A stretch of DNA of 64,000 bases, taken from contig VRMN01000001.1 of NCBI GenBank assembly GCA_008690995.1, positions 4,154,001-4,218,000 of the forward strand, read 5' to 3'. The notes beneath the pieces were generated by a model. That model had not been told where the DNA came from, searched no databases, and saw nothing but the letters and a program-made list of their open reading frames with translations. The stretch's first letter is position 1. Each line of letters opens with the position of its first letter. This document shows, in pieces, positions 1 through 64,000 of this stretch. The position numbers and the translations under genes were made by a program. Source of the DNA: Porphyridium purpureum (Eukaryota > Rhodophyta > Bangiophyceae > Porphyridiales > Porphyridiaceae).

Positions 1-179
1 AGATTAGTGATGGAGATGCTTGCGAAGGGACGCAACTCGGCGTGTCGCAAACGCGTGCGGGGCATGCTGCTTGACCGATACGGTCAAGTACACGAGCTCG
101 GAGACTGCGCACACTAGCGCGTGAGCACGTGCAGGCTGCTCTAGAGCTAAGAGACTGTGGGAGCTGCTGTCCACGTACC

Positions 180-2522
180 ATGTGGGTGCTGCGGTGCGAG
201 CGAGGCCGGCAGTGGTGGGAGTACCAGGGAGCGCTGGATGATGGTGGTCCTGGCGCGGACGCCGAGCAGCAACGCGTGCGCGGACTGCAGCAGCTGGCAT
301 TGCGCGAGATTGATGAGCGGCGTACGCTCTACGCCAAGAATCGAGCGCAGCAGCGCCACGCTGGCGATTTTGTGCTCCGGACGCTGGCAAAATACAATGT
401 GTGCTGGGATGGAAACCCGCGCAATCGCGACGAGACGGATGCTGATTTACACGTGGTACCGGCCGCTATAGATCAGCACGATCCACTGGGTGCGGCGGTT
501 TTTCGGGGCGTGCGCTTTTTCGGATCGCTGCAGATGAAGGATGGGCACTGGCCAGGCGATTATGGTGGGCCAATGTTCTTGATGCCCTTCCTGATCTTTG
601 CGTGCCACGCAACACACACGCCACTTGGCGAGCAGCACAAGCACGAAATGGCACGCTACATTCGCAACATGCAGAACGATGAGGGCGGCTGGGGCCTGCA
701 TATCGAGCACCACGCGACCATGTTTGGAACCGTGCTCAACTACGTAGCACTGCGTTTACTGAATGTGCCCGCTGATGACGCAACATGTACCGCGGCGCGT
801 TCGTGGATTCGCTCGCACGGTGGTGCCACGGGAATTCCTTCCTGGGGAAAGTTCTGGCTCGCAGTACTGAATCTGTACGACTGGCGAGGCCTGAACCCAC
901 TCACGCCTGAAATGTGGTGCCTGCCGTACTGGCTACCTATCCATCCGGGTCGCTACTGGTGCCACGCGCGTCAGGTATACCTACCGATGTCGTACATTTA
1001 CGGCTGCCAGTTCAGTGTGCCAGTCGACGATTTGATTCTCAGTCTACGCGAAGAACTTTTTGTGCAGCCCTTTCACCAGATTGAGTGGTCAAAAATGCGA
1101 AATCATTGTTGTCAGATTGATGAATATTTCAAGCGCCCACGCGTGCAAAAGCTGTTCTGGGGCATACTCGCATGGTACGAGTGGTGTCCACTGTTTGCGC
1201 CCTTGCGACACGCGCTGCGTCGGACCGGATTGCGTAAGGTAATTGATCACGTGCGACAAGAGGACCGCAACACCAAGTGGATCGACATCGGACCCGTCAA
1301 CAAGGTAATTAATTTCTTGTGCTGCTTTGTCGACAATGCTGATGGTGCAGACATCGAGCTTCACCGCGACCGTCTAAAGGACTATCTTTGGCTTGCCGAG
1401 GACGGCATGAAGATGCAGGGATACAACGGCTCACAGCTGTGGGATACGGCATTCGCCGTACAGGCGATCACGGAAAGCCCTGATATCGCAGCGCATTTTC
1501 CAAACACGATTGCCGCCGCGCACGAGTATCTGGACGTCGCGCAGGTTCTGGAAGACGTGCCCGAACGCGACAGCTATTATCGTCACATATCCAAAGGCGC
1601 ATGGCCATTCAGCACCAGCGATCACGGCTGGCCGATCTCAGACTGCTCATCCGAGGGCCTCAAGGCAACGCTAGCCCTACAGCAACGCGAAATGCTAGCG
1701 CTGATCGCAAAGAGACCGGACGCGCCGTCGCTCATTTCGGAAGAGCGGCTGTTTGACTGCGTCAACGTGATTCTGTCTTTCCAGAACACAAAATGGCCAA
1801 ATTGCGACGGAGGCTGGGCTACGTATGAGCTGACGCGCTCGTTCGCGTGGCTTGAGCTACTCAATCCGTCCGAAATCTTTGGTGACATTATGATTGATTA
1901 TACGTACGTGGAGTGCTCTTCGGCATGCATCACCGCCCTTGTCGCATTTCAGCGGCATTTTCCGCACCACCGCAAGGACGAAATCGCGGACGCCCTGGCG
2001 CGCGGGGCAAAGTTTATCAATTCCATCCAACGAGCGGACGGCAGCTGGTACGGTAGCTGGGCGGTGTGCTTCACCTATGGCACGTGGTTTGGAGTCGAGG
2101 CATTGGTCGCGACGGGGCATGCGCTGCGCGACGGCTGTGCCGAGCTGCGGCTTGCCTGTGAGTTTTTGCTCAGTAAGCAGAATGCGGACGACGGCTCGTG
2201 GGGTGAATCATATTTGTCTTCACAGCAGCGAGAGTACTCGCAAGCAAGTGAAGGCCAGGTTGTGAACACGGCATGGGCGCTTCTAAGCCTTTGCCGAGCC
2301 GAGTGGCCGGATTCCGCGCCGCTCGATCGTGCTGCGAGTTTCCTCTTGCGTATGCAGATGCCCAACGGCGACTGGCCGCAGCAGCTGATCTCTGGCGTCT
2401 TTAACCGGAATTGCATGATCACATACATCAATTACCGCTGCGTGTTTAGCATCTGGGCGCTTGGTGCCTACCGCAATTATCTTGCCGCGCGCGCGGCGCC
2501 GCGCGTGGAAACCAAGCAGTAA
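180..2522 (+). CDS. CAS1: Cycloartenol synthase (oxidosqualene cyclase)
   Basis: Cyclises 2,3-oxidosqualene to cycloartenol, the entry step of algal and plant sterol synthesis, at the ER membrane. The frame opens at 129, but the ATG at 180 gives the family-typical MW start and a 780-residue protein, close to the usual 750-760. The catalytic acid is Asp488 in SDCSSE; most family members read DCTAE. Three residues known to favour cycloartenol over lanosterol are all present: Tyr415 in QGYNGSQLWD, and His482 and Ile486 in DHGWPISDC (Arabidopsis CAS1 Tyr410, His477, Ile481). Typical blocks MWCLPYWLPIHPGRYWCH and several QW-type repeats (DGGWATYE, DGSWYGSWAVCFTYGTWF, DGSWGE) run through it. It converges on the cupin-like gene, leaving 71 bp between stops. 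No intron is needed. Seen: motifs and length. Inferred: product specificity. Confidence 0.95.
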   Translation: MWVLRCERGRQWWEYQGALDDGGPGADAEQQRVRGLQQLALREIDERRTLYAKNRAQQRHAGDFVLRTLAKYNVCWDGNPRNRDETDADLHVVPAAIDQHDPLGAAVFRGVRFFGSLQMKDGHWPGDYGGPMFLMPFLIFACHATHTPLGEQHKHEMARYIRNMQNDEGGWGLHIEHHATMFGTVLNYVALRLLNVPADDATCTAARSWIRSHGGATGIPSWGKFWLAVLNLYDWRGLNPLTPEMWCLPYWLPIHPGRYWCHARQVYLPMSYIYGCQFSVPVDDLILSLREELFVQPFHQIEWSKMRNHCCQIDEYFKRPRVQKLFWGILAWYEWCPLFAPLRHALRRTGLRKVIDHVRQEDRNTKWIDIGPVNKVINFLCCFVDNADGADIELHRDRLKDYLWLAEDGMKMQGYNGSQLWDTAFAVQAITESPDIAAHFPNTIAAAHEYLDVAQVLEDVPERDSYYRHISKGAWPFSTSDHGWPISDCSSEGLKATLALQQREMLALIAKRPDAPSLISEERLFDCVNVILSFQNTKWPNCDGGWATYELTRSFAWLELLNPSEIFGDIMIDYTYVECSSACITALVAFQRHFPHHRKDEIADALARGAKFINSIQRADGSWYGSWAVCFTYGTWFGVEALVATGHALRDGCAELRLACEFLLSKQNADDGSWGESYLSSQQREYSQASEGQVVNTAWALLSLCRAEWPDSAPLDRAASFLLRMQMPNGDWPQQLISGVFNRNCMITYINYRCVFSIWALGAYRNYLAARAAPRVETKQ

Positions 2523-2593
2523 AGAACCGGCAAAAAGGAACCTTCTACATCACTGCGGATCGGTTCCTTTCTATTCATCTAACTGTCTTACAG

Positions 2594-3268
2594 TCATCGG
2601 CGGCTCGCGCTCGTATTGAGCGCCTTCTGATCGCCCGGAATGGATGGCCACCGCACGGTGAGAACCAGAGAGTCCTTCAGTGTTGTCCAAGTGTGCGGCA
2701 TATTTGGACCCCACACCACAAAGTCACCTTGCTTGGCAAGCGTCACCTTGGTGCTGCGCTTGTCGCCAATATGGTTTCCAAACTCATAGGCCTGCGCACC
2801 ATAGAGCAGCACACCCATCGAGAAGCCTTTGGTGTTGACAGCCACCTCGCCATTGGCCGTCCCTGCACGGTTGCGAGCCCACTTGAGCTCGAGCTCGCGC
2901 GCACGCCGCATGGTCGACGCTGCCAAAAAGTGTCCAACAAACCATTTACCATTTTCCCGTGCCTCAACATCCGCATTGCCCGTTTCCACGCCGGCAAGTG
3001 GCGTGCTCGGATCTAGCTGTCGAGAGGACAAATCGTCCACGGTTACATCGTTTCGCGACACCAAGCATGCGGCCCCGGCATCACCTGACGCCACCACGGT
3101 CTGACTCGCAAGGGTCAACCCAATCAGGGCAAGCGAGTACCCGATCAGCAGCACCAGCAACGCGACCAGAGAGACCGGACGCCGCAGCAGCTCGTCGAGC
3201 AGCGATCGCAGTGACGTCGACTGCGGCCCACTCGGTGCACTGAGCGATTTGCCACGCCAGCTCAACAT
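2594..3268 (-). CDS. Membrane-anchored cupin-like protein
   Basis: A 224-residue protein with an ATG start at 3268. Residues about 31-57 are one hydrophobic helix (LVALLVLLIGYSLALIGLTL) that would anchor it or act as a signal anchor. The C-terminal third looks like a single cupin beta-barrel: SMGVLLYGAQAYEF, then a turn, then GDFVVWGPNMPHTWTTLKDSLVLTVRWPS, the pattern seen in small cupin proteins of cyanobacteria and proteobacteria that are often mislabelled. His and Trp sit where cupins bind metal or ligand, but I cannot name a substrate. Between helix and cupin lies a conserved-looking stretch GKWFVGHF...ELELKWARN. It lies tail to tail with the sterol cyclase and head to tail behind the NDUFS5-like gene. 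Fold call is moderately sure; function unknown. Confidence 0.6.
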   Translation of the reverse strand: MLSWRGKSLSAPSGPQSTSLRSLLDELLRRPVSLVALLVLLIGYSLALIGLTLASQTVVASGDAGAACLVSRNDVTVDDLSSRQLDPSTPLAGVETGNADVEARENGKWFVGHFLAASTMRRARELELKWARNRAGTANGEVAVNTKGFSMGVLLYGAQAYEFGNHIGDKRSTKVTLAKQGDFVVWGPNMPHTWTTLKDSLVLTVRWPSIPGDQKALNTSASRR

Positions 3269-3610
3269 AGCTCAACGCAGAGGTCTCTCTATCTTGGCTA
3301 CTCTCTTTCCTGCTCTGGCTCCGGAACTTTGGCGTGATGCTGGGGGGGCTGCACATTGAATGTAGGATTAGAGCGAAAAGTGGAGATACACGGCGGCGAG
3401 CGAAAGCCTGATGGTGGCATGTGTGTGTTTCAGTCGCATTTAATTGTTCTTTCAAGACGGATACAAAACGATCTCACCACGCAACGCCGGGTCGGACATT
3501 CTTGCACGGTTCGACGCAAACACGATAAGATCGTTTTCTTTTCTTCTCGGTTCGCGTCCTGATAGCATCAGGAGGGCGACGCGTGAGATCCCAGACGCCA
3601 TGCCACGGAA
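3269..3610. other. Intergenic spacer
   Basis: About 340 bp between two minus-strand genes. It must hold the promoter of the cupin-like gene and the 3' end of the NDUFS5-like gene. No TATA box, repeat or further reading frame stands out. Confidence 0.4.
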
Positions 3611-3994
3611 TCACAGCCCAAATCTGGCAAAGAAGCCTTTCCCTTCGTTCGCCTTTGCCTTTGCATCGGCTTCTTGCTTCTTCTGCTCCATACTGATCTC
3701 GACCATGCGCGCGAATTCTTTGCGATGGTGCAAGCATTCCATATAGTCCTCGTAGTTCTCATAACAATCGGTCTTGTCCTCCGCGTACGCCGCGCACTGA
3801 ATGGGATACGGAACGTCCAAACACAGGTCGCACACGTCAGTCACTGAATCATCACATCGCAAGAGAAAGAACGTCCGCAGCGAGCAAGACTGTTTCTTGT
3901 TATCGCAATACCCGCACTGCCTTTCCCAGGCCACAGCAGAATACACAGACAAAAACCACGCGTCGCCGCTCTCTGCGCAGTTCAAACTCCACAA
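3611..3994 (-). CDS. NDUFS5: NADH:ubiquinone oxidoreductase 15 kDa (NDUFS5-like) subunit, 5' end unresolved
   Basis: Accessory CHCH-type subunit of mitochondrial complex I on the intermembrane-space side. The C-terminal part reads CAAYAEDKTDC, then CYENYEDYMEC, then LHHRKEFAR, matching the plant pattern of successive C-x9-C steps ending EDYLECLHHSKEFQR. A basic Lys/Gln-rich tail follows (QKKQEADAKAKANEGKGFF). The open frame has no ATG before the conserved region. A good 3' splice site (ATCCCATTCAG on the minus strand) lies directly before the first conserved Cys, at about 3796-3797. The secure coding part is therefore 3611-3796, and the first exon may lie upstream behind an intron I could not place. 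The upstream frame also holds a C-x9-C step (CSLRTFFLLRC), so it could alternatively be coding with a non-ATG start. Confidence 0.6.
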   Translation of the reverse strand: MWSLNCAESGDAWFLSVYSAVAWERQCGYCDNKKQSCSLRTFFLLRCDDSVTDVCDLCLDVPYPIQCAAYAEDKTDCYENYEDYMECLHHRKEFARMVEISMEQKKQEADAKAKANEGKGFFARFGL

Positions 3995-5686
3995 CGCGTG
4001 GCGCCATGCCTAAACAAACACGCCGACGCACGCAAGAGAGCCGCGCACGTTGCGGCGTGCAAACACGGACGCATCTCAACGTACCTTTGTGAGCTCCACC
4101 CAGAACGGATAGCAGCGGCCCACTTTCCCCGTCACCCCGATGCCGGACGCCATCCTTCAGCCACGCCGTACCGCACCTACACGAAACACGTCGCGTCTGC
4201 CTCTCACAAGCGCTCGACGCTGTTCCTCATCCGCACCCAGCAGCTTGTCCCTGTAACACGCTTCCTGCGCGAGCTGGCGTTCGTTGTTGTATCATTATAA
4301 AAGCACCCCGTTTTAATATGCACTGTTCAGTCCTACCTTGCGCGCGCGTTTTAGCTTGCGTGCGGAGGAAGTGCGGAATCCGCGAGTGGTGTACGAGACC
4401 AAAGGCGTGCCGGTAGCCCTCATCTGTGTATCGTTGCGGCAACCTGTCGCTAGAAGTGCTTGTGAGATCAAGCATGCCGCTTTTTAGTTCCACTGCTCAG
4501 ACACCCGACAAACAATGAGGATTCCACCGCTGCAGTGCGAGGAACCTTTCTGTCGTGGACCGAGACGGCAGAACCAGTATCCACAAATCTGACCTGAGCT
4601 CTTACGTAGCCCTGTAGCCAAACCGCTTTCATACTCGACGTCCTGGTTGGAGATGGCAGCAAACACGCACACTTTCGATGCTGAGGTCATTCGACATGTG
4701 CCCGCTTCCAAGGTGCACGGTTGGATTTCGTCAAAAGATGCAGACATCGCTGCTCACAGTTTGCACCCCGAAAAAGTGCTTGAACCTGTGAATCCAGAAG
4801 ATGCAGCTGTATGGCACAACACGAATTGTAGACCAAAAGCGCGTGAGAAATGGATTTGACAGGCTCAGGTACCGGGCAAAAAGAAAACGGAAGAATGAAA
4901 CCGAAAATCCAGCTCATAGGTTGCCTAAGGCTGCGCATCACGTTGGCACAGACGAGCCCGACCTCGAAAGGAGAAGGGTGACGTAACAGACAAAGCCACT
5001 GTCCGCGCTTTTAAAACTCTCCAGCCTGCTAGCCCGCCCGGCTCTGTCACATACGAACGCGCAAAACAACCGAAGCTCGCTGATGCCTTTCAATTAAGCG
5101 ACCGAAACCCGTCACTCCTGTCCGTCCTCGTCTTTGCTCTCCTTCCTCTAGATTCCTTCTTCGTCGAAAAGGTTGGATTCGGCCTGTCCCTTCCTGATTT
5201 TCAAAGCTTGGCTTTGGTCAGCCGGAACGAAAAGGGGAAAACAGATTTCTCCACCGCGATCTTTTCCTGCTTCACATTGCCACCGTGCTCCATGAGGAGC
5301 GCCCACAACCGACCACGCTGTTGGAATAGCGCGAACAGCCGATGGGCAAAACCGAATTGAAACAGTATGAGGACTTGGTTCCACACCATCAAGAGACAAA
5401 ACTGCTCCAGGGAACAGATCACGACTTCAGTTCCAAACACATACATGACAATAATGATCCAGGGTCGACATGACAAAAACACACATGAGCAAAAGAAAGC
5501 TTCATGAAACCCTCGATTACGTGGCGCTCGGTTACCAACGCTTGGCAACCATAGCACGTCTCTCAAAGGGGAACGCTGACAAATTATGTGTTCCAATCCA
5601 ACGGCCCCCATGCTTCCAGAAGTTGCATTTTTACCGCATTGCTCTTCTTTCTTCCATTCCTTTCCATGTTCCGAGCAAAAGCTGGC
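3995..5686. other. Intergenic region, no convincing gene
   Basis: About 1.7 kb between the NDUFS5-like gene and the 3' end of the Fanzor gene. Open frames here are short and without recognisable motifs. A hydrophobic minus-strand frame at 5201-5611 starts at a GTG and looks like chance. The first exon of the NDUFS5-like gene and the non-coding right end and guide-RNA part of the Fanzor element could both lie here, the latter just below 5687. Confidence 0.4.
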
Positions 5687-7662
5687 TCAGGCCCCAGTGC
5701 TGGGGACCGAAATCCCCAGCGCTTTGTGATTGCGCAATAAAATGTTCTTTGCGCCGTTGATGTCGCGGTCCATGACCGCTCCGCACACGCTGGAGCGACA
5801 CCTAAAAGTCTTGGCGCCGCCCAAGTTCGCGTTTATGGTTCCACACGCGCTGCATGTCTTTGAGGTATAGGCCTCATTGACAAGCACCAACTTCGAACCA
5901 GTTTTTCTTGCATTAAACGCCATTCGTCTTTGGAAACGAAAATGTCCCCAGGAGACCATTTGACGCGCTGCCTTGGAAGGAATCTTGCAGTCACGACGGC
6001 GCACCATATTGGACACTGCGAACGTGGGCAAAAGGATGAGGTCATACTCGCGCACAAGGAATGCGGCGAGTTGCTTGTGGACCTCATCCACCAGGTTGCG
6101 TATACATTCGCGTGCGCGGCGTGCGGCTCGGCGCAGCGCATAGCGCCGTTTTCCGCAGTTGAAATCTTGGACTTCAAATCGTCCAAGCACTTGCAGAGTC
6201 GGAAAATGCGACCGATGTCGCCGACTCCTACGGAAATTGCACGGCTCCGACCTGGATCAAAAAGCGTTTGAAATGTTCGGACGCCCGGGTCTAATGCAAC
6301 GACACGCACTTGCGCATCACGTTGGCCTTGGTTTTTGGCCATGTGTGGAGCTGGTGATTGTTGCTGTTCTTGCTGTTCTTGCTGTTCTTGCTGTTCTTGC
6401 TGTTCTTGCTGCTCTTGCTGCTCTTGCTGCTCTTGCTGCTCTTGCTGCTCTTGCTGCTCTTGCTGCTCTTGCTGCTCTTGCTGCTCTTGCTGCTCTTGCT
6501 CTTGCTGTGGTGGCGGTTCCGGCCCTAGGCCGCGTGGTATGTATCTGTGTGGTGTGCACAGATACAACTTGTTCGTCCGTGTTCGCTGCAGGCGACAATC
6601 CATCTCAAAGGGCCCGCGCGACACACCAACACCTGGACCCGTCCACAACCGCATGGGTGCGGCCCACGGCACCGAGAGGACAATGGAGTCCGCATGCTGC
6701 TCCACCCATTGTTTGCGTATATAAATTGACTCTTTTTTGTGCGCCTTTCGCGACCCAAAACCGAGCCTGAAATGCGATGCATTTCCCGCTGCCATATTGC
6801 TCCGACAAGCCTGAAACGCCGCAATCGCATCTGCACATGCGCCATCCCGAATGCCGAATGGGATGGACCTGAGCCACGGGTTCGCAGCGACGTGATCACT
6901 ACCGTTATTCACCACCCGAAACCGCAGATACTGCACCCAATTTACGGTGTTTCCACCGCTTCGCCGGTCTCCGTCCGCCTCTGGACTGTTTAAAAGCGCG
7001 ACGCAGTGGTTGTACGTCCACCGAGCAGCACCGAACAGCTGAAGTATACGCTGCTGGTCCACTCGGGAGACGGTGTTGACCTTGACTTTCGAGGCGGCTA
7101 CAGCTTCGCCCAGCTGCTTTTCAACCGCCTCGATTTCCTTTCCAGACGGCAGCTGCAAAAGCCCTTCCGCGCTTACCCGCAGCTCCGGGAGCTGCTCACC
7201 TACCGATGTCCGTGGCCAGGCCACGGGCAGGACTGACGAGGTGACCGGTATGTGCCGACCGGCCACTGCTTCCTTGCCACGTACGCGAAACCAAGTTGAT
7301 TTTGCTCGCGAGCAGAATACGCCGTCCGCGAATTCTTTCGACGTTGCTGCGGTCGGCGACCACATCAAGGCTGACATGGCCGCCATCGCCTCGGACCAGA
7401 ACGGCATCACTTCCTCCCGGTTACCCGCCGTACTCGCTCGCCGTCGTCCTGCCGAACGACGCTCTGGCATCGGCGCCGCTTCGTTCTGCGACTCACCCGC
7501 CGCTCCGCTCGCCTTCCCTGCCGCGCCGCTCGTACCCCGTGCCGTGCCGCTCGCCGCCCGCGTGCGTGCGCGCGTCACGCGCGCACTCGTACGCGCATCC
7601 TGAGACAGGACTCGCCTCCGTCGCATTGTCACACGCGATGTTCCGCTTCGTGAGCGAGCCAA
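5687..7662 (-). CDS. Fanzor (eukaryotic TnpB-like RNA-guided nuclease), two frames
   Basis: Fanzors are transposon-linked RuvC nucleases guided by an omega-RNA. The first frame (7662 down to about 6150) has a low-complexity Arg/Ala/Ser N-terminus, then the OrfB-like helical and beta region (LFGAARWTYNHCVALLN; PWLRSIPFGIRDGACADAI; FGSRKAHKKESIYI), a (QQE)n tract, and RuvC-I VVALDPGVRTF with Asp458. The second frame (from about 6160 to 5687) carries GKRRYALRRAARRARE, RuvC-II ILLPTFAVSNMVRR, NEAYTSKTCSACG, a Cys4 zinc finger and RuvC-III DRDINGAKNILLR. The canonical RuvC-II Glu position is Pro (ILLPTF). A Glu 51 residues on, before YTSKTC, fits the rearranged glutamate reported for Fanzors. The switch needs a one-base change near the AAAA run at about 6150, so the gene is either lightly broken or mis-sequenced there. 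ATG at 7662 is the furthest start; a later one is possible. Confidence 0.85.
5699..5720 (-). other. Perfect hairpin over the last codons of the Fanzor gene
   Basis: On the minus strand GCTGGGGA and TCCCCAGC pair over 8 bp around a TTTCGG loop, inside the codons for ALGISVPS, and a further GGGG(C)C follows before the TGA. In TnpB loci the guide (omega) RNA overlaps the 3' end of the gene and contains such stems. A terminator-like role is the alternative. Confidence 0.5.
6361..6502. repeat. 9-bp microsatellite coding for a (QQE)n tract
   Basis: About 16 copies of a 9-base unit. The first five read TTGCTGTTC on the + strand and the rest TTGCTGCTC. On the minus strand it codes for Gln-Gln-Glu repeats between the N-terminal region and RuvC-I of the Fanzor. 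All units are whole codons, so length change keeps the frame. Confidence 0.9.
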
Positions 7663-8000
7663 TCAAACTTTGTTCATGGAATTTGAAATGTCTGGAAACA
7701 TTTATGAACATTGTTAAGGAAACTTAGCGGTTGAAATTCATGTCATCATGCAATATGATTTGCGAATTATATGCCACTGCTGTGGAAGTGTCGATGTTTA
7801 TAGAGATTATACTTAATACGAGCGTGAGAAACATCGCCTACGCGCGGATTTGCGGGCTCTCTGTACGAGAACTCCGTGATTCCACAGAGGAATCACGATG
7901 CGGCGCGGAATTAAACTCGTTTTCGCACTTTCGTGGCTCTTGGCTGTGAGCGGCATGTGCGCGATTTCGAGCGTGTGCGACGCGCGGTGCGGCGTGTCAG
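7663..8000. other. Spacer between Fanzor and the interrupted host frame
   Basis: About 340 bp, AT-richer than its neighbours at 7660-7830. A + frame from 7898 begins with a signal-peptide-like stretch (RGIKLVFALSWLLAVSGMCA) but is in a different frame from the host ORF that follows at 8001. It could be its first exon or a chance frame. Confidence 0.3.
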
Positions 8001-8277
8001 GTGCGCAGCAAGACGTTCCGCACGACAAAAGTGGTCGCGGTCTTTATTTCCAGGGGCATTCGAGATCTGGCATGGATCACCAATGAACTGAGTCAGCTCG
8101 AACCGTATGCGCCGCCCGGTTTCCTCGAACTCCTGTTTTTCGACACGGAACAAAAGGTGGACAAGAAAACAAGCACGCTCGATGCGCGCCATTTGGCCTT
8201 TGACCAGGCAATTCTGCGTCATGTGGAGTACGTTTCGCAGATCTTGGCGGGCCGTTCGTCTCTTATTCGCGTCAGGG
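8001..8277 (+). pseudogene. 5' part of a host reading frame interrupted by a copia insertion
   Basis: An open frame of about 92 codons without an ATG (it starts at a GTG) reads straight into the left LTR of the copia element. It holds the protein-like stretches TTKVVAVFISRGIRDLAW and PPGFLELLFFDTEQK. If one copy of the 5-bp target duplication is counted, the same frame is open on the far side of the element for about 35 more codons to a TAG at 13273. I do not recognise the family. The 5' start is unresolved. Confidence 0.4.
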
Positions 8278-8651
8278 TGTGAAGAGAACTTCGAAATCCT
8301 CGCGACGAGCTCGACGATGACCCGTGGGGACGCCACGCTTGTACCCGCAATGACTCGAGGGGTCGTCACCAATGGGGGCGCCAAGGTGACGACCGGTACG
8401 CGTAGCGGACCACCACGTGCGCGCGCTGTGCGAGCCTCAGCCCACCTGGGTCCGGGGGCGCGAGGCCGAGATATAAAAGAGGTGCCTGTGTCTTTGTCGT
8501 GGTGCTTGTCTAGACTAGGAGGCAGAGATGAATAGGTCTTAAGGTATAAAGGCGGCTTTGGAATCAGAAAGTCATCATCTCTCGGTAAGGCGACAACGCG
8601 CACCATGGCATTCGTCTACGCTCATGCCCCCATTCATAATCCTGGTTCACA
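8278..8651 (+). repeat. Left (5') LTR of the first copia element
   Basis: 374 bp, starting TGTGAAGAG and ending GGTTCACA, identical by eye to the right LTR. A TATA-like GATATAAAAG at about 8470-8479 is a likely core promoter, and a second TATAAA lies near 8544. Confidence 0.97.
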
Positions 8652-8668
8652 GGTTATGAGCCCAGCGC
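8652..8668 (+). promoter_or_regulatory. Primer binding site matching the anticodon arm of initiator tRNA-Met
   Basis: Directly after the LTR, GGTTATGAGCCCAGC is complementary to a tRNA anticodon stem-loop reading GCUGGGCUCAUAACC, as in initiator tRNA-Met. Priming by a half-tRNA of this kind is known from Drosophila copia. Match seen; use inferred. Confidence 0.7.
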
Positions 8669-11600
8669 CATTTACGCTGCGCGGGGATTGTGGAAATTAC
8701 GCTACGTGGTCAATGCAAGTGAAGCTTATTCTGTGCCAGAAGCAAGTTTGGGGTGTTGTGGGAGGAGCGGAAAAGGAGAAAGCAGCCACGCCGGCTGCGG
8801 GACAGGCAATGTCAGGAACGGGCGGTATGGACGGCTACGAGGCCGATTCGACAGCGACCACCATGATGAATGAAAAGGCACTTGGCATCATTGGTGCTCA
8901 TGTCGATGTGGCGCACCTGCATGTGGTGGCGGACGCCGTAACAGCACGGGAAGCGTGGCTGGGGTTGGAGGCGTTGGCGAAAGCCTCCGCCCCCATGTAT
9001 GTACGCGAGTTGAGGCGCCGATTGACGAACTTCGGGAAAGACCACGGGGGCAAGCCTGTCACGGAGATGATCCAGCTGCTGAGCGCGCTCCGTCGCGATA
9101 TACAGCTCGCTGGCGTTGACATGACGGAAGATGAGTACGTGAACGCAATGTTTGAGGCATTGCCAGCTGGGTTCGAAGCTGCAGAGCAGGCGTGGCTTGT
9201 AGGAGGCGGGCGAGCAACACTGCAAGAACTGCAGCCAATGCTCCTGGCCATGGAACGCGGGCAGAGGCGACAAGACGATAAAACCGGGTCGCACGCCCTT
9301 GCGGCGGCTCGTCGCGGGGAGCAGAACCGCCACTTTACTGGAAAATGTTGGGGGTGTGACCAGGAAGGTCACACCCGGCGTAATTGCCCTCGTCGGCGAC
9401 AGAGGTCAGCATCGCAAGACGCAATGTTCGCCCTCAGTGCTGCAGCAGTCAAACCACGCACATGGGCCGATGTCGTGCGTGAAAAGAAATGCCACAGCAC
9501 TTCCCAAGCTTGGATTCTGGATTCTGGAGCGTCAAGCCATATGACGGGGGAGGTCTCGCGTCTGCGAACTCGAAGACCTTGTTCTGACAAAGTACGCCTA
9601 GCCGATGGTCGTACAGTGTCAGCGGTAGCCATCGGGCAGTCTCACACGGCTGAAGGGGTCACTCTAAACGATGTCCTGTACGTACCTCACCTCTCGTATA
9701 GCCTCCTTTCGGTCCGAAAGCTAACGAGCGAGCCGGGAACGAAAGTGACGTTTGTGGACAACATGTGTTCGATACAGACAAGTGCCGGTATCCTCAAAGC
9801 GCCGCTCAACGAGAGTGGTCTTTACGCAATGATCAGCGTGCGTGAACAGCGACAACTGGATCACAGGAGAATGTGCCACCCGTATGACGATCGCATCGAT
9901 TGTGACTCGTGTGCTGTGGCAAAAGCAACGAGGAGAAGCTTTCCAAGGAACGAACGACATGCTGACGAGGCTCTGCACTTGCTGCATTCCGATTTGCTCG
10001 CCGTCACACCTAGTGGACTACGCGGTGAAAAATACCTCGTGTCCCTTGTGGACGACTACAGCGGTCTGGGCATGGTCACGGCTATTCACAACAAAACTGA
10101 GACGCAGAAAGCCGTAGCGAGCATGCTTGAGGCCATGGAGCAAAAGTGTGGTCGAAGTGCCCGCGTATTGCGGACGGACCGAGGGACGGAATTCATGAGC
10201 ACAAACTTTACCACGTGGGCGGCAGGTCGATCGCTTGCGCTCGAACCTTCGCCAGCGTACTGCCCGGAAATGAATGGCCGGGCTGAGAGATTCAACAGAA
10301 CAATCTTGGAGCGCCTTCGCGCTGTCGTTGATGATGCGGAGATCCCAAAGTGCTGGTGGCCGGAGTTAGCCCCAGCCATTGCCCATGTGCTGAACCGGAC
10401 GAAAAATGCGCGCGGTAAAATCCCGGTTCAAGCTGCATACAATGGTTCAACCGATGTCAGCCACCTGAGAAGCCTTGGCGCAATTGCCTACGTTTATGCG
10501 CGCGGAAAAGACAAACTGGACGCTCGTGCCGTCAAGGGACGGCTCGTCGGCTATGGGACCCGCCCGAAAGTCTACAGGATCATCACGGCTGAGGACGCGG
10601 TCATCGAAACCACCAATGTCCGCGTAGTTGAGGGGGGTTCACTGCCTTCGGCGAACGAAAGCGAGCTCTTCGATGTTACCTCTGTTGGGCATGATGAGGA
10701 AGGTGTCGATGATCTTGCATGCACAAGGCCGAGCCCAATTCCACACGCAACTGCCCATGTCGAGGGTGGCAGCGAGCAGGAACTGATAATAACTGGCACC
10801 AGCGGCCAACCGTCGGAGGAAGTCTCCGAATGCCCAGACTCACGCGCCAGCCACACACCCACGACGACCATCGAGATGCGACAGGAGGAGTCGGCTAATG
10901 AAGGTCCCGCAATTGAGGAAGAGACACGTATTCGCACTAGTGGGCGAGTCAAACGTATACCGGCCCGGTACAGAAGCGACACTGCTCTGCTCACTCAGCT
11001 CTTACCTGTATCCTCCCACGCAACGGCCGAGGGGCAGAAGGCCATCGACAAAGAGGTCTCGACCCTAGTTAAGCTGGGAGCCTGGGACCCGTCGAACGTA
11101 ATGGAGAGGCGTGACGCCACTAGCAGGTTCGGAGATGCCATATACGTCCGCGGTAAGGTTATCCTGTCGCTAAAACACGCGGAGGAACCCGAACGCGCGA
11201 AATTGAAGGCGAGAGTCGTGGCACAAGGATGCGTGTTACGAAACGGTGAAGGTGCAAAGGTTTGCGGCGGTGACTTCCCGTTGGAGAAAGCTGTGAGTCT
11301 GTCATCGTTTCGGACTGCCCTGGCTATAGCAACTGCATCAGGCCTCGATGTCGCATTTTTTGACATTACTGCAGCGTACTTAATATCACGACTTGAGTGG
11401 CCATGAACTTTCATCAGTTTGCCGCCAGAGGCTTGCCCATCAGCTTGGGAGAGTTATGACGACCCTGTCGTTGAATTGTTGGGTGCCTTGTACGGCATGC
11501 CCCGTTCTGGCGCGGACTACGGTATGGAAGCGCGCAAAAGATTAGTGGATGCTGGGTGGCGAGCTACCGAGAACGACATGAACCTGTACGTGAAGTCAAC

Positions 11601-12777
11601 AGGACAGGATCGCATGACGTTGTCCCTCTATGTCGATGACGGAATGCTAACTGGAAGAACAGATATTATTGAGAAGGAACTTCAATGCCTAAGACAAATC
11701 TTTCCCATCCATGAGCATGTCAGCTTCCTGTCCAACGGTGAAGCCCAATTCCTTGGCCACCGCATTTCACGAAGTGAGGGTGTTGTCTCTATCGATAACA
11801 CTAGGTATGCGGAGCATGTCATCAAGGCATTCGAGGCTCGAGAAGGGCAAGTCGTTCGCGCCCGCAAAACGCCTGCATCGCCGACCGGCAAGTCCACCAC
11901 TGCGCCTCCCGTTAGCCAGCTAACAGATCAGTTGGATGTTGTTGGTCAGCTTCTTTGGCTGAGCAGAACAACGCGTCCTGACATCAGCCAGGCCACGCGA
12001 CAGGTCGCCGAGCGTGCGGCGCGATGGGATGCGACAGCCGATGACATGTTGGAACACATCATCGGCTACCTGCGTGCGAAGACGCAGTCGAGGATCCAGT
12101 ACGGCACATCAAGCAGTCAAGGCAAGGGTTCAGGAGCACAAGTGGTGCTATTCGCCGACGCTGACCACGCCGGGTGCCCGATCACGGCTCGCTCTACAAG
12201 CGGATGGTGCGCATTTCTCGTGGAAGGGACGCAGCGCTGGCTAGTGGATTGGTCGTCCAGAAAGCAGCGGTGTGCTGCGTCGAGCACGACGGAGGCAGAA
12301 GTGGTTGCGCTTGCGGACGGGGTTGACCGTGGACTGATTCCACTTTGTGATGCTGTGGAGGCCATAACGGGTTCAGCGCCTCAAGCGGCAGTACTTGTAG
12401 ACAGCGAAGCGGCTGAAGCAGCGGTGAAGAAGGGCTACTCTTCGCGCCTAACCGCCGTGAGCAAGTACCACGGCATTCGGTTAAGTCGGTTGCATGATTT
12501 CTTCCAGGGCGAGCGAACGGCCCTGTGGAGAGTCGCATCACATGCAAATCCAGCTGACATGTTTACGAAAGCACTTTCGGCGGATGTGCTCTGTCGGCAT
12601 GCGCGGAGCCTGCAGTGGAGCGACGAATTTACCAATGAACACGACTGTTGGAAAGCCGCACACCGCGCCTTGATGTCACCGACGATGCTCCAGGATGCAA
12701 GGCATCGCCAGACGCAACTGTACAGCCCAGGAGAAGACCAAGAGATGACATTCGAACAAGCACTCGTTGCTCCTCGC

Positions 12778-12789
12778 GAGGAGGGGGCG
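12778..12789 (+). promoter_or_regulatory. Polypurine tract of the first copia element
   Basis: GAGGAGGGGGCG directly before the right LTR, the expected plus-strand priming site. Confidence 0.7.
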
Positions 12790-13163
12790 TGTGAAGAGAA
12801 CTTCGAAATCCTCGCGACGAGCTCGACGATGACCCGTGGGGACGCCACGCTTGTACCCGCAATGACTCGAGGGGTCGTCACCAATGGGGGCGCCAAGGTG
12901 ACGACCGGTACGCGTAGCGGACCACCACGTGCGCGCGCTGTGCGAGCCTCAGCCCACCTGGGTCCGGGGGCGCGAGGCCGAGATATAAAAGAGGTGCCTG
13001 TGTCTTTGTCGTGGTGCTTGTCTAGACTAGGAGGCAGAGATGAATAGGTCTTAAGGTATAAAGGCGGCTTTGGAATCAGAAAGTCATCATCTCTCGGTAA
13101 GGCGACAACGCGCACCATGGCATTCGTCTACGCTCATGCCCCCATTCATAATCCTGGTTCACA
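12790..13163 (+). repeat. Right (3') LTR of the first copia element
   Basis: 374 bp, identical by eye to 8278-8651, followed by the target duplication CAGGG. Confidence 0.97.
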
Positions 13164-13521
13164 CAGGGGATTCGTGTTGCAAGGCCGTCCGAATTTCGAC
13201 ACGCTTTTGAAAGATGTGCAAGCCGATTGTATGGCGCACGGCGCTTTGAGCGCTGAAACTTATTCCGAACTCTAGGTCGGCGTGTTTGCTTGTGCGTCGG
13301 CCCCGGTCACGCTCAGTCTTAAGAAAGCGTGCATCAAGCGTGACCGCGACACTACGAGAGAGATTGCATCCAGACAAGCGGAACTGGGGAAGAAAGAATT
13401 TGAGTCTCGCGAAGTCTCTTCAACGGATCAAGACGCATCGCAAAATGGACGCGCCATTGAGAAAGCCGCTGAAGTATTCCTGCGCATCGAGCAGCACGAG
13501 GCGCAGCTCTTCTTGAGCTAG
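13164..13521 (+). pseudogene. 3' part of the interrupted host frame
   Basis: After the target duplication a + frame continues to a TAG at 13273 and, past that stop, is open again in the same frame to 13521. The second part is charged and helical-looking (KKACIKRDRDTTREIASRQ; REVSSTDQDASQNGRAIEK). Either the host protein ends at 13273 and the rest is chance, or the frame has decayed. No family recognised. Confidence 0.3.
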
Positions 13522-13545
13522 TCTTTTTCCCTGGGCGCGTGGCCC

Positions 13546-13720
13546 CTTCCGCACAGCAGGCTGTGCGGCAGTCAGCACAAAGCGGCTGCTGGGTGGAAAT
13601 CAGGACTAGAGGTCTGGCACTCCTGTCTTGCTCGACGAGGTTTGTATTGGAAATATCCTCGTACTAGCACGTAGCGCCCCGGGAGCACAGCGAGCGCGAG
13701 CTCAAGCAAGCAGGTGCGAG
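13546..13720 (+). repeat. Diverged dispersed repeat, copy 1
   Basis: Matches 17461-17690 in order, with many differences: GCAGGCTGTGCGGCAG, then GCGGCTG.TGG.GGAAATC, then GGTTTGT....AAATATCCT, then CAGGTGCGA. No coding frame spans both copies, so it is probably a non-coding mobile or duplicated segment. Confidence 0.5.
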
Positions 13721-14814
13721 TCTTCCGCCGCAGAATTTATCGCGTGTCTATGACGCCGCATGCTGCATAGCAAACCGCAAACCCGCGACGTGCCGCCATT
13801 TCGCACTTGCGGATGCGCGAGCGGGCGGAAATGGAAGGCGCGGTATGAAGATGCGCAGCGCGGTGCCACGTCCGCGTGCAGTGTCGTGCGGGACGCCAGC
13901 AGGCTGAATGGATCGCGGGCGCACACTTGGCTTGTTCAGTGCGCATCCGCAGGATAAGAGGCGAACGACACGTGAGAGAAACGTGAAATACGGACCGCGA
14001 CCGTGTGACAGACATTGAAAGCGTTGAGTTCTGGGTAGAATGCGTAGATACGCGACAAGTTGTCCCCTACAACGGCGCAAAGCATCTTGTCACGTGGCCA
14101 CGGTTTCATTTTGCACGTCGGTGCCGTTTCATCTCGAAACATGGTCGAGGCTTCAACATGGACACCTTTCTAGAAGGGTCTGAGGCCGCGAGCACGTCCA
14201 GTTCCTCGGAAGCCACCACGAACAGATTGTTCGGTTCGACAGTTTCGGTTCAGGATTCGACAGAGGCGAGTTCACCACCAACACTTTCTCCACCTCTGTC
14301 GAGAGCTAGCAATTGTGCCGACGCGCAAGAAAGTATTTGAGAGTGGTGTGGACGTCGCCGCCGCCACAAAGGCAATGGAGTGAGCAGAATAGATTCCCAG
14401 GACACCGGCGGGCGATTTATGGAGTCGAGAAGAACGGGACAGGGAGATTTCTAGAAAAAAAATAGCATGCACAGACGAAGGGCCAGATGCTGATGTGCAG
14501 CGATTGAACGCGACGATGCGTCTTTCAACAGGGCACGGATGCCGATCTTCGTGGAATCGGCCAGTGCGCTTTGGATCATGAATGCTCGCAAACCATGGCG
14601 CTCATCTGAGACATACTCTGGTGCTTCCAACGTTTATCACTTCGGAAATAGTAGTACACAGATAATCTCGTGACGGCGTCTCTCGTCGCCGACTTTAAAC
14701 AAATGGTTCAGCTCGCGGCTTCAGCTCCAAATATCTAACGCATTCACGATGTGCCGCTGGATCGTGCAATGTTGCGTGAATCGGCCGACACAAGCGCACC
14801 TCGGATGTAACCCA
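13721..14814. other. Intergenic region, no convincing gene
   Basis: About 1.1 kb before the 3' end of the DUF2254 gene. A + frame at 14005-14340 (111 codons, Ser/Thr-rich end) has an ATG but no recognisable motif and is probably chance. Nothing else stands out. Confidence 0.35.
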
Positions 14815-16779
14815 CTACTCGAAATCAACAAAAGAGTCACTATCGCCAATTCCTTCTGCCTGGCAAGTATCTTCGACATTCTCATGCGCAGCAGGCCCCG
14901 CATTTTCCCACAACTCGAGCTCTGCTGAACTCGCGAGACTTGTATTGGCCTGCGTCTCCAGAAACTCGTCTCTCCCCTTCTTCAATGTGGCCAAGGCTTT
15001 CTTAGTGGCATACTTGATGGCATCGCAATCATGTTGCTCATGCTTTTTGCGCGCCATCTTCAGCAAAATTTTCATATGATTTTCCACAAGCGCAATGCGA
15101 GATTCCAGCTCAGCCCTACAGCATTCATTCCCCGCAGACGCCAGCTGGCGGAGCAGGGCATATCCAATATTGGCAAGCACAAACTGCAATTTTCTTGCGA
15201 CCTGGACGTCTGTGACACCGTAGTAAATCAGTGGAAGAATGACAGAGCTGAAAAGGTTCTTGAAATTCGGGAGTGGAATAACAAGTAGCACTCGCTTCGA
15301 CGCATCCGTGGAACAAATGACTCGCGGCGCGCATCGCAGAGTCGCAATCTGAGAAAGAAGTCTGTGCTGCCGATGAATGGCTTCGATGGCGGTGTTTGGG
15401 TCGTTCACCGCAGGGCTCAGCGCCCTGACTGCCACGTCCGTAATCTGCTGAAGTCCAAATTTGACATCATCCTGGGTAGAGCGGTCTTTGCCGAACTTGA
15501 AACACGAAAGAATCAACGAGGAAAGAAAACCGCAGCTCGTTCGCACGTGCGACTCCTGCCGATAGAACCAAATCCACGCAATTTGTGTGCCCTTTGTGAT
15601 GTACGTCCCAGGTCGCGGAAGAATGCGAATCCCGAAATCCCACTTTTGCGCCATACGAACGAGCGCAGTCTCAGAAACACCTATTAGGTAGCCGTTTTCG
15701 TCGGCATGGATTTTGTCCGCCCCCTTTGGAACATCAGGAAGCTTGCCTGACAAATCTTGCGAGCTGGACAAGTCCGCTTCATAACGTTTTCCCATCCAGC
15801 GCCGTTTTCTTCTTTTCCGATCCACGCTCTTATCCAGTGGTGCATGGAAGCGAGCCATGGCCCTCTCAGTCTCCAGTGCAACGTCATCCATTAACTTTGA
15901 AATACGCAAACTCCTGACAACGTAGTGGAGATAGTAGACCAAGCCGAGCACCGTGGCTATAACGTACAGCACCAGAACGTTGACGGCAACTGACGGCACG
16001 AATGGATCGTCCTCAACCGTCTGTGTGCTCAAAATCCCCGCAAACGTATATGCAAATGTTCCTAGGAAAATACTGACAACCATCTTCGTCGAGCGACGGG
16101 TGGTTAAGCCCGTAAGCATCCGTGACGAATAGGTCACACTGGCCACTTGGAAGGCCACAATGCAAAGCGAAAACAAAATGGCAGTCAAGCTCAGCGCAAA
16201 ACCTCCGACATAGATAAAGATCGCAAAGGCGTCGGCAGCTGTGCCGTTGAAATACCACGTCAATTTGTCGCCCCCATGCTTGATGCCAGACGACCCCAGT
16301 AGACAAAAGAGATACCCAATGATGAAATTCAAGCCCAAAGCAAGGACTGGTAATACATACATTGAACGCCCGAACCAGCGCAATGCGTAGAAGGCGTTGA
16401 GCGATAGAAATGCGGATATATACTGTATTCCCAAAGACATTCGGAGTGACCATCTCATGCTGGGCTCATCCTCAGCATCCTCTTGAGGACCTCCAGCACC
16501 TCGTGCGCGCTTTGGGATCCAAAATAACGACGCTGATTTCCAATTCGCTGCTAAAGGCGGCGGCGCTTCTCCGTAGTCTTCTGCACGAAATGTCGAAACT
16601 TTTTTCATCCCATTCTCTTGTTGCGCATCGAATGGAGAATCCGCACTGCTGGTTGTACGAAGCGAGGGTGAGCTCTGAACGTTCCTGTTTGATACGATCT
16701 CACGCTTCGTCAGAGTCGTATCTTCGCGGTCCGACACTCCGCGATGCTGCCCCTCATCCCTGCATACGTCGTCCATCAT
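14815..16779 (-). CDS. DUF2254 family membrane protein
   Basis: A 654-residue predicted multi-pass membrane protein with an ATG at 16779. The N-terminal ~110 residues are polar and probably cytosolic or a targeting region. Four hydrophobic segments follow at about 140-163, 184-214, 232-250 and 262-287, the arrangement of DUF2254. The soluble C-terminal half holds the family pattern GYLIGV...LVRMAQKWDFGIRILPRPGTYITKG and the signature ALSPAVNDPNTAIEAI. The last ~100 residues are charged and helical (ENHMKILLKMARKKHEQH) and end in an acidic tail. Family members occur mostly in bacteria and some algae, and their function is not known, so I give none. A long polar insert (about 310-360) separates the membrane part from the soluble domain. 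Confidence 0.85.
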   Translation of the reverse strand: MMDDVCRDEGQHRGVSDREDTTLTKREIVSNRNVQSSPSLRTTSSADSPFDAQQENGMKKVSTFRAEDYGEAPPPLAANWKSASLFWIPKRARGAGGPQEDAEDEPSMRWSLRMSLGIQYISAFLSLNAFYALRWFGRSMYVLPVLALGLNFIIGYLFCLLGSSGIKHGGDKLTWYFNGTAADAFAIFIYVGGFALSLTAILFSLCIVAFQVASVTYSSRMLTGLTTRRSTKMVVSIFLGTFAYTFAGILSTQTVEDDPFVPSVAVNVLVLYVIATVLGLVYYLHYVVRSLRISKLMDDVALETERAMARFHAPLDKSVDRKRRKRRWMGKRYEADLSSSQDLSGKLPDVPKGADKIHADENGYLIGVSETALVRMAQKWDFGIRILPRPGTYITKGTQIAWIWFYRQESHVRTSCGFLSSLILSCFKFGKDRSTQDDVKFGLQQITDVAVRALSPAVNDPNTAIEAIHRQHRLLSQIATLRCAPRVICSTDASKRVLLVIPLPNFKNLFSSVILPLIYYGVTDVQVARKLQFVLANIGYALLRQLASAGNECCRAELESRIALVENHMKILLKMARKKHEQHDCDAIKYATKKALATLKKGRDEFLETQANTSLASSAELELWENAGPAAHENVEDTCQAEGIGDSDSFVDFE

Positions 16780-17460
16780 GGCCGCGCAGCGGACTGTTCA
16801 CAGTTTATATCGCTTCGCCGTAGTAAATTGACTTCCCGATGATAATCTTTCAACCCTTTTCCTCTCTCGCCACCCCGAGCACCTGCCGACTTCTTCGCCC
16901 ACAAATCTTTCAACGCCTTCGAGTCACGGTCTATGCATAATCACCCTGGCTTGTACAGCCCATGCCTCTTCGCATGGAAACTGTCGCGAAGAACTCCCGA
17001 GTCGTGCCGGACAAGTTATTTCAGAGCGCGAAAGGAGAAATGATTTTCGATCCTCTTTGTTGCTCGCATTGACACTGAGAAACCCGTCCACCTCACCTGT
17101 TCCTTGTTTCTCTCCGCTTCTAGCGCCAAGAAGGAGGTTTGCTGTCTTGCGCAATTTATAGTCCCAAACTCCGGAAGCCAAGAGAAAAGCCCAAGCCGTT
17201 AATCATTACCGCCGCTGGCGACGATCTAGTGCCGACGCGCGGGAAAGAATGCCAGGGTATCTGTGCGGCATTTCGATTCATTGCCGGAGTGGCAATGTGT
17301 TCGTCTTGTACGGACCCACGCCTCACCACAAATCCATACCTTGTCTTTATAGTCATTTCGACGGCCCAGTATGAAGCTGACGACGCATTCCGGCACAACG
17401 AGCCGAGCGCGACAAGTTTGTTTTTTTCATTTTTTTGTGGCTTGTCTTTGTAGAACGCAT
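16780..17460. other. Intergenic region upstream of the DUF2254 gene
   Basis: About 680 bp. It should contain the DUF2254 promoter. Short open frames here carry no recognisable features. Confidence 0.35.
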
Positions 17461-17690
17461 GCCCCTTCCACATGGCAGGCTGTGCGGCAGACGGCACCAC
17501 GCGGCTGGTGGCGGAAATCGATTCTCTGCATAAAACACTACCGTTTTGATAGGCGCGGTTTGTCCCAAAAATATCCTGGCATGATTGCGCGCCGTCCCCG
17601 TCGACGGATTGGCTTTCACACTTGCTCGTTTTTCTTAGCAAGAAGCGCAGCTCGCACTGGACAAAGATCGCAGGTGCGAATTCGGCCAGG
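17461..17690 (+). repeat. Diverged dispersed repeat, copy 2
   Basis: Pairs with 13546-13720 (same order of matching words, e.g. CCCCTTCC.CA..GCAGGCTGTGCGGCAG). It lies within a minus-strand open frame at 17156-17875 that I do not accept as a gene. Confidence 0.5.
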
Positions 17691-17891
17691 TAGTCCGGTC
17701 CTGGTGGAACTGAATCGCGACCGAATTTCGACGCTTTATTTTGTCTACCCACAGCTATCGATCGCGACTCACCACGCGGGCAGCACGCTTGGGTGCTGTG
17801 AAGGCGGCCACGGCACGAGAGCTGTGTACATACGTCAGAATGCAACGTGAGCGACAATCCTGTTTTCCAAAGCAAAGCGGGCGTTGTCTAG

Positions 17892-18266
17892 ATTTGCGCC
17901 CAGTCGCGCAAGTTCGTTTGTCAAAGCGCGAGAACTATCGGCAAAAATCGTAAAACTTGGTGGGTACAAGCAAACACCCGAATTCAGAGAGTTCTCGCGC
18001 CGTTCGCAAAACGGACGCCTTGTGAAGAAGAAAACCTGGTAGAAAAATTAGCAGAAAAACTGGCAGAAAAATTAGCAGAAAAACTGGCAGAAAAATTAGC
18101 AGAAAAACTGGTGGAAAACTTTGCAGAAAAATCGGTGGAAAAACTGGTAGAAAACGTCGTAGAAAAGGTTCGACAGTGTTTTCGACGTTTGTGTTGCCTA
18201 GGGTTTGCGGTTCATGAAGACGGCGCTATCACAGGATCGGGAAAAGCGGGTGATATTCTGGCATAA
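17892..18266 (+). other. ATG-less open frame over a 12-bp repeat coding (L-A/V-E-K)n
   Basis: A + frame open from 17892 to a TAA at 18264 contains no ATG. Its middle codes for 11 four-residue units, mostly LAEK, forming a long charged, amphipathic helix. A Cys-rich segment (RQCFRRLCCLGFAVHEDG) follows. It could be an exon of an unrecognised gene or chance coding across a minisatellite. Confidence 0.25.
18036..18167 (+). repeat. 12-bp tandem repeat, 11 units
   Basis: Units TTAGCAGAAAAA and CTGGCAGAAAAA alternate over the first six positions, giving a 24-bp higher-order period, then become degenerate (GTGGAAAAC, GTAGAAAAC). The frame is kept throughout. There are no spacers, so it is not a CRISPR array. 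Confidence 0.9.
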
Positions 18267-19765
18267 AAAGCGCACGCTAGTCAATGCCAGGGGTTGCTGG
18301 AGGTCGGTCGTTGGTGTACGCGGTGCGAATCACTCGAAGACAAGACCTTTCGTGTGATTCCGTTGCGTGCGCATGTCTCTGGATTACTCATATGGAATCA
18401 TGACCATCAAGCCGTTGCTCAGACAACACCGGTGAGCTGCGATCAGCAGATGTGTACGATGGGCTCGTCTTTTGCTCGGCATCCACATCTAGGTAGTGCG
18501 TAGGACGCCACTCGACTTTCATTGCGTCGCTACAAGGTGAACGTAAGCACTTGCGCGGGTTTTCCGAACGATATAGAGTCAGCACCGCAGGGCAGGAAGC
18601 AACTCCGAGTCCCTGTGTTTGCTGACGTCCAGCCGGACCTCTGGCCCCTTTGGTTCGGGCGCAGACGCTTAAATCGGGGTGCTACAGACTATATGAATGA
18701 GAAAGTCCGCCAAACTTCCATGCAGTACGATGAGCGTCAGATCATACAGAGAGCAAGCGACCTATGCCTCCGGGTCGATGCAGAGGTTCGTGCAGTTTGC
18801 TCTCGCGGAACATGTAAACATTCGCGCTGGCTTTGCGATGAGAAGGACATTGACTGCAAACCAGGGCTAGTGCGAATATTACTTGGTTGAAATTATGAGC
18901 TGCAACAGTCACACGGTTGGGCGATACTGGTCCGGCAGGTGGCCCTTCAGCTCGGGCAGCACTTTGCGCACGTTCATGCGCATATGAAGACACGCTCGTT
19001 TGACGATTCACTGCACGGGCGCGCGCCATCCTCAAGACTCGCTGGGTGCATATCAAGACTGCGCTGTTGAATCACACGCGTGCTCCCTCCTCGCGCCCAC
19101 GCGCAACCGCGCCAAGCCGTACCGTGATTTTCTCTTGAAAGTCGCGATTCCGCGCCGCTCCCTTATCCGCTGTGCCGCGTCCGCGTAGTAAATGTACTAA
19201 CCCAGGGCGCTTCGGAGTGTTAAAACTGTGACTCGGTCCCGTCGCAATTCAGCAAGCAGCGAAAAACAAGCGTCGTGCGGGCGCTGCAAATGCACGTGCA
19301 AAAAGCGTGGCCGATTGATATGGTTTTGGGGGAATATCTTTCCTATGTGAGGAATGAGAGGATTAGCCACATAGTCACGCGAGGGGCATGCACGTGTCTG
19401 TCGAACGGCGCACCGTTAGTTGCACAAAAGCCTTCTGATTTGTGAAATTTTCGTCTCTGCGCAGACTGTGTTTGAGGCGTTCTGCGTGAGTGGGGTGTGT
19501 TTACGTAAATCGGCACGTTTGGATCAGCTGAGCTGCGTTAAAAGCGGGTTTCCGTCGGTCGGGTGTCTATGTTGGCGAGATAGAAGAGGTGAACGGGGAA
19601 AGGAAGGGACTCTCACGTGTGCTGTGATAACTTGGAGTCGGCTGTCTTCCACGCACTCGAGTTACTGCGTCACGGATTGTTTGCGTTCGGAGCTCGCGGT
19701 GATTTGTGCGTGAGTCCATTTTGGCGTTGCCGATCCTGTGAGACGAACACTTACACGCAGTAAAC
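18267..19765. other. Intergenic region and 5' leader of the first kinase gene
   Basis: About 1.5 kb without a supported gene. The last ~190 bp (19580-19765) resemble the sequence before the paralogous kinase gene (38440-38602): shared words include ATTGTTTGCGT and GAGACGA.CAC, directly before each ATG. They are probably shared promoter or leader sequence kept since duplication. Confidence 0.5.
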
Positions 19766-22603
19766 ATGTCGACGGGAAAGAGAGTAGCGCTGGAGGAAGG
19801 TCTCAAAGTTGCTGGCGCAGTTGTTGATGATGTCGGGGCTGTACTTCCGTATGTGGCGGTCGCTTACGCAGTTACGAAGATTATTATAGAGTATGCGGAG
19901 GCCGCCAAGGCGAACAAGGCCTCATGCAAGTTGCTGGCTAGGCGCGCCAGTTGCATAAGAAGCATACTTTTAGATTATTTTGGACCCGATGGCGAAAAGC
20001 TCGTGAGCAAGACAGACGACTTGAGGCACAGCAGTCTCCTTGACTGCCTCAGTGAGCTCGAGTCTGAACTTCAAGCCGCATGCTCGCTTGTGAAAAAGTT
20101 TTCAAGTTGCGAAAGCACGTTCGAAAGAGTGCTTCGCGCATTGCGGGCGAAGAACTACCGAGGCGAGTTTCAGACGTGCGGCAATCGGCTCATCGAATTC
20201 GAGTCACGACTTTCGAACATCATCACGTTCAAAATCGGACACGACCAAAACAAGAATCATCAGGAGATGATGCGCGCCCTTGAAGAGGATAGGGTGGGAG
20301 ATAGATCGATGCTAGAGCGCGAACTACGGACTCGCCCGGAGAAGAACGCCGTTCTCCAAATGCTCAGCGAGCCCGTGGATATTTCAAAGCCGCACTTGAA
20401 CGCAGGCAATTTACAGGACGGTGATTCAACCAAGCCGCAGCACGCTGAGCCGTGGTTCATAGATGTTGCTCATATCGAAAAGGAAGAGCATAGCAATGGT
20501 AAGAAGGGAAAGTTTGTTGAACTCGGCGCCGGCGGCTTTGGGACGGTTTACCGCGGCACGTGCATGGGAGAGACAGTTGCCATCAAGCAAGTCAATTCAT
20601 CAAGCGACACCGCGATACGGGAGTTCAAAAACGAGCTGGGAATGATGTGGCGAGCTTCGCACGAGAATATCATTCGGACGCATGGAGGTTTTTACCCACT
20701 GGAAGGTGTGGACGACCACGTAGGCGAAGTGCCGCTTATTCTGCTCGAATATGCCCCGAAAGGTTCGCTTGAAAAGTACATGTTCGCTGACAAGAAGGAA
20801 ACGTTGCTTCCGAATGATATCTTGTTGTGCATTTTTCGTGGGATTTTGGATGGTTTGAAGTATCTACACGCAAGCAACGTCGTGCACCGAGATATCAAGC
20901 CCCAAAACATTCTTCTTATGGATGACTTCACGCCGAAGATCAGTGATTTCGGGTTGGCTACTGTGAAGAACACCTATTCATTTGCAAACACAACGCTAGG
21001 TACCAGGGGCTATATGGCGCCCGAGGTTATCCGTGGTGACCGATACAATCGCTCCTGCGACGTGTGGTCGTACGGCGTCATGCTGTTCGAAATGATGCTC
21101 GGCGAGCGGATGTTAGAAAGCGGATGCATGGATGTCAAAATTTTGACGATTCTTGAAGACCCGAAGCGAGGCGTGCCGTGGGACAAATTGAACAAGTCGG
21201 AGTACGCAAAACAATGGCCTGACTGGGTGGTAAGTATGGCAAAGGCGTGCCTGCAGACCAAGCCCGAGAAGCGCCCGACTGCATCGGATATCTGGCTTCA
21301 ACTTTATGACTGTATGGGTAAGGAGGGGGCCACTGTGGCTGCAAAGTCTCAGAACTTTCAGTATGCTACGTCCTCATCCAGCACCAGCACAGCAAAGGTT
21401 GATGCGTTGGCTGCGAAATTTTCGTATGTCACGCTGTCATCTGGTGGGTCCGCAGCCTCATCATCAAGTGCCGCAGGCAGCGCGGCGGGGCCTAGTGGAT
21501 CGCGGCCTCAATATGCACAGGCGCTGAGTGCTCAAGAAAAGCTCCGCCTTGCAGAAGAATGCGAGAAAGCGGGGAACATGGCGAATGCGTACACGTACGT
21601 CAAGCTAGCTGCCGAAGAAGGCATCGCGGAGGGCCGGTTCCGGCTGGGCAAGATTTTGCTAGAAGGTTCGCACGGCATGCGCCAGCACTTGGAGCACGGC
21701 GCGGGTTGGGTGCGCGCAGCTGCTGAGAGTGGGCACACGGACGCCATGATTGAGTATGGTCGTTGCTACCACTCTGGACGAGGAGTACCGCAGAACTGTA
21801 GCCTTGCGAAGGAATGGTATGCAAAGGCCGCAATGCTCGGCAATTCGGCCGGGTCCGCATGGCTGAAAGCGTTGGAGGCGGAAGAGCAGACATTGCTCAT
21901 TCGACAGCAGCTTGACGAGAAGAAGAAGAAAGTGCAGCGCGAGCGTGAGGCTGAGGCACACGCGGCCGCCGTACGTCAGGCAGCGGCGTTGGAGCAGGCC
22001 CATCTCGAAAGGGAAGCGCGAGAACTGGTCGCGGAGCGCGAAGCCGAAGCTGCTGCTGCACGGAGGCGTGAGCAAGAAGCCGCACAATGCGCGGCCGCTG
22101 CCGCCGCCGCAGCAGCAGAGCAAACGCGCCGCGACGTCATGGAATGGCAACGACGTGGTCAAACCGAGGAGCTGAACAAGAATTTCACAGAAGCGCTGCT
22201 TTGGTACCGCAAGGCTGCGCAAGCAGGAGACGCTTACTCGCAGTGCAAGCTGGGCTCTTTTTTCTCGAACGGATTGGGTGGTCTGCGCGAGAACAAGTGC
22301 GCGGCGCTAGTTTGGTTCCGCAAGGCCGCGGAACAGGGATATGCACCGGCGCAGTGCAATTTGGGCTTTTGCTACGCGAACGGGTGGGGTGATCTGCGGG
22401 AAGACAAGCGCGCAGCCGTCGGGTGGTACCGCAGGGCCGCGGAACAAGGAAACGCATCGGCGCAATATAACTTGGGCAGGTGTTACGAGAATGGGTGGGG
22501 AGGTCTACGCGTAGACAAGCGGGCAATGATCGAGTGGTACAGCAAGGCCGCGGAACAAGGACAAGCACAGGCGATGGATAGGTTGAAAAAACTAGGTCAC
22601 TAG
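19766..22603 (+). CDS. MLKL-like helical domain + protein kinase + Sel1 repeats (copy 1)
   Basis: A 945-residue protein with an ATG in AAACATG context. Residues 1-155 are helical and resemble the four-helix N-terminus of MLKL/HeLo-type cell-death proteins (YAVTKIIIEYAEAAKANKASC, ELESELQAACSLVKKFSS, EFQTCGNRLIEFESRL). The kinase domain, about 245-520, looks active and TKL-like: glycine loop GAGGFG (254-259), VAIK Lys274, HRDIKPQN with Asp376, DFG Asp394, then APEV and SCDVWSYGVMLFEM. A Ser/Ala-rich linker leads to Sel1/TPR-like repeats at 592-708. A Glu/Ala/Arg-rich coiled coil follows (709-790, REREAEAHAAA) and then more Sel1 repeats (793-945, WYRKAAQAGDAYSQCKLG). Sel1 units usually bind partner proteins. 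The order recalls plant MLKLs and the Sel1-kinases of arbuscular mycorrhizal fungi. Role in signalling or cell death is inferred. Confidence 0.9.
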   Translation: MSTGKRVALEEGLKVAGAVVDDVGAVLPYVAVAYAVTKIIIEYAEAAKANKASCKLLARRASCIRSILLDYFGPDGEKLVSKTDDLRHSSLLDCLSELESELQAACSLVKKFSSCESTFERVLRALRAKNYRGEFQTCGNRLIEFESRLSNIITFKIGHDQNKNHQEMMRALEEDRVGDRSMLERELRTRPEKNAVLQMLSEPVDISKPHLNAGNLQDGDSTKPQHAEPWFIDVAHIEKEEHSNGKKGKFVELGAGGFGTVYRGTCMGETVAIKQVNSSSDTAIREFKNELGMMWRASHENIIRTHGGFYPLEGVDDHVGEVPLILLEYAPKGSLEKYMFADKKETLLPNDILLCIFRGILDGLKYLHASNVVHRDIKPQNILLMDDFTPKISDFGLATVKNTYSFANTTLGTRGYMAPEVIRGDRYNRSCDVWSYGVMLFEMMLGERMLESGCMDVKILTILEDPKRGVPWDKLNKSEYAKQWPDWVVSMAKACLQTKPEKRPTASDIWLQLYDCMGKEGATVAAKSQNFQYATSSSSTSTAKVDALAAKFSYVTLSSGGSAASSSSAAGSAAGPSGSRPQYAQALSAQEKLRLAEECEKAGNMANAYTYVKLAAEEGIAEGRFRLGKILLEGSHGMRQHLEHGAGWVRAAAESGHTDAMIEYGRCYHSGRGVPQNCSLAKEWYAKAAMLGNSAGSAWLKALEAEEQTLLIRQQLDEKKKKVQREREAEAHAAAVRQAAALEQAHLEREARELVAEREAEAAAARRREQEAAQCAAAAAAAAAEQTRRDVMEWQRRGQTEELNKNFTEALLWYRKAAQAGDAYSQCKLGSFFSNGLGGLRENKCAALVWFRKAAEQGYAPAQCNLGFCYANGWGDLREDKRAAVGWYRRAAEQGNASAQYNLGRCYENGWGGLRVDKRAMIEWYSKAAEQGQAQAMDRLKKLGH

Positions 22604-23476
22604 AAATCGCAAAGCGAGGTCAAGGCGAAAGCGCGACTTTGGTGCGCATGTGAAGCCTAAACCTTAAAAAACCAGCGCTGATTGAACCCAATTCTGGTAT
22701 GCTATCTCGACATCGGTCAGTAACAGCTTTCTCCAGGAAGTTATGGATGAGTCGAAATTTCCTACGTGCCAAGATTTGCATGTCACGCCATAGATTTCTC
22801 TCACCTCGCCTTCATCTTCTTGTTAGACACGCTCCGCTTGGAGGACGCGGCTTCGCAGGCACAAATTGAATGATGTTGAGAAAGGGCGCATGTGTCAAAA
22901 ATACGAGCATCACTTTGTCAGAGCGCCAGTCATAGCCAGGCTGTACCTTTGAGCCACGTGCAGACAAGCAGTCGGGCCAGCATCTTCTAGACCACGTTGA
23001 TCATTATCCAACGTACCAGCCAGGCAAGATCATCTATCGGAGCAATGCCGATCCGTGTGCATGCGTGTCCACCAGGACGATAGTGCCATTGACACATCTG
23101 CGCGCGGCCGTACCGTCGGGTACAAAAGAAGGGCCGCTTTTGGAGCTGTGCAGCTCTGAAAGAGAATAAAACAGGAGAAAACAAGGAATAAGTTAATGAA
23201 AACGAAAAAACATATGGTTCATTCGCGACGCTGCCTGGAGTAGAGCTCCTCGGCAGTGCAATATCTCTCTGCGACCCTTGGAGCAACCGGCTTCCGTTCG
23301 GGCAGACCCCGCGCTTGGACGTGTAGACAAACAAAGGCAAGAACACATGCATTTCACCAAAATCAGATACGGTGCGTATGTTGCGCACGGACTTCTTGTG
23401 GGGCACATTGAAAGCACTGGATGTCAAATTAAGGCGCATGAATCTGTAAGAAATAAATGTGGAATTCATTTAATCT
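22604..23476. other. Intergenic region between convergent genes
   Basis: About 870 bp separating the 3' ends of the kinase and ferric reductase genes. Frames here are short. The stretch holds AAATAAATG-like words near 23450 that may serve 3'-end formation, but nothing further can be supported. Confidence 0.3.
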
Positions 23477-25099
23477 CTAGTACGAAAAGGCTTCTTGGTG
23501 AATGTGTGCTGAGCACATGCCCGCGCGATCTCGCGCTGAAACAGCTTGCGTAAGGTCGAACACCATCGATTTTGGTCCACAGGTGAGAGCGGCCAATAGT
23601 GGTCTGCTGCCTTGGTGTCCAACACGGTGTATTAACGCATCAAGCTCTTGTGCTAGGTGCGCACGCTGCCCAACGAATAGACTCACGTCATTGCCCAAAC
23701 GAGGTAATAGCCGATGCGTGTCGTCAACCTCTGCTGTGAGATAAACCATAATACGCACCTCGTGGCTCCAGCTTGCGCACGCCCGGAGCACGTCAGCAAA
23801 CTCAAGCACGAGCTCCACATCACGAACGCACCAGACAAACGAAAGCGCGGGCCTGGCGAGCGGGGAGTGCACCAGCCTTTGAAGCAACGGAATTAGTGGT
23901 GTGACACCGATACCGCCGGCACAAAAAAAGACGGCATCATAAGTGGCGGGTTCGAATGGCAGCTCAAGGCTGCCGTGCGGGCCGTCCACGTAAGCCAGCG
24001 CGCCATCTAGCGATGCCGCGTGCAAGGATGCGGCGAGAGCGACGAGCTGGTGAGACCAGGACTGCGAGTTGCCGCCTGTGGCGGCCTTGACGTAGACTAC
24101 CACCTTGTTGGTGGAGGATTTCGGCAGGTTGTCGGCGCATTCTTGGTCTACGCCCACATCACAAAGGCTGAACGGATGCGAGTGCCAGCGCGAAATGCAC
24201 GGTATGTTCAGGTACACCCAGCTGCAGTCGTGATGATCCTTTGCGGCGTTCCCCACGGAATCTTTGCTCCATTCTAGCTCAAGCTTGGCGGTGTTTCTGC
24301 CGATTAGGCGCGTTGATCGTAAACTACGGACGTCGCGGGCGGCCTTCCACCAACGCCACAGCTTATCTATTGTCAGAAGGAGCAGTGGAACGGCGGCCTT
24401 GGCGGCAAATGCACCCGGCTCATAGTGCCAAAAAAGGCTCACCAAGAAAGCGGGGACGGCCAAAACGTGCAAATTCCAGAACCACGCGTACGCTGCACGG
24501 CGCACGTACCGCATGCTCGAGAAATAGATGACGAGGAGGAATGCCATTGCGACAAGTCCAGCTACATTTTTTGGCTTGCCCAATTTGGACCAAAGCTCAG
24601 CGCCCCGCGCCCAACTCGGGAAAAACGAGAGCCCGTGTGTGAGCGCCACGAAGACCACGGCGCGCCCGAGCCAGCGGTGCCACTTTACGAGCTTGTCAAA
24701 CGAGTTCCCTGTCGCGTAAATGAGCAGAGAGTGTCGCGAGACGGGCAAGAGCGTGATGGCGACGAGCGTGTGCAGCAAGCCGCCCAGATGCTTCCCAAAC
24801 TTCTTTACCCTGTGCACAAGAACGGCGCACTCGGCGCGGCTCTTTGCCTTGACGGCGTTTTCGCAGCCGCGTCGCGAGAGGTAGCGCGTAGCCTCGCTCG
24901 CGATGATCGCTGAGACCACGAGCACGAGTGCGCAGAGGAAAAGCAGCTCGGACCAGCGCAGCCTAGCGAGTTCGAAAGGAAGCCAGCTTTGAAACCTGAG
25001 CAACGGCCTCTTTGCAAGCGCGCTCTTGACGCGAAACCATGCGTGCCGCCCGCGGCCAGCCATACCCGACTCTGGGGCCAGCTTTTGCCACTGCGACAT
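23477..25099 (-). CDS. Ferric reductase / NADPH oxidase family (FRE)
   Basis: A membrane flavocytochrome that moves electrons from NADPH through FAD and two haems across the membrane, reducing Fe(III) or, in NOX relatives, oxygen. The open frame begins at a TTG (25201); the first ATG is 25099, giving 540 residues. Two His pairs with 13 residues between, His141/His155 (KWHRWLG...LTHG) and His211/His225 (NLHV...LFWH), fit bis-haem binding. SHPFS near 308 fits the FAD site, FFCAGGIGVTPLIPLL near 392-406 the nucleotide site and CGPKSM near 507 the C-terminal NADPH motif. About six hydrophobic helices span 50-245. It sits head to head with the phytotransferrin-like gene, about 1.1 kb apart, so ferric reduction for iron uptake is likelier than ROS production. 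Confidence 0.9.
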   Translation of the reverse strand: MSQWQKLAPESGMAGRGRHAWFRVKSALAKRPLLRFQSWLPFELARLRWSELLFLCALVLVVSAIIASEATRYLSRRGCENAVKAKSRAECAVLVHRVKKFGKHLGGLLHTLVAITLLPVSRHSLLIYATGNSFDKLVKWHRWLGRAVVFVALTHGLSFFPSWARGAELWSKLGKPKNVAGLVAMAFLLVIYFSSMRYVRRAAYAWFWNLHVLAVPAFLVSLFWHYEPGAFAAKAAVPLLLLTIDKLWRWWKAARDVRSLRSTRLIGRNTAKLELEWSKDSVGNAAKDHHDCSWVYLNIPCISRWHSHPFSLCDVGVDQECADNLPKSSTNKVVVYVKAATGGNSQSWSHQLVALAASLHAASLDGALAYVDGPHGSLELPFEPATYDAVFFCAGGIGVTPLIPLLQRLVHSPLARPALSFVWCVRDVELVLEFADVLRACASWSHEVRIMVYLTAEVDDTHRLLPRLGNDVSLFVGQRAHLAQELDALIHRVGHQGSRPLLAALTCGPKSMVFDLTQAVSARDRAGMCSAHIHQEAFSY

Positions 25100-26193
25100 C
25101 TTTGGTCTGCTGTCGGTATTCGACGTGCCCGCGTGTGCGCTGCGACCACCCACTTTGCCGCTGATCACATGAGCTGGACTCCTCGGCCGCAGCTCGTGCA
25201 AGCAAATGCGTTACCGCAATCACATGCGCACGCACAGCCAACATACGCTGTCGCGTCGTCGGCGCGACCGCACCTGACCAAAACGTGACCCCCAAGCCTG
25301 ACCTATCACCGTTCCCTCCCCTGCTTTACATGAGCGCCACCCGACATCCACGGCCGCCACCCGGAATCTCTCATCGCGCGCCGCGGGGAATACGGGAATG
25401 TCGTTCTACGACGCCACCCTGCTGCTCGCACGCGCGGGACGTGGCTGGCCGGGTGCGCGCAAGATTTGCACCGAACAAACAGCGCTGCGCGCATTCTGCG
25501 CGGTGAACGCACGAAAAACGGCAGCGCCACCACGTTCCGACCGTGAGGCGCGGGCGCGCAGAGGGTGCGATAACGCGCGTTCCGTTGAGGACGTGCCTGC
25601 CAAGCGACAGATCGGCGACTGTACCGCTCACGCGCTGCGAAAGCCGCACGCCGCTGAGTGGGAATGCAGCGAAACGTGCGAGCTGTGCGCGCGCAGGGCT
25701 GTGCGACCAGCCGCACGAAGGACTGCACGAACGGCGGGCACGAACCGGTCCGCGCAACGCGTTCGTGCGGCTGAGGGAGTCGCACTGCGCGGCATGCGCA
25801 GTCGCGGCGGCACGCCGGCCGAAGGCAAGATGCGCACGGATGCGCGTTCCATGCCCCTGTTCGGCTCGGTTGATAGCGTCGAGGGTGTGCGACTCGGAGC
25901 GCGGAAGCGATGATGGGAGAAGTGGTGCAAATGGAGGCCGTGCCGGAGTGAATAACGGCGATGAGAATGGAAAAGATGATTGCGCGAAGGGAAGAAGGAG
26001 GCACGAAACGGGCAGGGTCAGTGGACTGATGCGCAGCGCCCGATGTGTATTAAAGCGCTTCGCGAGTGGCGGTTGTCGGGGTGAGGAGAAGCCTGTGGAG
26101 CGGTAGAACCGAGAGTAGGAAGGGCAGAGGCAATCGTAAGGGGAAGAAGAAAGCACTGCGCAGGGGCGTAGAAGGAAGGGTTGGTACATCAAC
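25100..26193. promoter_or_regulatory. Divergent promoter region of the iron-uptake pair
   Basis: About 1.1 kb between two head-to-head starts. It is GC-rich (25.4-25.9 kb especially), which leaves open frames on both strands that show no protein-like pattern. Co-regulation by iron status is expected from the flanking gene functions, but I cannot point to a defined binding site. Confidence 0.4.
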
Positions 26194-27528
26194 ATGATGG
26201 TGAACGCCATGAAGATGTTCGCTCTGGGCATCCTGGTGGTTGCGATTGCCGTCCTCGCAGGTCATGGAACGGCCCAGACAGATGACTTTGGGACAATTGC
26301 TGGGTACACGTTTGAGAGTGACGTCATTGACAGGGCAGAAATTGATCTTGATATGGCGGACATCAGCTCTCTCACTGACGCATCCGAGTTTGTGGAGGCC
26401 AAGACTCTGTATGAGAAAGGGCTGAATTCCGTGAAAGCAGACGGATCGATCCGTACGATTCGTGGCCTGTCGACTTCGGCGGGTACCAAGATGACGGGTC
26501 AGCCTACCTTTGACACTTATGAGGCCTACTGGGGTTCTCCAAACTATGGGGATAACTTTGTTATTCAGGCACTCGATGGGACAGGCATGTTTGCCGCGGC
26601 TTCGAATATCTTTCGGGCCGAATGTGCCACTAAGGGTGCCCAGTACCAGATTGTGTGGATGTATGTGATCCACGAACTTGAGGACGGCCGAAATGATTGT
26701 CTCGCCGGAGACATCACTGACAACATTGGGGGTGTGCAGGCAGTCGACGAGGGATGGGCCTTTTACACTGGTTCCTTGGTAGGGGAACTTGGAACAGAAG
26801 CCGGACAACTGGTCTGGGGTTTGGCGGAGAAGCGTGCTACCAACTTTGACACTATCACCGACGGAAAGGCAACCGTGAACACCAGGCTTTTGGAGTTGTG
26901 GAAAAAGTTGCAGGCATCGAGCCAGAGTGATTGCGCGAACATGCGCGAAGATATTGGTGAAGTCATCAGGCTGCTGCTGATCCCTCTGTACCAAGGAGCC
27001 CTTCGCTACGCTTACAGAGCGGATCCTGCCAGTGGCTTCGGCGGAGGAAGCAAGGAGTGGGGAGAAGGATGGGCTTTTGTGGCCGCCCTCTTGCCGATGG
27101 CCGCAAGGGAAAACGCTGACGACGCTGCTTACATTCGCGACAATTTTGACCCGGAAAGCACCAAAGCTCCGGTAGGCGACGGGTACAAGGCAGTAATGGA
27201 CCGCCTGTACAGCAGTGCAGCGAAGCTTGGCATTTCGGAAGAGGAGTTGGGACGCCTTGAAGATTTGGACGCTGGAGGAAACCCTGGAGGCGCTGGCGAG
27301 AACAATGTTGAGAGCAGCGGCCTCAGCGGAGGAGCGATTGCCGGTATTGTTATTGGAAGTCTTGTCGGTGCGGCTCTCGTCGTGATGGGTGGATTATACT
27401 TCTGGAGGCGTCAGCAGTCGAAGAAGGTTCTTCAGGCGCACAACAAGTCCCTCGATCACGATAATGAGACGGTCTCGTCTTCGTCGCCGTATGGCAAGGA
27501 CGATTACATTCCTTCTGCGGGTCCGTAA
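26194..27528 (+). CDS. FEA1: Phytotransferrin / FEA1-type iron-binding surface protein
   Basis: Iron-deficiency proteins of this family (Chlamydomonas FEA1, diatom ISIP2A/phytotransferrin) bind ferric iron at the cell surface. The 444-residue product has a signal peptide (about 1-28, MFALGILVVAIAVLAGHGTA) and one Fea1 domain with family blocks FVIQALDGTGMF, YQIVWMYVIHELEDG..DC, DEGWAFYTGSLVG, LVWGLAEKRATNFDT, IPLYQGALRYAYRAD and KEWGEGWAFVAALLP. A Gly-rich stretch leads to one transmembrane helix (about 379-405, IVIGSLVGAALVVMGGLYFW) with a basic stop and a short Ser-rich tail, so it is a type I membrane protein. Chlamydomonas FEA1 is soluble and periplasmic; ISIP2A is membrane-bound, so this arrangement is closer to ISIP2A but with one repeat. 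The ATG at 26194 is clear. Confidence 0.92.
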   Translation: MMVNAMKMFALGILVVAIAVLAGHGTAQTDDFGTIAGYTFESDVIDRAEIDLDMADISSLTDASEFVEAKTLYEKGLNSVKADGSIRTIRGLSTSAGTKMTGQPTFDTYEAYWGSPNYGDNFVIQALDGTGMFAAASNIFRAECATKGAQYQIVWMYVIHELEDGRNDCLAGDITDNIGGVQAVDEGWAFYTGSLVGELGTEAGQLVWGLAEKRATNFDTITDGKATVNTRLLELWKKLQASSQSDCANMREDIGEVIRLLLIPLYQGALRYAYRADPASGFGGGSKEWGEGWAFVAALLPMAARENADDAAYIRDNFDPESTKAPVGDGYKAVMDRLYSSAAKLGISEEELGRLEDLDAGGNPGGAGENNVESSGLSGGAIAGIVIGSLVGAALVVMGGLYFWRRQQSKKVLQAHNKSLDHDNETVSSSSPYGKDDYIPSAGP

Positions 27529-28109
27529 AGTAGAAGGCTAAGATTTCCCTTCTTGTAACATGGCCTCTCGCTAAGGTGGTTAGGTCTTCATTGAGTCCCT
27601 TTTGATTTTTCTGGAGAAAAGTAAAAGAATGATTGTTTGTTCATCGAGGGTGAAAAAGTCATTGATTGCCACCGGCCTGGCAGCGGTAGGCAAGCTTTGG
27701 CCCGGCGAGGGTGGTCCGGAGTTTCTCTTCCTCGAAACACGCTCGTCGCCACACTCCAAACCTTCGAGGCGGCGTTCGTGTCCCTGTTCCAAAGGTTTGG
27801 ATTGCTGCGGCTACGATCAGGGCCGGCCAAAGTGCAAACGTATCTGGGTTGCAACGGTTACTCACGTGGGAATGAAAAAGGAGAGCGGATTCTCCGTAGT
27901 CCATAGCTGCATTCTTTGTGGTAAACCAGTATCGTTTTAGCATGAACAACAGTCCCTGACAAGGTTTGCGGCCAAACGTGACGTTTTCTAGGTAAATGAC
28001 AGTATTTTAGAATGAATACTATAGCATACAAAAACGAACCCCCCAAAAAGGGATCGTAATGCATTGCACGGGCATCCCATGTTGAGGGTGAATGAGCATA
28101 GGCAAAGAG
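27529..28109. other. Intergenic region
   Basis: About 580 bp between the phytotransferrin gene and the Sel1 relic. No gene, repeat or RNA recognised. Confidence 0.3.
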
Positions 28110-29160
28110 CAGTATTTTACCATTTTGCCCGTCGCATGGAAACGGGACGCTGGATGATGAGAAAGTGCGTGTTCAAGTTGCGCTGGACTCGCAGTGGGTG
28201 TACAGCGATGGGCGGAGCGTGCAGGAGCGCGGGTGGCAGGTTGCGCGGGTCGTGTGGGGCGTGCGCGATCGGGAGTGCAGCTGTAGGCCAGCTCCGACTC
28301 GGCAAGACTTTGCTCGACGGCTCGCATGGCATGAGTCAGCACGTGGAGCATGGCACGGGTTGGGTGCGCGCAGCTGCTGAGGAAGGACGCACGGACGCCG
28401 TGATTGAGGTTGGCAGCTGCGACCACTCTCGGCGGCGAGTGCCGCAGAGCTTGAGCCTTGCGAAGGAGTTCGATGTGAGGGGGCGCAAAGCTCGGCAGCT
28501 CGGCAGCTCGGCGGGGTCCGCATGACTGGACGCGGTACGGCCCAAAGAGTAGACGGCGCTGAGACGGAAGCAGTTTGCCAATCAGAGGCAGAAAGCGGAA
28601 CGTGAGCGTGAGGCTCAGGCGCTCGCAGCTGCCGTGCCGTTGGCAGCTAGAGATGAGCAGGCTGATTTCGCCGCCGAGGCTGTAGACCATGTGCGTGTCG
28701 CCCCGAAAGCCGAGATTGCGGATCGGGTGGAAGCGCTGCGCCGCGAACTAGAAGCGGCACGACGCGATGACGCGGCGGCGTCGCGAGCCAGGCGACCGCG
28801 GATGCGCAGTCTCGTCTCGAGAAAGAGACGCGACATTTGGCCGCGCGACTCGACGCGAAAGTGACCGCAGCATGGCGGCTTGCAGAAGAGGCTGCTTCAT
28901 GCGACGCCGCAAACTGGCAGCAACGTGGCCGGACCGAGGAGTTTGACAAGAAGAATTTTGTGGAAGCGCGGGTGAGGTACCGCAAGGCGGCACTCGTGGG
29001 AGATGCCTGCCCGCAGGGTTAGCTGGGCTATTTTTACCTTAGCGAATGGGAAGAGCTGCCGCAGAACAAGCGCACAGCGGTCGAATGCTACCGTCAGGCC
29101 GCGAAGTAAGGATATGCAGGGGCGCAATAAATTTGCTGGCGCTTGATACCATGGCGGGGA
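28110..29160 (+). pseudogene. Relic of a third kinase/Sel1 family member (Sel1 and coiled-coil part)
   Basis: Pieces of the C-terminal half survive in several frames. A Sel1 piece at about 28300-28525 (GMSQHVEHGTGWVRAAAEEG) matches both intact paralogues (GMRQHLEHGAGWVRAAAESG in copy 1). A charged coiled-coil piece lies at about 28590-28860. A last Sel1 piece at about 28910-29130 (WQQRGRTEEFDKKNFVEARV; KRTAVECYRQAAK) contains in-frame stops. The N-terminal helical domain and kinase are absent. It is a host gene fossil with multiple frameshifts and stops. Confidence 0.85.
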
Positions 29161-29458
29161 TGGCAGTCTGCGCCAATCGATAACCGTGGTTTTAAAGTTA
29201 TTCTTTCGATAATACTTAAATTCAAGATGCAGTGCTTATGGCGACGGTAACTTCCATGATTTCACACTGCGAAAGACTACTTTTCAAGTAAGCTCGGCGC
29301 AGAGAATTCGCGTTAACGAATCACTCTTCATTAGATGTATCTGTGTTGCGTCTCGCCTAGCACCCACGAGGGCCACAGAAAAGAGGAAAAAAGATTGAAG
29401 GAGCACACCTGTTCTCAAAGAGATAAATACAAAAATTCCCCAAAGGACGCTTAGAAAA
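29161..29458. other. Spacer
   Basis: About 300 AT-rich bases between the relic and the 3' end of the dynamin-like gene. Nothing recognised. Confidence 0.3.
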
Positions 29459-32389
29459 TCAACCAAGCACGCTCGCCCTTGCCCGCGACTGCATGTCCAG
29501 AACGGCCCTTTCGGTTTCCACCAACTTCTGCATCCGGATCTCACTCTCCTTCATGGCTGCACCAAACACATTTCCCACAAAGTACGGGTCACGCCTTGCT
29601 TCTTCCGTGACCTTGTCGCGCATCCATTGCGAGGTCTTGTTGGTCTCACCCGGTATGATGGGTTCGGCAAACAAAACGTGAAAGATGCTTTCAAAATCTG
29701 GCAAGAACTTCTCGCGTCCGAGTTCGATCTGCTTGTTGAACAGGTTGATTGCTGCCAGCTTGGGGTCGGGTTGCGACGGATCAAGCATACCTTCGGTTGG
29801 ATCCTTAGCGTTGTTGTACTGGAGCAGTTTGGCAGCTGCCACATATTTCACAATAGGTCGAGCACTTGCAAAATTTGAAAGCATGAAGTCGTACATGTAA
29901 ACAAGAAACTTGCCGCGCAAGAGCTCCGATGAGTCCAACATCTTGGCCGCTCCGCGCAACATTATGTGATCTGTGTCTTCCTCCCGGTCTGTCTTGAATG
30001 AGAATGCGTGCAATTGAAGAATATCCTTCATGATCACAAATTCTCGGCGCACAAAATACTCAACAATGGCGGGAAAGATTTGCCGCATTACTTTGGTCAA
30101 AGCATGTAACGTAACGTCACCTGGATTTTTCACTGCTGCAATCGCACCCAATCCACCGGCGAGCATCCTTAATTGGTTGTACAAGTTGATGACGGGCATT
30201 TTCATTTTCAGAAGACCCTCACGACCCTCGAGCCGCAGCCTCTCCAGCGCAATCCCGCCCATCTCTCTTTCGCCACCTCTTCCGTTCATGTACATCTGCT
30301 CACGCCCCCACTTAAAGCGAAAAGATGAGCCTTCTCCCAAATTAACATCCGGCCATTGCAATGGTTCACGCATCCAACCCTCTGTCGCTCCGTACTCCAC
30401 GAAAATAGAATGTGTAAGATCGTTCTCCTCTGGCGTGGTTCGACCGTCGTCCAGTGCCACGCTTGAGAGACGGGAACGTCCTGCAGCGATTGCAGCAATT
30501 CGACGCGCAAAGAGTTCTGCCGCTGCCTGAATCGCAAGGTGCTTTTCCATATCCGTTTTAAAAGGAAATCGCTCACGCTCAAGACCAATCTCATTTTGTA
30601 AGAGTTGCTGGAACCTCAGCAGCCCGCTCTCCAGCCTTGCCCGCTCGGTCGCCGGATCCTGTACAAACAGCGAACGCACGTACATCGCACACGCTTCGAG
30701 ACCAAGCTTATGCTTTGTTGCTTCTCTGATTTCTACCTGGTTCTCATTCCTACCCAGAGCCTCATCTAACGCGCTCTCGATCCGATCCATGACATGCTGC
30801 ACGTCCGACGGATTGATCGGGAATTCTTTGGGACTGTTGGTTTCCCTATCAATGTCGACGTCCGTGTAAAACTTGTGCGCGTTTGGAAACGAGACGTTGC
30901 CCTTGGCACTCAGGCCTTCAAAGTAACCACAATCCGTACGAGTGGCCAGACCGGGGCTTCCAAGCATACGTACTGAACAGACCACCGTGCGAAACAGTTT
31001 CGGATCCGCCTTCTCGATCGTTTGCTCCAAGATCCGGCTATTAGGTGCTTCCCAGTCGTCGATACCACTACGCAACCCAAGAATCAGCGTCGTTGGATCG
31101 CACATGTATTCCAAGGCTAGGCTGGAGATCTCGTCGGCAAGTTGTTCTTCGACAGTATTTCTCGCCGGCAAAATCAAACCTGGAAGATCAACAATGGTCA
31201 CGGTGAAGGCTTCGCAAGAGCGCACGTACACGTGAACTGCCTCGTTCTGGATTAATGTGCCCGGCTGCAACGCCGCCAGTTGCTGCACAAGCTCATCCGG
31301 CCTCAGAAGCGGCCCGAGCGGACCGATGCGAATCTGCACTTCAAGCGCTTTCGGATCACGCACCACATGGTACACAATAGGGCGCTTTGTCCCTAGCCCA
31401 GCCGCCTTGTGCGTACAACGCATGCGTGTGAAATACTCCAAGAAGGTAGATTTGCCGCTGCCTTGAGGCCCAACGATGACCAAGCGCGAAAACTTGCTCA
31501 ACGCAAACGACAGCTCACGAGCCATGTCTTCTGACAGTTTGCTAGCCTCTTGAACAGCGTGGCTAAAGTCCATCGCGAGTGCAAGTAGTTCGTCGTCCAT
31601 CTCCGTGTACGTATCGGAGGGAGACGGCAGCGGCACATTCGGCACCGGAACGTAAATAGGCTTCATGACGCCATTTGCAGAATGCGAACGTGCAGACGTG
31701 CCTGCCTGCGACTTCCGCGGCGGCAGGCGCTCGTATTTACCCGCCTCCTGCTCGAACTTTTTGAAAGCTTCCTTCTTCACATCTTCCGGGGAAGATCCAT
31801 TTGTGCCACCGTTTGGACGGCCATCTGTACCGACGCGTGCCGGTGAACGCTCAGACGGTAGCACACCGTTGCCTGATTCGTTGATCAGGTCGTCTAATCC
31901 CACGTCACTCTGCTGGGCACTCGCGGGCCTCCTCAATGCACGCACAAATTCTTCTGGTGTACTGCCGTCAGACATAAGCACTGGTTTGTCGGACAAAAAC
32001 TTGGCAGTGTAGCAAAGTGACGTACTGACGAGCGTGTCAGCGAACATTTTCATAGCCGCTTTGTCGAATTGCTCTACCTTGAAAACTATCAGCGGCACCT
32101 CGCAATCGTTCACGGTCGACAAGATTGCCATGCGCCTGGCGTCATGAGACTCGTTCACAAGCAGAACGGTACAAACGTCGTTCGTGCATTCGAGCTTCAC
32201 CTCGGTATTCCATCCGCCTCTCGCGGAAGGGGATTTCCGTTCCACTGTCGTCGAGAATCGCAGCCTAGCTTTGGTCTCGCTTATGTTGACCACCTGGATC
32301 TGAACTTGATTCACCTCGCCGCGAGGAAACCTGTTGGGATCCTCAAGTAGCGTGCCATCACTGAAAGAAATGGTCCCCACGACTGCCAT
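29459..32389 (-). CDS. Dynamin-like GTPase with an unusual N-terminal domain
   Basis: Large GTPases of this superfamily assemble on and remodel membranes. The frame opens at a TTG (32431), but the first ATG (32389) gives 976 residues. P-loop GPQGSGKST is at about 307-315, the switch-I-like TKRP (dynamin TRRP) near 334, and DLPG at about 401-404. The G4 position reads VCSVRMLGSPG rather than T/N-K-x-D, so nucleotide contacts may differ. Residues 1-150 are a beta-rich domain of no family I recognise, followed by a polar linker (150-270). Helical stalk-like sequence fills the C-terminal 500 residues, with a predicted coiled end. I saw no transmembrane helix, PH or proline-rich domain as in classical dynamin. 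Family sure; subclass and site of action not. Confidence 0.75.
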   Translation of the reverse strand: MAVVGTISFSDGTLLEDPNRFPRGEVNQVQIQVVNISETKARLRFSTTVERKSPSARGGWNTEVKLECTNDVCTVLLVNESHDARRMAILSTVNDCEVPLIVFKVEQFDKAAMKMFADTLVSTSLCYTAKFLSDKPVLMSDGSTPEEFVRALRRPASAQQSDVGLDDLINESGNGVLPSERSPARVGTDGRPNGGTNGSSPEDVKKEAFKKFEQEAGKYERLPPRKSQAGTSARSHSANGVMKPIYVPVPNVPLPSPSDTYTEMDDELLALAMDFSHAVQEASKLSEDMARELSFALSKFSRLVIVGPQGSGKSTFLEYFTRMRCTHKAAGLGTKRPIVYHVVRDPKALEVQIRIGPLGPLLRPDELVQQLAALQPGTLIQNEAVHVYVRSCEAFTVTIVDLPGLILPARNTVEEQLADEISSLALEYMCDPTTLILGLRSGIDDWEAPNSRILEQTIEKADPKLFRTVVCSVRMLGSPGLATRTDCGYFEGLSAKGNVSFPNAHKFYTDVDIDRETNSPKEFPINPSDVQHVMDRIESALDEALGRNENQVEIREATKHKLGLEACAMYVRSLFVQDPATERARLESGLLRFQQLLQNEIGLERERFPFKTDMEKHLAIQAAAELFARRIAAIAAGRSRLSSVALDDGRTTPEENDLTHSIFVEYGATEGWMREPLQWPDVNLGEGSSFRFKWGREQMYMNGRGGEREMGGIALERLRLEGREGLLKMKMPVINLYNQLRMLAGGLGAIAAVKNPGDVTLHALTKVMRQIFPAIVEYFVRREFVIMKDILQLHAFSFKTDREEDTDHIMLRGAAKMLDSSELLRGKFLVYMYDFMLSNFASARPIVKYVAAAKLLQYNNAKDPTEGMLDPSQPDPKLAAINLFNKQIELGREKFLPDFESIFHVLFAEPIIPGETNKTSQWMRDKVTEEARRDPYFVGNVFGAAMKESEIRMQKLVETERAVLDMQSRARASVLG

Positions 32390-33814
32390 TGCTAAGTTCC
32401 TTAAGTTTACGACTATCTGTTGACTGTTCAAGGTTTTGTTGCAAATTCTCAGCTGCTGAATGATGCCAACGATATCTGCACCGATTCACCCCGATCCGTT
32501 GCTCACGGAAACGTGCAAAGAAAATAATCAACCTTTTGCTATCAGATGAATATTCTTGCTCCCTTTCTCACCCTCCTCTTCTCCGCAATCCTCTCACCTT
32601 TCCTCAGGCTTCCCGTCGGACCGACGCTGGTTATATAGTCAACTTTCGGCGGCGCCCCAACGGTTTGACTGGCGGGTTCCGCGCTAAGAACCAGCCCCGC
32701 TAAACGGGCCTCAATACAGCGCAGGTGTGCCTCTCTGCACACACAGGCGCCAGGAGTTCTATACTTCATTTGCTGCTTCCGCACAAGCCGTATCACAGAG
32801 CCAGCCATGACTCCGTTGCGCTTTTTCTGTTGTGTCACGTGATATGGTCTAGTGAACACGCATTGGTCTCTATTAAAACGTCGATGTTTACGCGATGTTT
32901 GAGAAACAGCCAGCCGGCGCTCTCATTCTCTAAATTCAGGCTCTCGGCGCAGCTCTGCTTGCGGAATAGCTCCGTTTTAGCATGATGCCGCTGTGGACCT
33001 GCTGGCTCATTAATGATGTAGAACCGGCCTGGCACCATTCTCAAGTTCCACGTTTCGTGGCAAATTGGCACCGTCTCGGCATTCAACCTGTTTATGGTAG
33101 AAATGTGAGTCGCAATGTTTGGTTATTGTGCGGGACGGTGGTGTTATTTGGTTGCAAAGAAAGTAGGACAGGCGACCTTGTAAAAACAATAGATCGCTTG
33201 GAATGCGGTGCGTGGCACTCCTCCGCCAGGAACGACGACTCGACCAACAGAAAGGACGGGGTCCGTGCCTTCAGGGATTCGCTGACGAAGAAGTGAACGT
33301 GGATTGCGAACAACGCCGTCTGCAAAGCACGCAATGGCATCGCTTACCGCAAGTGAAGCGAGCCGCAGGGCGAGTTTGCGTCGCGCACGGGCCGATGAAG
33401 GGCGTCCAGCGCGGTCGCAGGCGGTCTGAAACGTGCGCTCGACGCACAGTGTCTTGCCGCGAGCCAAAATGATGCTTCTCCTGCGCACCTCGCGAGGTGG
33501 CTTGATGCGCTGGTGCCGGAACTGGCGGTGGCACAGGTGTGAATGAACGGTTTTGGAGGGTTGAAACGGTGGGCGGTGCGACTGAACAAAAACACTGCGC
33601 TCATTTTACATGTCACGCAGCGGGTGCGCCGTGAAAGTGTTTGAACGCGCGGATGTTGATTGAGGTTTGATTGAGCATCTCGATGGCTACACACAGCACG
33701 CGGAAGCAGCCTCTTGCACGCGGCGTGCGAGAACGGGATCACTTCGTGATCCTCGCCGCCAAGTACGAAGTGCGATCGATGGTGAATAGCAGGACGAAAG
33801 CTCTTGACCCGAGG
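32390..33814. other. Intergenic region, no convincing gene
   Basis: About 1.4 kb upstream of the dynamin-like gene. Small overlapping frames on both strands at 32.98-33.86 kb show no motif. It must contain the dynamin-like promoter. Confidence 0.35.
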
Positions 33815-33989
33815 ATGGCGCGCTCTTGACGTGGCGAATGGGCTGTGGCCTTGTACAATATTCATTTCAAGACAGAAGCCTGCGCTTCATGGCAATGTGC
33901 TGACATGGAGCCCTCGAATAGTGTCTCTGCACGGCAATTATATGCGGCCATGTAGCTTTTCTTTCACTTACTCGAGCCGAAAGGAACAT

Positions 33990-35340
33990 TGCAGCGATTC
34001 TGCATTTGCTGCGCATGTATCCCGGCGACGCGCTTGTCCATTAGCTTTTGCGACGTACCTGTGCAAAGCGCGCGAAAGGAAGCTTGCAAAGCGATCACCC
34101 GCTCTTATCATCAAGAGACCCGGTCTCCAGCTTCGACCATAATATCGCTAAGAGGCAAAGGATTTTCAAGCCTACGCCGCCGCGGACACTCTGGTATTTA
34201 CTGATACAGGTGACGCTCATGCAGCGTACATTTTAGCTGCATGATTCTGCAAAGGTATTCACGCGCTTCGTGGTCCTTTCCCGACTTGACAAAGGCCGAG
34301 ACAAGTACGTGCGGTGGTTCGTACGGCGGCGTGACACCCATCTCGCGGTAGTTGGCGCCTAGCCAACACGCATTGTCAACCTCGTCGTGCGCACAGATGT
34401 ACGGATCGCACTCCAGCAAAGCGGCGTCCGCTTGAATGCTTTTCGAGTGCGCTAATAAACACATGTTTTTCCGCACTCGTAATGCTGCGTGAGCCTTCTC
34501 ATTCCGACAAAAGGCTGGAAATGGCATTCGATGTGGCGTCTGTTCTTACGCTGCAGCAGATGTCCAGACGCTGGCGGAATATTTGGGACAAAAGGTGAGG
34601 CCGGTGGCAAGTCACAAAAAATTCATTACGAGGCCGCGGCATAAGACTGGGTAAACGAGATATCGCTGAATGATTTCGATTCATCTCTTTATGACCGGGG
34701 CCTCTTTTTCCCTCTCAACGTCGGACCAGCGCGAGAATGTGTGTCAGAACATGTGAATCGAACGACACTTGGTCAATTGACGCTCGGCTGAATATCTGTA
34801 ACACAACTTTTAGCGCAAGCCGAGGTCTAGCACAGACTTGGAACTCTAAATTATTTTTTTCTTTCTCGCTGTCTCTGTTGCCATCTCCCTTGACCACAAC
34901 TTGTCTCGCAATGTGGAAGCGATTATCGACAGTGCGCGCAGCGAACGGCGCGTAGCGGTGTTGCCAAACAACTTGGTCCACTTCATGTCAACCAGCCAGG
35001 TCATTGAGCCCGGCTCGCAGCTGCTCGTTGAGCTCGTGCGCGGGCACGATGACGGGTGCGTGGAACGTCGTCCCGCGCTCACCGCGTCGACCTCTTACAC
35101 GAATGTCGTCGCCTTGGTCTCGAAGCTGCCTCTTACGATCGGAATTTCCGCTGCGTTGCTGTATGCAGCGTGACGAGCTTGTAAGGGATCGAGTCCAGGT
35201 GCGCGTCTGACCGGAGCACGTGCAAGGATTTTCAACCTGCTGCGGCGCTGATGGATGCCCTCGGTTACGAACGGCAAGGGTCACGATCCGCCTCACCCAC
35301 AGACTCCTACGCGGTCCTCGCTGGGCAAGCGCCCGGAGCG
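33990..35340 (-). pseudogene. Relic of the tandem PPR-like genes (block 1)
   Basis: Minus-strand pieces match both PPR-like genes of block 2. The piece at 34198-34527 corresponds to the middle and C-terminal part of PPR-B (VLVSAFVKSGKDHEAREYL versus VLVSAFVNSGNYKEAREYM). 34560-34680 matches an earlier part of PPR-B (CHRPHLLSQIFRQRLD). 34715-34981 and 34988-35296 match the N-terminal part of PPR-A (HRYAPFAARTVDNRFHIARQ; ELNEQLRAGL). The C-terminal half of A and N-terminal half of B are missing, which looks like one internal deletion fusing the two tandem genes, followed by frameshifts and stops. One piece (34988-35296) is more open here than in block 2 and suggests how the PPR-A N-terminus once read. 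Confidence 0.8.
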
Positions 35341-36028
35341 CCGACTATTGGACGCTTTGCGATGCAGAATGAAACATTGACACCAACGATCCCTTTCTGC
35401 GCTACCACGAACTCTACATCATGCGAATGGGAGTGCGGCATCAGTACTTGTTCATGCAGAGACTATTCCAGGTTGTCAAGTCCGAACGCGTCTTTGTCGC
35501 CAAGCCACTTGATGTTCTCATTCCCTGAGGCTCCACGGAGGTGGGAAGGGGTAGATGACTGGAGAGGACGAGAGAATGGCCCAAGCTGACTGCTTCTGCT
35601 GCGCCCAGGCCTCAGCGGGCTAATGCTCAGTGCGCGGAACACATGTGTCGACTGCGGATCAGCATACGCTGGCGCCTCGCGGGCGGAATCCGAAATCTCA
35701 ATGTGCGTCATACTCAACGTAGAGGGCATCGTCCGTGGTTGCCTTTTGCCGGACTGCGTGCGCGACCTGTTCCGATTCGGCGGTACTGTAAATGAGTGAC
35801 GAACGCCGTCCACAGAAACCGGTCCAGCCCGTGAGTAATTTATACATAGAAAACAGAGTCCTTTTGTAAAGGAACTGCTACTATCAAACGGCGTCAGAGC
35901 CAAGCATGCGCTTTACCGATGAAATCAAGCTGTGGCCAACGTCAAGAGGTCTGGGCTGCGGCTCTTTAATAGATGATCTCCTCGCCCGACGGAAGCGCAC
36001 AGACAAGGTCTCAAGAGCAGGATTCGAA

Positions 36029-37519
36029 ATGTTTCAAGGTGCTGTAGGAAGTGTAGTGGCAATCCTGCTGATCTTCGGTTCGGTGCTGGCGGCACAAGCA
36101 GAGCGCCGTCCGAGTGATTTTGCCGCCCGTTCGCAGTGGAACTCATTTGACCTTCTCAAGGCAGCGGAGAAAGACCATGTCGTGGGTAATGGCTTCCAGA
36201 CGCACAGCGCGAACGTGACTGTCCCATTTTTCATGTACGAGCCTGACCACTTTCTGGCATATTCAAAGTGCTCGAAGGCGATCTGGAGTCCCAAGCATAC
36301 GATCGACGTATTATTTGTGGAGCGGCTTCAGAATCATCCGTGGAGGACAAGCCAGCCTCAGGATGCCGAGTTATTTGTCGTGCCCGTGCTACTGAGCGCC
36401 TTGGCTCTCGACAGATGCAACGTAAGTGTATCAAAGGGCTTGATCCAAATGAAAGAGTATCTTGAAAGGAGTCCATGGTACACCAGATACAAAGGCCGTG
36501 ATCACCTTGTTCTCATGACCCAGTGGCAAAACCGGAATGTCATGCTGCATCATCTTGGGCATACAATACTAATCGGCTCGTATACCCGTGACACAGTGGC
36601 AGCCTATCGAAATGTTTTTGTTGTCGGGTTTTTGGATAACTACGCGGCGATGACAGCAGAGAGTCGGAACGCAGACGGATACTTTTCAAAGTGGAATTAT
36701 GCGAACAGTGCGAAAATGCCACGGACTTTGGTGGTCCGGTGGATGGGTTTGAACAGGTATTTTCGTGGAAGCGCGGTGCTTCCACGGCTGAATCGAAAGG
36801 CTCTCTTCACCGAGCGCGACGCAGACACTGATTATCACGTAGGCGATGATCTTTTCCTGAGCGTCAAACTAATGGAAGGAGAAGTGCGGACTCAATATCC
36901 CGAAATCCCGGACTGCAATCGGACAGAATTTATCACAAACTTGAAGATCTACGAATCGATTCCCTTGGTCGGAAGCAGTCCTCGAGTTCCGAAGTGGACT
37001 GCTGATCGATGCATTCAACCGTTGGGATTTTCCAGGGTGGTCGCCCATCGCATTACGGAAATCTCGCACTTTTCGCTCCTTCTGGCGGGAGACAACCCGG
37101 AAAGTGATACGCTCTACAATTCGATAGCCGCCCGCTCCATTCCGGTTCTTTTCGTCGAAGATGAAAAGCACGACTTCTTGTATGAGTGTATGGCTCATTT
37201 TGATTTCCCTTGGAAGGATATTGCGCTCGTGTTCAGTGGTCCAGAGTTTCGCGAGGACCCGATGCGCGTCATCCGGTATTTGCGCGATATGGTTCAGAAC
37301 GAGCCTGAGGACCTCGCTCGGAGAGTCAAACTCATGGATGATCACGCACGCGACTTGGTGTGGTCAGAGCCGGGCTCACGCGTCCACGAGAAAATTTTGA
37401 TTGATGCATGGAAGCTGTCCAAGGGCAATCTCTCCAGAAGTATAGAACCACCAAAAATGCGTAGCCTGAAGAAGCCAGGCGCGTCGCCTCTGAGCAGGGA
37501 TTTGCAGAACCGTTCGTGA
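36029..37519 (+). CDS. Exostosin/GT47-like glycosyltransferase (block 1 copy)
   Basis: Secretory-pathway glycosyltransferase-like protein. An ATG exists at 35906, but the paralogue begins at the equivalent of 36029 (MFQ...), directly with a signal peptide or anchor (VGSVVAILLIFGSVLAAQA) before ERRPSD. The upstream 41 codons are not conserved as coding DNA in block 2, so 36029 is preferred (496 residues). GT47 features: VPFFMYEPDHFLAYSKCSKAI, ELFVVPVLLSAL early on, and HFSLLLAGDNPESDTLYNSI followed by RSIPVLFVED, the family's C-terminal nucleotide-sugar region (usually LCPRGDSP..R...A...G.IPV). The arginines of the usual motif are replaced, so activity is uncertain. Algal members are candidates for cell-wall or exopolysaccharide synthesis; the substrate is unknown. 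Confidence 0.78.
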   Translation: MFQGAVGSVVAILLIFGSVLAAQAERRPSDFAARSQWNSFDLLKAAEKDHVVGNGFQTHSANVTVPFFMYEPDHFLAYSKCSKAIWSPKHTIDVLFVERLQNHPWRTSQPQDAELFVVPVLLSALALDRCNVSVSKGLIQMKEYLERSPWYTRYKGRDHLVLMTQWQNRNVMLHHLGHTILIGSYTRDTVAAYRNVFVVGFLDNYAAMTAESRNADGYFSKWNYANSAKMPRTLVVRWMGLNRYFRGSAVLPRLNRKALFTERDADTDYHVGDDLFLSVKLMEGEVRTQYPEIPDCNRTEFITNLKIYESIPLVGSSPRVPKWTADRCIQPLGFSRVVAHRITEISHFSLLLAGDNPESDTLYNSIAARSIPVLFVEDEKHDFLYECMAHFDFPWKDIALVFSGPEFREDPMRVIRYLRDMVQNEPEDLARRVKLMDDHARDLVWSEPGSRVHEKILIDAWKLSKGNLSRSIEPPKMRSLKKPGASPLSRDLQNRS

Positions 37520-37650
37520 CGCCACTGCGACGGAACACACTGCAACCCTGTGTCAATGTGCTGGATGTGACTAGAGATGTGCGCGTTCCGAATATACGCA
37601 GATCCGCGTGTTTCAGTGCTTGACGCTCTGAAAAAACAGCGGAGCGTCTT

Positions 37651-38602
37651 GCGCGGGGACGTACCGAATGCGTTTCACTTGTTGTGAGAACGAGCAGCCA
37701 TTTGACGTGCGGAATTCTGATGAAGATGCTTCAATCGACGATCTCACTTTTTCGCTTTCGGGGGATACGCTACGATTACTGTCGGTCTGTCACGTTCCTC
37801 GCCAATTTTGCCCCGTTTTTCAATTTGAGATGAGCTAGTGGGACCGGCACATTCTGTTATTATGGTAGAACTCATCGAAATCGTTGCTCACTCAGTATCA
37901 ACAATGCTCCTTTCCAGCCCGTGCGTCCTTGCTCCTCGCATCGATCGCACCCCTGCACACCTGTACGTCAGTCTTCGCCAAATTCGCACATCCGCGCCGC
38001 GTTGATACGAGACGCGCCGTACCAGCCAACGCTCAGCACTTACTATAACAGTGACCCTGCTGTGTGATATCCAGCGGGACCGAGTCCCGTCGAAACTCAA
38101 AGCGTAGTCAAAAACGAGCGCCGTGCGCACGCGCGCTTGTGTGGAAAAACGGAACGGGGGCCGTTTTTTTGGTAGTGTGGGAAGAAGAGGGAATAGTTTT
38201 GTGTGTTTTTCCATTTTATTTTCCAATCGCGTATGAGAAATGAGCAGTTCAGTGAGATGGTCAGGCTGGCGGGCGGCGCGCAGTTTGACGCACAAAACGC
38301 TCTCGTTCTGTGAGTTTTCTGGCTCCGCACTCGCCGTATTTGTGTCTGTCTGCGAGGGATGTTCGTATCTCTACAGAGATGTCGAGCTCAGCAAAGCTGC
38401 TTCGAAGACGGGCCTCTGCCCGTTGGGTATATTATTTACCAAAGGGGAAAGAGACGGATGGGGAAGGAGGGGACACACGTGCAGTTTGGTCAATAGGAGT
38501 CGTCTTCTGTCCTCGCGCTTGGGTCACTTTATCGTGCATTGTTTGCGTGACTGCGTTTCGGCGTCGTCGATCTATTGAGACGAGCACGTGCAGATAGTAA
38601 CC
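37651..38602. other. Intergenic region and 5' leader of the second kinase gene
   Basis: About 950 bp. The last ~160 bp resemble the leader of the paralogous kinase gene (19580-19765). Upstream of that I see no gene. Confidence 0.4.
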
Positions 38603-41356
38603 ATGGCAAAGGCAAAGAACTTGATATTCGAGAACTGTGTCGAAGTGGCTGGCTTAGCAGCCAATGATGTCGGGCCTGTGCTCCCATACGTGGCGGTCGC
38701 TTACGCGGTTACCAAGCTTATTGTAGAGCACGCAAAGGCTGCGCAGGCAAACCAAGCATCTTGTGCGAAGCTTGCCGAGCGGGCAACCAGCATTTCGACC
38801 ATTCTGGGTACGTATTTTGGCACGAATGCCGGAAAACGTGTCAATGGCACGCACAATGTGAAGGACGCTGGCATGATTGAGTGCTTGAGCCAGTTGGAGT
38901 CTGAACTGCAGTCTGCGTGCGCGCTTGTGAAGCGATTTTCCAGTGCGGAGAAGTGGACCGAAAAGGCGTTTCGCGCCTTGGCGGCGAAGAATTTTCAGGG
39001 CGAGTTCATGACGTGTGAAGCACGCCTCGTCGAGCTCGAGACACGATTGTCGCGTATCATCATATTCAAAATGGCGCACGACCATGAGGAAAAGTACCAA
39101 AATGTGATTGGTAAGTTGGAAGGCGCCCTTCTCAAGTTGAAAGCCGTCCCGTACGAGATGGCTCGCGCTCTTGAAGAGGACAGGCGGCGCGATACAGTGA
39201 CACTTGAGAATAAGCTTCGATCTCATCCGGAAAAAGTCGCGGTGCTCGGCATGCACAGTGCGGAAGTGAAATACACAAGTTCGTACTTACACGCGGCGAA
39301 TGCGGGGCGCGCTTCAAACGGACCCGAAGGAAGTGAACCTTGGTACATTGAGGCAACACTTGCTGAGAAGCATCGGAATGGTGAGAGCAAGAGGATACCA
39401 TTCGTTCCGCTTGGCAATGGTGGCTCTGGGAACGTGTTCAAGGGTAAGTTCATGGGGCAGGAAATAGCCATCAAAGAGATCAAGTCGAAAGGCAACAAGG
39501 CGATGCGCGAGCTGAGAAATGAGGTGGGCATCATGTGGAGGCTTTCTCACGAAAACGTCGTACAGACACTCGGTGGGTTTTACCCACGGACGGGCGTGAA
39601 AGCTCATGAACATGAAAGCCCTTTCATTGTGCTCGAGTTTGCCCCGAAAGGCTCCCTTGAAAATTACATGTTCCATGACAGCGGAGGCAGCTTGCTATTA
39701 CGCGATGAACTACTCAGAATCTTTCGATGCATTATAGATGGCTTGAAGTATTTGCACGGAAATAAGATTATCCATCGCGATATGAAACCCCAGAACATTC
39801 TTCTCATGGATGACTTGACTCCGAAGATTTGCGATTTCGGGCTGGCCACGATGAAGAATTCGTGTTCTCTTGCAAGCGGGTGGCTTGGTACAATCGGGTA
39901 CATGGCACCCGAGGTTATCCGTGGTGACCAGTACAACCGCTCCTGCGATGTGTGGTCATACGGCGTCATGTTGTTTGAGATGATGCTTGGCGAGCCGATG
40001 TTTGGAAGCAAGTGCACGGTTGGTGACGTTTTAAATGTTCTCGGAGATCCGAAGCGGGGTGTGCCGTGGAACAGATTGAACACGTCGGAATACGCAAAAC
40101 AATGGCCGGTCTGGGTGGCAAAATTAGCAAGGGCGTGTCTACAGAATAACCCCGAGGAGCGCCCAACTGTTTCGGATATTTGGCTTGAGTTTTATGAGCG
40201 TCTGGATACGGAGGGGGCCATTGCGGCTGCGAAGTCTCAGAAGCATCAGTATGCTGCGTCTCCGTCAGGCAACAGCACGGCTAGGGTTGATGCGGTCACC
40301 GGAAACATTTCGCACGTCACGGTAGCACCTGGTGGGTCCGCAGCCTCAGCATCAAGTGTCGGAGGTTGTGCGGTGGGGCCACGTGGATCCCGGCCCGTTC
40401 ATGGAAAAGTGCAAAGTGCTGACGAAAAGCTCTGCTTTGCAGAAGAATGCGAGAAGGCGGGGAACATGGCGAATGCGTATACGTATATCAAGCAAGCAGC
40501 GGAAGCTGGTATCACGGAAGGCCAGTTTCGGCTGGGCAAGATTTTGCTCGACGGCTCGCACGGCATGTGCCAGCATTTGGAGTATGGGGCGGGCTGGGTG
40601 CGCACAGCTGCTGAGAAAGGACACATGGACGCCATGATTGAGTTGGGGCGCTGCTACCATGGTGGGCGGGGATTAACACAGACTTTGACCCTTGCGAAAG
40701 AGTGGTATGCAAGGGCGGCGAAGCTCGGCAGTCGGGACGGGTCGGCATCGCTCGAAAGTATAGAGGCCGAAGAGCGGCACTTGCGCCACAATACCGCAGA
40801 TCGACTATCTCGTATTCAGACCAAGGAGCCGGCCAACATGAACTCCGCGAAAGCGCCGACTTATTACGGCCAGGTCGCAGAACAAGGAGGCGCACTGGCA
40901 CAGTACAAGTTGGGCACTTGTTACACAAGCGCGTGGGGCGATCTGGTTGAGAACATACACGCGGTTGTTGACTCGCACCGCCATGTCGCGGAGCAGGGAG
41001 ACACGCAGGCACGGAACCAATCAGGCACGGATTTCGCGAAGGATTGGGGCGGTCTGCTCGAGAATAAGTGCGCGTCGGTAGACTGGTACTGGCAGGGCAC
41101 GGAGCCAAGTCGTGCACCCGCTCAGAATGTGTTAGGCAATTGGTCCGCGAACGCGTGGGGCGTTCTGGCTGAGAACGCATACGCGGTTGTTTACTCGCAC
41201 CACCAGGGCGCGGAACGTGGTCATGCCCCGGCTCAACAGACATTGGGCACATGTTCCGCGAATGAGTGGGGCAGTCTGCCCGAGAATAGATTTGCGATGG
41301 TTCACTCGCACCGCCAGGCCGCAGAGCAAGGAGACATGCGGACACAGATCGGCTGA
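38603..41356 (+). CDS. MLKL-like helical domain + protein kinase + Sel1 repeats (copy 2)
   Basis: Paralogue of the gene at 19766. The frame opens at a GTG (38588), but the first ATG, 38603, aligns with the paralogue's start and gives 917 residues. Helical MLKL-like N-terminus (VAYAVTKLIVEHAKAAQANQ; LESELQSACALVKRFSS) about 1-190, with ~20 residues more than copy 1 before the linker. The kinase has glycine loop GNGGSGNV, AIK lysine, HRDMKPQN, DFGLAT and APEV, so it looks catalytically competent. First Sel1 set (AEECEKAGNMANAYTYIKQA to LAKEWYARAAKLGS) is well kept. The last ~180 residues hold about five Sel1-derived repeats that have drifted together: the usual WYRKAAEQG is replaced by VVDSHRHVAEQG-type units, and the long coiled coil of copy 1 is missing. 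Function inferred as for copy 1. Confidence 0.9.
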   Translation: MAKAKNLIFENCVEVAGLAANDVGPVLPYVAVAYAVTKLIVEHAKAAQANQASCAKLAERATSISTILGTYFGTNAGKRVNGTHNVKDAGMIECLSQLESELQSACALVKRFSSAEKWTEKAFRALAAKNFQGEFMTCEARLVELETRLSRIIIFKMAHDHEEKYQNVIGKLEGALLKLKAVPYEMARALEEDRRRDTVTLENKLRSHPEKVAVLGMHSAEVKYTSSYLHAANAGRASNGPEGSEPWYIEATLAEKHRNGESKRIPFVPLGNGGSGNVFKGKFMGQEIAIKEIKSKGNKAMRELRNEVGIMWRLSHENVVQTLGGFYPRTGVKAHEHESPFIVLEFAPKGSLENYMFHDSGGSLLLRDELLRIFRCIIDGLKYLHGNKIIHRDMKPQNILLMDDLTPKICDFGLATMKNSCSLASGWLGTIGYMAPEVIRGDQYNRSCDVWSYGVMLFEMMLGEPMFGSKCTVGDVLNVLGDPKRGVPWNRLNTSEYAKQWPVWVAKLARACLQNNPEERPTVSDIWLEFYERLDTEGAIAAAKSQKHQYAASPSGNSTARVDAVTGNISHVTVAPGGSAASASSVGGCAVGPRGSRPVHGKVQSADEKLCFAEECEKAGNMANAYTYIKQAAEAGITEGQFRLGKILLDGSHGMCQHLEYGAGWVRTAAEKGHMDAMIELGRCYHGGRGLTQTLTLAKEWYARAAKLGSRDGSASLESIEAEERHLRHNTADRLSRIQTKEPANMNSAKAPTYYGQVAEQGGALAQYKLGTCYTSAWGDLVENIHAVVDSHRHVAEQGDTQARNQSGTDFAKDWGGLLENKCASVDWYWQGTEPSRAPAQNVLGNWSANAWGVLAENAYAVVYSHHQGAERGHAPAQQTLGTCSANEWGSLPENRFAMVHSHRQAAEQGDMRTQIG

Positions 41357-42597
41357 AAAGCTGAAGCAGGTAGAAATTACGGTCGGAGAAAAGAAGATAA
41401 AAGTGTCAGAACCACGTTTCTCCAGGTGCATCCAACCAAACAGTCAGAACGACTGAAACTTCTAGGGGAAATGCCGGATTCCGCCACTAGTCCAAAGACT
41501 CCAATTGCGGTTGGATGTCTGCTTTGTCGAACGATGCAGCTTTAGTTTTCATCACGAAAGCGCTCAGTTCAGACGTAACTTTGACTGCGCAGGTTTAGAC
41601 AGGGAACGGCGGACTGTCCCGAGCGGTACAGTGAACACCCGTCCGGTGGGTGTACAGCGTAAGCACGAAACGGCATTACGACTCTGGCAGGCGGGGTTGG
41701 TGAACGTGACCAGATTTGCAAGTGCGCGACCGTCACTTTGGGCGTCGTCCACGGTCTCTGTGGAAAAAACAAAGGCTCAAAGGCAGTGGTCAGGCGGCTC
41801 GTGGGACCGCGGCGGCTGTGATGCTTTTTGACATGAAGGGGCGCTATAAATTGAGGAGCAGCACAGAAGATGTGAAAAATTTAGGACCTCGCTCAGAGGT
41901 AGAGGCTCTCCAGTGGTGTAGTACAAAAAGGCTGTTGTTGTGAATCACCGAGTCTCTCATGTATTGGGCCTGTTTGGTCAGTTGGAACTGCACAGGGGTG
42001 CAAGTGATCTCAAACGCCCTTCCAAGTGTCCCTTATCCGATTTGGTCTCATTTTATGACCTCGACTTCGTGTCACAATGTGCATCACTTGCGCACTTTGG
42101 TTGTGCTTGCCGTTGCATCGTAGTGGTTGTGCAGCTGGACGAGACCGAAGCCGCAGATCCTGGCGCCATGGGCGGCCGCACCATCTCCGTGTCACCGCTG
42201 AAGATCATGTATGTGCAGCCGCCTTCGCTGTCCCCTAACTAGTTGATTACTGAGCTTCTTGCTCGCGTGCCCATCTCGACCTGTTCTGGACTCTCATGGC
42301 AGAGCGAACGCTCGCAATGTGTGCCAAGGTTCTGATAGATGAAACAAGGTCTTCGTTCTCGAGTACGATCGAGCACGCGCGGGAGCAGTTAGGTCCGATG
42401 CCCTTTCTGCCGTTTTGGCAAACGATTGACAAAATGAACGAAACTGGGTTTGAGATTATTGCCGGACCAAAGATGGGGCGGAATGGAGGACCATAGACCC
42501 ATGTGCGCTCTGATGCCTTCTGGGCGAGCATGTTATGATACGCATCGTTTGCCTGACGCCGCATTTTTGAACGGTCCGGAGCAGCACGTTTGCTCTA
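41357..42597. other. Intergenic region, no convincing gene
   Basis: About 1.2 kb between kinase copy 2 and duplication block 2. Short + frames at 41505-41831 and 41940-42242 lack motifs. Confidence 0.3.
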
Positions 42598-42755
42598 GCG
42601 CAGCGGAGTGCGCGTTCTGGGCATGGCGAATTGACTGTGGCTTTACAGAGCATTCAAGTCAAGACAGAAGCCAGCGGTCCCTGGGAACGTGCCGAAATGT
42701 AGCCCTTGAATGGTGTCTTTCCATTCCAATCATTTGCAGCCATGCAGCTTTTCTT

Positions 42756-43910
42756 TCAGGCCATCCGGCCGGAAGAAATATTCCAGCGATTCTGCACACG
42801 CTGCGCACAATCTGCGACGAGGTGCTTATCCACCAGCTGTAACCACGCAGCTCTGCTAAGCGCACGAAGGAAAGCCTGCACAACCAGTACCTGCTCCACT
42901 CGCGAAGAGACCAGGTTTTTGGCTTCGACCAAAACGTCGCTGAGAGGCAGAAGCTCCTCGGGTTTACCTCGCCGCTGGCAATCTGGTATGTATTGGTACA
43001 GGCGACGCTCATGCAGCGTACAGCCAAGTTGCATGATCCAACGCATGTATTCGCGCGCTTCCTTGTAGTTACCCGAATTGACAAATGCAGAGACGAGCAC
43101 GTGCAATGGTTTGGATGGCGGCGTGATCTCCATCTCGCGATACTTGGCGCCGATCCAGCGCGCTTCTTCAGCTTCGCCGTGCGCACAGATGTACGCACCA
43201 CACTCCAGCAAGCCGGCGTCCACTTGAATGCTTTCCGAGTGCGGTGGTGAGCGCATAATCTTCCAGACCTCGAGTGCAGTCTTAGCCTTCTTGTTCCGCA
43301 GTAGGCCGTACATGACGCTTCGCATTGCGTCTGCGTCTGCGCCTCGGTACATGTCCAGACGCTGGCAGAATACCTGGAACATAAGGTCAGGCCTGTGGCA
43401 AGCCCCGTAATGGCTGATCAATCTATTGTATGCACGCTCACTCAGCGTGTGACCCTGGCGCTCGATGAGGTTTCGCAACGACAGCACCACATTGACCTTC
43501 TGACACGCTCGCGCAAGTGGCAGCGTTTGAAGAAGAGCGTATGAATCCAGCTCTGCACCGTCGCACCGCGCAACTTGCACCATGCGCACCGCGAATGCGA
43601 GCCGCCGACGCGGGTCGGCGTCTCGCTCGTACCGGGCAAGGCGCAGCAGAAAGTCGAGGGTCCAGTTGCTACGCGGGACGCCAGATGCGGCGTTCAAAAT
43701 GCGCTCGACATCGCTCAGAGGGGTCCGTTTGAAGAGTGCCCGCTGAAGCTTGTCATTGAGAGCTCGAGTGGCATCCATACTATTCGTCAATTCCATATCT
43801 CCTGGAAGTACTGTGAACCTTTCGTTGGCAGGTCCCAGATCGTCTGTGGTGCTACTGTTCGTGTCATGAGTACGTGAGCGTGGATGAAGTGAGAGCATCC
43901 TGGGGTCCAT
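42756..43910 (-). CDS. PPR-like helical repeat protein B
   Basis: Helical 35-residue-type repeat protein, probably organellar RNA-binding by family analogy. The open frame reaches 44147, but codons above 43910 lack an ATG and align with the tail of PPR-A, so I start at the ATG at 43910; 43796 is an alternative just before ATRALNDKLQRAL, which aligns with ELNEQLRAAL of PPR-A. Repeats are visible: KVNVVLSLRNLIERQGHTLS, NRLISHYGACHRPDLMFQVF, VLVSAFVNSGNYKEAREYM. The end, VDKHLVADCAQRV, matches VHPAASCAQRV in the related gene at 54084, although that protein continues far beyond. It lies downstream of PPR-A on the same strand; both appear in the decayed block 1. Confidence 0.65.
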   Translation of the reverse strand: MDPRMLSLHPRSRTHDTNSSTTDDLGPANERFTVLPGDMELTNSMDATRALNDKLQRALFKRTPLSDVERILNAASGVPRSNWTLDFLLRLARYERDADPRRRLAFAVRMVQVARCDGAELDSYALLQTLPLARACQKVNVVLSLRNLIERQGHTLSERAYNRLISHYGACHRPDLMFQVFCQRLDMYRGADADAMRSVMYGLLRNKKAKTALEVWKIMRSPPHSESIQVDAGLLECGAYICAHGEAEEARWIGAKYREMEITPPSKPLHVLVSAFVNSGNYKEAREYMRWIMQLGCTLHERRLYQYIPDCQRRGKPEELLPLSDVLVEAKNLVSSRVEQVLVVQAFLRALSRAAWLQLVDKHLVADCAQRVQNRWNISSGRMA

Positions 43911-44147
43911 TCGCGCGTCGGCCAGCGGCACAGGCCGTGCTGCTGCGGCACTTGAGGTCAGTAATGCGCCGTCACCGACCAAGTTTCCGGGTACCTTGAT
44001 TCCGACGCTTTGGGTGTGTATCGCGCTGCCGAGCCGCCATGTGCGCAGGGGCCCCTCCCTGGTATCCTCAGTGCTGTAGCCTAGCAGGGCTTCCGGAAGC
44101 TTGGAGTTCTCTGAAAATTCTTCCCATAGATCCCAATCAGTCAGCAC

Positions 44148-45302
44148 GCGGCGAGCGCACTGCGCGGCTGCGTTCCCATTCAGATGCCGCTGCTTGATGC
44201 CAAGTTCAAGCGCCGAAAAGAAAGCGGCCCATGGTGCGCGGCATGGCCTTTCGTGTCACACCAAATGCTCAATAATATTGGTCTTGGACAGTGGGTCTGC
44301 GAGTTGCAACAGCTCTGCCCAAGCGTGATGCCGTACGCACCTATCAACAAACTGGATAATCTCTCGCTGGTGTAGTACATAATTGAGGTGCACAGTCCAC
44401 TCCATAGTGCGTAGAGCCTCGGCCATCCAGCCATCGTGCACAAATGCTGCCGTCAGCAGACTTAGCTCGCGAGAGGGCGGCTCAAGTCCGAGTGCTTTGT
44501 ATTGACTCGTAATCCAAAGCGCGCCTTCAGCCTTGCCATGTCCACGCGCGCAAATCCATGCACCGCTGCTCAGAATGGCAGAATCTACCACCACTTGACG
44601 CGAGAACGGCGGCTCACGCATGATACTCCAGACGTGCCATGCAGTATCATACAGCTTGAACTTGAGAAATCCATTTAGAAACCGCGCAAAAGTGTCGACG
44701 TCCAGCGTCGCAGGCTGGACGCGAACCATTTCATCAAACAGTTCAAACAGCATGTCCTGCCGCTTGCACGCCACAAAATGTATCACAAGGCCGCGATATC
44801 CGATGGCGTCAGCGGGATACCGTTGAATCGACTCGATTCGTCTCTTTACGATCCAAGCGACTGTGCTTTTCGTGCATGGCCGGGCCAGCGCGAGAATGTG
44901 CGTCAGTACATGTGAGTCGAGCGGCACTTGGTCACTTGACGCTCGCCTGAGTACCCCTACCGCAAATTTCAGCGCGTGTCGAGCTCTGGCGTTGGCTGAA
45001 AACTCCGCGCTGATTTCTTTTTCCTCGTCACTCAGGTTACCATCGTCCTTGACCCCAACTTGTCTCGCGATGCGCAAGCAAATATCGACTGTGCGCGCAT
45101 CAAACGGCGCGTAGCGGTGGTGCCGGACAATTTGCTCCGCGTCATCTAGGCCAGCCTGGTCATCGAGCGCGGCTCGCAGCTGCTCGTTGAGCTCACGCGC
45201 GGTCACGATAAAGGTTGCGCGGAACAAGCGCTCGCGCTCGCTACGTCCACCTGCAACGCGATTGTCCTCGCCTTTGTCTCCTAGCGGCCTCCTGCGATCC
45301 AC
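44148..45302 (-). pseudogene. PPR-like helical repeat gene A, damaged or with an unseen exon
   Basis: A 348-codon frame (45302-44256) with clear similarity to PPR-B and the 54084 gene: HRYAPFDARTVDICLRIARQ, FLNGFLKFKLYDTAWHVW, LLTAAFVHDGWMAEALRTME. It has no ATG at its 5' end (GTG at 45302; an upstream in-frame ATG at 45365 is cut off by a TAG). Past the TGA at 44256 the family sequence continues in the same frame (ALELGIKQRHLNGNAAAQC, then ARRV), matching HLVADCAQRV of PPR-B. So the gene has lost its start and gained one stop, unless splicing mends both: a GCGTTGCAG|G acceptor-like site is near 45255. I saw no convincing intron at the TGA. Confidence 0.6.
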
Positions 45303-45365
45303 CTTTCCGCTGCGTTGCTACGGATCGCGTCCGGATGCTTGTCTGAGCACAACGGGAGCATGCAT

Positions 45366-46144
45366 GTCCCACCTGCTGCGGTGTTGATGGGTACCCATGT
45401 GCATGAACAATGCTGGTCCAGATTCGCAGCGCCCGCAGACTCGTACGCGGTGCGTACCGGGCCAGCACGCAAAGCGCCAATCATCTGACGCTTTGCAATG
45501 CAGAACGTAACATCGACACCAACGACCTCCTTGTTGCCGAAGCGCGAGCTCGACATGGTGCGAGTCTAACCACGACGATGGTGGTAATTCGTCCAGACGA
45601 TTTCAGAACGTCAAGGCGACATGCGTTTCCTCCCTTATGGTGAGTGATGTGATCATGCGCTGAAGCTCCCCGCGGGCTAGGAGCGGCACACGACTGGAGA
45701 AGGCGAGAAGCGGCAAAAAGGCTGTGCGCTTCTGCCGAGCGGAGGCCTCTACGAGCGAGTGCTCAGCGCCGGGAAGAGGAGTGTCCCTTGAGGATTGACC
45801 CATGCTGGCGCGCCGTCCGCGCAACAAGGTGCAGCGTGCGTCGTTTTCACGATCCCTGGCATCGTGCGGAGCTAATTCGTAGCGGCGCAAGTTTGTGTCC
45901 CGCAACGATTTGGCCATACTGTACTATGAGGACACGCGGTTTCACATTGAAGCAGGCCGAATTCTTGAGCAAAAATGGTGCTTTGGAAGCAAAGTTACAT
46001 TGTGAAGGTAGAGCCACGATCCAACGGCGTTGAAACCACGCACACGCGGCTCGTTTAAAGGAAGCAGGCCGCAGCTCTTCGCTGCCCGATCTGCTGCTCG
46101 GCCGGCGCGAGATCGCAGAGAGAAGCGCAAGACAAGGAGACGAA
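45366..46144. other. Spacer between PPR-A and the GT47-like gene (block 2)
   Basis: About 780 bp, homologous to 35340-36028 of block 1. It acts as a divergent promoter between the minus-strand PPR genes and the plus-strand GT47 gene. A minus-strand ATG frame at 45281-45556 may preserve part of the old PPR-A N-terminus. Confidence 0.4.
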
Positions 46145-47593
46145 ATGTTCCAAAATTTTGGTGGGGTTGCAGCCGCGATGCTGCTGGTGCTCGGCGCGGT
46201 GATGTCGGCACCAGCGGAGCGCCGTCCGAGCGAGTCCGCGACACGTTCGCAATGGAACTCATTTGACCTTCTCGAGGCAGTGGAGAAAGACCCTGACGTG
46301 GGCAACAGCGTCCAGACACAAAGCGCGAAAGTGACTGTCCCATTTTTCATGTATGAGCCTGACCACTTTCTGGCATATGCAAAGTGCTCAAAAGCGATCT
46401 TGGATCCTAAACATTCAATTGATGTGTTGTTTGTGGAGAGGCTTCAGAATCATCCATGGAGGACACGCCAGCCACAGGATGCCGAGTTGTTTGTCGTGCC
46501 CGTGCTACTCAGCGCCCTTGCTCTCGACAATTGCAGTGTGAGCACGACAAAGAGCCTTAACCAAATGAATCAGTACCTGGGAAACAGTTCTTGGTACTCC
46601 AGATACGAAGGCCGCGATCATCTCGTTCTCATGAGCCACTGGAAGAAGCGGTATGCCATTCTCAAATATCTCGGGCGCAGAATGAAAATCGGCTCGTATA
46701 CCCGCGACAGAATGCAAGCCTATCGAAATGTTTTTGTCGTCGGGTTCTTGGACAACTACGCGGCGATGACGGCAGAGAGTCGGAACGCTGACGGATACTT
46801 TTCAGAGTGGAATTATGCGAACAGTGCGAAATTGCCACGGGATTTGGTGGTACGGTGGATGGGTAAAAACAGATTTTTTCATGGAAGTGTGGTACTTCCG
46901 CGGCTTAATCGAAGAGCTCTTTTTACAAAGCGCGACGCAGACACTAGTCAGGTATATAATGATGTATTCTTGAGCGTCAGATTGCATAATCCAGAATCGC
47001 GGATTCAATTTCCCGAAATTCCGGACTGCAATGTGACTGAATTTGAAACGTATTCAAATCTCTACGAATCCATGGCTTTGGTAGGAAGCAGTCCGCCAAT
47101 TCCGAGCTGGACCGCAGATCGATGTCTTCAGCCGTTCGAATTTTCCAGGTTGGTTGCCCATCGCATCACAGAACGTTCGCACTTTTCGTTCCTTCTGGCG
47201 GGAGATAACCCGGAAAGTGATACGCTCTATAACGCAATAGCCGCTCGCTCCATTCCGGTTCTTTTCGTCGAAGATGAAAAGCAAGACTTATTGTACGAGT
47301 GCATGGTTCATTTTGATTTCCCTTGGAAGGATATCGCGCTCGTGTTCAGTGGTCCTGAGTTTCGCGAGGATCCGATGCGCGTTATTCGATATTTGCGCGC
47401 CATGGTTCAAAACGAGCCTGAGGACCTCGCGCGACGGGTCAAACTCATTGAAGCTCATGGCCGCGACATCTTGTGGTCGGAGCCGAACTCGCGCGTCCAC
47501 GAAAGCATTTTGATTGATGCGTGGAAACTGTCCAAAGGTAATCTACCCAGACGTATAGAACCACCAAAAATGCGCAGCTTAAGCCAGGCGTAG
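46145..47593 (+). CDS. Exostosin/GT47-like glycosyltransferase (block 2 copy)
   Basis: A 482-residue paralogue of the gene at 36029, the two agreeing at most positions. ATG at 46145 leads straight into a signal peptide or anchor (GGVAAAMLLVLGAVMSAPA). The conserved blocks are VPFFMYEPDHFLAYAKCSKAI, LQNHPWR, ELFVVPVLLSAL, GFLDNYAAMTAESRNADGYF, HFSFLLAGDNPESDTLYNAI and RSIPVLFVED, then HFDFPWKDIALVFSGPEFRE. It is open throughout, so both copies look functional. Differences cluster in the middle (320-350) and at the C-terminus, where block 1 has ~20 more residues. Likely Golgi lumenal; acceptor unknown. Confidence 0.8.
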   Translation: MFQNFGGVAAAMLLVLGAVMSAPAERRPSESATRSQWNSFDLLEAVEKDPDVGNSVQTQSAKVTVPFFMYEPDHFLAYAKCSKAILDPKHSIDVLFVERLQNHPWRTRQPQDAELFVVPVLLSALALDNCSVSTTKSLNQMNQYLGNSSWYSRYEGRDHLVLMSHWKKRYAILKYLGRRMKIGSYTRDRMQAYRNVFVVGFLDNYAAMTAESRNADGYFSEWNYANSAKLPRDLVVRWMGKNRFFHGSVVLPRLNRRALFTKRDADTSQVYNDVFLSVRLHNPESRIQFPEIPDCNVTEFETYSNLYESMALVGSSPPIPSWTADRCLQPFEFSRLVAHRITERSHFSFLLAGDNPESDTLYNAIAARSIPVLFVEDEKQDLLYECMVHFDFPWKDIALVFSGPEFREDPMRVIRYLRAMVQNEPEDLARRVKLIEAHGRDILWSEPNSRVHESILIDAWKLSKGNLPRRIEPPKMRSLSQA

Positions 47594-47735
47594 TCGCTCT
47601 GAGCAAGGATTCGCATATCGTGCGTGACGCCACTGAGTCGTAACAGGCTGCAACCCTGAGGTAAGAAGCCCGACGTTCTGTCCAATGTGCGCAGGTCCGC
47701 ATGTATCAATGATTGGCGCTCTGAAATGATGCGGA

Positions 47736-48848
47736 GCTCCTCAAGCCACACGAGCCGAGTCGGTTGCTTTCATGGTGAAAATGCGCGGCTGGATGACGCT
47801 TTGAAGTCAGACACATTTCCTGCAGTTCGCGAGCTGATTTTACCGTTCGGACGGTACCGCATTCTGCGTAAATCACATCTGCGCCGCAAGTGAGCAGCCC
47901 ATTGCAATCTCATGCGCCCTTGCCCTCACAAGACTTGTTACAGCATAGCGGGGCCAGCGCGCGCTGGCGAATAGCGCGGGATGGACACTGGTTTGGCTTT
48001 CTCGCGCACTGATCAAGTGCGCTGTAGGTTGTTGGATAGTTCCTATAATCGTAGGGTACATTATTTGCCACTGCAATGAGTACGAACGAGTCGCAACCGA
48101 TTCCCACGCCAAACAGTGTACGTTCTAGTCGCACCTTGAACACTTCCGCTGGGACGTGATGTCTGGGATTGCGAACAACCAGAAAGGCGACGCATGATGG
48201 ACTCTGTTCAAGGATGGCTCGCGTTTGCGCCTTTTAGTGGGTTCAGTGATAAAGTTTCGCTGACTGCAACCCTGGCTTTGTTGCTCGACGATGCTCATGG
48301 GCACATTGCCATCGGCTGGTCAGCTAGCGCCGCTGCGGCTTGACCCGCTCGCTCACGATTCACGGAATATTCGGGAAGGCGAATCGCAGGCGCGAGTTTG
48401 CGATGAGTTCCACAACGGGATGAATCAGATGTTACAGGACACCAAAAGCCTGTCGGCGTTCGCTTCGCCTGGATTCGAACGCAAGTCACAGTCCGCCAAG
48501 ATCAGGTTAATATTCCAGGACAAGGCCACTCAGCGTTGGCCGTATTCGGCGCCACGCAAGCGCTCAATATTCGCGCGGAGCGCAATCCGCTGATACAGGG
48601 TAGCCCACGATCACGCGCTGTCGAACGCGCGCATCTCGCTGACTTTCGGGTCCACTCGCGCCTCGCTGGCCAGGGCGAGTGTGACTTGACGGTGCAGATA
48701 CTGTGCTTAAGAAATGAATGGAATCAGCACATGGTCGCACAGTCCATCGATACCCCATGCATTCGAGATGAGCGAGCCAAATATATCCTCTTCTGCGCAT
48801 CTCGCGCCCGCGCTAGCTGGACAGAATAGATCCTGCCGATACTCCCAT
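47736..48848. other. Intergenic region before the second copia element
   Basis: About 1.1 kb with only short frames and no recognised motif. Confidence 0.3.
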
Positions 48849-49143
48849 TGTCCGATACAACACGTAGGAGCACGGCAACGTGCTCGTACTGATGTGAGGA
48901 GGGGAAGCGCTTGATGTTATCCCACAAGCGTAGCCACGCAGTGGACACCCACGCAATGGCTCCCGGTGCAGAAATCAAAGTTGCTCTTGGCAATACTTAT
49001 AAACTTCTTTTATGCTATCCACTCCTACCGTCCCTTCTCCAGTCGCTCGTCCGAGCCCCGCGAAAACAGGGGCTTAAATAAACGTATGCAGTCTACTGCG
49101 ACTAGTGACATCTTCGGTGCGAGTGAACACTACAGTTACAACA
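48849..49143 (-). repeat. 3' LTR of the second copia element
   Basis: 295 bp; on the minus strand it starts TGTTGTAAC and ends ATCGGACA. It differs from the other LTR by one substitution and one 2-bp length difference by eye. Confidence 0.93.
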
Positions 49144-49162
49144 CTCGCCCATCTTCTTTTCA
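49144..49162 (-). promoter_or_regulatory. Polypurine tract of the second copia element
   Basis: On the minus strand a purine-rich run, GAAAAGAAGATGGGCGAG, directly precedes the 3' LTR. Confidence 0.6.
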
Positions 49163-52100
49163 CGAGCAATCCGTGCTTGATGGTGCTTTGGAGAAGAAGA
49201 TGCACTCGTTTGTATGATGGGACAGCGTTCCGTTTCTCATGACTTGGTCCCACAGAGGACAATGACGACGGTGTTTTGTTAGCGCGTCTGCTACATTTTG
49301 TGTGCCAGAGATGTGGTGAAGTCGCGCAATTGAAAGCACATCCACGCTTTGTCGAACCATTAACAGCCGAATCATCATTCGTTTCTCATCAAGAGTCGTA
49401 CCGTGTGCGACTGCGTCGTATATTTGCTTTGAATCCGTATACAGATCGATATCGACTGCCACCCCGGTCCGAAGCAGGTCAGCACGCAGCGCTTCTGCGA
49501 AATCCAATGCTGCACACAGCGCCAGCAATTCCGCGCCCATCACGGAGTAAACTGCGTGGCGAGTTTTCTTTGAGACTGCGTGCAAGAAATGTACTGTGTC
49601 CGTATGGTCGCCGAGGAAAACCACGTAGCCAATTTGAGACGAGTAATCGCGGTTCGACGCGAACGATGCGTCTGCGTACACTCTGAACTTGAGTTTCTGA
49701 ACGTCAAGTGGCCTGTAAATTAGAGAATACGCGTTGTTGGTCAAGTGCAGCCGTTTCGTCACACTGAGAAGAGTCTTGGCTTGCGCTGAGTCGAACTGTG
49801 CATGTGTTACTTGAGACAACTTCGCAACGTGGTACAACAAATCTGGCCGCCCGTTGTTGGACACATATGCTACTCGTCCGCGGAGAGATCGGAAACTGTC
49901 AAAGTCGGTCGGCAATTTCACTCTGGAAAGATTCTTGCGCACGTAATCGAAAATCGAGATGCGGAAGCCGCCGCCGCCGCAACTGGTCACTCGCGCTCCG
50001 TTGAAATTAAAAGGTATGCCTTGGACGCCTTTGCTCTCGAATGTGTCCGTTGCGGCCCGTTCCGCATTTAAACATAGCTGATTGCCGAAAAAAATGGTGT
50101 CGTCGACCAGTAGACCTAGAGCTCCCGAAAATTGCTCATCAGGCCGGTGAAACATTAGACATGAGTCCAGTGCAGTCGGAACGAAGCCTCTCGCTTTAAG
50201 GTGATTGCTGATGGTATGATACCAGAGCGTGCCTGATTCTCGTAAGCCGTAAAGGGCCTTTTCGAGCTTGGCGTGCAATGGCCACTGTTGTCCTGTGATA
50301 TCGGTGAGAATGTCCCTTGTCGAGTCGTCGAGCCGCAAGTACACGTTCCTGATTAAGGAGTATTCGCTTTGTATGTATGCTTGTGAAAAGTCACGATAAT
50401 ACAAAGGCTTGTTCATGGAACAGCACAGTGAAACGACGGTCCGAAACGAACAGCGAGTCAAGACAGGCGAGTTGATCGAAGTCAAATGCGCCTCGCGGTC
50501 TGCAAAGCGATGCCCGCAGGCTACCAGTCTAGCTTTGTACGAGCCGTCCGCCTTCACGCGGTCGTCGAATCTGGCCTTGACGATATTGGCGTGGGCTGGC
50601 GGTGAACGACATGGAGAGAATGTTCCGCGGTTCACCAATCCTTGGAGCTCCCGGTATCGCGCGTCGTTGAATAGATGCGTCTCCGGCTCGTCTTGCTCCG
50701 TGTGATAGATGAATCGCGCGATAGTCTCACCCATCCGATAGACTTTTGTATTATGAATCGAAAACACTTGCTTTCTTGGACGCCCAGTGGTGGAAGGGAT
50801 GACCACTGTCACATGGTTGCCGTCCACCCTTTCACAAGTGTATGGTCCGGTGTACTCATAAGACGCATCTCTGCGTACCAGAACGCCAATGCCTGGAACG
50901 ATGGCGTCGCTGTCGCGAGGGTACTCTGGCGCTCGTGATCGGCGCGCTCGTGTGAGGCGCTCACGAGAAACGGATATCTCGTACTCCTTGCGAGCCAAAA
51001 GCATGGCCTTGATTCGATATTCTTGATCGTTTCTGGAGTCGTGCTGCGCGACTTCCGGTCGTAGGGCCATGCGCGGAACCGTACCAAAAACCAGGAGAGA
51101 CGGTACCGTGCCGTCGGGTCCGGCGGTGCAATTCATAGCGCGGGTAACGATGGCGAGCCGGTCGTTTACGCTTAGTCTTTCCGTTTCGCCACTTATCTTC
51201 AAGTAAATCTTTCGCACCGTCTCATGACTGCGTTCGACGGAGCCTAAAGTCCAGTGTGCTTCCACCGGGACTGCATCAACGACAGTTCCTTCGTTACCAA
51301 GCATCCGTTCGAGATCTTCCGACACCAGTACGCGTTCCCGATCGAGTCGAATGCGGTGCGGTGCTCCGAAATACGCAATCCACGTTGTGAAGATGGTTGA
51401 GTAGATGTTTTGAGCCGTTGCACCGTCGCACTGGGCCGCTACGCTCCAGCCCGTGCCATCGCAGCGCAGGTGCATGATCTTCAGCGAGCCACTTCCCTCT
51501 CTGTCATTCGGAATAAACAGAAAATCGAGTGATACCGCGTGGTTGAACGTGACTTCGACATCCGCGGATGCTTTGTAAGTTGTCCGTCGTCCTGCATACC
51601 ACTGGCAGGTGGGACAGTCGCGTATGCGCGTAGTCAGTCGCTCGAGCTCATCATGGCCAAGTGATTCGTCGTTCAACCGCAGAATTTTCGCTATGTTCCT
51701 TGCACTGGTGTGTCCAAATCGACGATGTAGAGTCATGAGCTCGTCTATTGTATACAGTAACGAATTTGGTTCCGAAAGACAACTTGGGTCAGAATCTTGT
51801 TGGTGCATGCAGAGAAAGTCGACAGCAAGGTGTCCAGACATCATCTTGTAGAGTGGGATAGCGAATCCTGGGCCGGTCAGGCGCGGAGGGCGTGGACGTC
51901 GAATGAGGTTCATATGGTGGCGCTCTTGCACGTCATTGCCTAGCAGGATAGGTATTTTTCCTGAAACCACGAACACGTTAAACGACAGGAACGCTTCACT
52001 TCCGACGGGGACACGTACTTCTCCTTGTCCAAGAACGGTGAGTGCCGTTCCCCAAACAACCTTTGGTGGTTTGTGCACCTCACGAAGCGCACTGCTTTTC

Positions 52101-53713
52101 CCACATGCATGGCAGTACGACGCGTACGCTTCGACTCCCGCTAAAGAATAAGGGGAGCCCGGGTCTACGACTACAGCACCCCAGCCGGGAAGGCGTGGCA
52201 TGTGGCCTGTTATCGTGTACACGTCGCATGCCTGTGCGAGTCACTCGGCGCCAGCTTGATTGTCGGATTGTATCAGTGGCACGTGCTCATGCTCGGAGTC
52301 TTCGTCGTCGTTCACGAAGTCTTCCGCTGCGCTCTGCGATGGCCAATGTTCTGTTTCGACCAGATTCACATTTGTGTCAGCGCTAATCGCGCACTGCGAT
52401 GCAATGTGCCCGTCCCGTCCACATCGAAAGCACCTCACACGACGGGCCTGATTTGTCGCAGACGGCGCTCCGCCTCTGCCAGCAGAGCTTCCGTACCGCC
52501 TGACCTCGCTTTGGCCAGATTGCCCTAGGCGCCGCGCCGGTCCGCCTGGTGCGCGCTGGAACAGGAGGGAGGAAGAGCCGCGAGGCGCCTCCTTGTCTTG
52601 AGCGCTCAGGAAGTTGCGAACAGATTGCAACAACTCGTTCCCACTCAGGTGCATGAAGGATCGCGCCATTTCGGTGTGGTACCCACCGTCCGACATGGCA
52701 CCGAGCACGTAAGTTGCCACAGACCACTGGTTATTGTGGTCTGGGCCCGCTGACGCCGCGTCTGCACTGATCTGTGCGGTGAGCCGGTCGAATGCCTCCA
52801 CCCGAGGAAGGTCGTCACGCAGATAGTGCTGAAAATTAGCACCGCGGAGGCGAAACAGCGCAAGACGACTGGTCAATTCGACGCGGAATTCTTTGGACAT
52901 AGCATCCAAAATTTCGATGAATTTTGTCCTTGGATGCCTTTTCACGAACTCAGATGCCTGCCCGGCCAACGTTAGGGGCAAAATGAGGCGGATATCGGAG
53001 TCTGACAGTGAATAAACGTGCTTAACTTCGAGAAGTTTGTCTCGCCAAACACGGAAGGGTACCTGCGCTTCGTCTCCCGAGTACACGTGTTTCTCCAGTG
53101 CCTTGAGCACTCCACCGATCACGGCCGGGGGCACTGTTGCAGACGAGGACGCGGGTGCCTGACGAGAAGAGTGGGCACCATGGTCTTCGCGTGGGGCGTA
53201 AATCGCGAAGTTTTCAGGGAGCGGGATGTTCGAGTCGAACACATCCCGTTGGATGGCGTACCTGGCAAACTGCATCGTTACGAACGGCCCGGCGGCACGC
53301 AAAGTTTCCAAAGTGACAATCTGATCGATAATCACCGACGCAAACTCATCCCGGGTGAGGTAGTCGCACGAGCGAAGAAGCCGGTCCCAGTCCGGGTTTT
53401 CGGTTCTAATCGCTAGCCACGGATACTCGCCCGTCTCGTTGTCCTCGATGTCGACATACTTGCGAGGCTGCTGCCCGGCCACTTGAAAAGTACCGGGGGC
53501 TCCCGATAGACGCGGGCTACTGCTCGTAGTGTGGTCCCCGCCCGTCGATGGCGCGCCGACTGGGTTGGCCGGGTCACTCGAAGTGGGCGACGGGGAATCT
53601 CCAACGCGGCCGGGAGCACGCGATGCTCCACCGGCCGCTGCGCCGGAGCGCGTCCTTGGTCTATCCCTTGTCATCCTTTGTTCGAGTCAGATATGTGTAT
53701 CCTGATTTCGAAA

Positions 53714-54006
53714 TGTCCGATACAACACGTAGGAACACGGCAACGTGCTCGTACTGATGTGAGGAGGGGAAGCGCTTGATGTTATCCCACAAGCGTAGCC
53801 ACGCAGTGGACACCCACGCAATGGCTCCCGGTGCAGAAATCAAAGTTGCTCTTGGCAATACTTATAAACTTCTTTTATGCTATCCACTCCTACCGTCCCT
53901 TCTCCAGTCGCTCGTCCGAGCCCCGCGAAAACAGGGGCTTAAATAAACGTATGCAGTCTACTGCGACTAGTGACATCTTCGGTGCGAGTGAACACTAGTT
54001 ACAACA
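53714..54006 (-). repeat. 5' LTR of the second copia element
   Basis: 293 bp, nearly identical to 48849-49143. It lies 77 bp before the ATG of the next PPR-like gene, which reads in the opposite direction. Confidence 0.93.
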
Positions 54007-54083
54007 CCCATGCTGGTTACGCCATGGGTTAACTCTCACTGAGAGCGCAGCGCGCGCGGTGCGCGCATCCTGATGCGGCTGTC

Positions 54084-56198
54084 ATGCCGTGGCCAGTGAC
54101 ATGGGTGAGTCGGGCATCAGCAGGCGCGCGGTGGAGGCAGTGTCTGCTGCGCATGCCCTGTTGGCGACGCAGCGGCGAGCGAGGTCCGCGCGGGGCGGGC
54201 GGTTCGCTCCTTGTTGTCCCCGGCTGTTTGCATGCGCGAATGTGCGTGATGAGCGTGAGACACAGCTCGACGACCCAGGATGTAGCTGCGCCGCCGCCTT
54301 CAAAGCGCGTGTCCCGGCGTGAGACGCATCCGCTTACGCTCATCCTCATCGACAGGCTGAAGAGCGGCTTTGCGAAAAACAAGAATGAGCGCATCGAGGA
54401 TCGCTTTGCGCGATGCTTGAAAGTGGCTCACAATGCGCCACTGGACAGGCGCGCGCTCGATTTGGTCCTGCTGATGGCCGAAAAAGCCGAGAACCGCTCG
54501 TTTCGTGCCAGGCTCCGCTTTGCCGTGAGGATGCTGCAAAAGGCGCGGCGAGATCGGCTGAGGATCCTCGCTCGCCACGCCAAGGAAGGAAGAAAAAAAT
54601 TTCAAGGCGAGCGACTGCCACAAATTTACTCGAACAGCTTGCGGCGCCTGTACAAGCTGGCAGAGCCTCTGCGCAAAGTCAATGTGATCCTGGCGATCAA
54701 GAGGTACATTGAACAGCAAGAAGGAAAATCTCTCGACGCGGATGCGTACCATCTCTTGATCGGCCATTTCGCAGCTTGCGATCGGCTCGATCTGGTGGAA
54801 ATCGGTCTGCACGAGGCGTTGCGCGTTTGCAGAACTGTAAGTGCCGCCACTTTCGCCCTCATCCTGCGCAACTTCTTGAACAGACAAGCGAAGGATAGAA
54901 ACCATGACGCCGCCGAGCATGTGTGGAAGATGCTGCGCGCGCCCCCGTTTTCAGAATGCGTGAAGCTTGATGCGGACCTTATCAGATGCGGGGCATGGGT
55001 GTTCTGCTTTCGTGACGTGGATGACGCCGACGAGGCGAACTGGATTGCGGACAAGTTTCGTGAACTGCGCGTTCCGCCGCACATTGATACGCTCCATGTT
55101 CTCGTGTCAGCGCTGATCCGCGGCGGGAACTTCAACGCAGCGTGCATGCAAATGCTGCACATGATACGGCTGGAGTACAAGGTGGAGTGTAAACAAATGT
55201 ACGAATACATGGGCGCCTGCATGAGGCGGGAAAGGCCGGAAGAACTGGTGCGAGTTGCCCACGTTTTGATGAACTTTAAACGCCGCCGGTCCCAGAACGA
55301 CGAAAAGGCGGCGGTTGTGCGTGCATATCTCGAGACGCTGTACCGCGCAGGTCTTCAAGATCGTTTAGATGTTCACCCGGCCGCGTCGTGTGCACAGCGC
55401 GTGTTTACATTCCATCAAATGAACGATAACCGTTCGGCTAGTTTTGTGGTATACTTGCTGGCTCGGGCCGGCAAGCTGGACCCTGCAAACTTTGATGCTG
55501 CGCTGCGTTTGGCTGATGAAATGCATCGTAAGCGATACCCGGCTGCCGAGCGCGTACTGTTTACTCATGCTTACGAGGCGCTTCTTGAACGATGCATACA
55601 TTTAGGTCGCCAGGAATCAATTTTGACACTTGCGATGGTCAACGGCGAGTCTGGCGGGGAAGATGATGCGGCTGCAGAGGTTTCGCGGCTGGTGGGACTT
55701 AAATTTATGTATGCCGCGAGCAAGCTTGGCAGACTCGATTTCTGCACATTGCTTTACAACACGTGGTGCGCTTCACCCACGACACGAAGTCCTGATGTGC
55801 CGAGTGCATACATGTACGTGCTTGGTTTGGCTTCGCGGCCTCAAGAGGCTTTGGAGGTATTTCGAAAACTACAAGCGCGTCACGGAACGGTTCTGGATTC
55901 CCGAATGACGTACATTCCACTCGCATTAGTGGTACTCAAGAATGGTATGAATGGCTCGCTGTCCCGAGAGGTCGTTGCCGAGATGATGGGGTACATTGAA
56001 GCGCATCTGAGTCGACGACCCGATCAAGACGCCACGATACCTCGCCATGATCAAGCCGTAGAATCTGGGGGAATCGAGACCAGTGCCTCGGCTGTCTCCC
56101 TTGGTTCGATTGACGCTAAGGCCGAACGGGACGATGAGAAACTCAGGACATTGGCAAATGACATCCAGGCTTTTCTCGCGAGTGCGGAGAGTCCATGA
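54084..56198 (+). CDS. PPR-like helical repeat protein (third member)
   Basis: A 704-residue protein related to PPR-A and PPR-B (CAQRV block; ALVVLKNG; DTLHVLVSALIRGGNFNAAC versus PLHVLVSAFVNSGNYKEA). Degenerate helical repeats of about 35-37 residues run from about 120 to 650, as in organellar PPR RNA-binding proteins. The N-terminus is Arg/Ser/Ala-rich with few acids (MPWPVTWVSRASAGARWRQC), which would suit a mitochondrial or plastid presequence; a later start at MCVMSVRHSSTTQD (about residue 53) is possible. The C-terminal ~50 residues are polar. Unlike PPR-B it carries a long extra C-terminal part (from about 430). The young copia element lies only 77 bp upstream, so the native promoter has been pushed 5 kb away or replaced by the LTR. 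Confidence 0.75.
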   Translation: MPWPVTWVSRASAGARWRQCLLRMPCWRRSGERGPRGAGGSLLVVPGCLHARMCVMSVRHSSTTQDVAAPPPSKRVSRRETHPLTLILIDRLKSGFAKNKNERIEDRFARCLKVAHNAPLDRRALDLVLLMAEKAENRSFRARLRFAVRMLQKARRDRLRILARHAKEGRKKFQGERLPQIYSNSLRRLYKLAEPLRKVNVILAIKRYIEQQEGKSLDADAYHLLIGHFAACDRLDLVEIGLHEALRVCRTVSAATFALILRNFLNRQAKDRNHDAAEHVWKMLRAPPFSECVKLDADLIRCGAWVFCFRDVDDADEANWIADKFRELRVPPHIDTLHVLVSALIRGGNFNAACMQMLHMIRLEYKVECKQMYEYMGACMRRERPEELVRVAHVLMNFKRRRSQNDEKAAVVRAYLETLYRAGLQDRLDVHPAASCAQRVFTFHQMNDNRSASFVVYLLARAGKLDPANFDAALRLADEMHRKRYPAAERVLFTHAYEALLERCIHLGRQESILTLAMVNGESGGEDDAAAEVSRLVGLKFMYAASKLGRLDFCTLLYNTWCASPTTRSPDVPSAYMYVLGLASRPQEALEVFRKLQARHGTVLDSRMTYIPLALVVLKNGMNGSLSREVVAEMMGYIEAHLSRRPDQDATIPRHDQAVESGGIETSASAVSLGSIDAKAERDDEKLRTLANDIQAFLASAESP

Positions 56199-59100
56199 GC
56201 GCGAGAATGGCGACCGTGCTGTTGGAAAGACAAGCTCAGAACTCGTGATCAACCCCATGTCCGTAGGCTAGTGCGTACGGAACCGAGGAGACCACTGGCC
56301 TTCCAGAATAACGCGAGAAGCAGCAAGACCCGCTGAGCTTCTTGTCAAATCCGCGTTTTCTTGGTGGATCCTCCTCTGCATGGCTAAGCATGAAAATGTT
56401 TGCTCCAAGTTGTGCGGTCTTTGCGAGCGCACGTCAGCCGGCAGCTCATTTTGCTCCCCCTCAGGAAGTGCATACCATCGGGGATGTCCCGAAGCGCCTA
56501 CAGGATCGAGCGTTGAGTCATACGAGACGAGATTATGCGCATAGGTACGGCACGTTGGTCACTGGCCAAGTCGATCATTTGCGGCGCGCCCATGAGCATA
56601 TGTGCTGCAGTTCGTGGATGCTGGCGTTCTCAAAATGGACTGCAGACGCGACCATGATCTCGCATGTGTACGGCGTCGGTCAGAGCGGCTCCCAAGCTCG
56701 CTGCTAAAGAAAATCTGACTGATGCTATACCAAGGGCTTTTCTTCGCACACGGGCGCGGCGGCCAAGCCCCCTTTGACGATGCGCTGTGTAAAGCTGCAG
56801 TACATGCGCGTTAGTCTGTTGCGAGGCAAGGCCAGCGCAGCCAAGACGCTGTCCCGCGTCATGGTGCCTGTCGTTGCGGTCGCCGTGGCGACCATGCTGA
56901 TGGGTCAAATACTTGCGTTCGCCTCTGTGTTTCTCTTTCTGCATGGTAAGGGTCGCGGGTGGCTCTGTATCTTCTGCTGACGCTGTCCATGACAGTTTCC
57001 CAGGCGGTCTTTGACACTCTGGAGCTTGAGTTTCTTTCTCGACTACTTCGCGTTTCTTGCCATCGATGTCAGGCAACTTCAGAATGAAGGTCAGAATTGG
57101 ACAAGGCTACGTGCTCGGCTTCTTTCGTGTGGAAGAATGCTGTGTATACGGTGTCAGTGACACCTCGATCGTCATCGTGGACGAACGGCGGCCTTTTCCT
57201 GGCTGCGAGATGAGGACGCGGAGCTTTGTCTTTTCTGCAGGGTCCAGCAATCGCAACGTCTGTGTTTGACGGACCACATCGACCATCCAAGAGCACGCAC
57301 CAATTCAGGAGGCAAGTGACGTTGACTGCTCTACGCACTTGGTTGCTTTGCGCACCCGGGCTCTTCGCCAAAGATCGCTGATTTGTCAAATCTACGGTAG
57401 TGCTCGGAAGACAAACTACGTATTTGCGCTGGAATACGCTACGCTTTGCAGCTGCCTCTTTCGCGGTTTGCGGAGCTTGAGAATCGGAACCTGGCGCTTC
57501 GTCAAACATGTGACCCGGCGCGGGCAAAGCTGTATGGCAAAGCTTTGAAGTTTTCCGTGGCCGAGAAGCAGCGTTAATGACAAATGCGAAAGACGCGCGT
57601 ACGGTGCCGAGCTGGTGCTCTGCGGTTTTGCTTTGGTTCGTGGCTCCTGGCACAATTTTAGCAGGAGCGAGGTGCTGCATGAATATAAGATCTGCAGCAC
57701 GCGATGCTCGCAAAACAAACTGGCCAAAATACGAGCGCAGCAAAACTGTCAGAAGTGGTGACCCAGTTGCGAGATGCACGTTGTGAGCGTCGCCCTGAGC
57801 AGCGAGTCGAGCACCTTGACGGAGCTCTAGTCATTCTACCGCGCAGGCAAGTATACGTTGCTTGCAGACGCAAAGAAACTGCGGCAGCAAAGTTTGGGAT
57901 GTCTGCTGCTCTCTTGTGACAACAGCAAGCGGTTGTCCAAAAAGACCTCTAGCACAAGTGCTATGTCTGTCATAGACATAAAGAGCCGCAATCCATGAAT
58001 ATCCGAGCATGATCAGTCGGCTCCATGTACGAGCGTGCTTGAGTATGGCCGGGACGAGAAAGTCGCAGAAGGCAGCGTGCAGAACATGACAGCTGGTTCG
58101 TACGCCATCCATTCGGCTTCATCGGCATTGACGGCATCGGCCAGGATGTTATGAAAAGCCCTGCCGCAAAAGCTCAGAGAACAAGTAGACGAATGTCGCT
58201 GAGCGCATGCGCCTCGAGAATGCTTCATCTGGTATGACTTACTCGCGACCGGCTGGCGGCAAGCCGCGAAATCGTGCCCTTCTCACTCGTGCTGAGGAGC
58301 CCAAAACCATTGCTCTTCGCAATCGCGAAACATTGAGGATGCTCCAGAAGACGGTTTACTGGGTGGATCTTTTCCCAGCTACGAGTGTACCTCAGCCTCG
58401 CGAACGTCCGTCCATTTCGCATAGATACATCATTTTGTGCGAAATTCGTGATATGTTAAAAGGCTCAATTCGTAGACCATGAACGTGTTTGGCGCAAATG
58501 GCATTCATTCTAGGTATGAAGGGGATGGTTACATAGATGGAGTCAGTCTCCAGGCGACGATACGAGAATCTACGTCGCAGAGGGCCACGCAAAGAACGTG
58601 CTGGTTTTGTCTGCATCTCATGGTTATCTCCAGCTAGACACCAGGTTTATCCCTCGTTCTCCATTCTTTTCTACCTTCTGCGCCAACCTGCGACGGGTAC
58701 AATCATATCCCTAATCCGCTTCCGAAGGCCGTAGAGTCGTGAAGTAATGAACCATGACAACAAGAAAGGTAAGGATTTAAAAAAGCAAGAATATTGCATC
58801 TACATAACCAAACGAGCCTAGCAATTGTATTCAACGAGGCTCTTCATGGCTAGCATTCTCCTCCATCAGGAGCGGGCTTTATACACGGAAGTAACCAAAT
58901 GGCCATTCGTTTCGAATATTTCGCTGAAAGACGACCGTTGAGTGACTCAAGCGCAGATCCTTGCATAGGTCGATGGAACACTTGAGGTCGTGTTTAGTAG
59001 CTGCGCGGTCACACAAATCGTCTCGTGTCATGCACCAGGGCTCCGCACGTATCGCAATAAGGTTCTGGGCTTTGTGCTGATAGCTTTATTCCTGAAGGTC

Positions 59101-59650
59101 GATCTTGCATGCATTAGCAAGGATCCGCTCGGCAAACGTTTGTGCGAACCTAAACTCTCGCGTAAAGTCCCACACTGCCATTGTCTCCAAGTTCAATCTT
59201 TTCCCCTTTGCCCGCTTCGCATAATTTTTACCAAGTCTCTTGTCCCTTTTTTCGACTCTTTCTCTCCGTATTCTAGGGCTTCCCTAGGTTCAAACTGAAT
59301 CCAGGATTGCTGTGGAACCTAACGGGACTAACATCGTGCGCACTGTAAAAGGAGTAGGCCACCAGGTGGGGGGGATCAGTCACTGGGAAAGTATCGTACG
59401 GAGACGAACGACATTTGACCACGCGCACGTGCGCAGTTCCGTGCATTGAGCCGCTTCACGGTCACAGGAATTGACGCGCGTCCAAATATTAACATGCAGA
59501 CCACCATGCCTGCTGTTTAGCTGTGCATACAACGATCAAAGACGTAGCACAGAATTCCAGTCTAATATTCTTTGCGATGCTGCTGGTGAAAGGTTCAAAG
59601 ACGCCCGTCACGCATGCCACTCGCAATCCTTCGTCTTTGACGCGTATGCG
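56199..59650. other. Gene-poor region
   Basis: About 3.4 kb. The open frames (e.g. 56630-57076 and 57069-57779 on the minus strand) have no motif and shadow each other. A + frame at 56774-56980 has one membrane-helix-like segment (VPVVAVAVATMLMGQILAFA) but nothing else in support. 58.7-59.3 kb is AT-richer. I see no gene I would stand by. Confidence 0.35.
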
Positions 59651-59926
59651 CTATGTCCGCCCGCCTTTGGCCCGCGTGCGCTTGCGCTTAGCATTCTTGT
59701 GTTCGTCAGTCCTGGATACCGGTAGTTCAATTACCTGTGCATGCAGGACGCGTTCACCAACTTGATTGCCGTCGTCAGGTGAATGCATTATACTCAGAAA
59801 CGTGTCCAGGGCTGTTTCGGCTCCCTCGAGTACTGCAGCACTGCGACACAAACTGTTTGCCAGGCTGTGCAGCACAGGATCCGCCATGCTTCCCGCCATC
59901 TCAACGCTGACCAGTAATTCATTCAT
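59651..59926 (-). CDS. Possible small protein or exon, unrecognised
   Basis: A 91-codon frame with an ATG at 59926. The first 70 residues look protein-like, helical with few Cys or Pro (MNELLVSVEMAGSMADPVLH; AVLEGAETALDTFLSIMHS), and the end is strongly basic (KNAKRKRTRAKGG). No family recognised and no neighbour gives context. It could be a short gene, the last exon of a gene, or chance. Confidence 0.25.
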   Translation of the reverse strand: MNELLVSVEMAGSMADPVLHSLANSLCRSAAVLEGAETALDTFLSIMHSPDDGNQVGERVLHAQVIELPVSRTDEHKNAKRKRTRAKGGRT

Positions 59927-62900
59927 TCACTAAGTCTCCCCAGATTATCCTCCGGAGCGCTCTTGTACCTTTGCTGCGAATAATGTTAAAGTTAAGCACC
60001 ATACGCACAAATGAAAGGTTCGTCGCATAAGAATGCGTAATTTTTCAGAACGTGTATACCCCTCTTTTAAGTAGTGTAAACTACCCATTATCGAAAAGCG
60101 CGCTCTTTTTCTTGGCGAGCGCGCTATTTTCGGACCCAGATACGGTTTGCGTACAGTCACATGTAAGGAGTATGCTTGGAATTTCCCCTTCTGTGGGTTG
60201 TAACGGCATTAAGAAAAGAGGACCGCTTGAACGATAACAGAAATTAGAAACCGACGTACTGACGTACCGACGCACCGAAACGAACGGAATGGTAAGCAGG
60301 TCAGTCAAAGCAGAGTGGCAAGGAATAAAAAGAGGACGGAAAATTCAACTTATTGGGGGCCACTAGGAGTGGTGCGGACTTTACAAGTGATGGGTGATGA
60401 AAGGTACGTTCAAGCCCATCTGCCTTTCTAAAAACACTCCAGACCAATATCCGCTCGTACAACACGCTAGCGTGCTTCTCTTGCAAGTCCAACTGAAGTC
60501 TTCCAATGACCGCCTCGATCCAGCAAACCAAGCTCTCCTGTTTTTCCTCTCGGCCTTATCTCTCCTTCTACCTTGTCCTGGAAACTCCGAGGAAGCAGCC
60601 TGTGCCTTTGCCCTTTTACACCTTTCATCCTTGCTCTATCCAGCAAGGGCTGAAGGTCGAATCTGTTCAAAAGAACAAATTTCCACCACAGGGTTTGACT
60701 TGTTCCTCAACTCGCAACCACCGCCGGTCCCGTATCCGAAACATGGCTGGGACAGCCCGGCAAGAATGAATCCAAAAGTTGTGACCAGTCTTCGGTCTCC
60801 ACACAAAGCCATGCACAAAACGAAAGAATCAAACATGACTCAGGTCCAAGATCATCAAGCTTCTATTATAAAAGAGTTGCCAGAGGCAATCGAGGACACG
60901 TGGGAGAAAATGGACGATTGCTAAAGGACCTGTGCGGTAACGTGCCATCGAGGATCATTGAAGTGGCATTGACCGACCGAAAAAATTGCCACTTTTACAA
61001 ATCAGAGTTTGTCTTTCAATCTTCTTGCAAATGCTCTAATCATCTTTGGCTTGAACTGTATGTCAACTTCTCGCGCCGATCGGTCAACCTTTGACGACTT
61101 TGGACAACTTTTACATTCTCTGTGAGAAAAAGTGTAAAACACTGCCGGTGTTTATAGTTGATTATCACTTGCTGTATCATACCAATACAAAGCGTAGAAA
61201 GTTGGTATATGCTGTACGGTTATAACACTTATTCTGGACACTTGGAAGGCGAAAGTGCCAGTATCTACTCTAACCTTATAATGTCTACACACCTTGTGAA
61301 TGTAAATTATTGCTTTAGAAGTGCAAAGCATACGCCTTATACCCGAATAGTATGTACCGTTTGAAAGACACAAGCTGACAGTTGTAGAACCCAAGCCCAT
61401 TTTCTGCGTGCCGTTGCGCTGGGACCTCTGCCTGCTCCTGCTGTGAATGAGCAGTCCGCAAGTACCGTCCAAGCTGCTCCACTTCAAAGCACGTGTGTGA
61501 GCACGATGCGACCGAGCACATGGACACCTGGGGCGACTGCTGGAGCTGGGCGTCCTGCCCAGGCTCGTCCGCTCTCTCGCTGCGCACCAACGCAAAGCAC
61601 ACGCGCTGGAGTGCCCGAGCTTCGGCCATCGGGTTGCTTGACTATGGAAGTGCTAGGGCTGCCGGGCGGTGTGGTTCAGCACATGCATCCGAGGTCCCGG
61701 GCAGTTGCACCACCTCGAGCACTGGCATCTGGGGTTATGTGACGTCCATCGAGACACATACTCCGTCAAGCAGGTCTTGTTCCACAGAAGAGTGAAGCGT
61801 CAGAGCCGCAACATCGGGGCATCTAAGCGCAAGAGCCCCCAGAATCTACACCGCCACGTGCCAGGGACACTTCGTCTGCACCGCCGTGTGTCAGAACCAC
61901 GGCATCTGTGGCGCCAGATGCTTGGGCCACGGCCTCTGTGTCGCCAGTCGGTGGAGCATCGTACCAGGCGTCGTGCCACGCTACGGCACGGCCAGCTTGC
62001 TCGGATATCGGCGGGCCTCAATCGCCCCGATACGGACTATCAGCTTTGGTATGCTGCTTGTTAGTAGTCGTCGCTGGTCTCGTTGCATTCCTGACGCCAA
62101 GGGCCCGTCTGTCACCAGCCGCTCCGCGATGAAGTGCCCTCACCACTACACAGCCGTAGCGCGGCTTCCCTGCCTATTGGCGTCGGCAGAACATCCACAA
62201 GGTGGTCAACCGACGCGGCGGGGGTGACCACCAAAAAGAGGTCGCCATAAGGCTCAGAACCTCCGCCGGAGATGGACCCGTCGACACCACTTAGCTTGGG
62301 TGCACGACTGTGTTAAGCGCGTGCCGAAATGACTGCGGCCACGCTGTGGGGTAGCAGGAGCACAAGACGACCCATTCAGTCGCACTGGCTGTCGATGCAG
62401 TTGCGAAATCTGCTTTACCGGCTTCTGAGATGGCGGCTTGACTCGTGTAGACGGTGCGCGCTCCGTGTCCTTGAGCCTGCGAGTTGTGCGCTGTGGGTTT
62501 CAAGGTTCAGAGAGCTCAGTCCGTTGGGCTTGACGAAATGGAGCTACGTTCCATGCCACCGACGACTTGGCCGAAGCATTCAGGCCGAGCGTGATTGGCT
62601 TTGACCTAACATGTACACAGGGTGAAGTCCGCTTCGGTGCGGATGCCGGGGCAGCTGTCGAAGAGCATCGTTGCGCCTCGCCGGCTGCCACCATTGTCCA
62701 GCGACACTATTCAGGCCGCGGGATCACGTACATCGACGCCACGTTGTCTTGGGCCAGCGCGCGAACGGGAGTCGAGTGCGCACAAGCTGTAGCCGAAGCC
62801 AGGACTGGATTACGTTCTGACATCAAAGCTGGAGCTGGGGCACCACCTCTGGCTAACGCTCGTGCAGAAGATCCTTCTGGAACAAGAGCTGGAGCAAGGG

Positions 62901-64000
62901 AATCGCCGAACATCACTTCCAAGGCTTGACCGCAGGCGTGAGTCGGCATGGCTGTGCGCACGCCGTTGGGGCAGCTATCGGCGAGAGAAGGCATTAGATC
63001 TACACACTCCGTGACCGTCTTGAGCAGACTGCGGCATGTAGCAGGTGCCTCAAGACCCTTGCACACCTGAGCACCTGCGCTGCTTAGATGGCTTCAGTTG
63101 CCACTCGGAGCTTTTGCACGGACAAGAAAACGGGACAGATCCAACGGCGGAGGCACCTTTACTGACCCGGCCAATCGACTGGCACGTCCTGCAGCTAGCG
63201 ATAAAGTGCTCCAGGCCTCATGCGGTGGTCTAGGGTCGCACTGCGCACATACACAGGTGCAACCACGGGCTAGAGAGTCGGCATGCTTGCAAGCCGATAC
63301 GCCCACGAACAAACGCGCCGACATTTCCAACCCTCATCCGCCATGGGAGAGCCACACCAACAACAGTACCCACCAACAAGACGCGCACGCAAGAGCTGAT
63401 GCGCTCGTGAGCGGAGATGTCCGCGAACAAGGATGCCGACGACCGGTTCCACACGCTTTCGTCAACAGAGCCCCACGCCACTAACGCTGACCACCTACAC
63501 AACGCGCGCACAACAGTCGACGCGCTCGTGACCTGACACGCTCGCGAACAAATATCCTTCCAAAGCAGGCGCCGCGGCATAGCCGACATTGTAGGAAAAG
63601 ACCATCTTGTGAGCGTAGACGACGGTAGAGTTGCGCAAAAGCCGCTCTTCGGTTTACTCGACCCGAAGACCGTGCTTTGATTTATTCGCTGGCAGAGTCG
63701 CGTCACAAAGTCAGGCTACGGTTGCCGTTTAAAAGAGCCGCTGCACAGCTCATCGGCGCAAAGGTCAGGGAACGACCCTGCGAGGGGCACCACCCGCGTG
63801 CAGGTAAGAAGTCGCGCCCATTTCTATACGTCGCCACAAGGCGATCTTGCTGTCCCGTTTGGCGTACCGCTATTCAGCCCACCCGGTCGTGCCGTCCTGA
63901 TGACAGGGACCAAGGCGCTATCTGCCTCGGCGCTGAGGCGCACAATGATTTCCTCACACGTCCTTTCGCTCGAAACAACAACTCGCAGGATCCGTTCTTG
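59927..64000. other. Gene-poor region to the window end
   Basis: About 4 kb. 60.0-61.4 kb is AT-rich. The + frame at 60394-60924 (176 codons) is Leu/Ser-rich without motif and I do not accept it. 61.3-63.7 kb has many overlapping frames on both strands. A minus-strand stretch near 61.44-61.50 kb weakly recalls a retroelement gag zinc knuckle, so part of this could be an old retroelement fossil. No genes supported. Confidence 0.3.

Follow-up and report, generated by a model that had tools for sequence, protein, structure and literature searches.

Kinase genes of the window

The window, i.e. the whole analysed stretch of 64,000 nucleotides of Porphyridium purpureum DNA, carries two paralogous kinase genes, named K1 and K2 here, and a decayed third copy. 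These genes and their parts are the following:

19766..22603, + strand: K1 gene, one uninterrupted ORF of 945 aa (ATG to stop)
19766..19870, + strand: K1 residues 1-35, extension ahead of the MLKL_N match
19871..20275, + strand: K1 MLKL_N-like domain, residues 36-170 on profile positions 7-129 of 142 (Pfam profile match)
20519..21292, + strand: K1 protein kinase domain, residues 252-509 (Pfam Pkinase, E 6.2e-55), with VAIK, HRD and DFG intact
21536..21880, + strand: first Sel1 block of K1, about residues 591-705, 75% identity to K2
21881..22150, + strand: charged, alanine-rich coil of K1, about residues 706-795, largely lacking in K2
22151..22600, + strand: second Sel1 block of K1, about residues 796-945, containing 111-bp tandem units
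28280..29135, + strand: third copy, a decayed remnant of Sel1 and coil sequence, interrupted by stops and frame changes
38603..41356, + strand: K2 paralogue, 917 aa from its ATG, 55% identity to K1 along the alignment
38708..39058, + strand: K2 MLKL_N-like domain, residues 36-152 on profile positions 7-111 (Pfam profile match)
39410..40180, + strand: K2 kinase domain, residues 270-526 (Pfam Pkinase, E 2.6e-54), with catalytic Lys, HRD and DFG kept
40628..40732, + strand: the sole Sel1 repeat of K2 reported by Pfam

The domain order of K1 is thus an MLKL_N-like domain, a kinase, Sel1 repeats, a coil and Sel1 repeats again. The first-pass annotation had described here a kinase with Lys274, Asp376 and Asp394 as catalytic residues and with Sel1 repeats around a coiled coil. 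The positions given for these residues are correct and the motifs are intact (VAIK at residues 271-274 with Lys274, HRD at 374-376 with Asp376 and DFG with Asp394); the three columns are invariant in K2, a gene whose presence also bears out the plural "kinases" used in that annotation. Pfam finds Sel1 in five stretches of K1 (E 3.2e-37), and the coil, whose coiled-coil nature is a by-eye judgement, stands between the two Sel1 blocks. The last Sel1 repeats of K1 are underlain by a tandem array (22239-22573, 111-bp unit, 3.0 copies).

K2 shows the same order of N-terminal helical domain, kinase and Sel1 repeats. Its reading frame begins in the ORF list at a GTG located 15 bases before its ATG, and the two genes are already similar at the DNA level from 59 bases ahead of their start codons. 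The Sel1 repeat of K2 falls just short of its cut-off of 30.7 bits when the whole protein is scanned (30.6) and exceeds it, at 35.4 bits, in a scan of the C-terminal part. Its later Sel1 repeats look degenerate, yet the frame is open, and the coil that is large in K1 between the Sel1 blocks is mostly missing. Neither a kinase nor an N-terminal domain was found adjoining the third copy (tblastn, E up to 0.01).

The best matches of the K1 kinase among PDB sequences are IRAK4 and B-Raf (best 60 of 621), and those of the K2 kinase are an EGFR entry, which comes first, then LRRK2 and B-Raf (best 60 of 123). Since these are the nearest solved kinases among the matches listed, a tyrosine-kinase-like placement, roughly tested in this way, (group TKL) is likely for both predicted kinases.

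The selective constraint on each part was estimated by a simple pairwise Nei-Gojobori count of K1 against K2, i.e. from two sequences with high dS:

N-domain core, residues 27-160: dN 0.31, dS 1.59
Linker, residues 166-249: dN 0.50, dS 1.59, ratio 0.31
Kinase: dN 0.23, dS 1.14
Linker, residues 511-590: dN 0.28, dS 0.39, ratio 0.73
First Sel1 block: dN 0.15, dS 0.56
Coil: dN 0.92, dS 2.22, ratio 0.41
Last Sel1 block: dN 0.47, dS 1.14, ratio 0.41

The N-domain core and the kinase are under purifying selection and are equally constrained (ratio about 0.2). As the coil is as relaxed as the last Sel1 block and the linker 511-590 more so, the repeats are not marked out as a diversifying sensor. Furthermore, dS is low in residues 511-705, which hints at gene conversion of this part at a later time.

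The neighbouring genes encode a ferric reductase, Fea1 (a low-iron-inducible periplasmic protein typical of algae), a dynamin-like GTPase and GT47 exostosins; none has a reliable functional link to K1 or K2. A scan for bacterial-type promoters and terminators upstream of K1 found nothing, a result of little meaning for a eukaryote. Searches of viral contigs and genome contigs, two collections without algae or fungi, found no relatives of the whole protein; they were seeded by a few short peptide patterns and therefore find close relatives only. The search of genome contigs returned four bacterial kinase-domain loci (30-33% identity) that are not relatives of the whole protein.

Profile matches and models of the N-terminal domain

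The N-terminus of K1 had been likened in the first-pass annotation to the MLKL/HeLo cell-death domain. This resemblance stands insofar as MLKL_N (PF22215) is the top Pfam family in all nine isolated N-terminal constructs (five of K1 and four of K2), but every score lies under the curated Pfam cut-off of 27 bits for this family (24.2 at best). The K1 constructs score 22.9-24.2 bits, with E from 2.5e-5 to 6.5e-5 (residues 1-225, 4.6e-5; 1-165, 5.3e-5; 21-175, 2.5e-5; 27-160, 3.5e-5; 1-250, 6.5e-5), and those of K2 21.1-22.4 bits, with E from 9.5e-5 to 2.3e-4 (residues 1-236, 2.3e-4; 1-165, 1.5e-4; 21-190, 1.1e-4; 27-160, 9.5e-5). The register is the same for the two paralogues, residue 36 lying on profile position 7, and the match reaches profile position 129 of 142 in K1 and 111 in K2. 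MLKL_N is not listed when whole K1 is scanned (Pfam, E up to 1); it has an E of 1.8e-4 within K1 residues 1-520 and of 0.0034 within whole K2. Its absence in whole K1 and its presence in shorter constructs indicate that the score varies with the co-scanned sequence.

Two other families were found, both under their curated cut-offs. DUF7792 follows MLKL_N in all isolated constructs of K1 and K2 (E 0.0013-0.044, and 0.0013-0.0049 in those of K2) and is outscored by MLKL_N wherever both are listed. RPW8 is found in K1 only (E 0.0081-0.083, with three of the five isolated constructs at 0.0081-0.016). HeLo families are included in Pfam, and no HeLo/HELL profile matched the N-domains (E up to 10, the program filters dropping most matches above about 0.1); nor did a NOD domain appear in the Pfam scans of K1 and K2. 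The N-domains of both proteins had no match in NCBIfam at E up to 10, and for whole K1 the sole matches there were kinase and repeat families of bacteria that scored well short of their cut-offs. Among PDB sequences, the best E for the N-domain were 0.09 and 0.43.

One reversed sequence, two full shuffles and seven shuffles confined to residue classes served as controls; none of these ten hit MLKL_N, and their lowest E against any family at all was 0.01. The profile was equally absent from nine further proteins encoded in the window (E up to 0.01). The profile was also run over 300 bacterial genomes (151 and 149, taken from the groups to which two MAGs with the titles Chloroflexi and Acidobacteria belong). 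It matched at E <= 0.1 in 13 of the 151 and 21 of the 149, none over the cut-off. The best bacterial score among those listed was 21.0 bits (profile positions 23-81), which is clearly under K1 and barely under K2; these scans score six-frame stretches after a loose prefilter, and their bits are only roughly comparable with those of K1 and K2. A smaller extra scan gave no match in four genomes, and among 14 named control genomes three matched in the smaller scan and one in the 151- and 149-genome scans, none over the cut-off. With no hit in the shuffled sequences and lower scores in the 300 bacterial genomes, a chance match is unlikely for K1, and less firmly so for K2.

AlphaFold2 models of K1 1-210 and K2 1-163, made from an alignment of the two window sequences only, have mean pLDDT of 45.6 and 43.7, respectively. 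Both low-confidence models place helices at about residues 2-20, 26-46, 51-72, 89-110, 116-128 and then from 135, an agreement on helix order that rests on the same two sequences. Set beside the helix layout of MLKL (a four-helix bundle followed by a two-helix brace), this order of long and short helices would be compatible with a bundle of MLKL type that carries one more helix at its N-terminus; at pLDDT 44-46 it proves nothing. At this same pLDDT, Foldseek returned 81 and 98 matches at E <= 10 and none at E <= 0.001, and MLKL was absent among the best 50 of the 81 and the best 50 of the 98. The potato Rx coiled-coil domain occurs in both lists with E about 6, a level at which it is meaningless. 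Helix amphipathicity did not discriminate: the hydrophobic moment was reached by at most 5% of 2000 shuffles in three of 12 model-derived helix segments (K1 89-110, K1 116-127 and K2 116-128). The most hydrophobic 19-residue stretch of both proteins is residues 23-41, which in K1 straddles the end of the extension formed by residues 1-35.

Possible functions of K1 and K2

Judging from the profile matches, kinship of the N-domain with the MLKL_NTD/RPW8 superfamily is the most likely reading, and the architecture of both proteins is very probably an MLKL_NTD-like domain followed by a kinase and Sel1 repeats. On balance, we lean towards the view that K1 and K2 would be signalling proteins of a receptor-like type that belong to the MLKL_NTD/HeLo-kinase kind and bear Sel1 repeats. 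Such proteins would most plausibly work as a sensor-kinase-membrane effector. The Sel1 end would bind a partner or a ligand, and this binding would cluster the protein and switch the kinase on; either the helical linker or a partner would then be phosphorylated by the kinase. Freed from the linker, the bundle at the N-terminus would act at a membrane, where it would recruit partners or, in the manner of MLKL and RPW8-type domains, make the membrane permeable. A membrane- or death-related output is proposed tentatively, as somewhat short of probable. Killing by K1 and K2 would be possible, and a cell-death or immune role is only what we infer.

These proposals have to be weighed against other explanations. 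The N-domain might be an unrelated helical region that matches MLKL_N by chance, and this would agree with scores below the curated cut-off, with the loss of the match in whole K1, with a K2 score that alone would hardly stand out and with the low scores of other helical proteins on the same profile (34 of the 300 bacterial genomes at E <= 0.1). Against it stand the library-wide E-values of both paralogues, the coverage of most of the profile in the same register, the negative shuffled and reversed controls and the position of K1 above the best of the 300 genomes; we hold such a coincidence to be very improbable. A stronger contender, which we nevertheless place a little below an even call, is that the bundle would be a non-lethal adaptor holding the kinase in a complex or at the membrane, so that the protein would simply be a kinase of stress or nutrient signalling. 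In its favour, the kinase has kept its catalytic motifs and is conserved, and the second match in both paralogues, DUF7792, is a family without known function, which suggests that not every member of the wider helical superfamily need be a killer; also, the paper on the Aegilops protein Pm13 leaves undecided whether its N-domain kills or perceives (PMC10951266). However, MLKL_N beats DUF7792 in every scan listing both, and the related domains are described as cell-death domains, with HeLo, RPW8-type and MLKL N-domains grouped as one superfamily (PMC12881547, PMC10197012).

At the other extreme, each protein could be a "one-protein necroptosis" device in which the kinase would act as RIPK3 and the N-domain as MLKL in one chain, killing infected or stressed cells. 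The domain order and the intact kinase are in line with this, as are the two paralogues with a decayed third copy and the all-in-one cell-death receptors that are described in fungi (PMC12881547). However, a pair of paralogues is not enough to reveal diversifying selection and the pairwise ratio of the last Sel1 block is still purifying, and we consider this explanation rather unlikely. We regard as distinctly unlikely its broadest form, in which algae outside the land-plant line would have an all-in-one necroptosis-like receptor (Sel1 sensor, RIPK3-like active kinase and MLKL-type executioner), present as a small duplicating family with a layout common with arbuscular mycorrhizal fungi through deep ancestry or gene transfer. 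The combination of an MLKL-type N-domain and an active-looking kinase in an alga would widen the range of this module, would link it to plant Pm13 and to proteins of Glomeromycotina, and would provide a one-protein system for testing a switch from kinase to executioner.

Comparison with known systems

MLKL_NTD/HeLo-type kinases with Sel1 are already known as a kind; for the lineage studied here we found no report. Among the matches listed in literature searches for algal MLKL (Porphyridium, red alga, Rhodophyta), none was a report by its title except a survey of 67 protists (PMC7539657). This survey reports no homologues of mammalian necroptosis and pyroptosis regulators and calls these pathways likely vertebrate-exclusive, and Porphyridium is named in its autophagy section. 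Because its MLKL queries were human sequences, it could well miss so distant a protein. As for Sel1, a study of a red seaweed lists Sel1-repeat proteins among potential pathogen receptors (PMC12115072), and the kinase and Sel1-like families are described as expanded in Rhizophagus (PMC8647823).

Like animal and Arabidopsis MLKL, K1 and K2 have an N-terminal helical domain (MLKL_N family) followed by a kinase fold. Animal MLKL is not known to carry Sel1. In human MLKL, according to PMC8433767, the bundle (residues 1-124) is held by the first brace helix, H6. Animal and Arabidopsis MLKL are described as pseudokinases in PMC10951266, whereas VAIK, HRD and DFG are intact in K1 and the same residues are found in K2. 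For this reason, and because its N-domain scores under the curated cut-off, K1 was not filed as MLKL. The contrast drawn in the first-pass annotation, with animal and plant MLKLs ending in pseudokinases and devoid of Sel1, was too sharp, given the active-looking kinase of Pm13 and the Sel1 repeats of Glomeromycotina proteins (PMC10951266 and PMC8778642).

Fungi offer a second comparison. Their HELL domains are in some cases fused to a kinase or a pseudokinase (PMC12881547). Provided that the MLKL_N match is genuine, the N-domain of K1 and K2 would share its wider four-helix superfamily with the HeLo/HELL proteins and NLRs of fungi (PMC12881547, PMC10197012); unlike these fungal proteins, K1 and K2 have no HeLo-type family or NOD domain in Pfam scans.

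The closest likenesses are with a plant protein and with Glomeromycotina. Pm13 (AelMLKL) from Aegilops longissima is described as a protein of 476 aa with an MLKL_NTD, a brace and a kinase that has the residues for activity, and 11 of 14 susceptible mutants, in which mildew resistance is lost, were altered across the N-domain, the brace or the kinase (PMC10951266). Like Pm13, K1 and K2 join an MLKL N-domain, here below the curated cut-off, to a kinase with catalytic residues. Unlike them, Pm13 is shorter, its kinase is closest to plant receptor-like kinases and it is described without mention of Sel1. Homologues of the MLKL family (TCDB 1.A.105) with Sel1 were reported exclusively in Glomeromycotina among the early-diverging fungi studied (PMC8778642), in agreement with an earlier remark that Sel1-kinases of this sort are known mainly from arbuscular mycorrhizal fungi. 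These fungal proteins and K1 and K2 have in common an MLKL-family resemblance, described for the fungal proteins as a whole, and Sel1 in one protein. In the window, a relation to the MLKL family and Sel1 occur in one chain as MLKL_N with five Sel1 stretches in K1 and as MLKL_N with one in K2. Overall, by their predicted domains, K1 and K2 fit a looser kind of MLKL_NTD-kinase fusions to which Sel1 is added.

LTR elements and gene content of the window

Features, by coordinates and strand
5687-7662 (-): TnpB/Fanzor-like gene, split over two frames (Pfam matches and sequence stretches)
8277-13163: Copia-type LTR element (terminal repeats, gag and integrase matches)
23477-25201 (-): ferric reductase-like gene
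26194-27528 (+): Fea1 low-iron protein gene
29459-32431 (-): dynamin-family GTPase gene (Dynamin_N, E 1.3e-11)
34600-37633 and 44759-47726: two units of a direct duplication (sequence identity)
48849-54007 (ORFs on -): second LTR element (repeats, RVT_2 match)

The coding region of the Copia-type element consists of two ORFs, the first of which carries the gag and integrase matches. Since its terminal repeats (375 bp each) are 100% identical, this element was probably inserted recently. The repeats of the second LTR element show ~99% identity over 296 bp.

The duplicated units, 73.5% identical across ~3 kb, hold two GT47 exostosin-like genes. The ferric reductase-like and Fea1 genes are divergently oriented and possibly constitute an iron-uptake pair (23477-27528). 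The dynamin-family gene adjoins the decayed Sel1 copy, a remnant related to the two kinase genes.

A weak bacterial MLKL_N match and the TnpB/Fanzor-like gene

The bacterial-genome profile scan gave a weak MLKL_N match (profile positions 7-109, 18.4 bits, E 0.0024) in a 748-aa frame (L008), which may reflect chance or a distant bundle.

This eukaryotic-looking window contains a relative of TnpB-like nucleases. In Pfam, the downstream ORF (5687-6256, -) matches Cas12f1-like TNB (PF07282) at E 7.1e-19 and has a weak match to OrfB_IS605 at E 0.0057. The upstream ORF (5833-7662, -), whose Pfam matches are only of low-complexity type, contains the sequence ALDPGVRTF and also an extended QEQ repeat.
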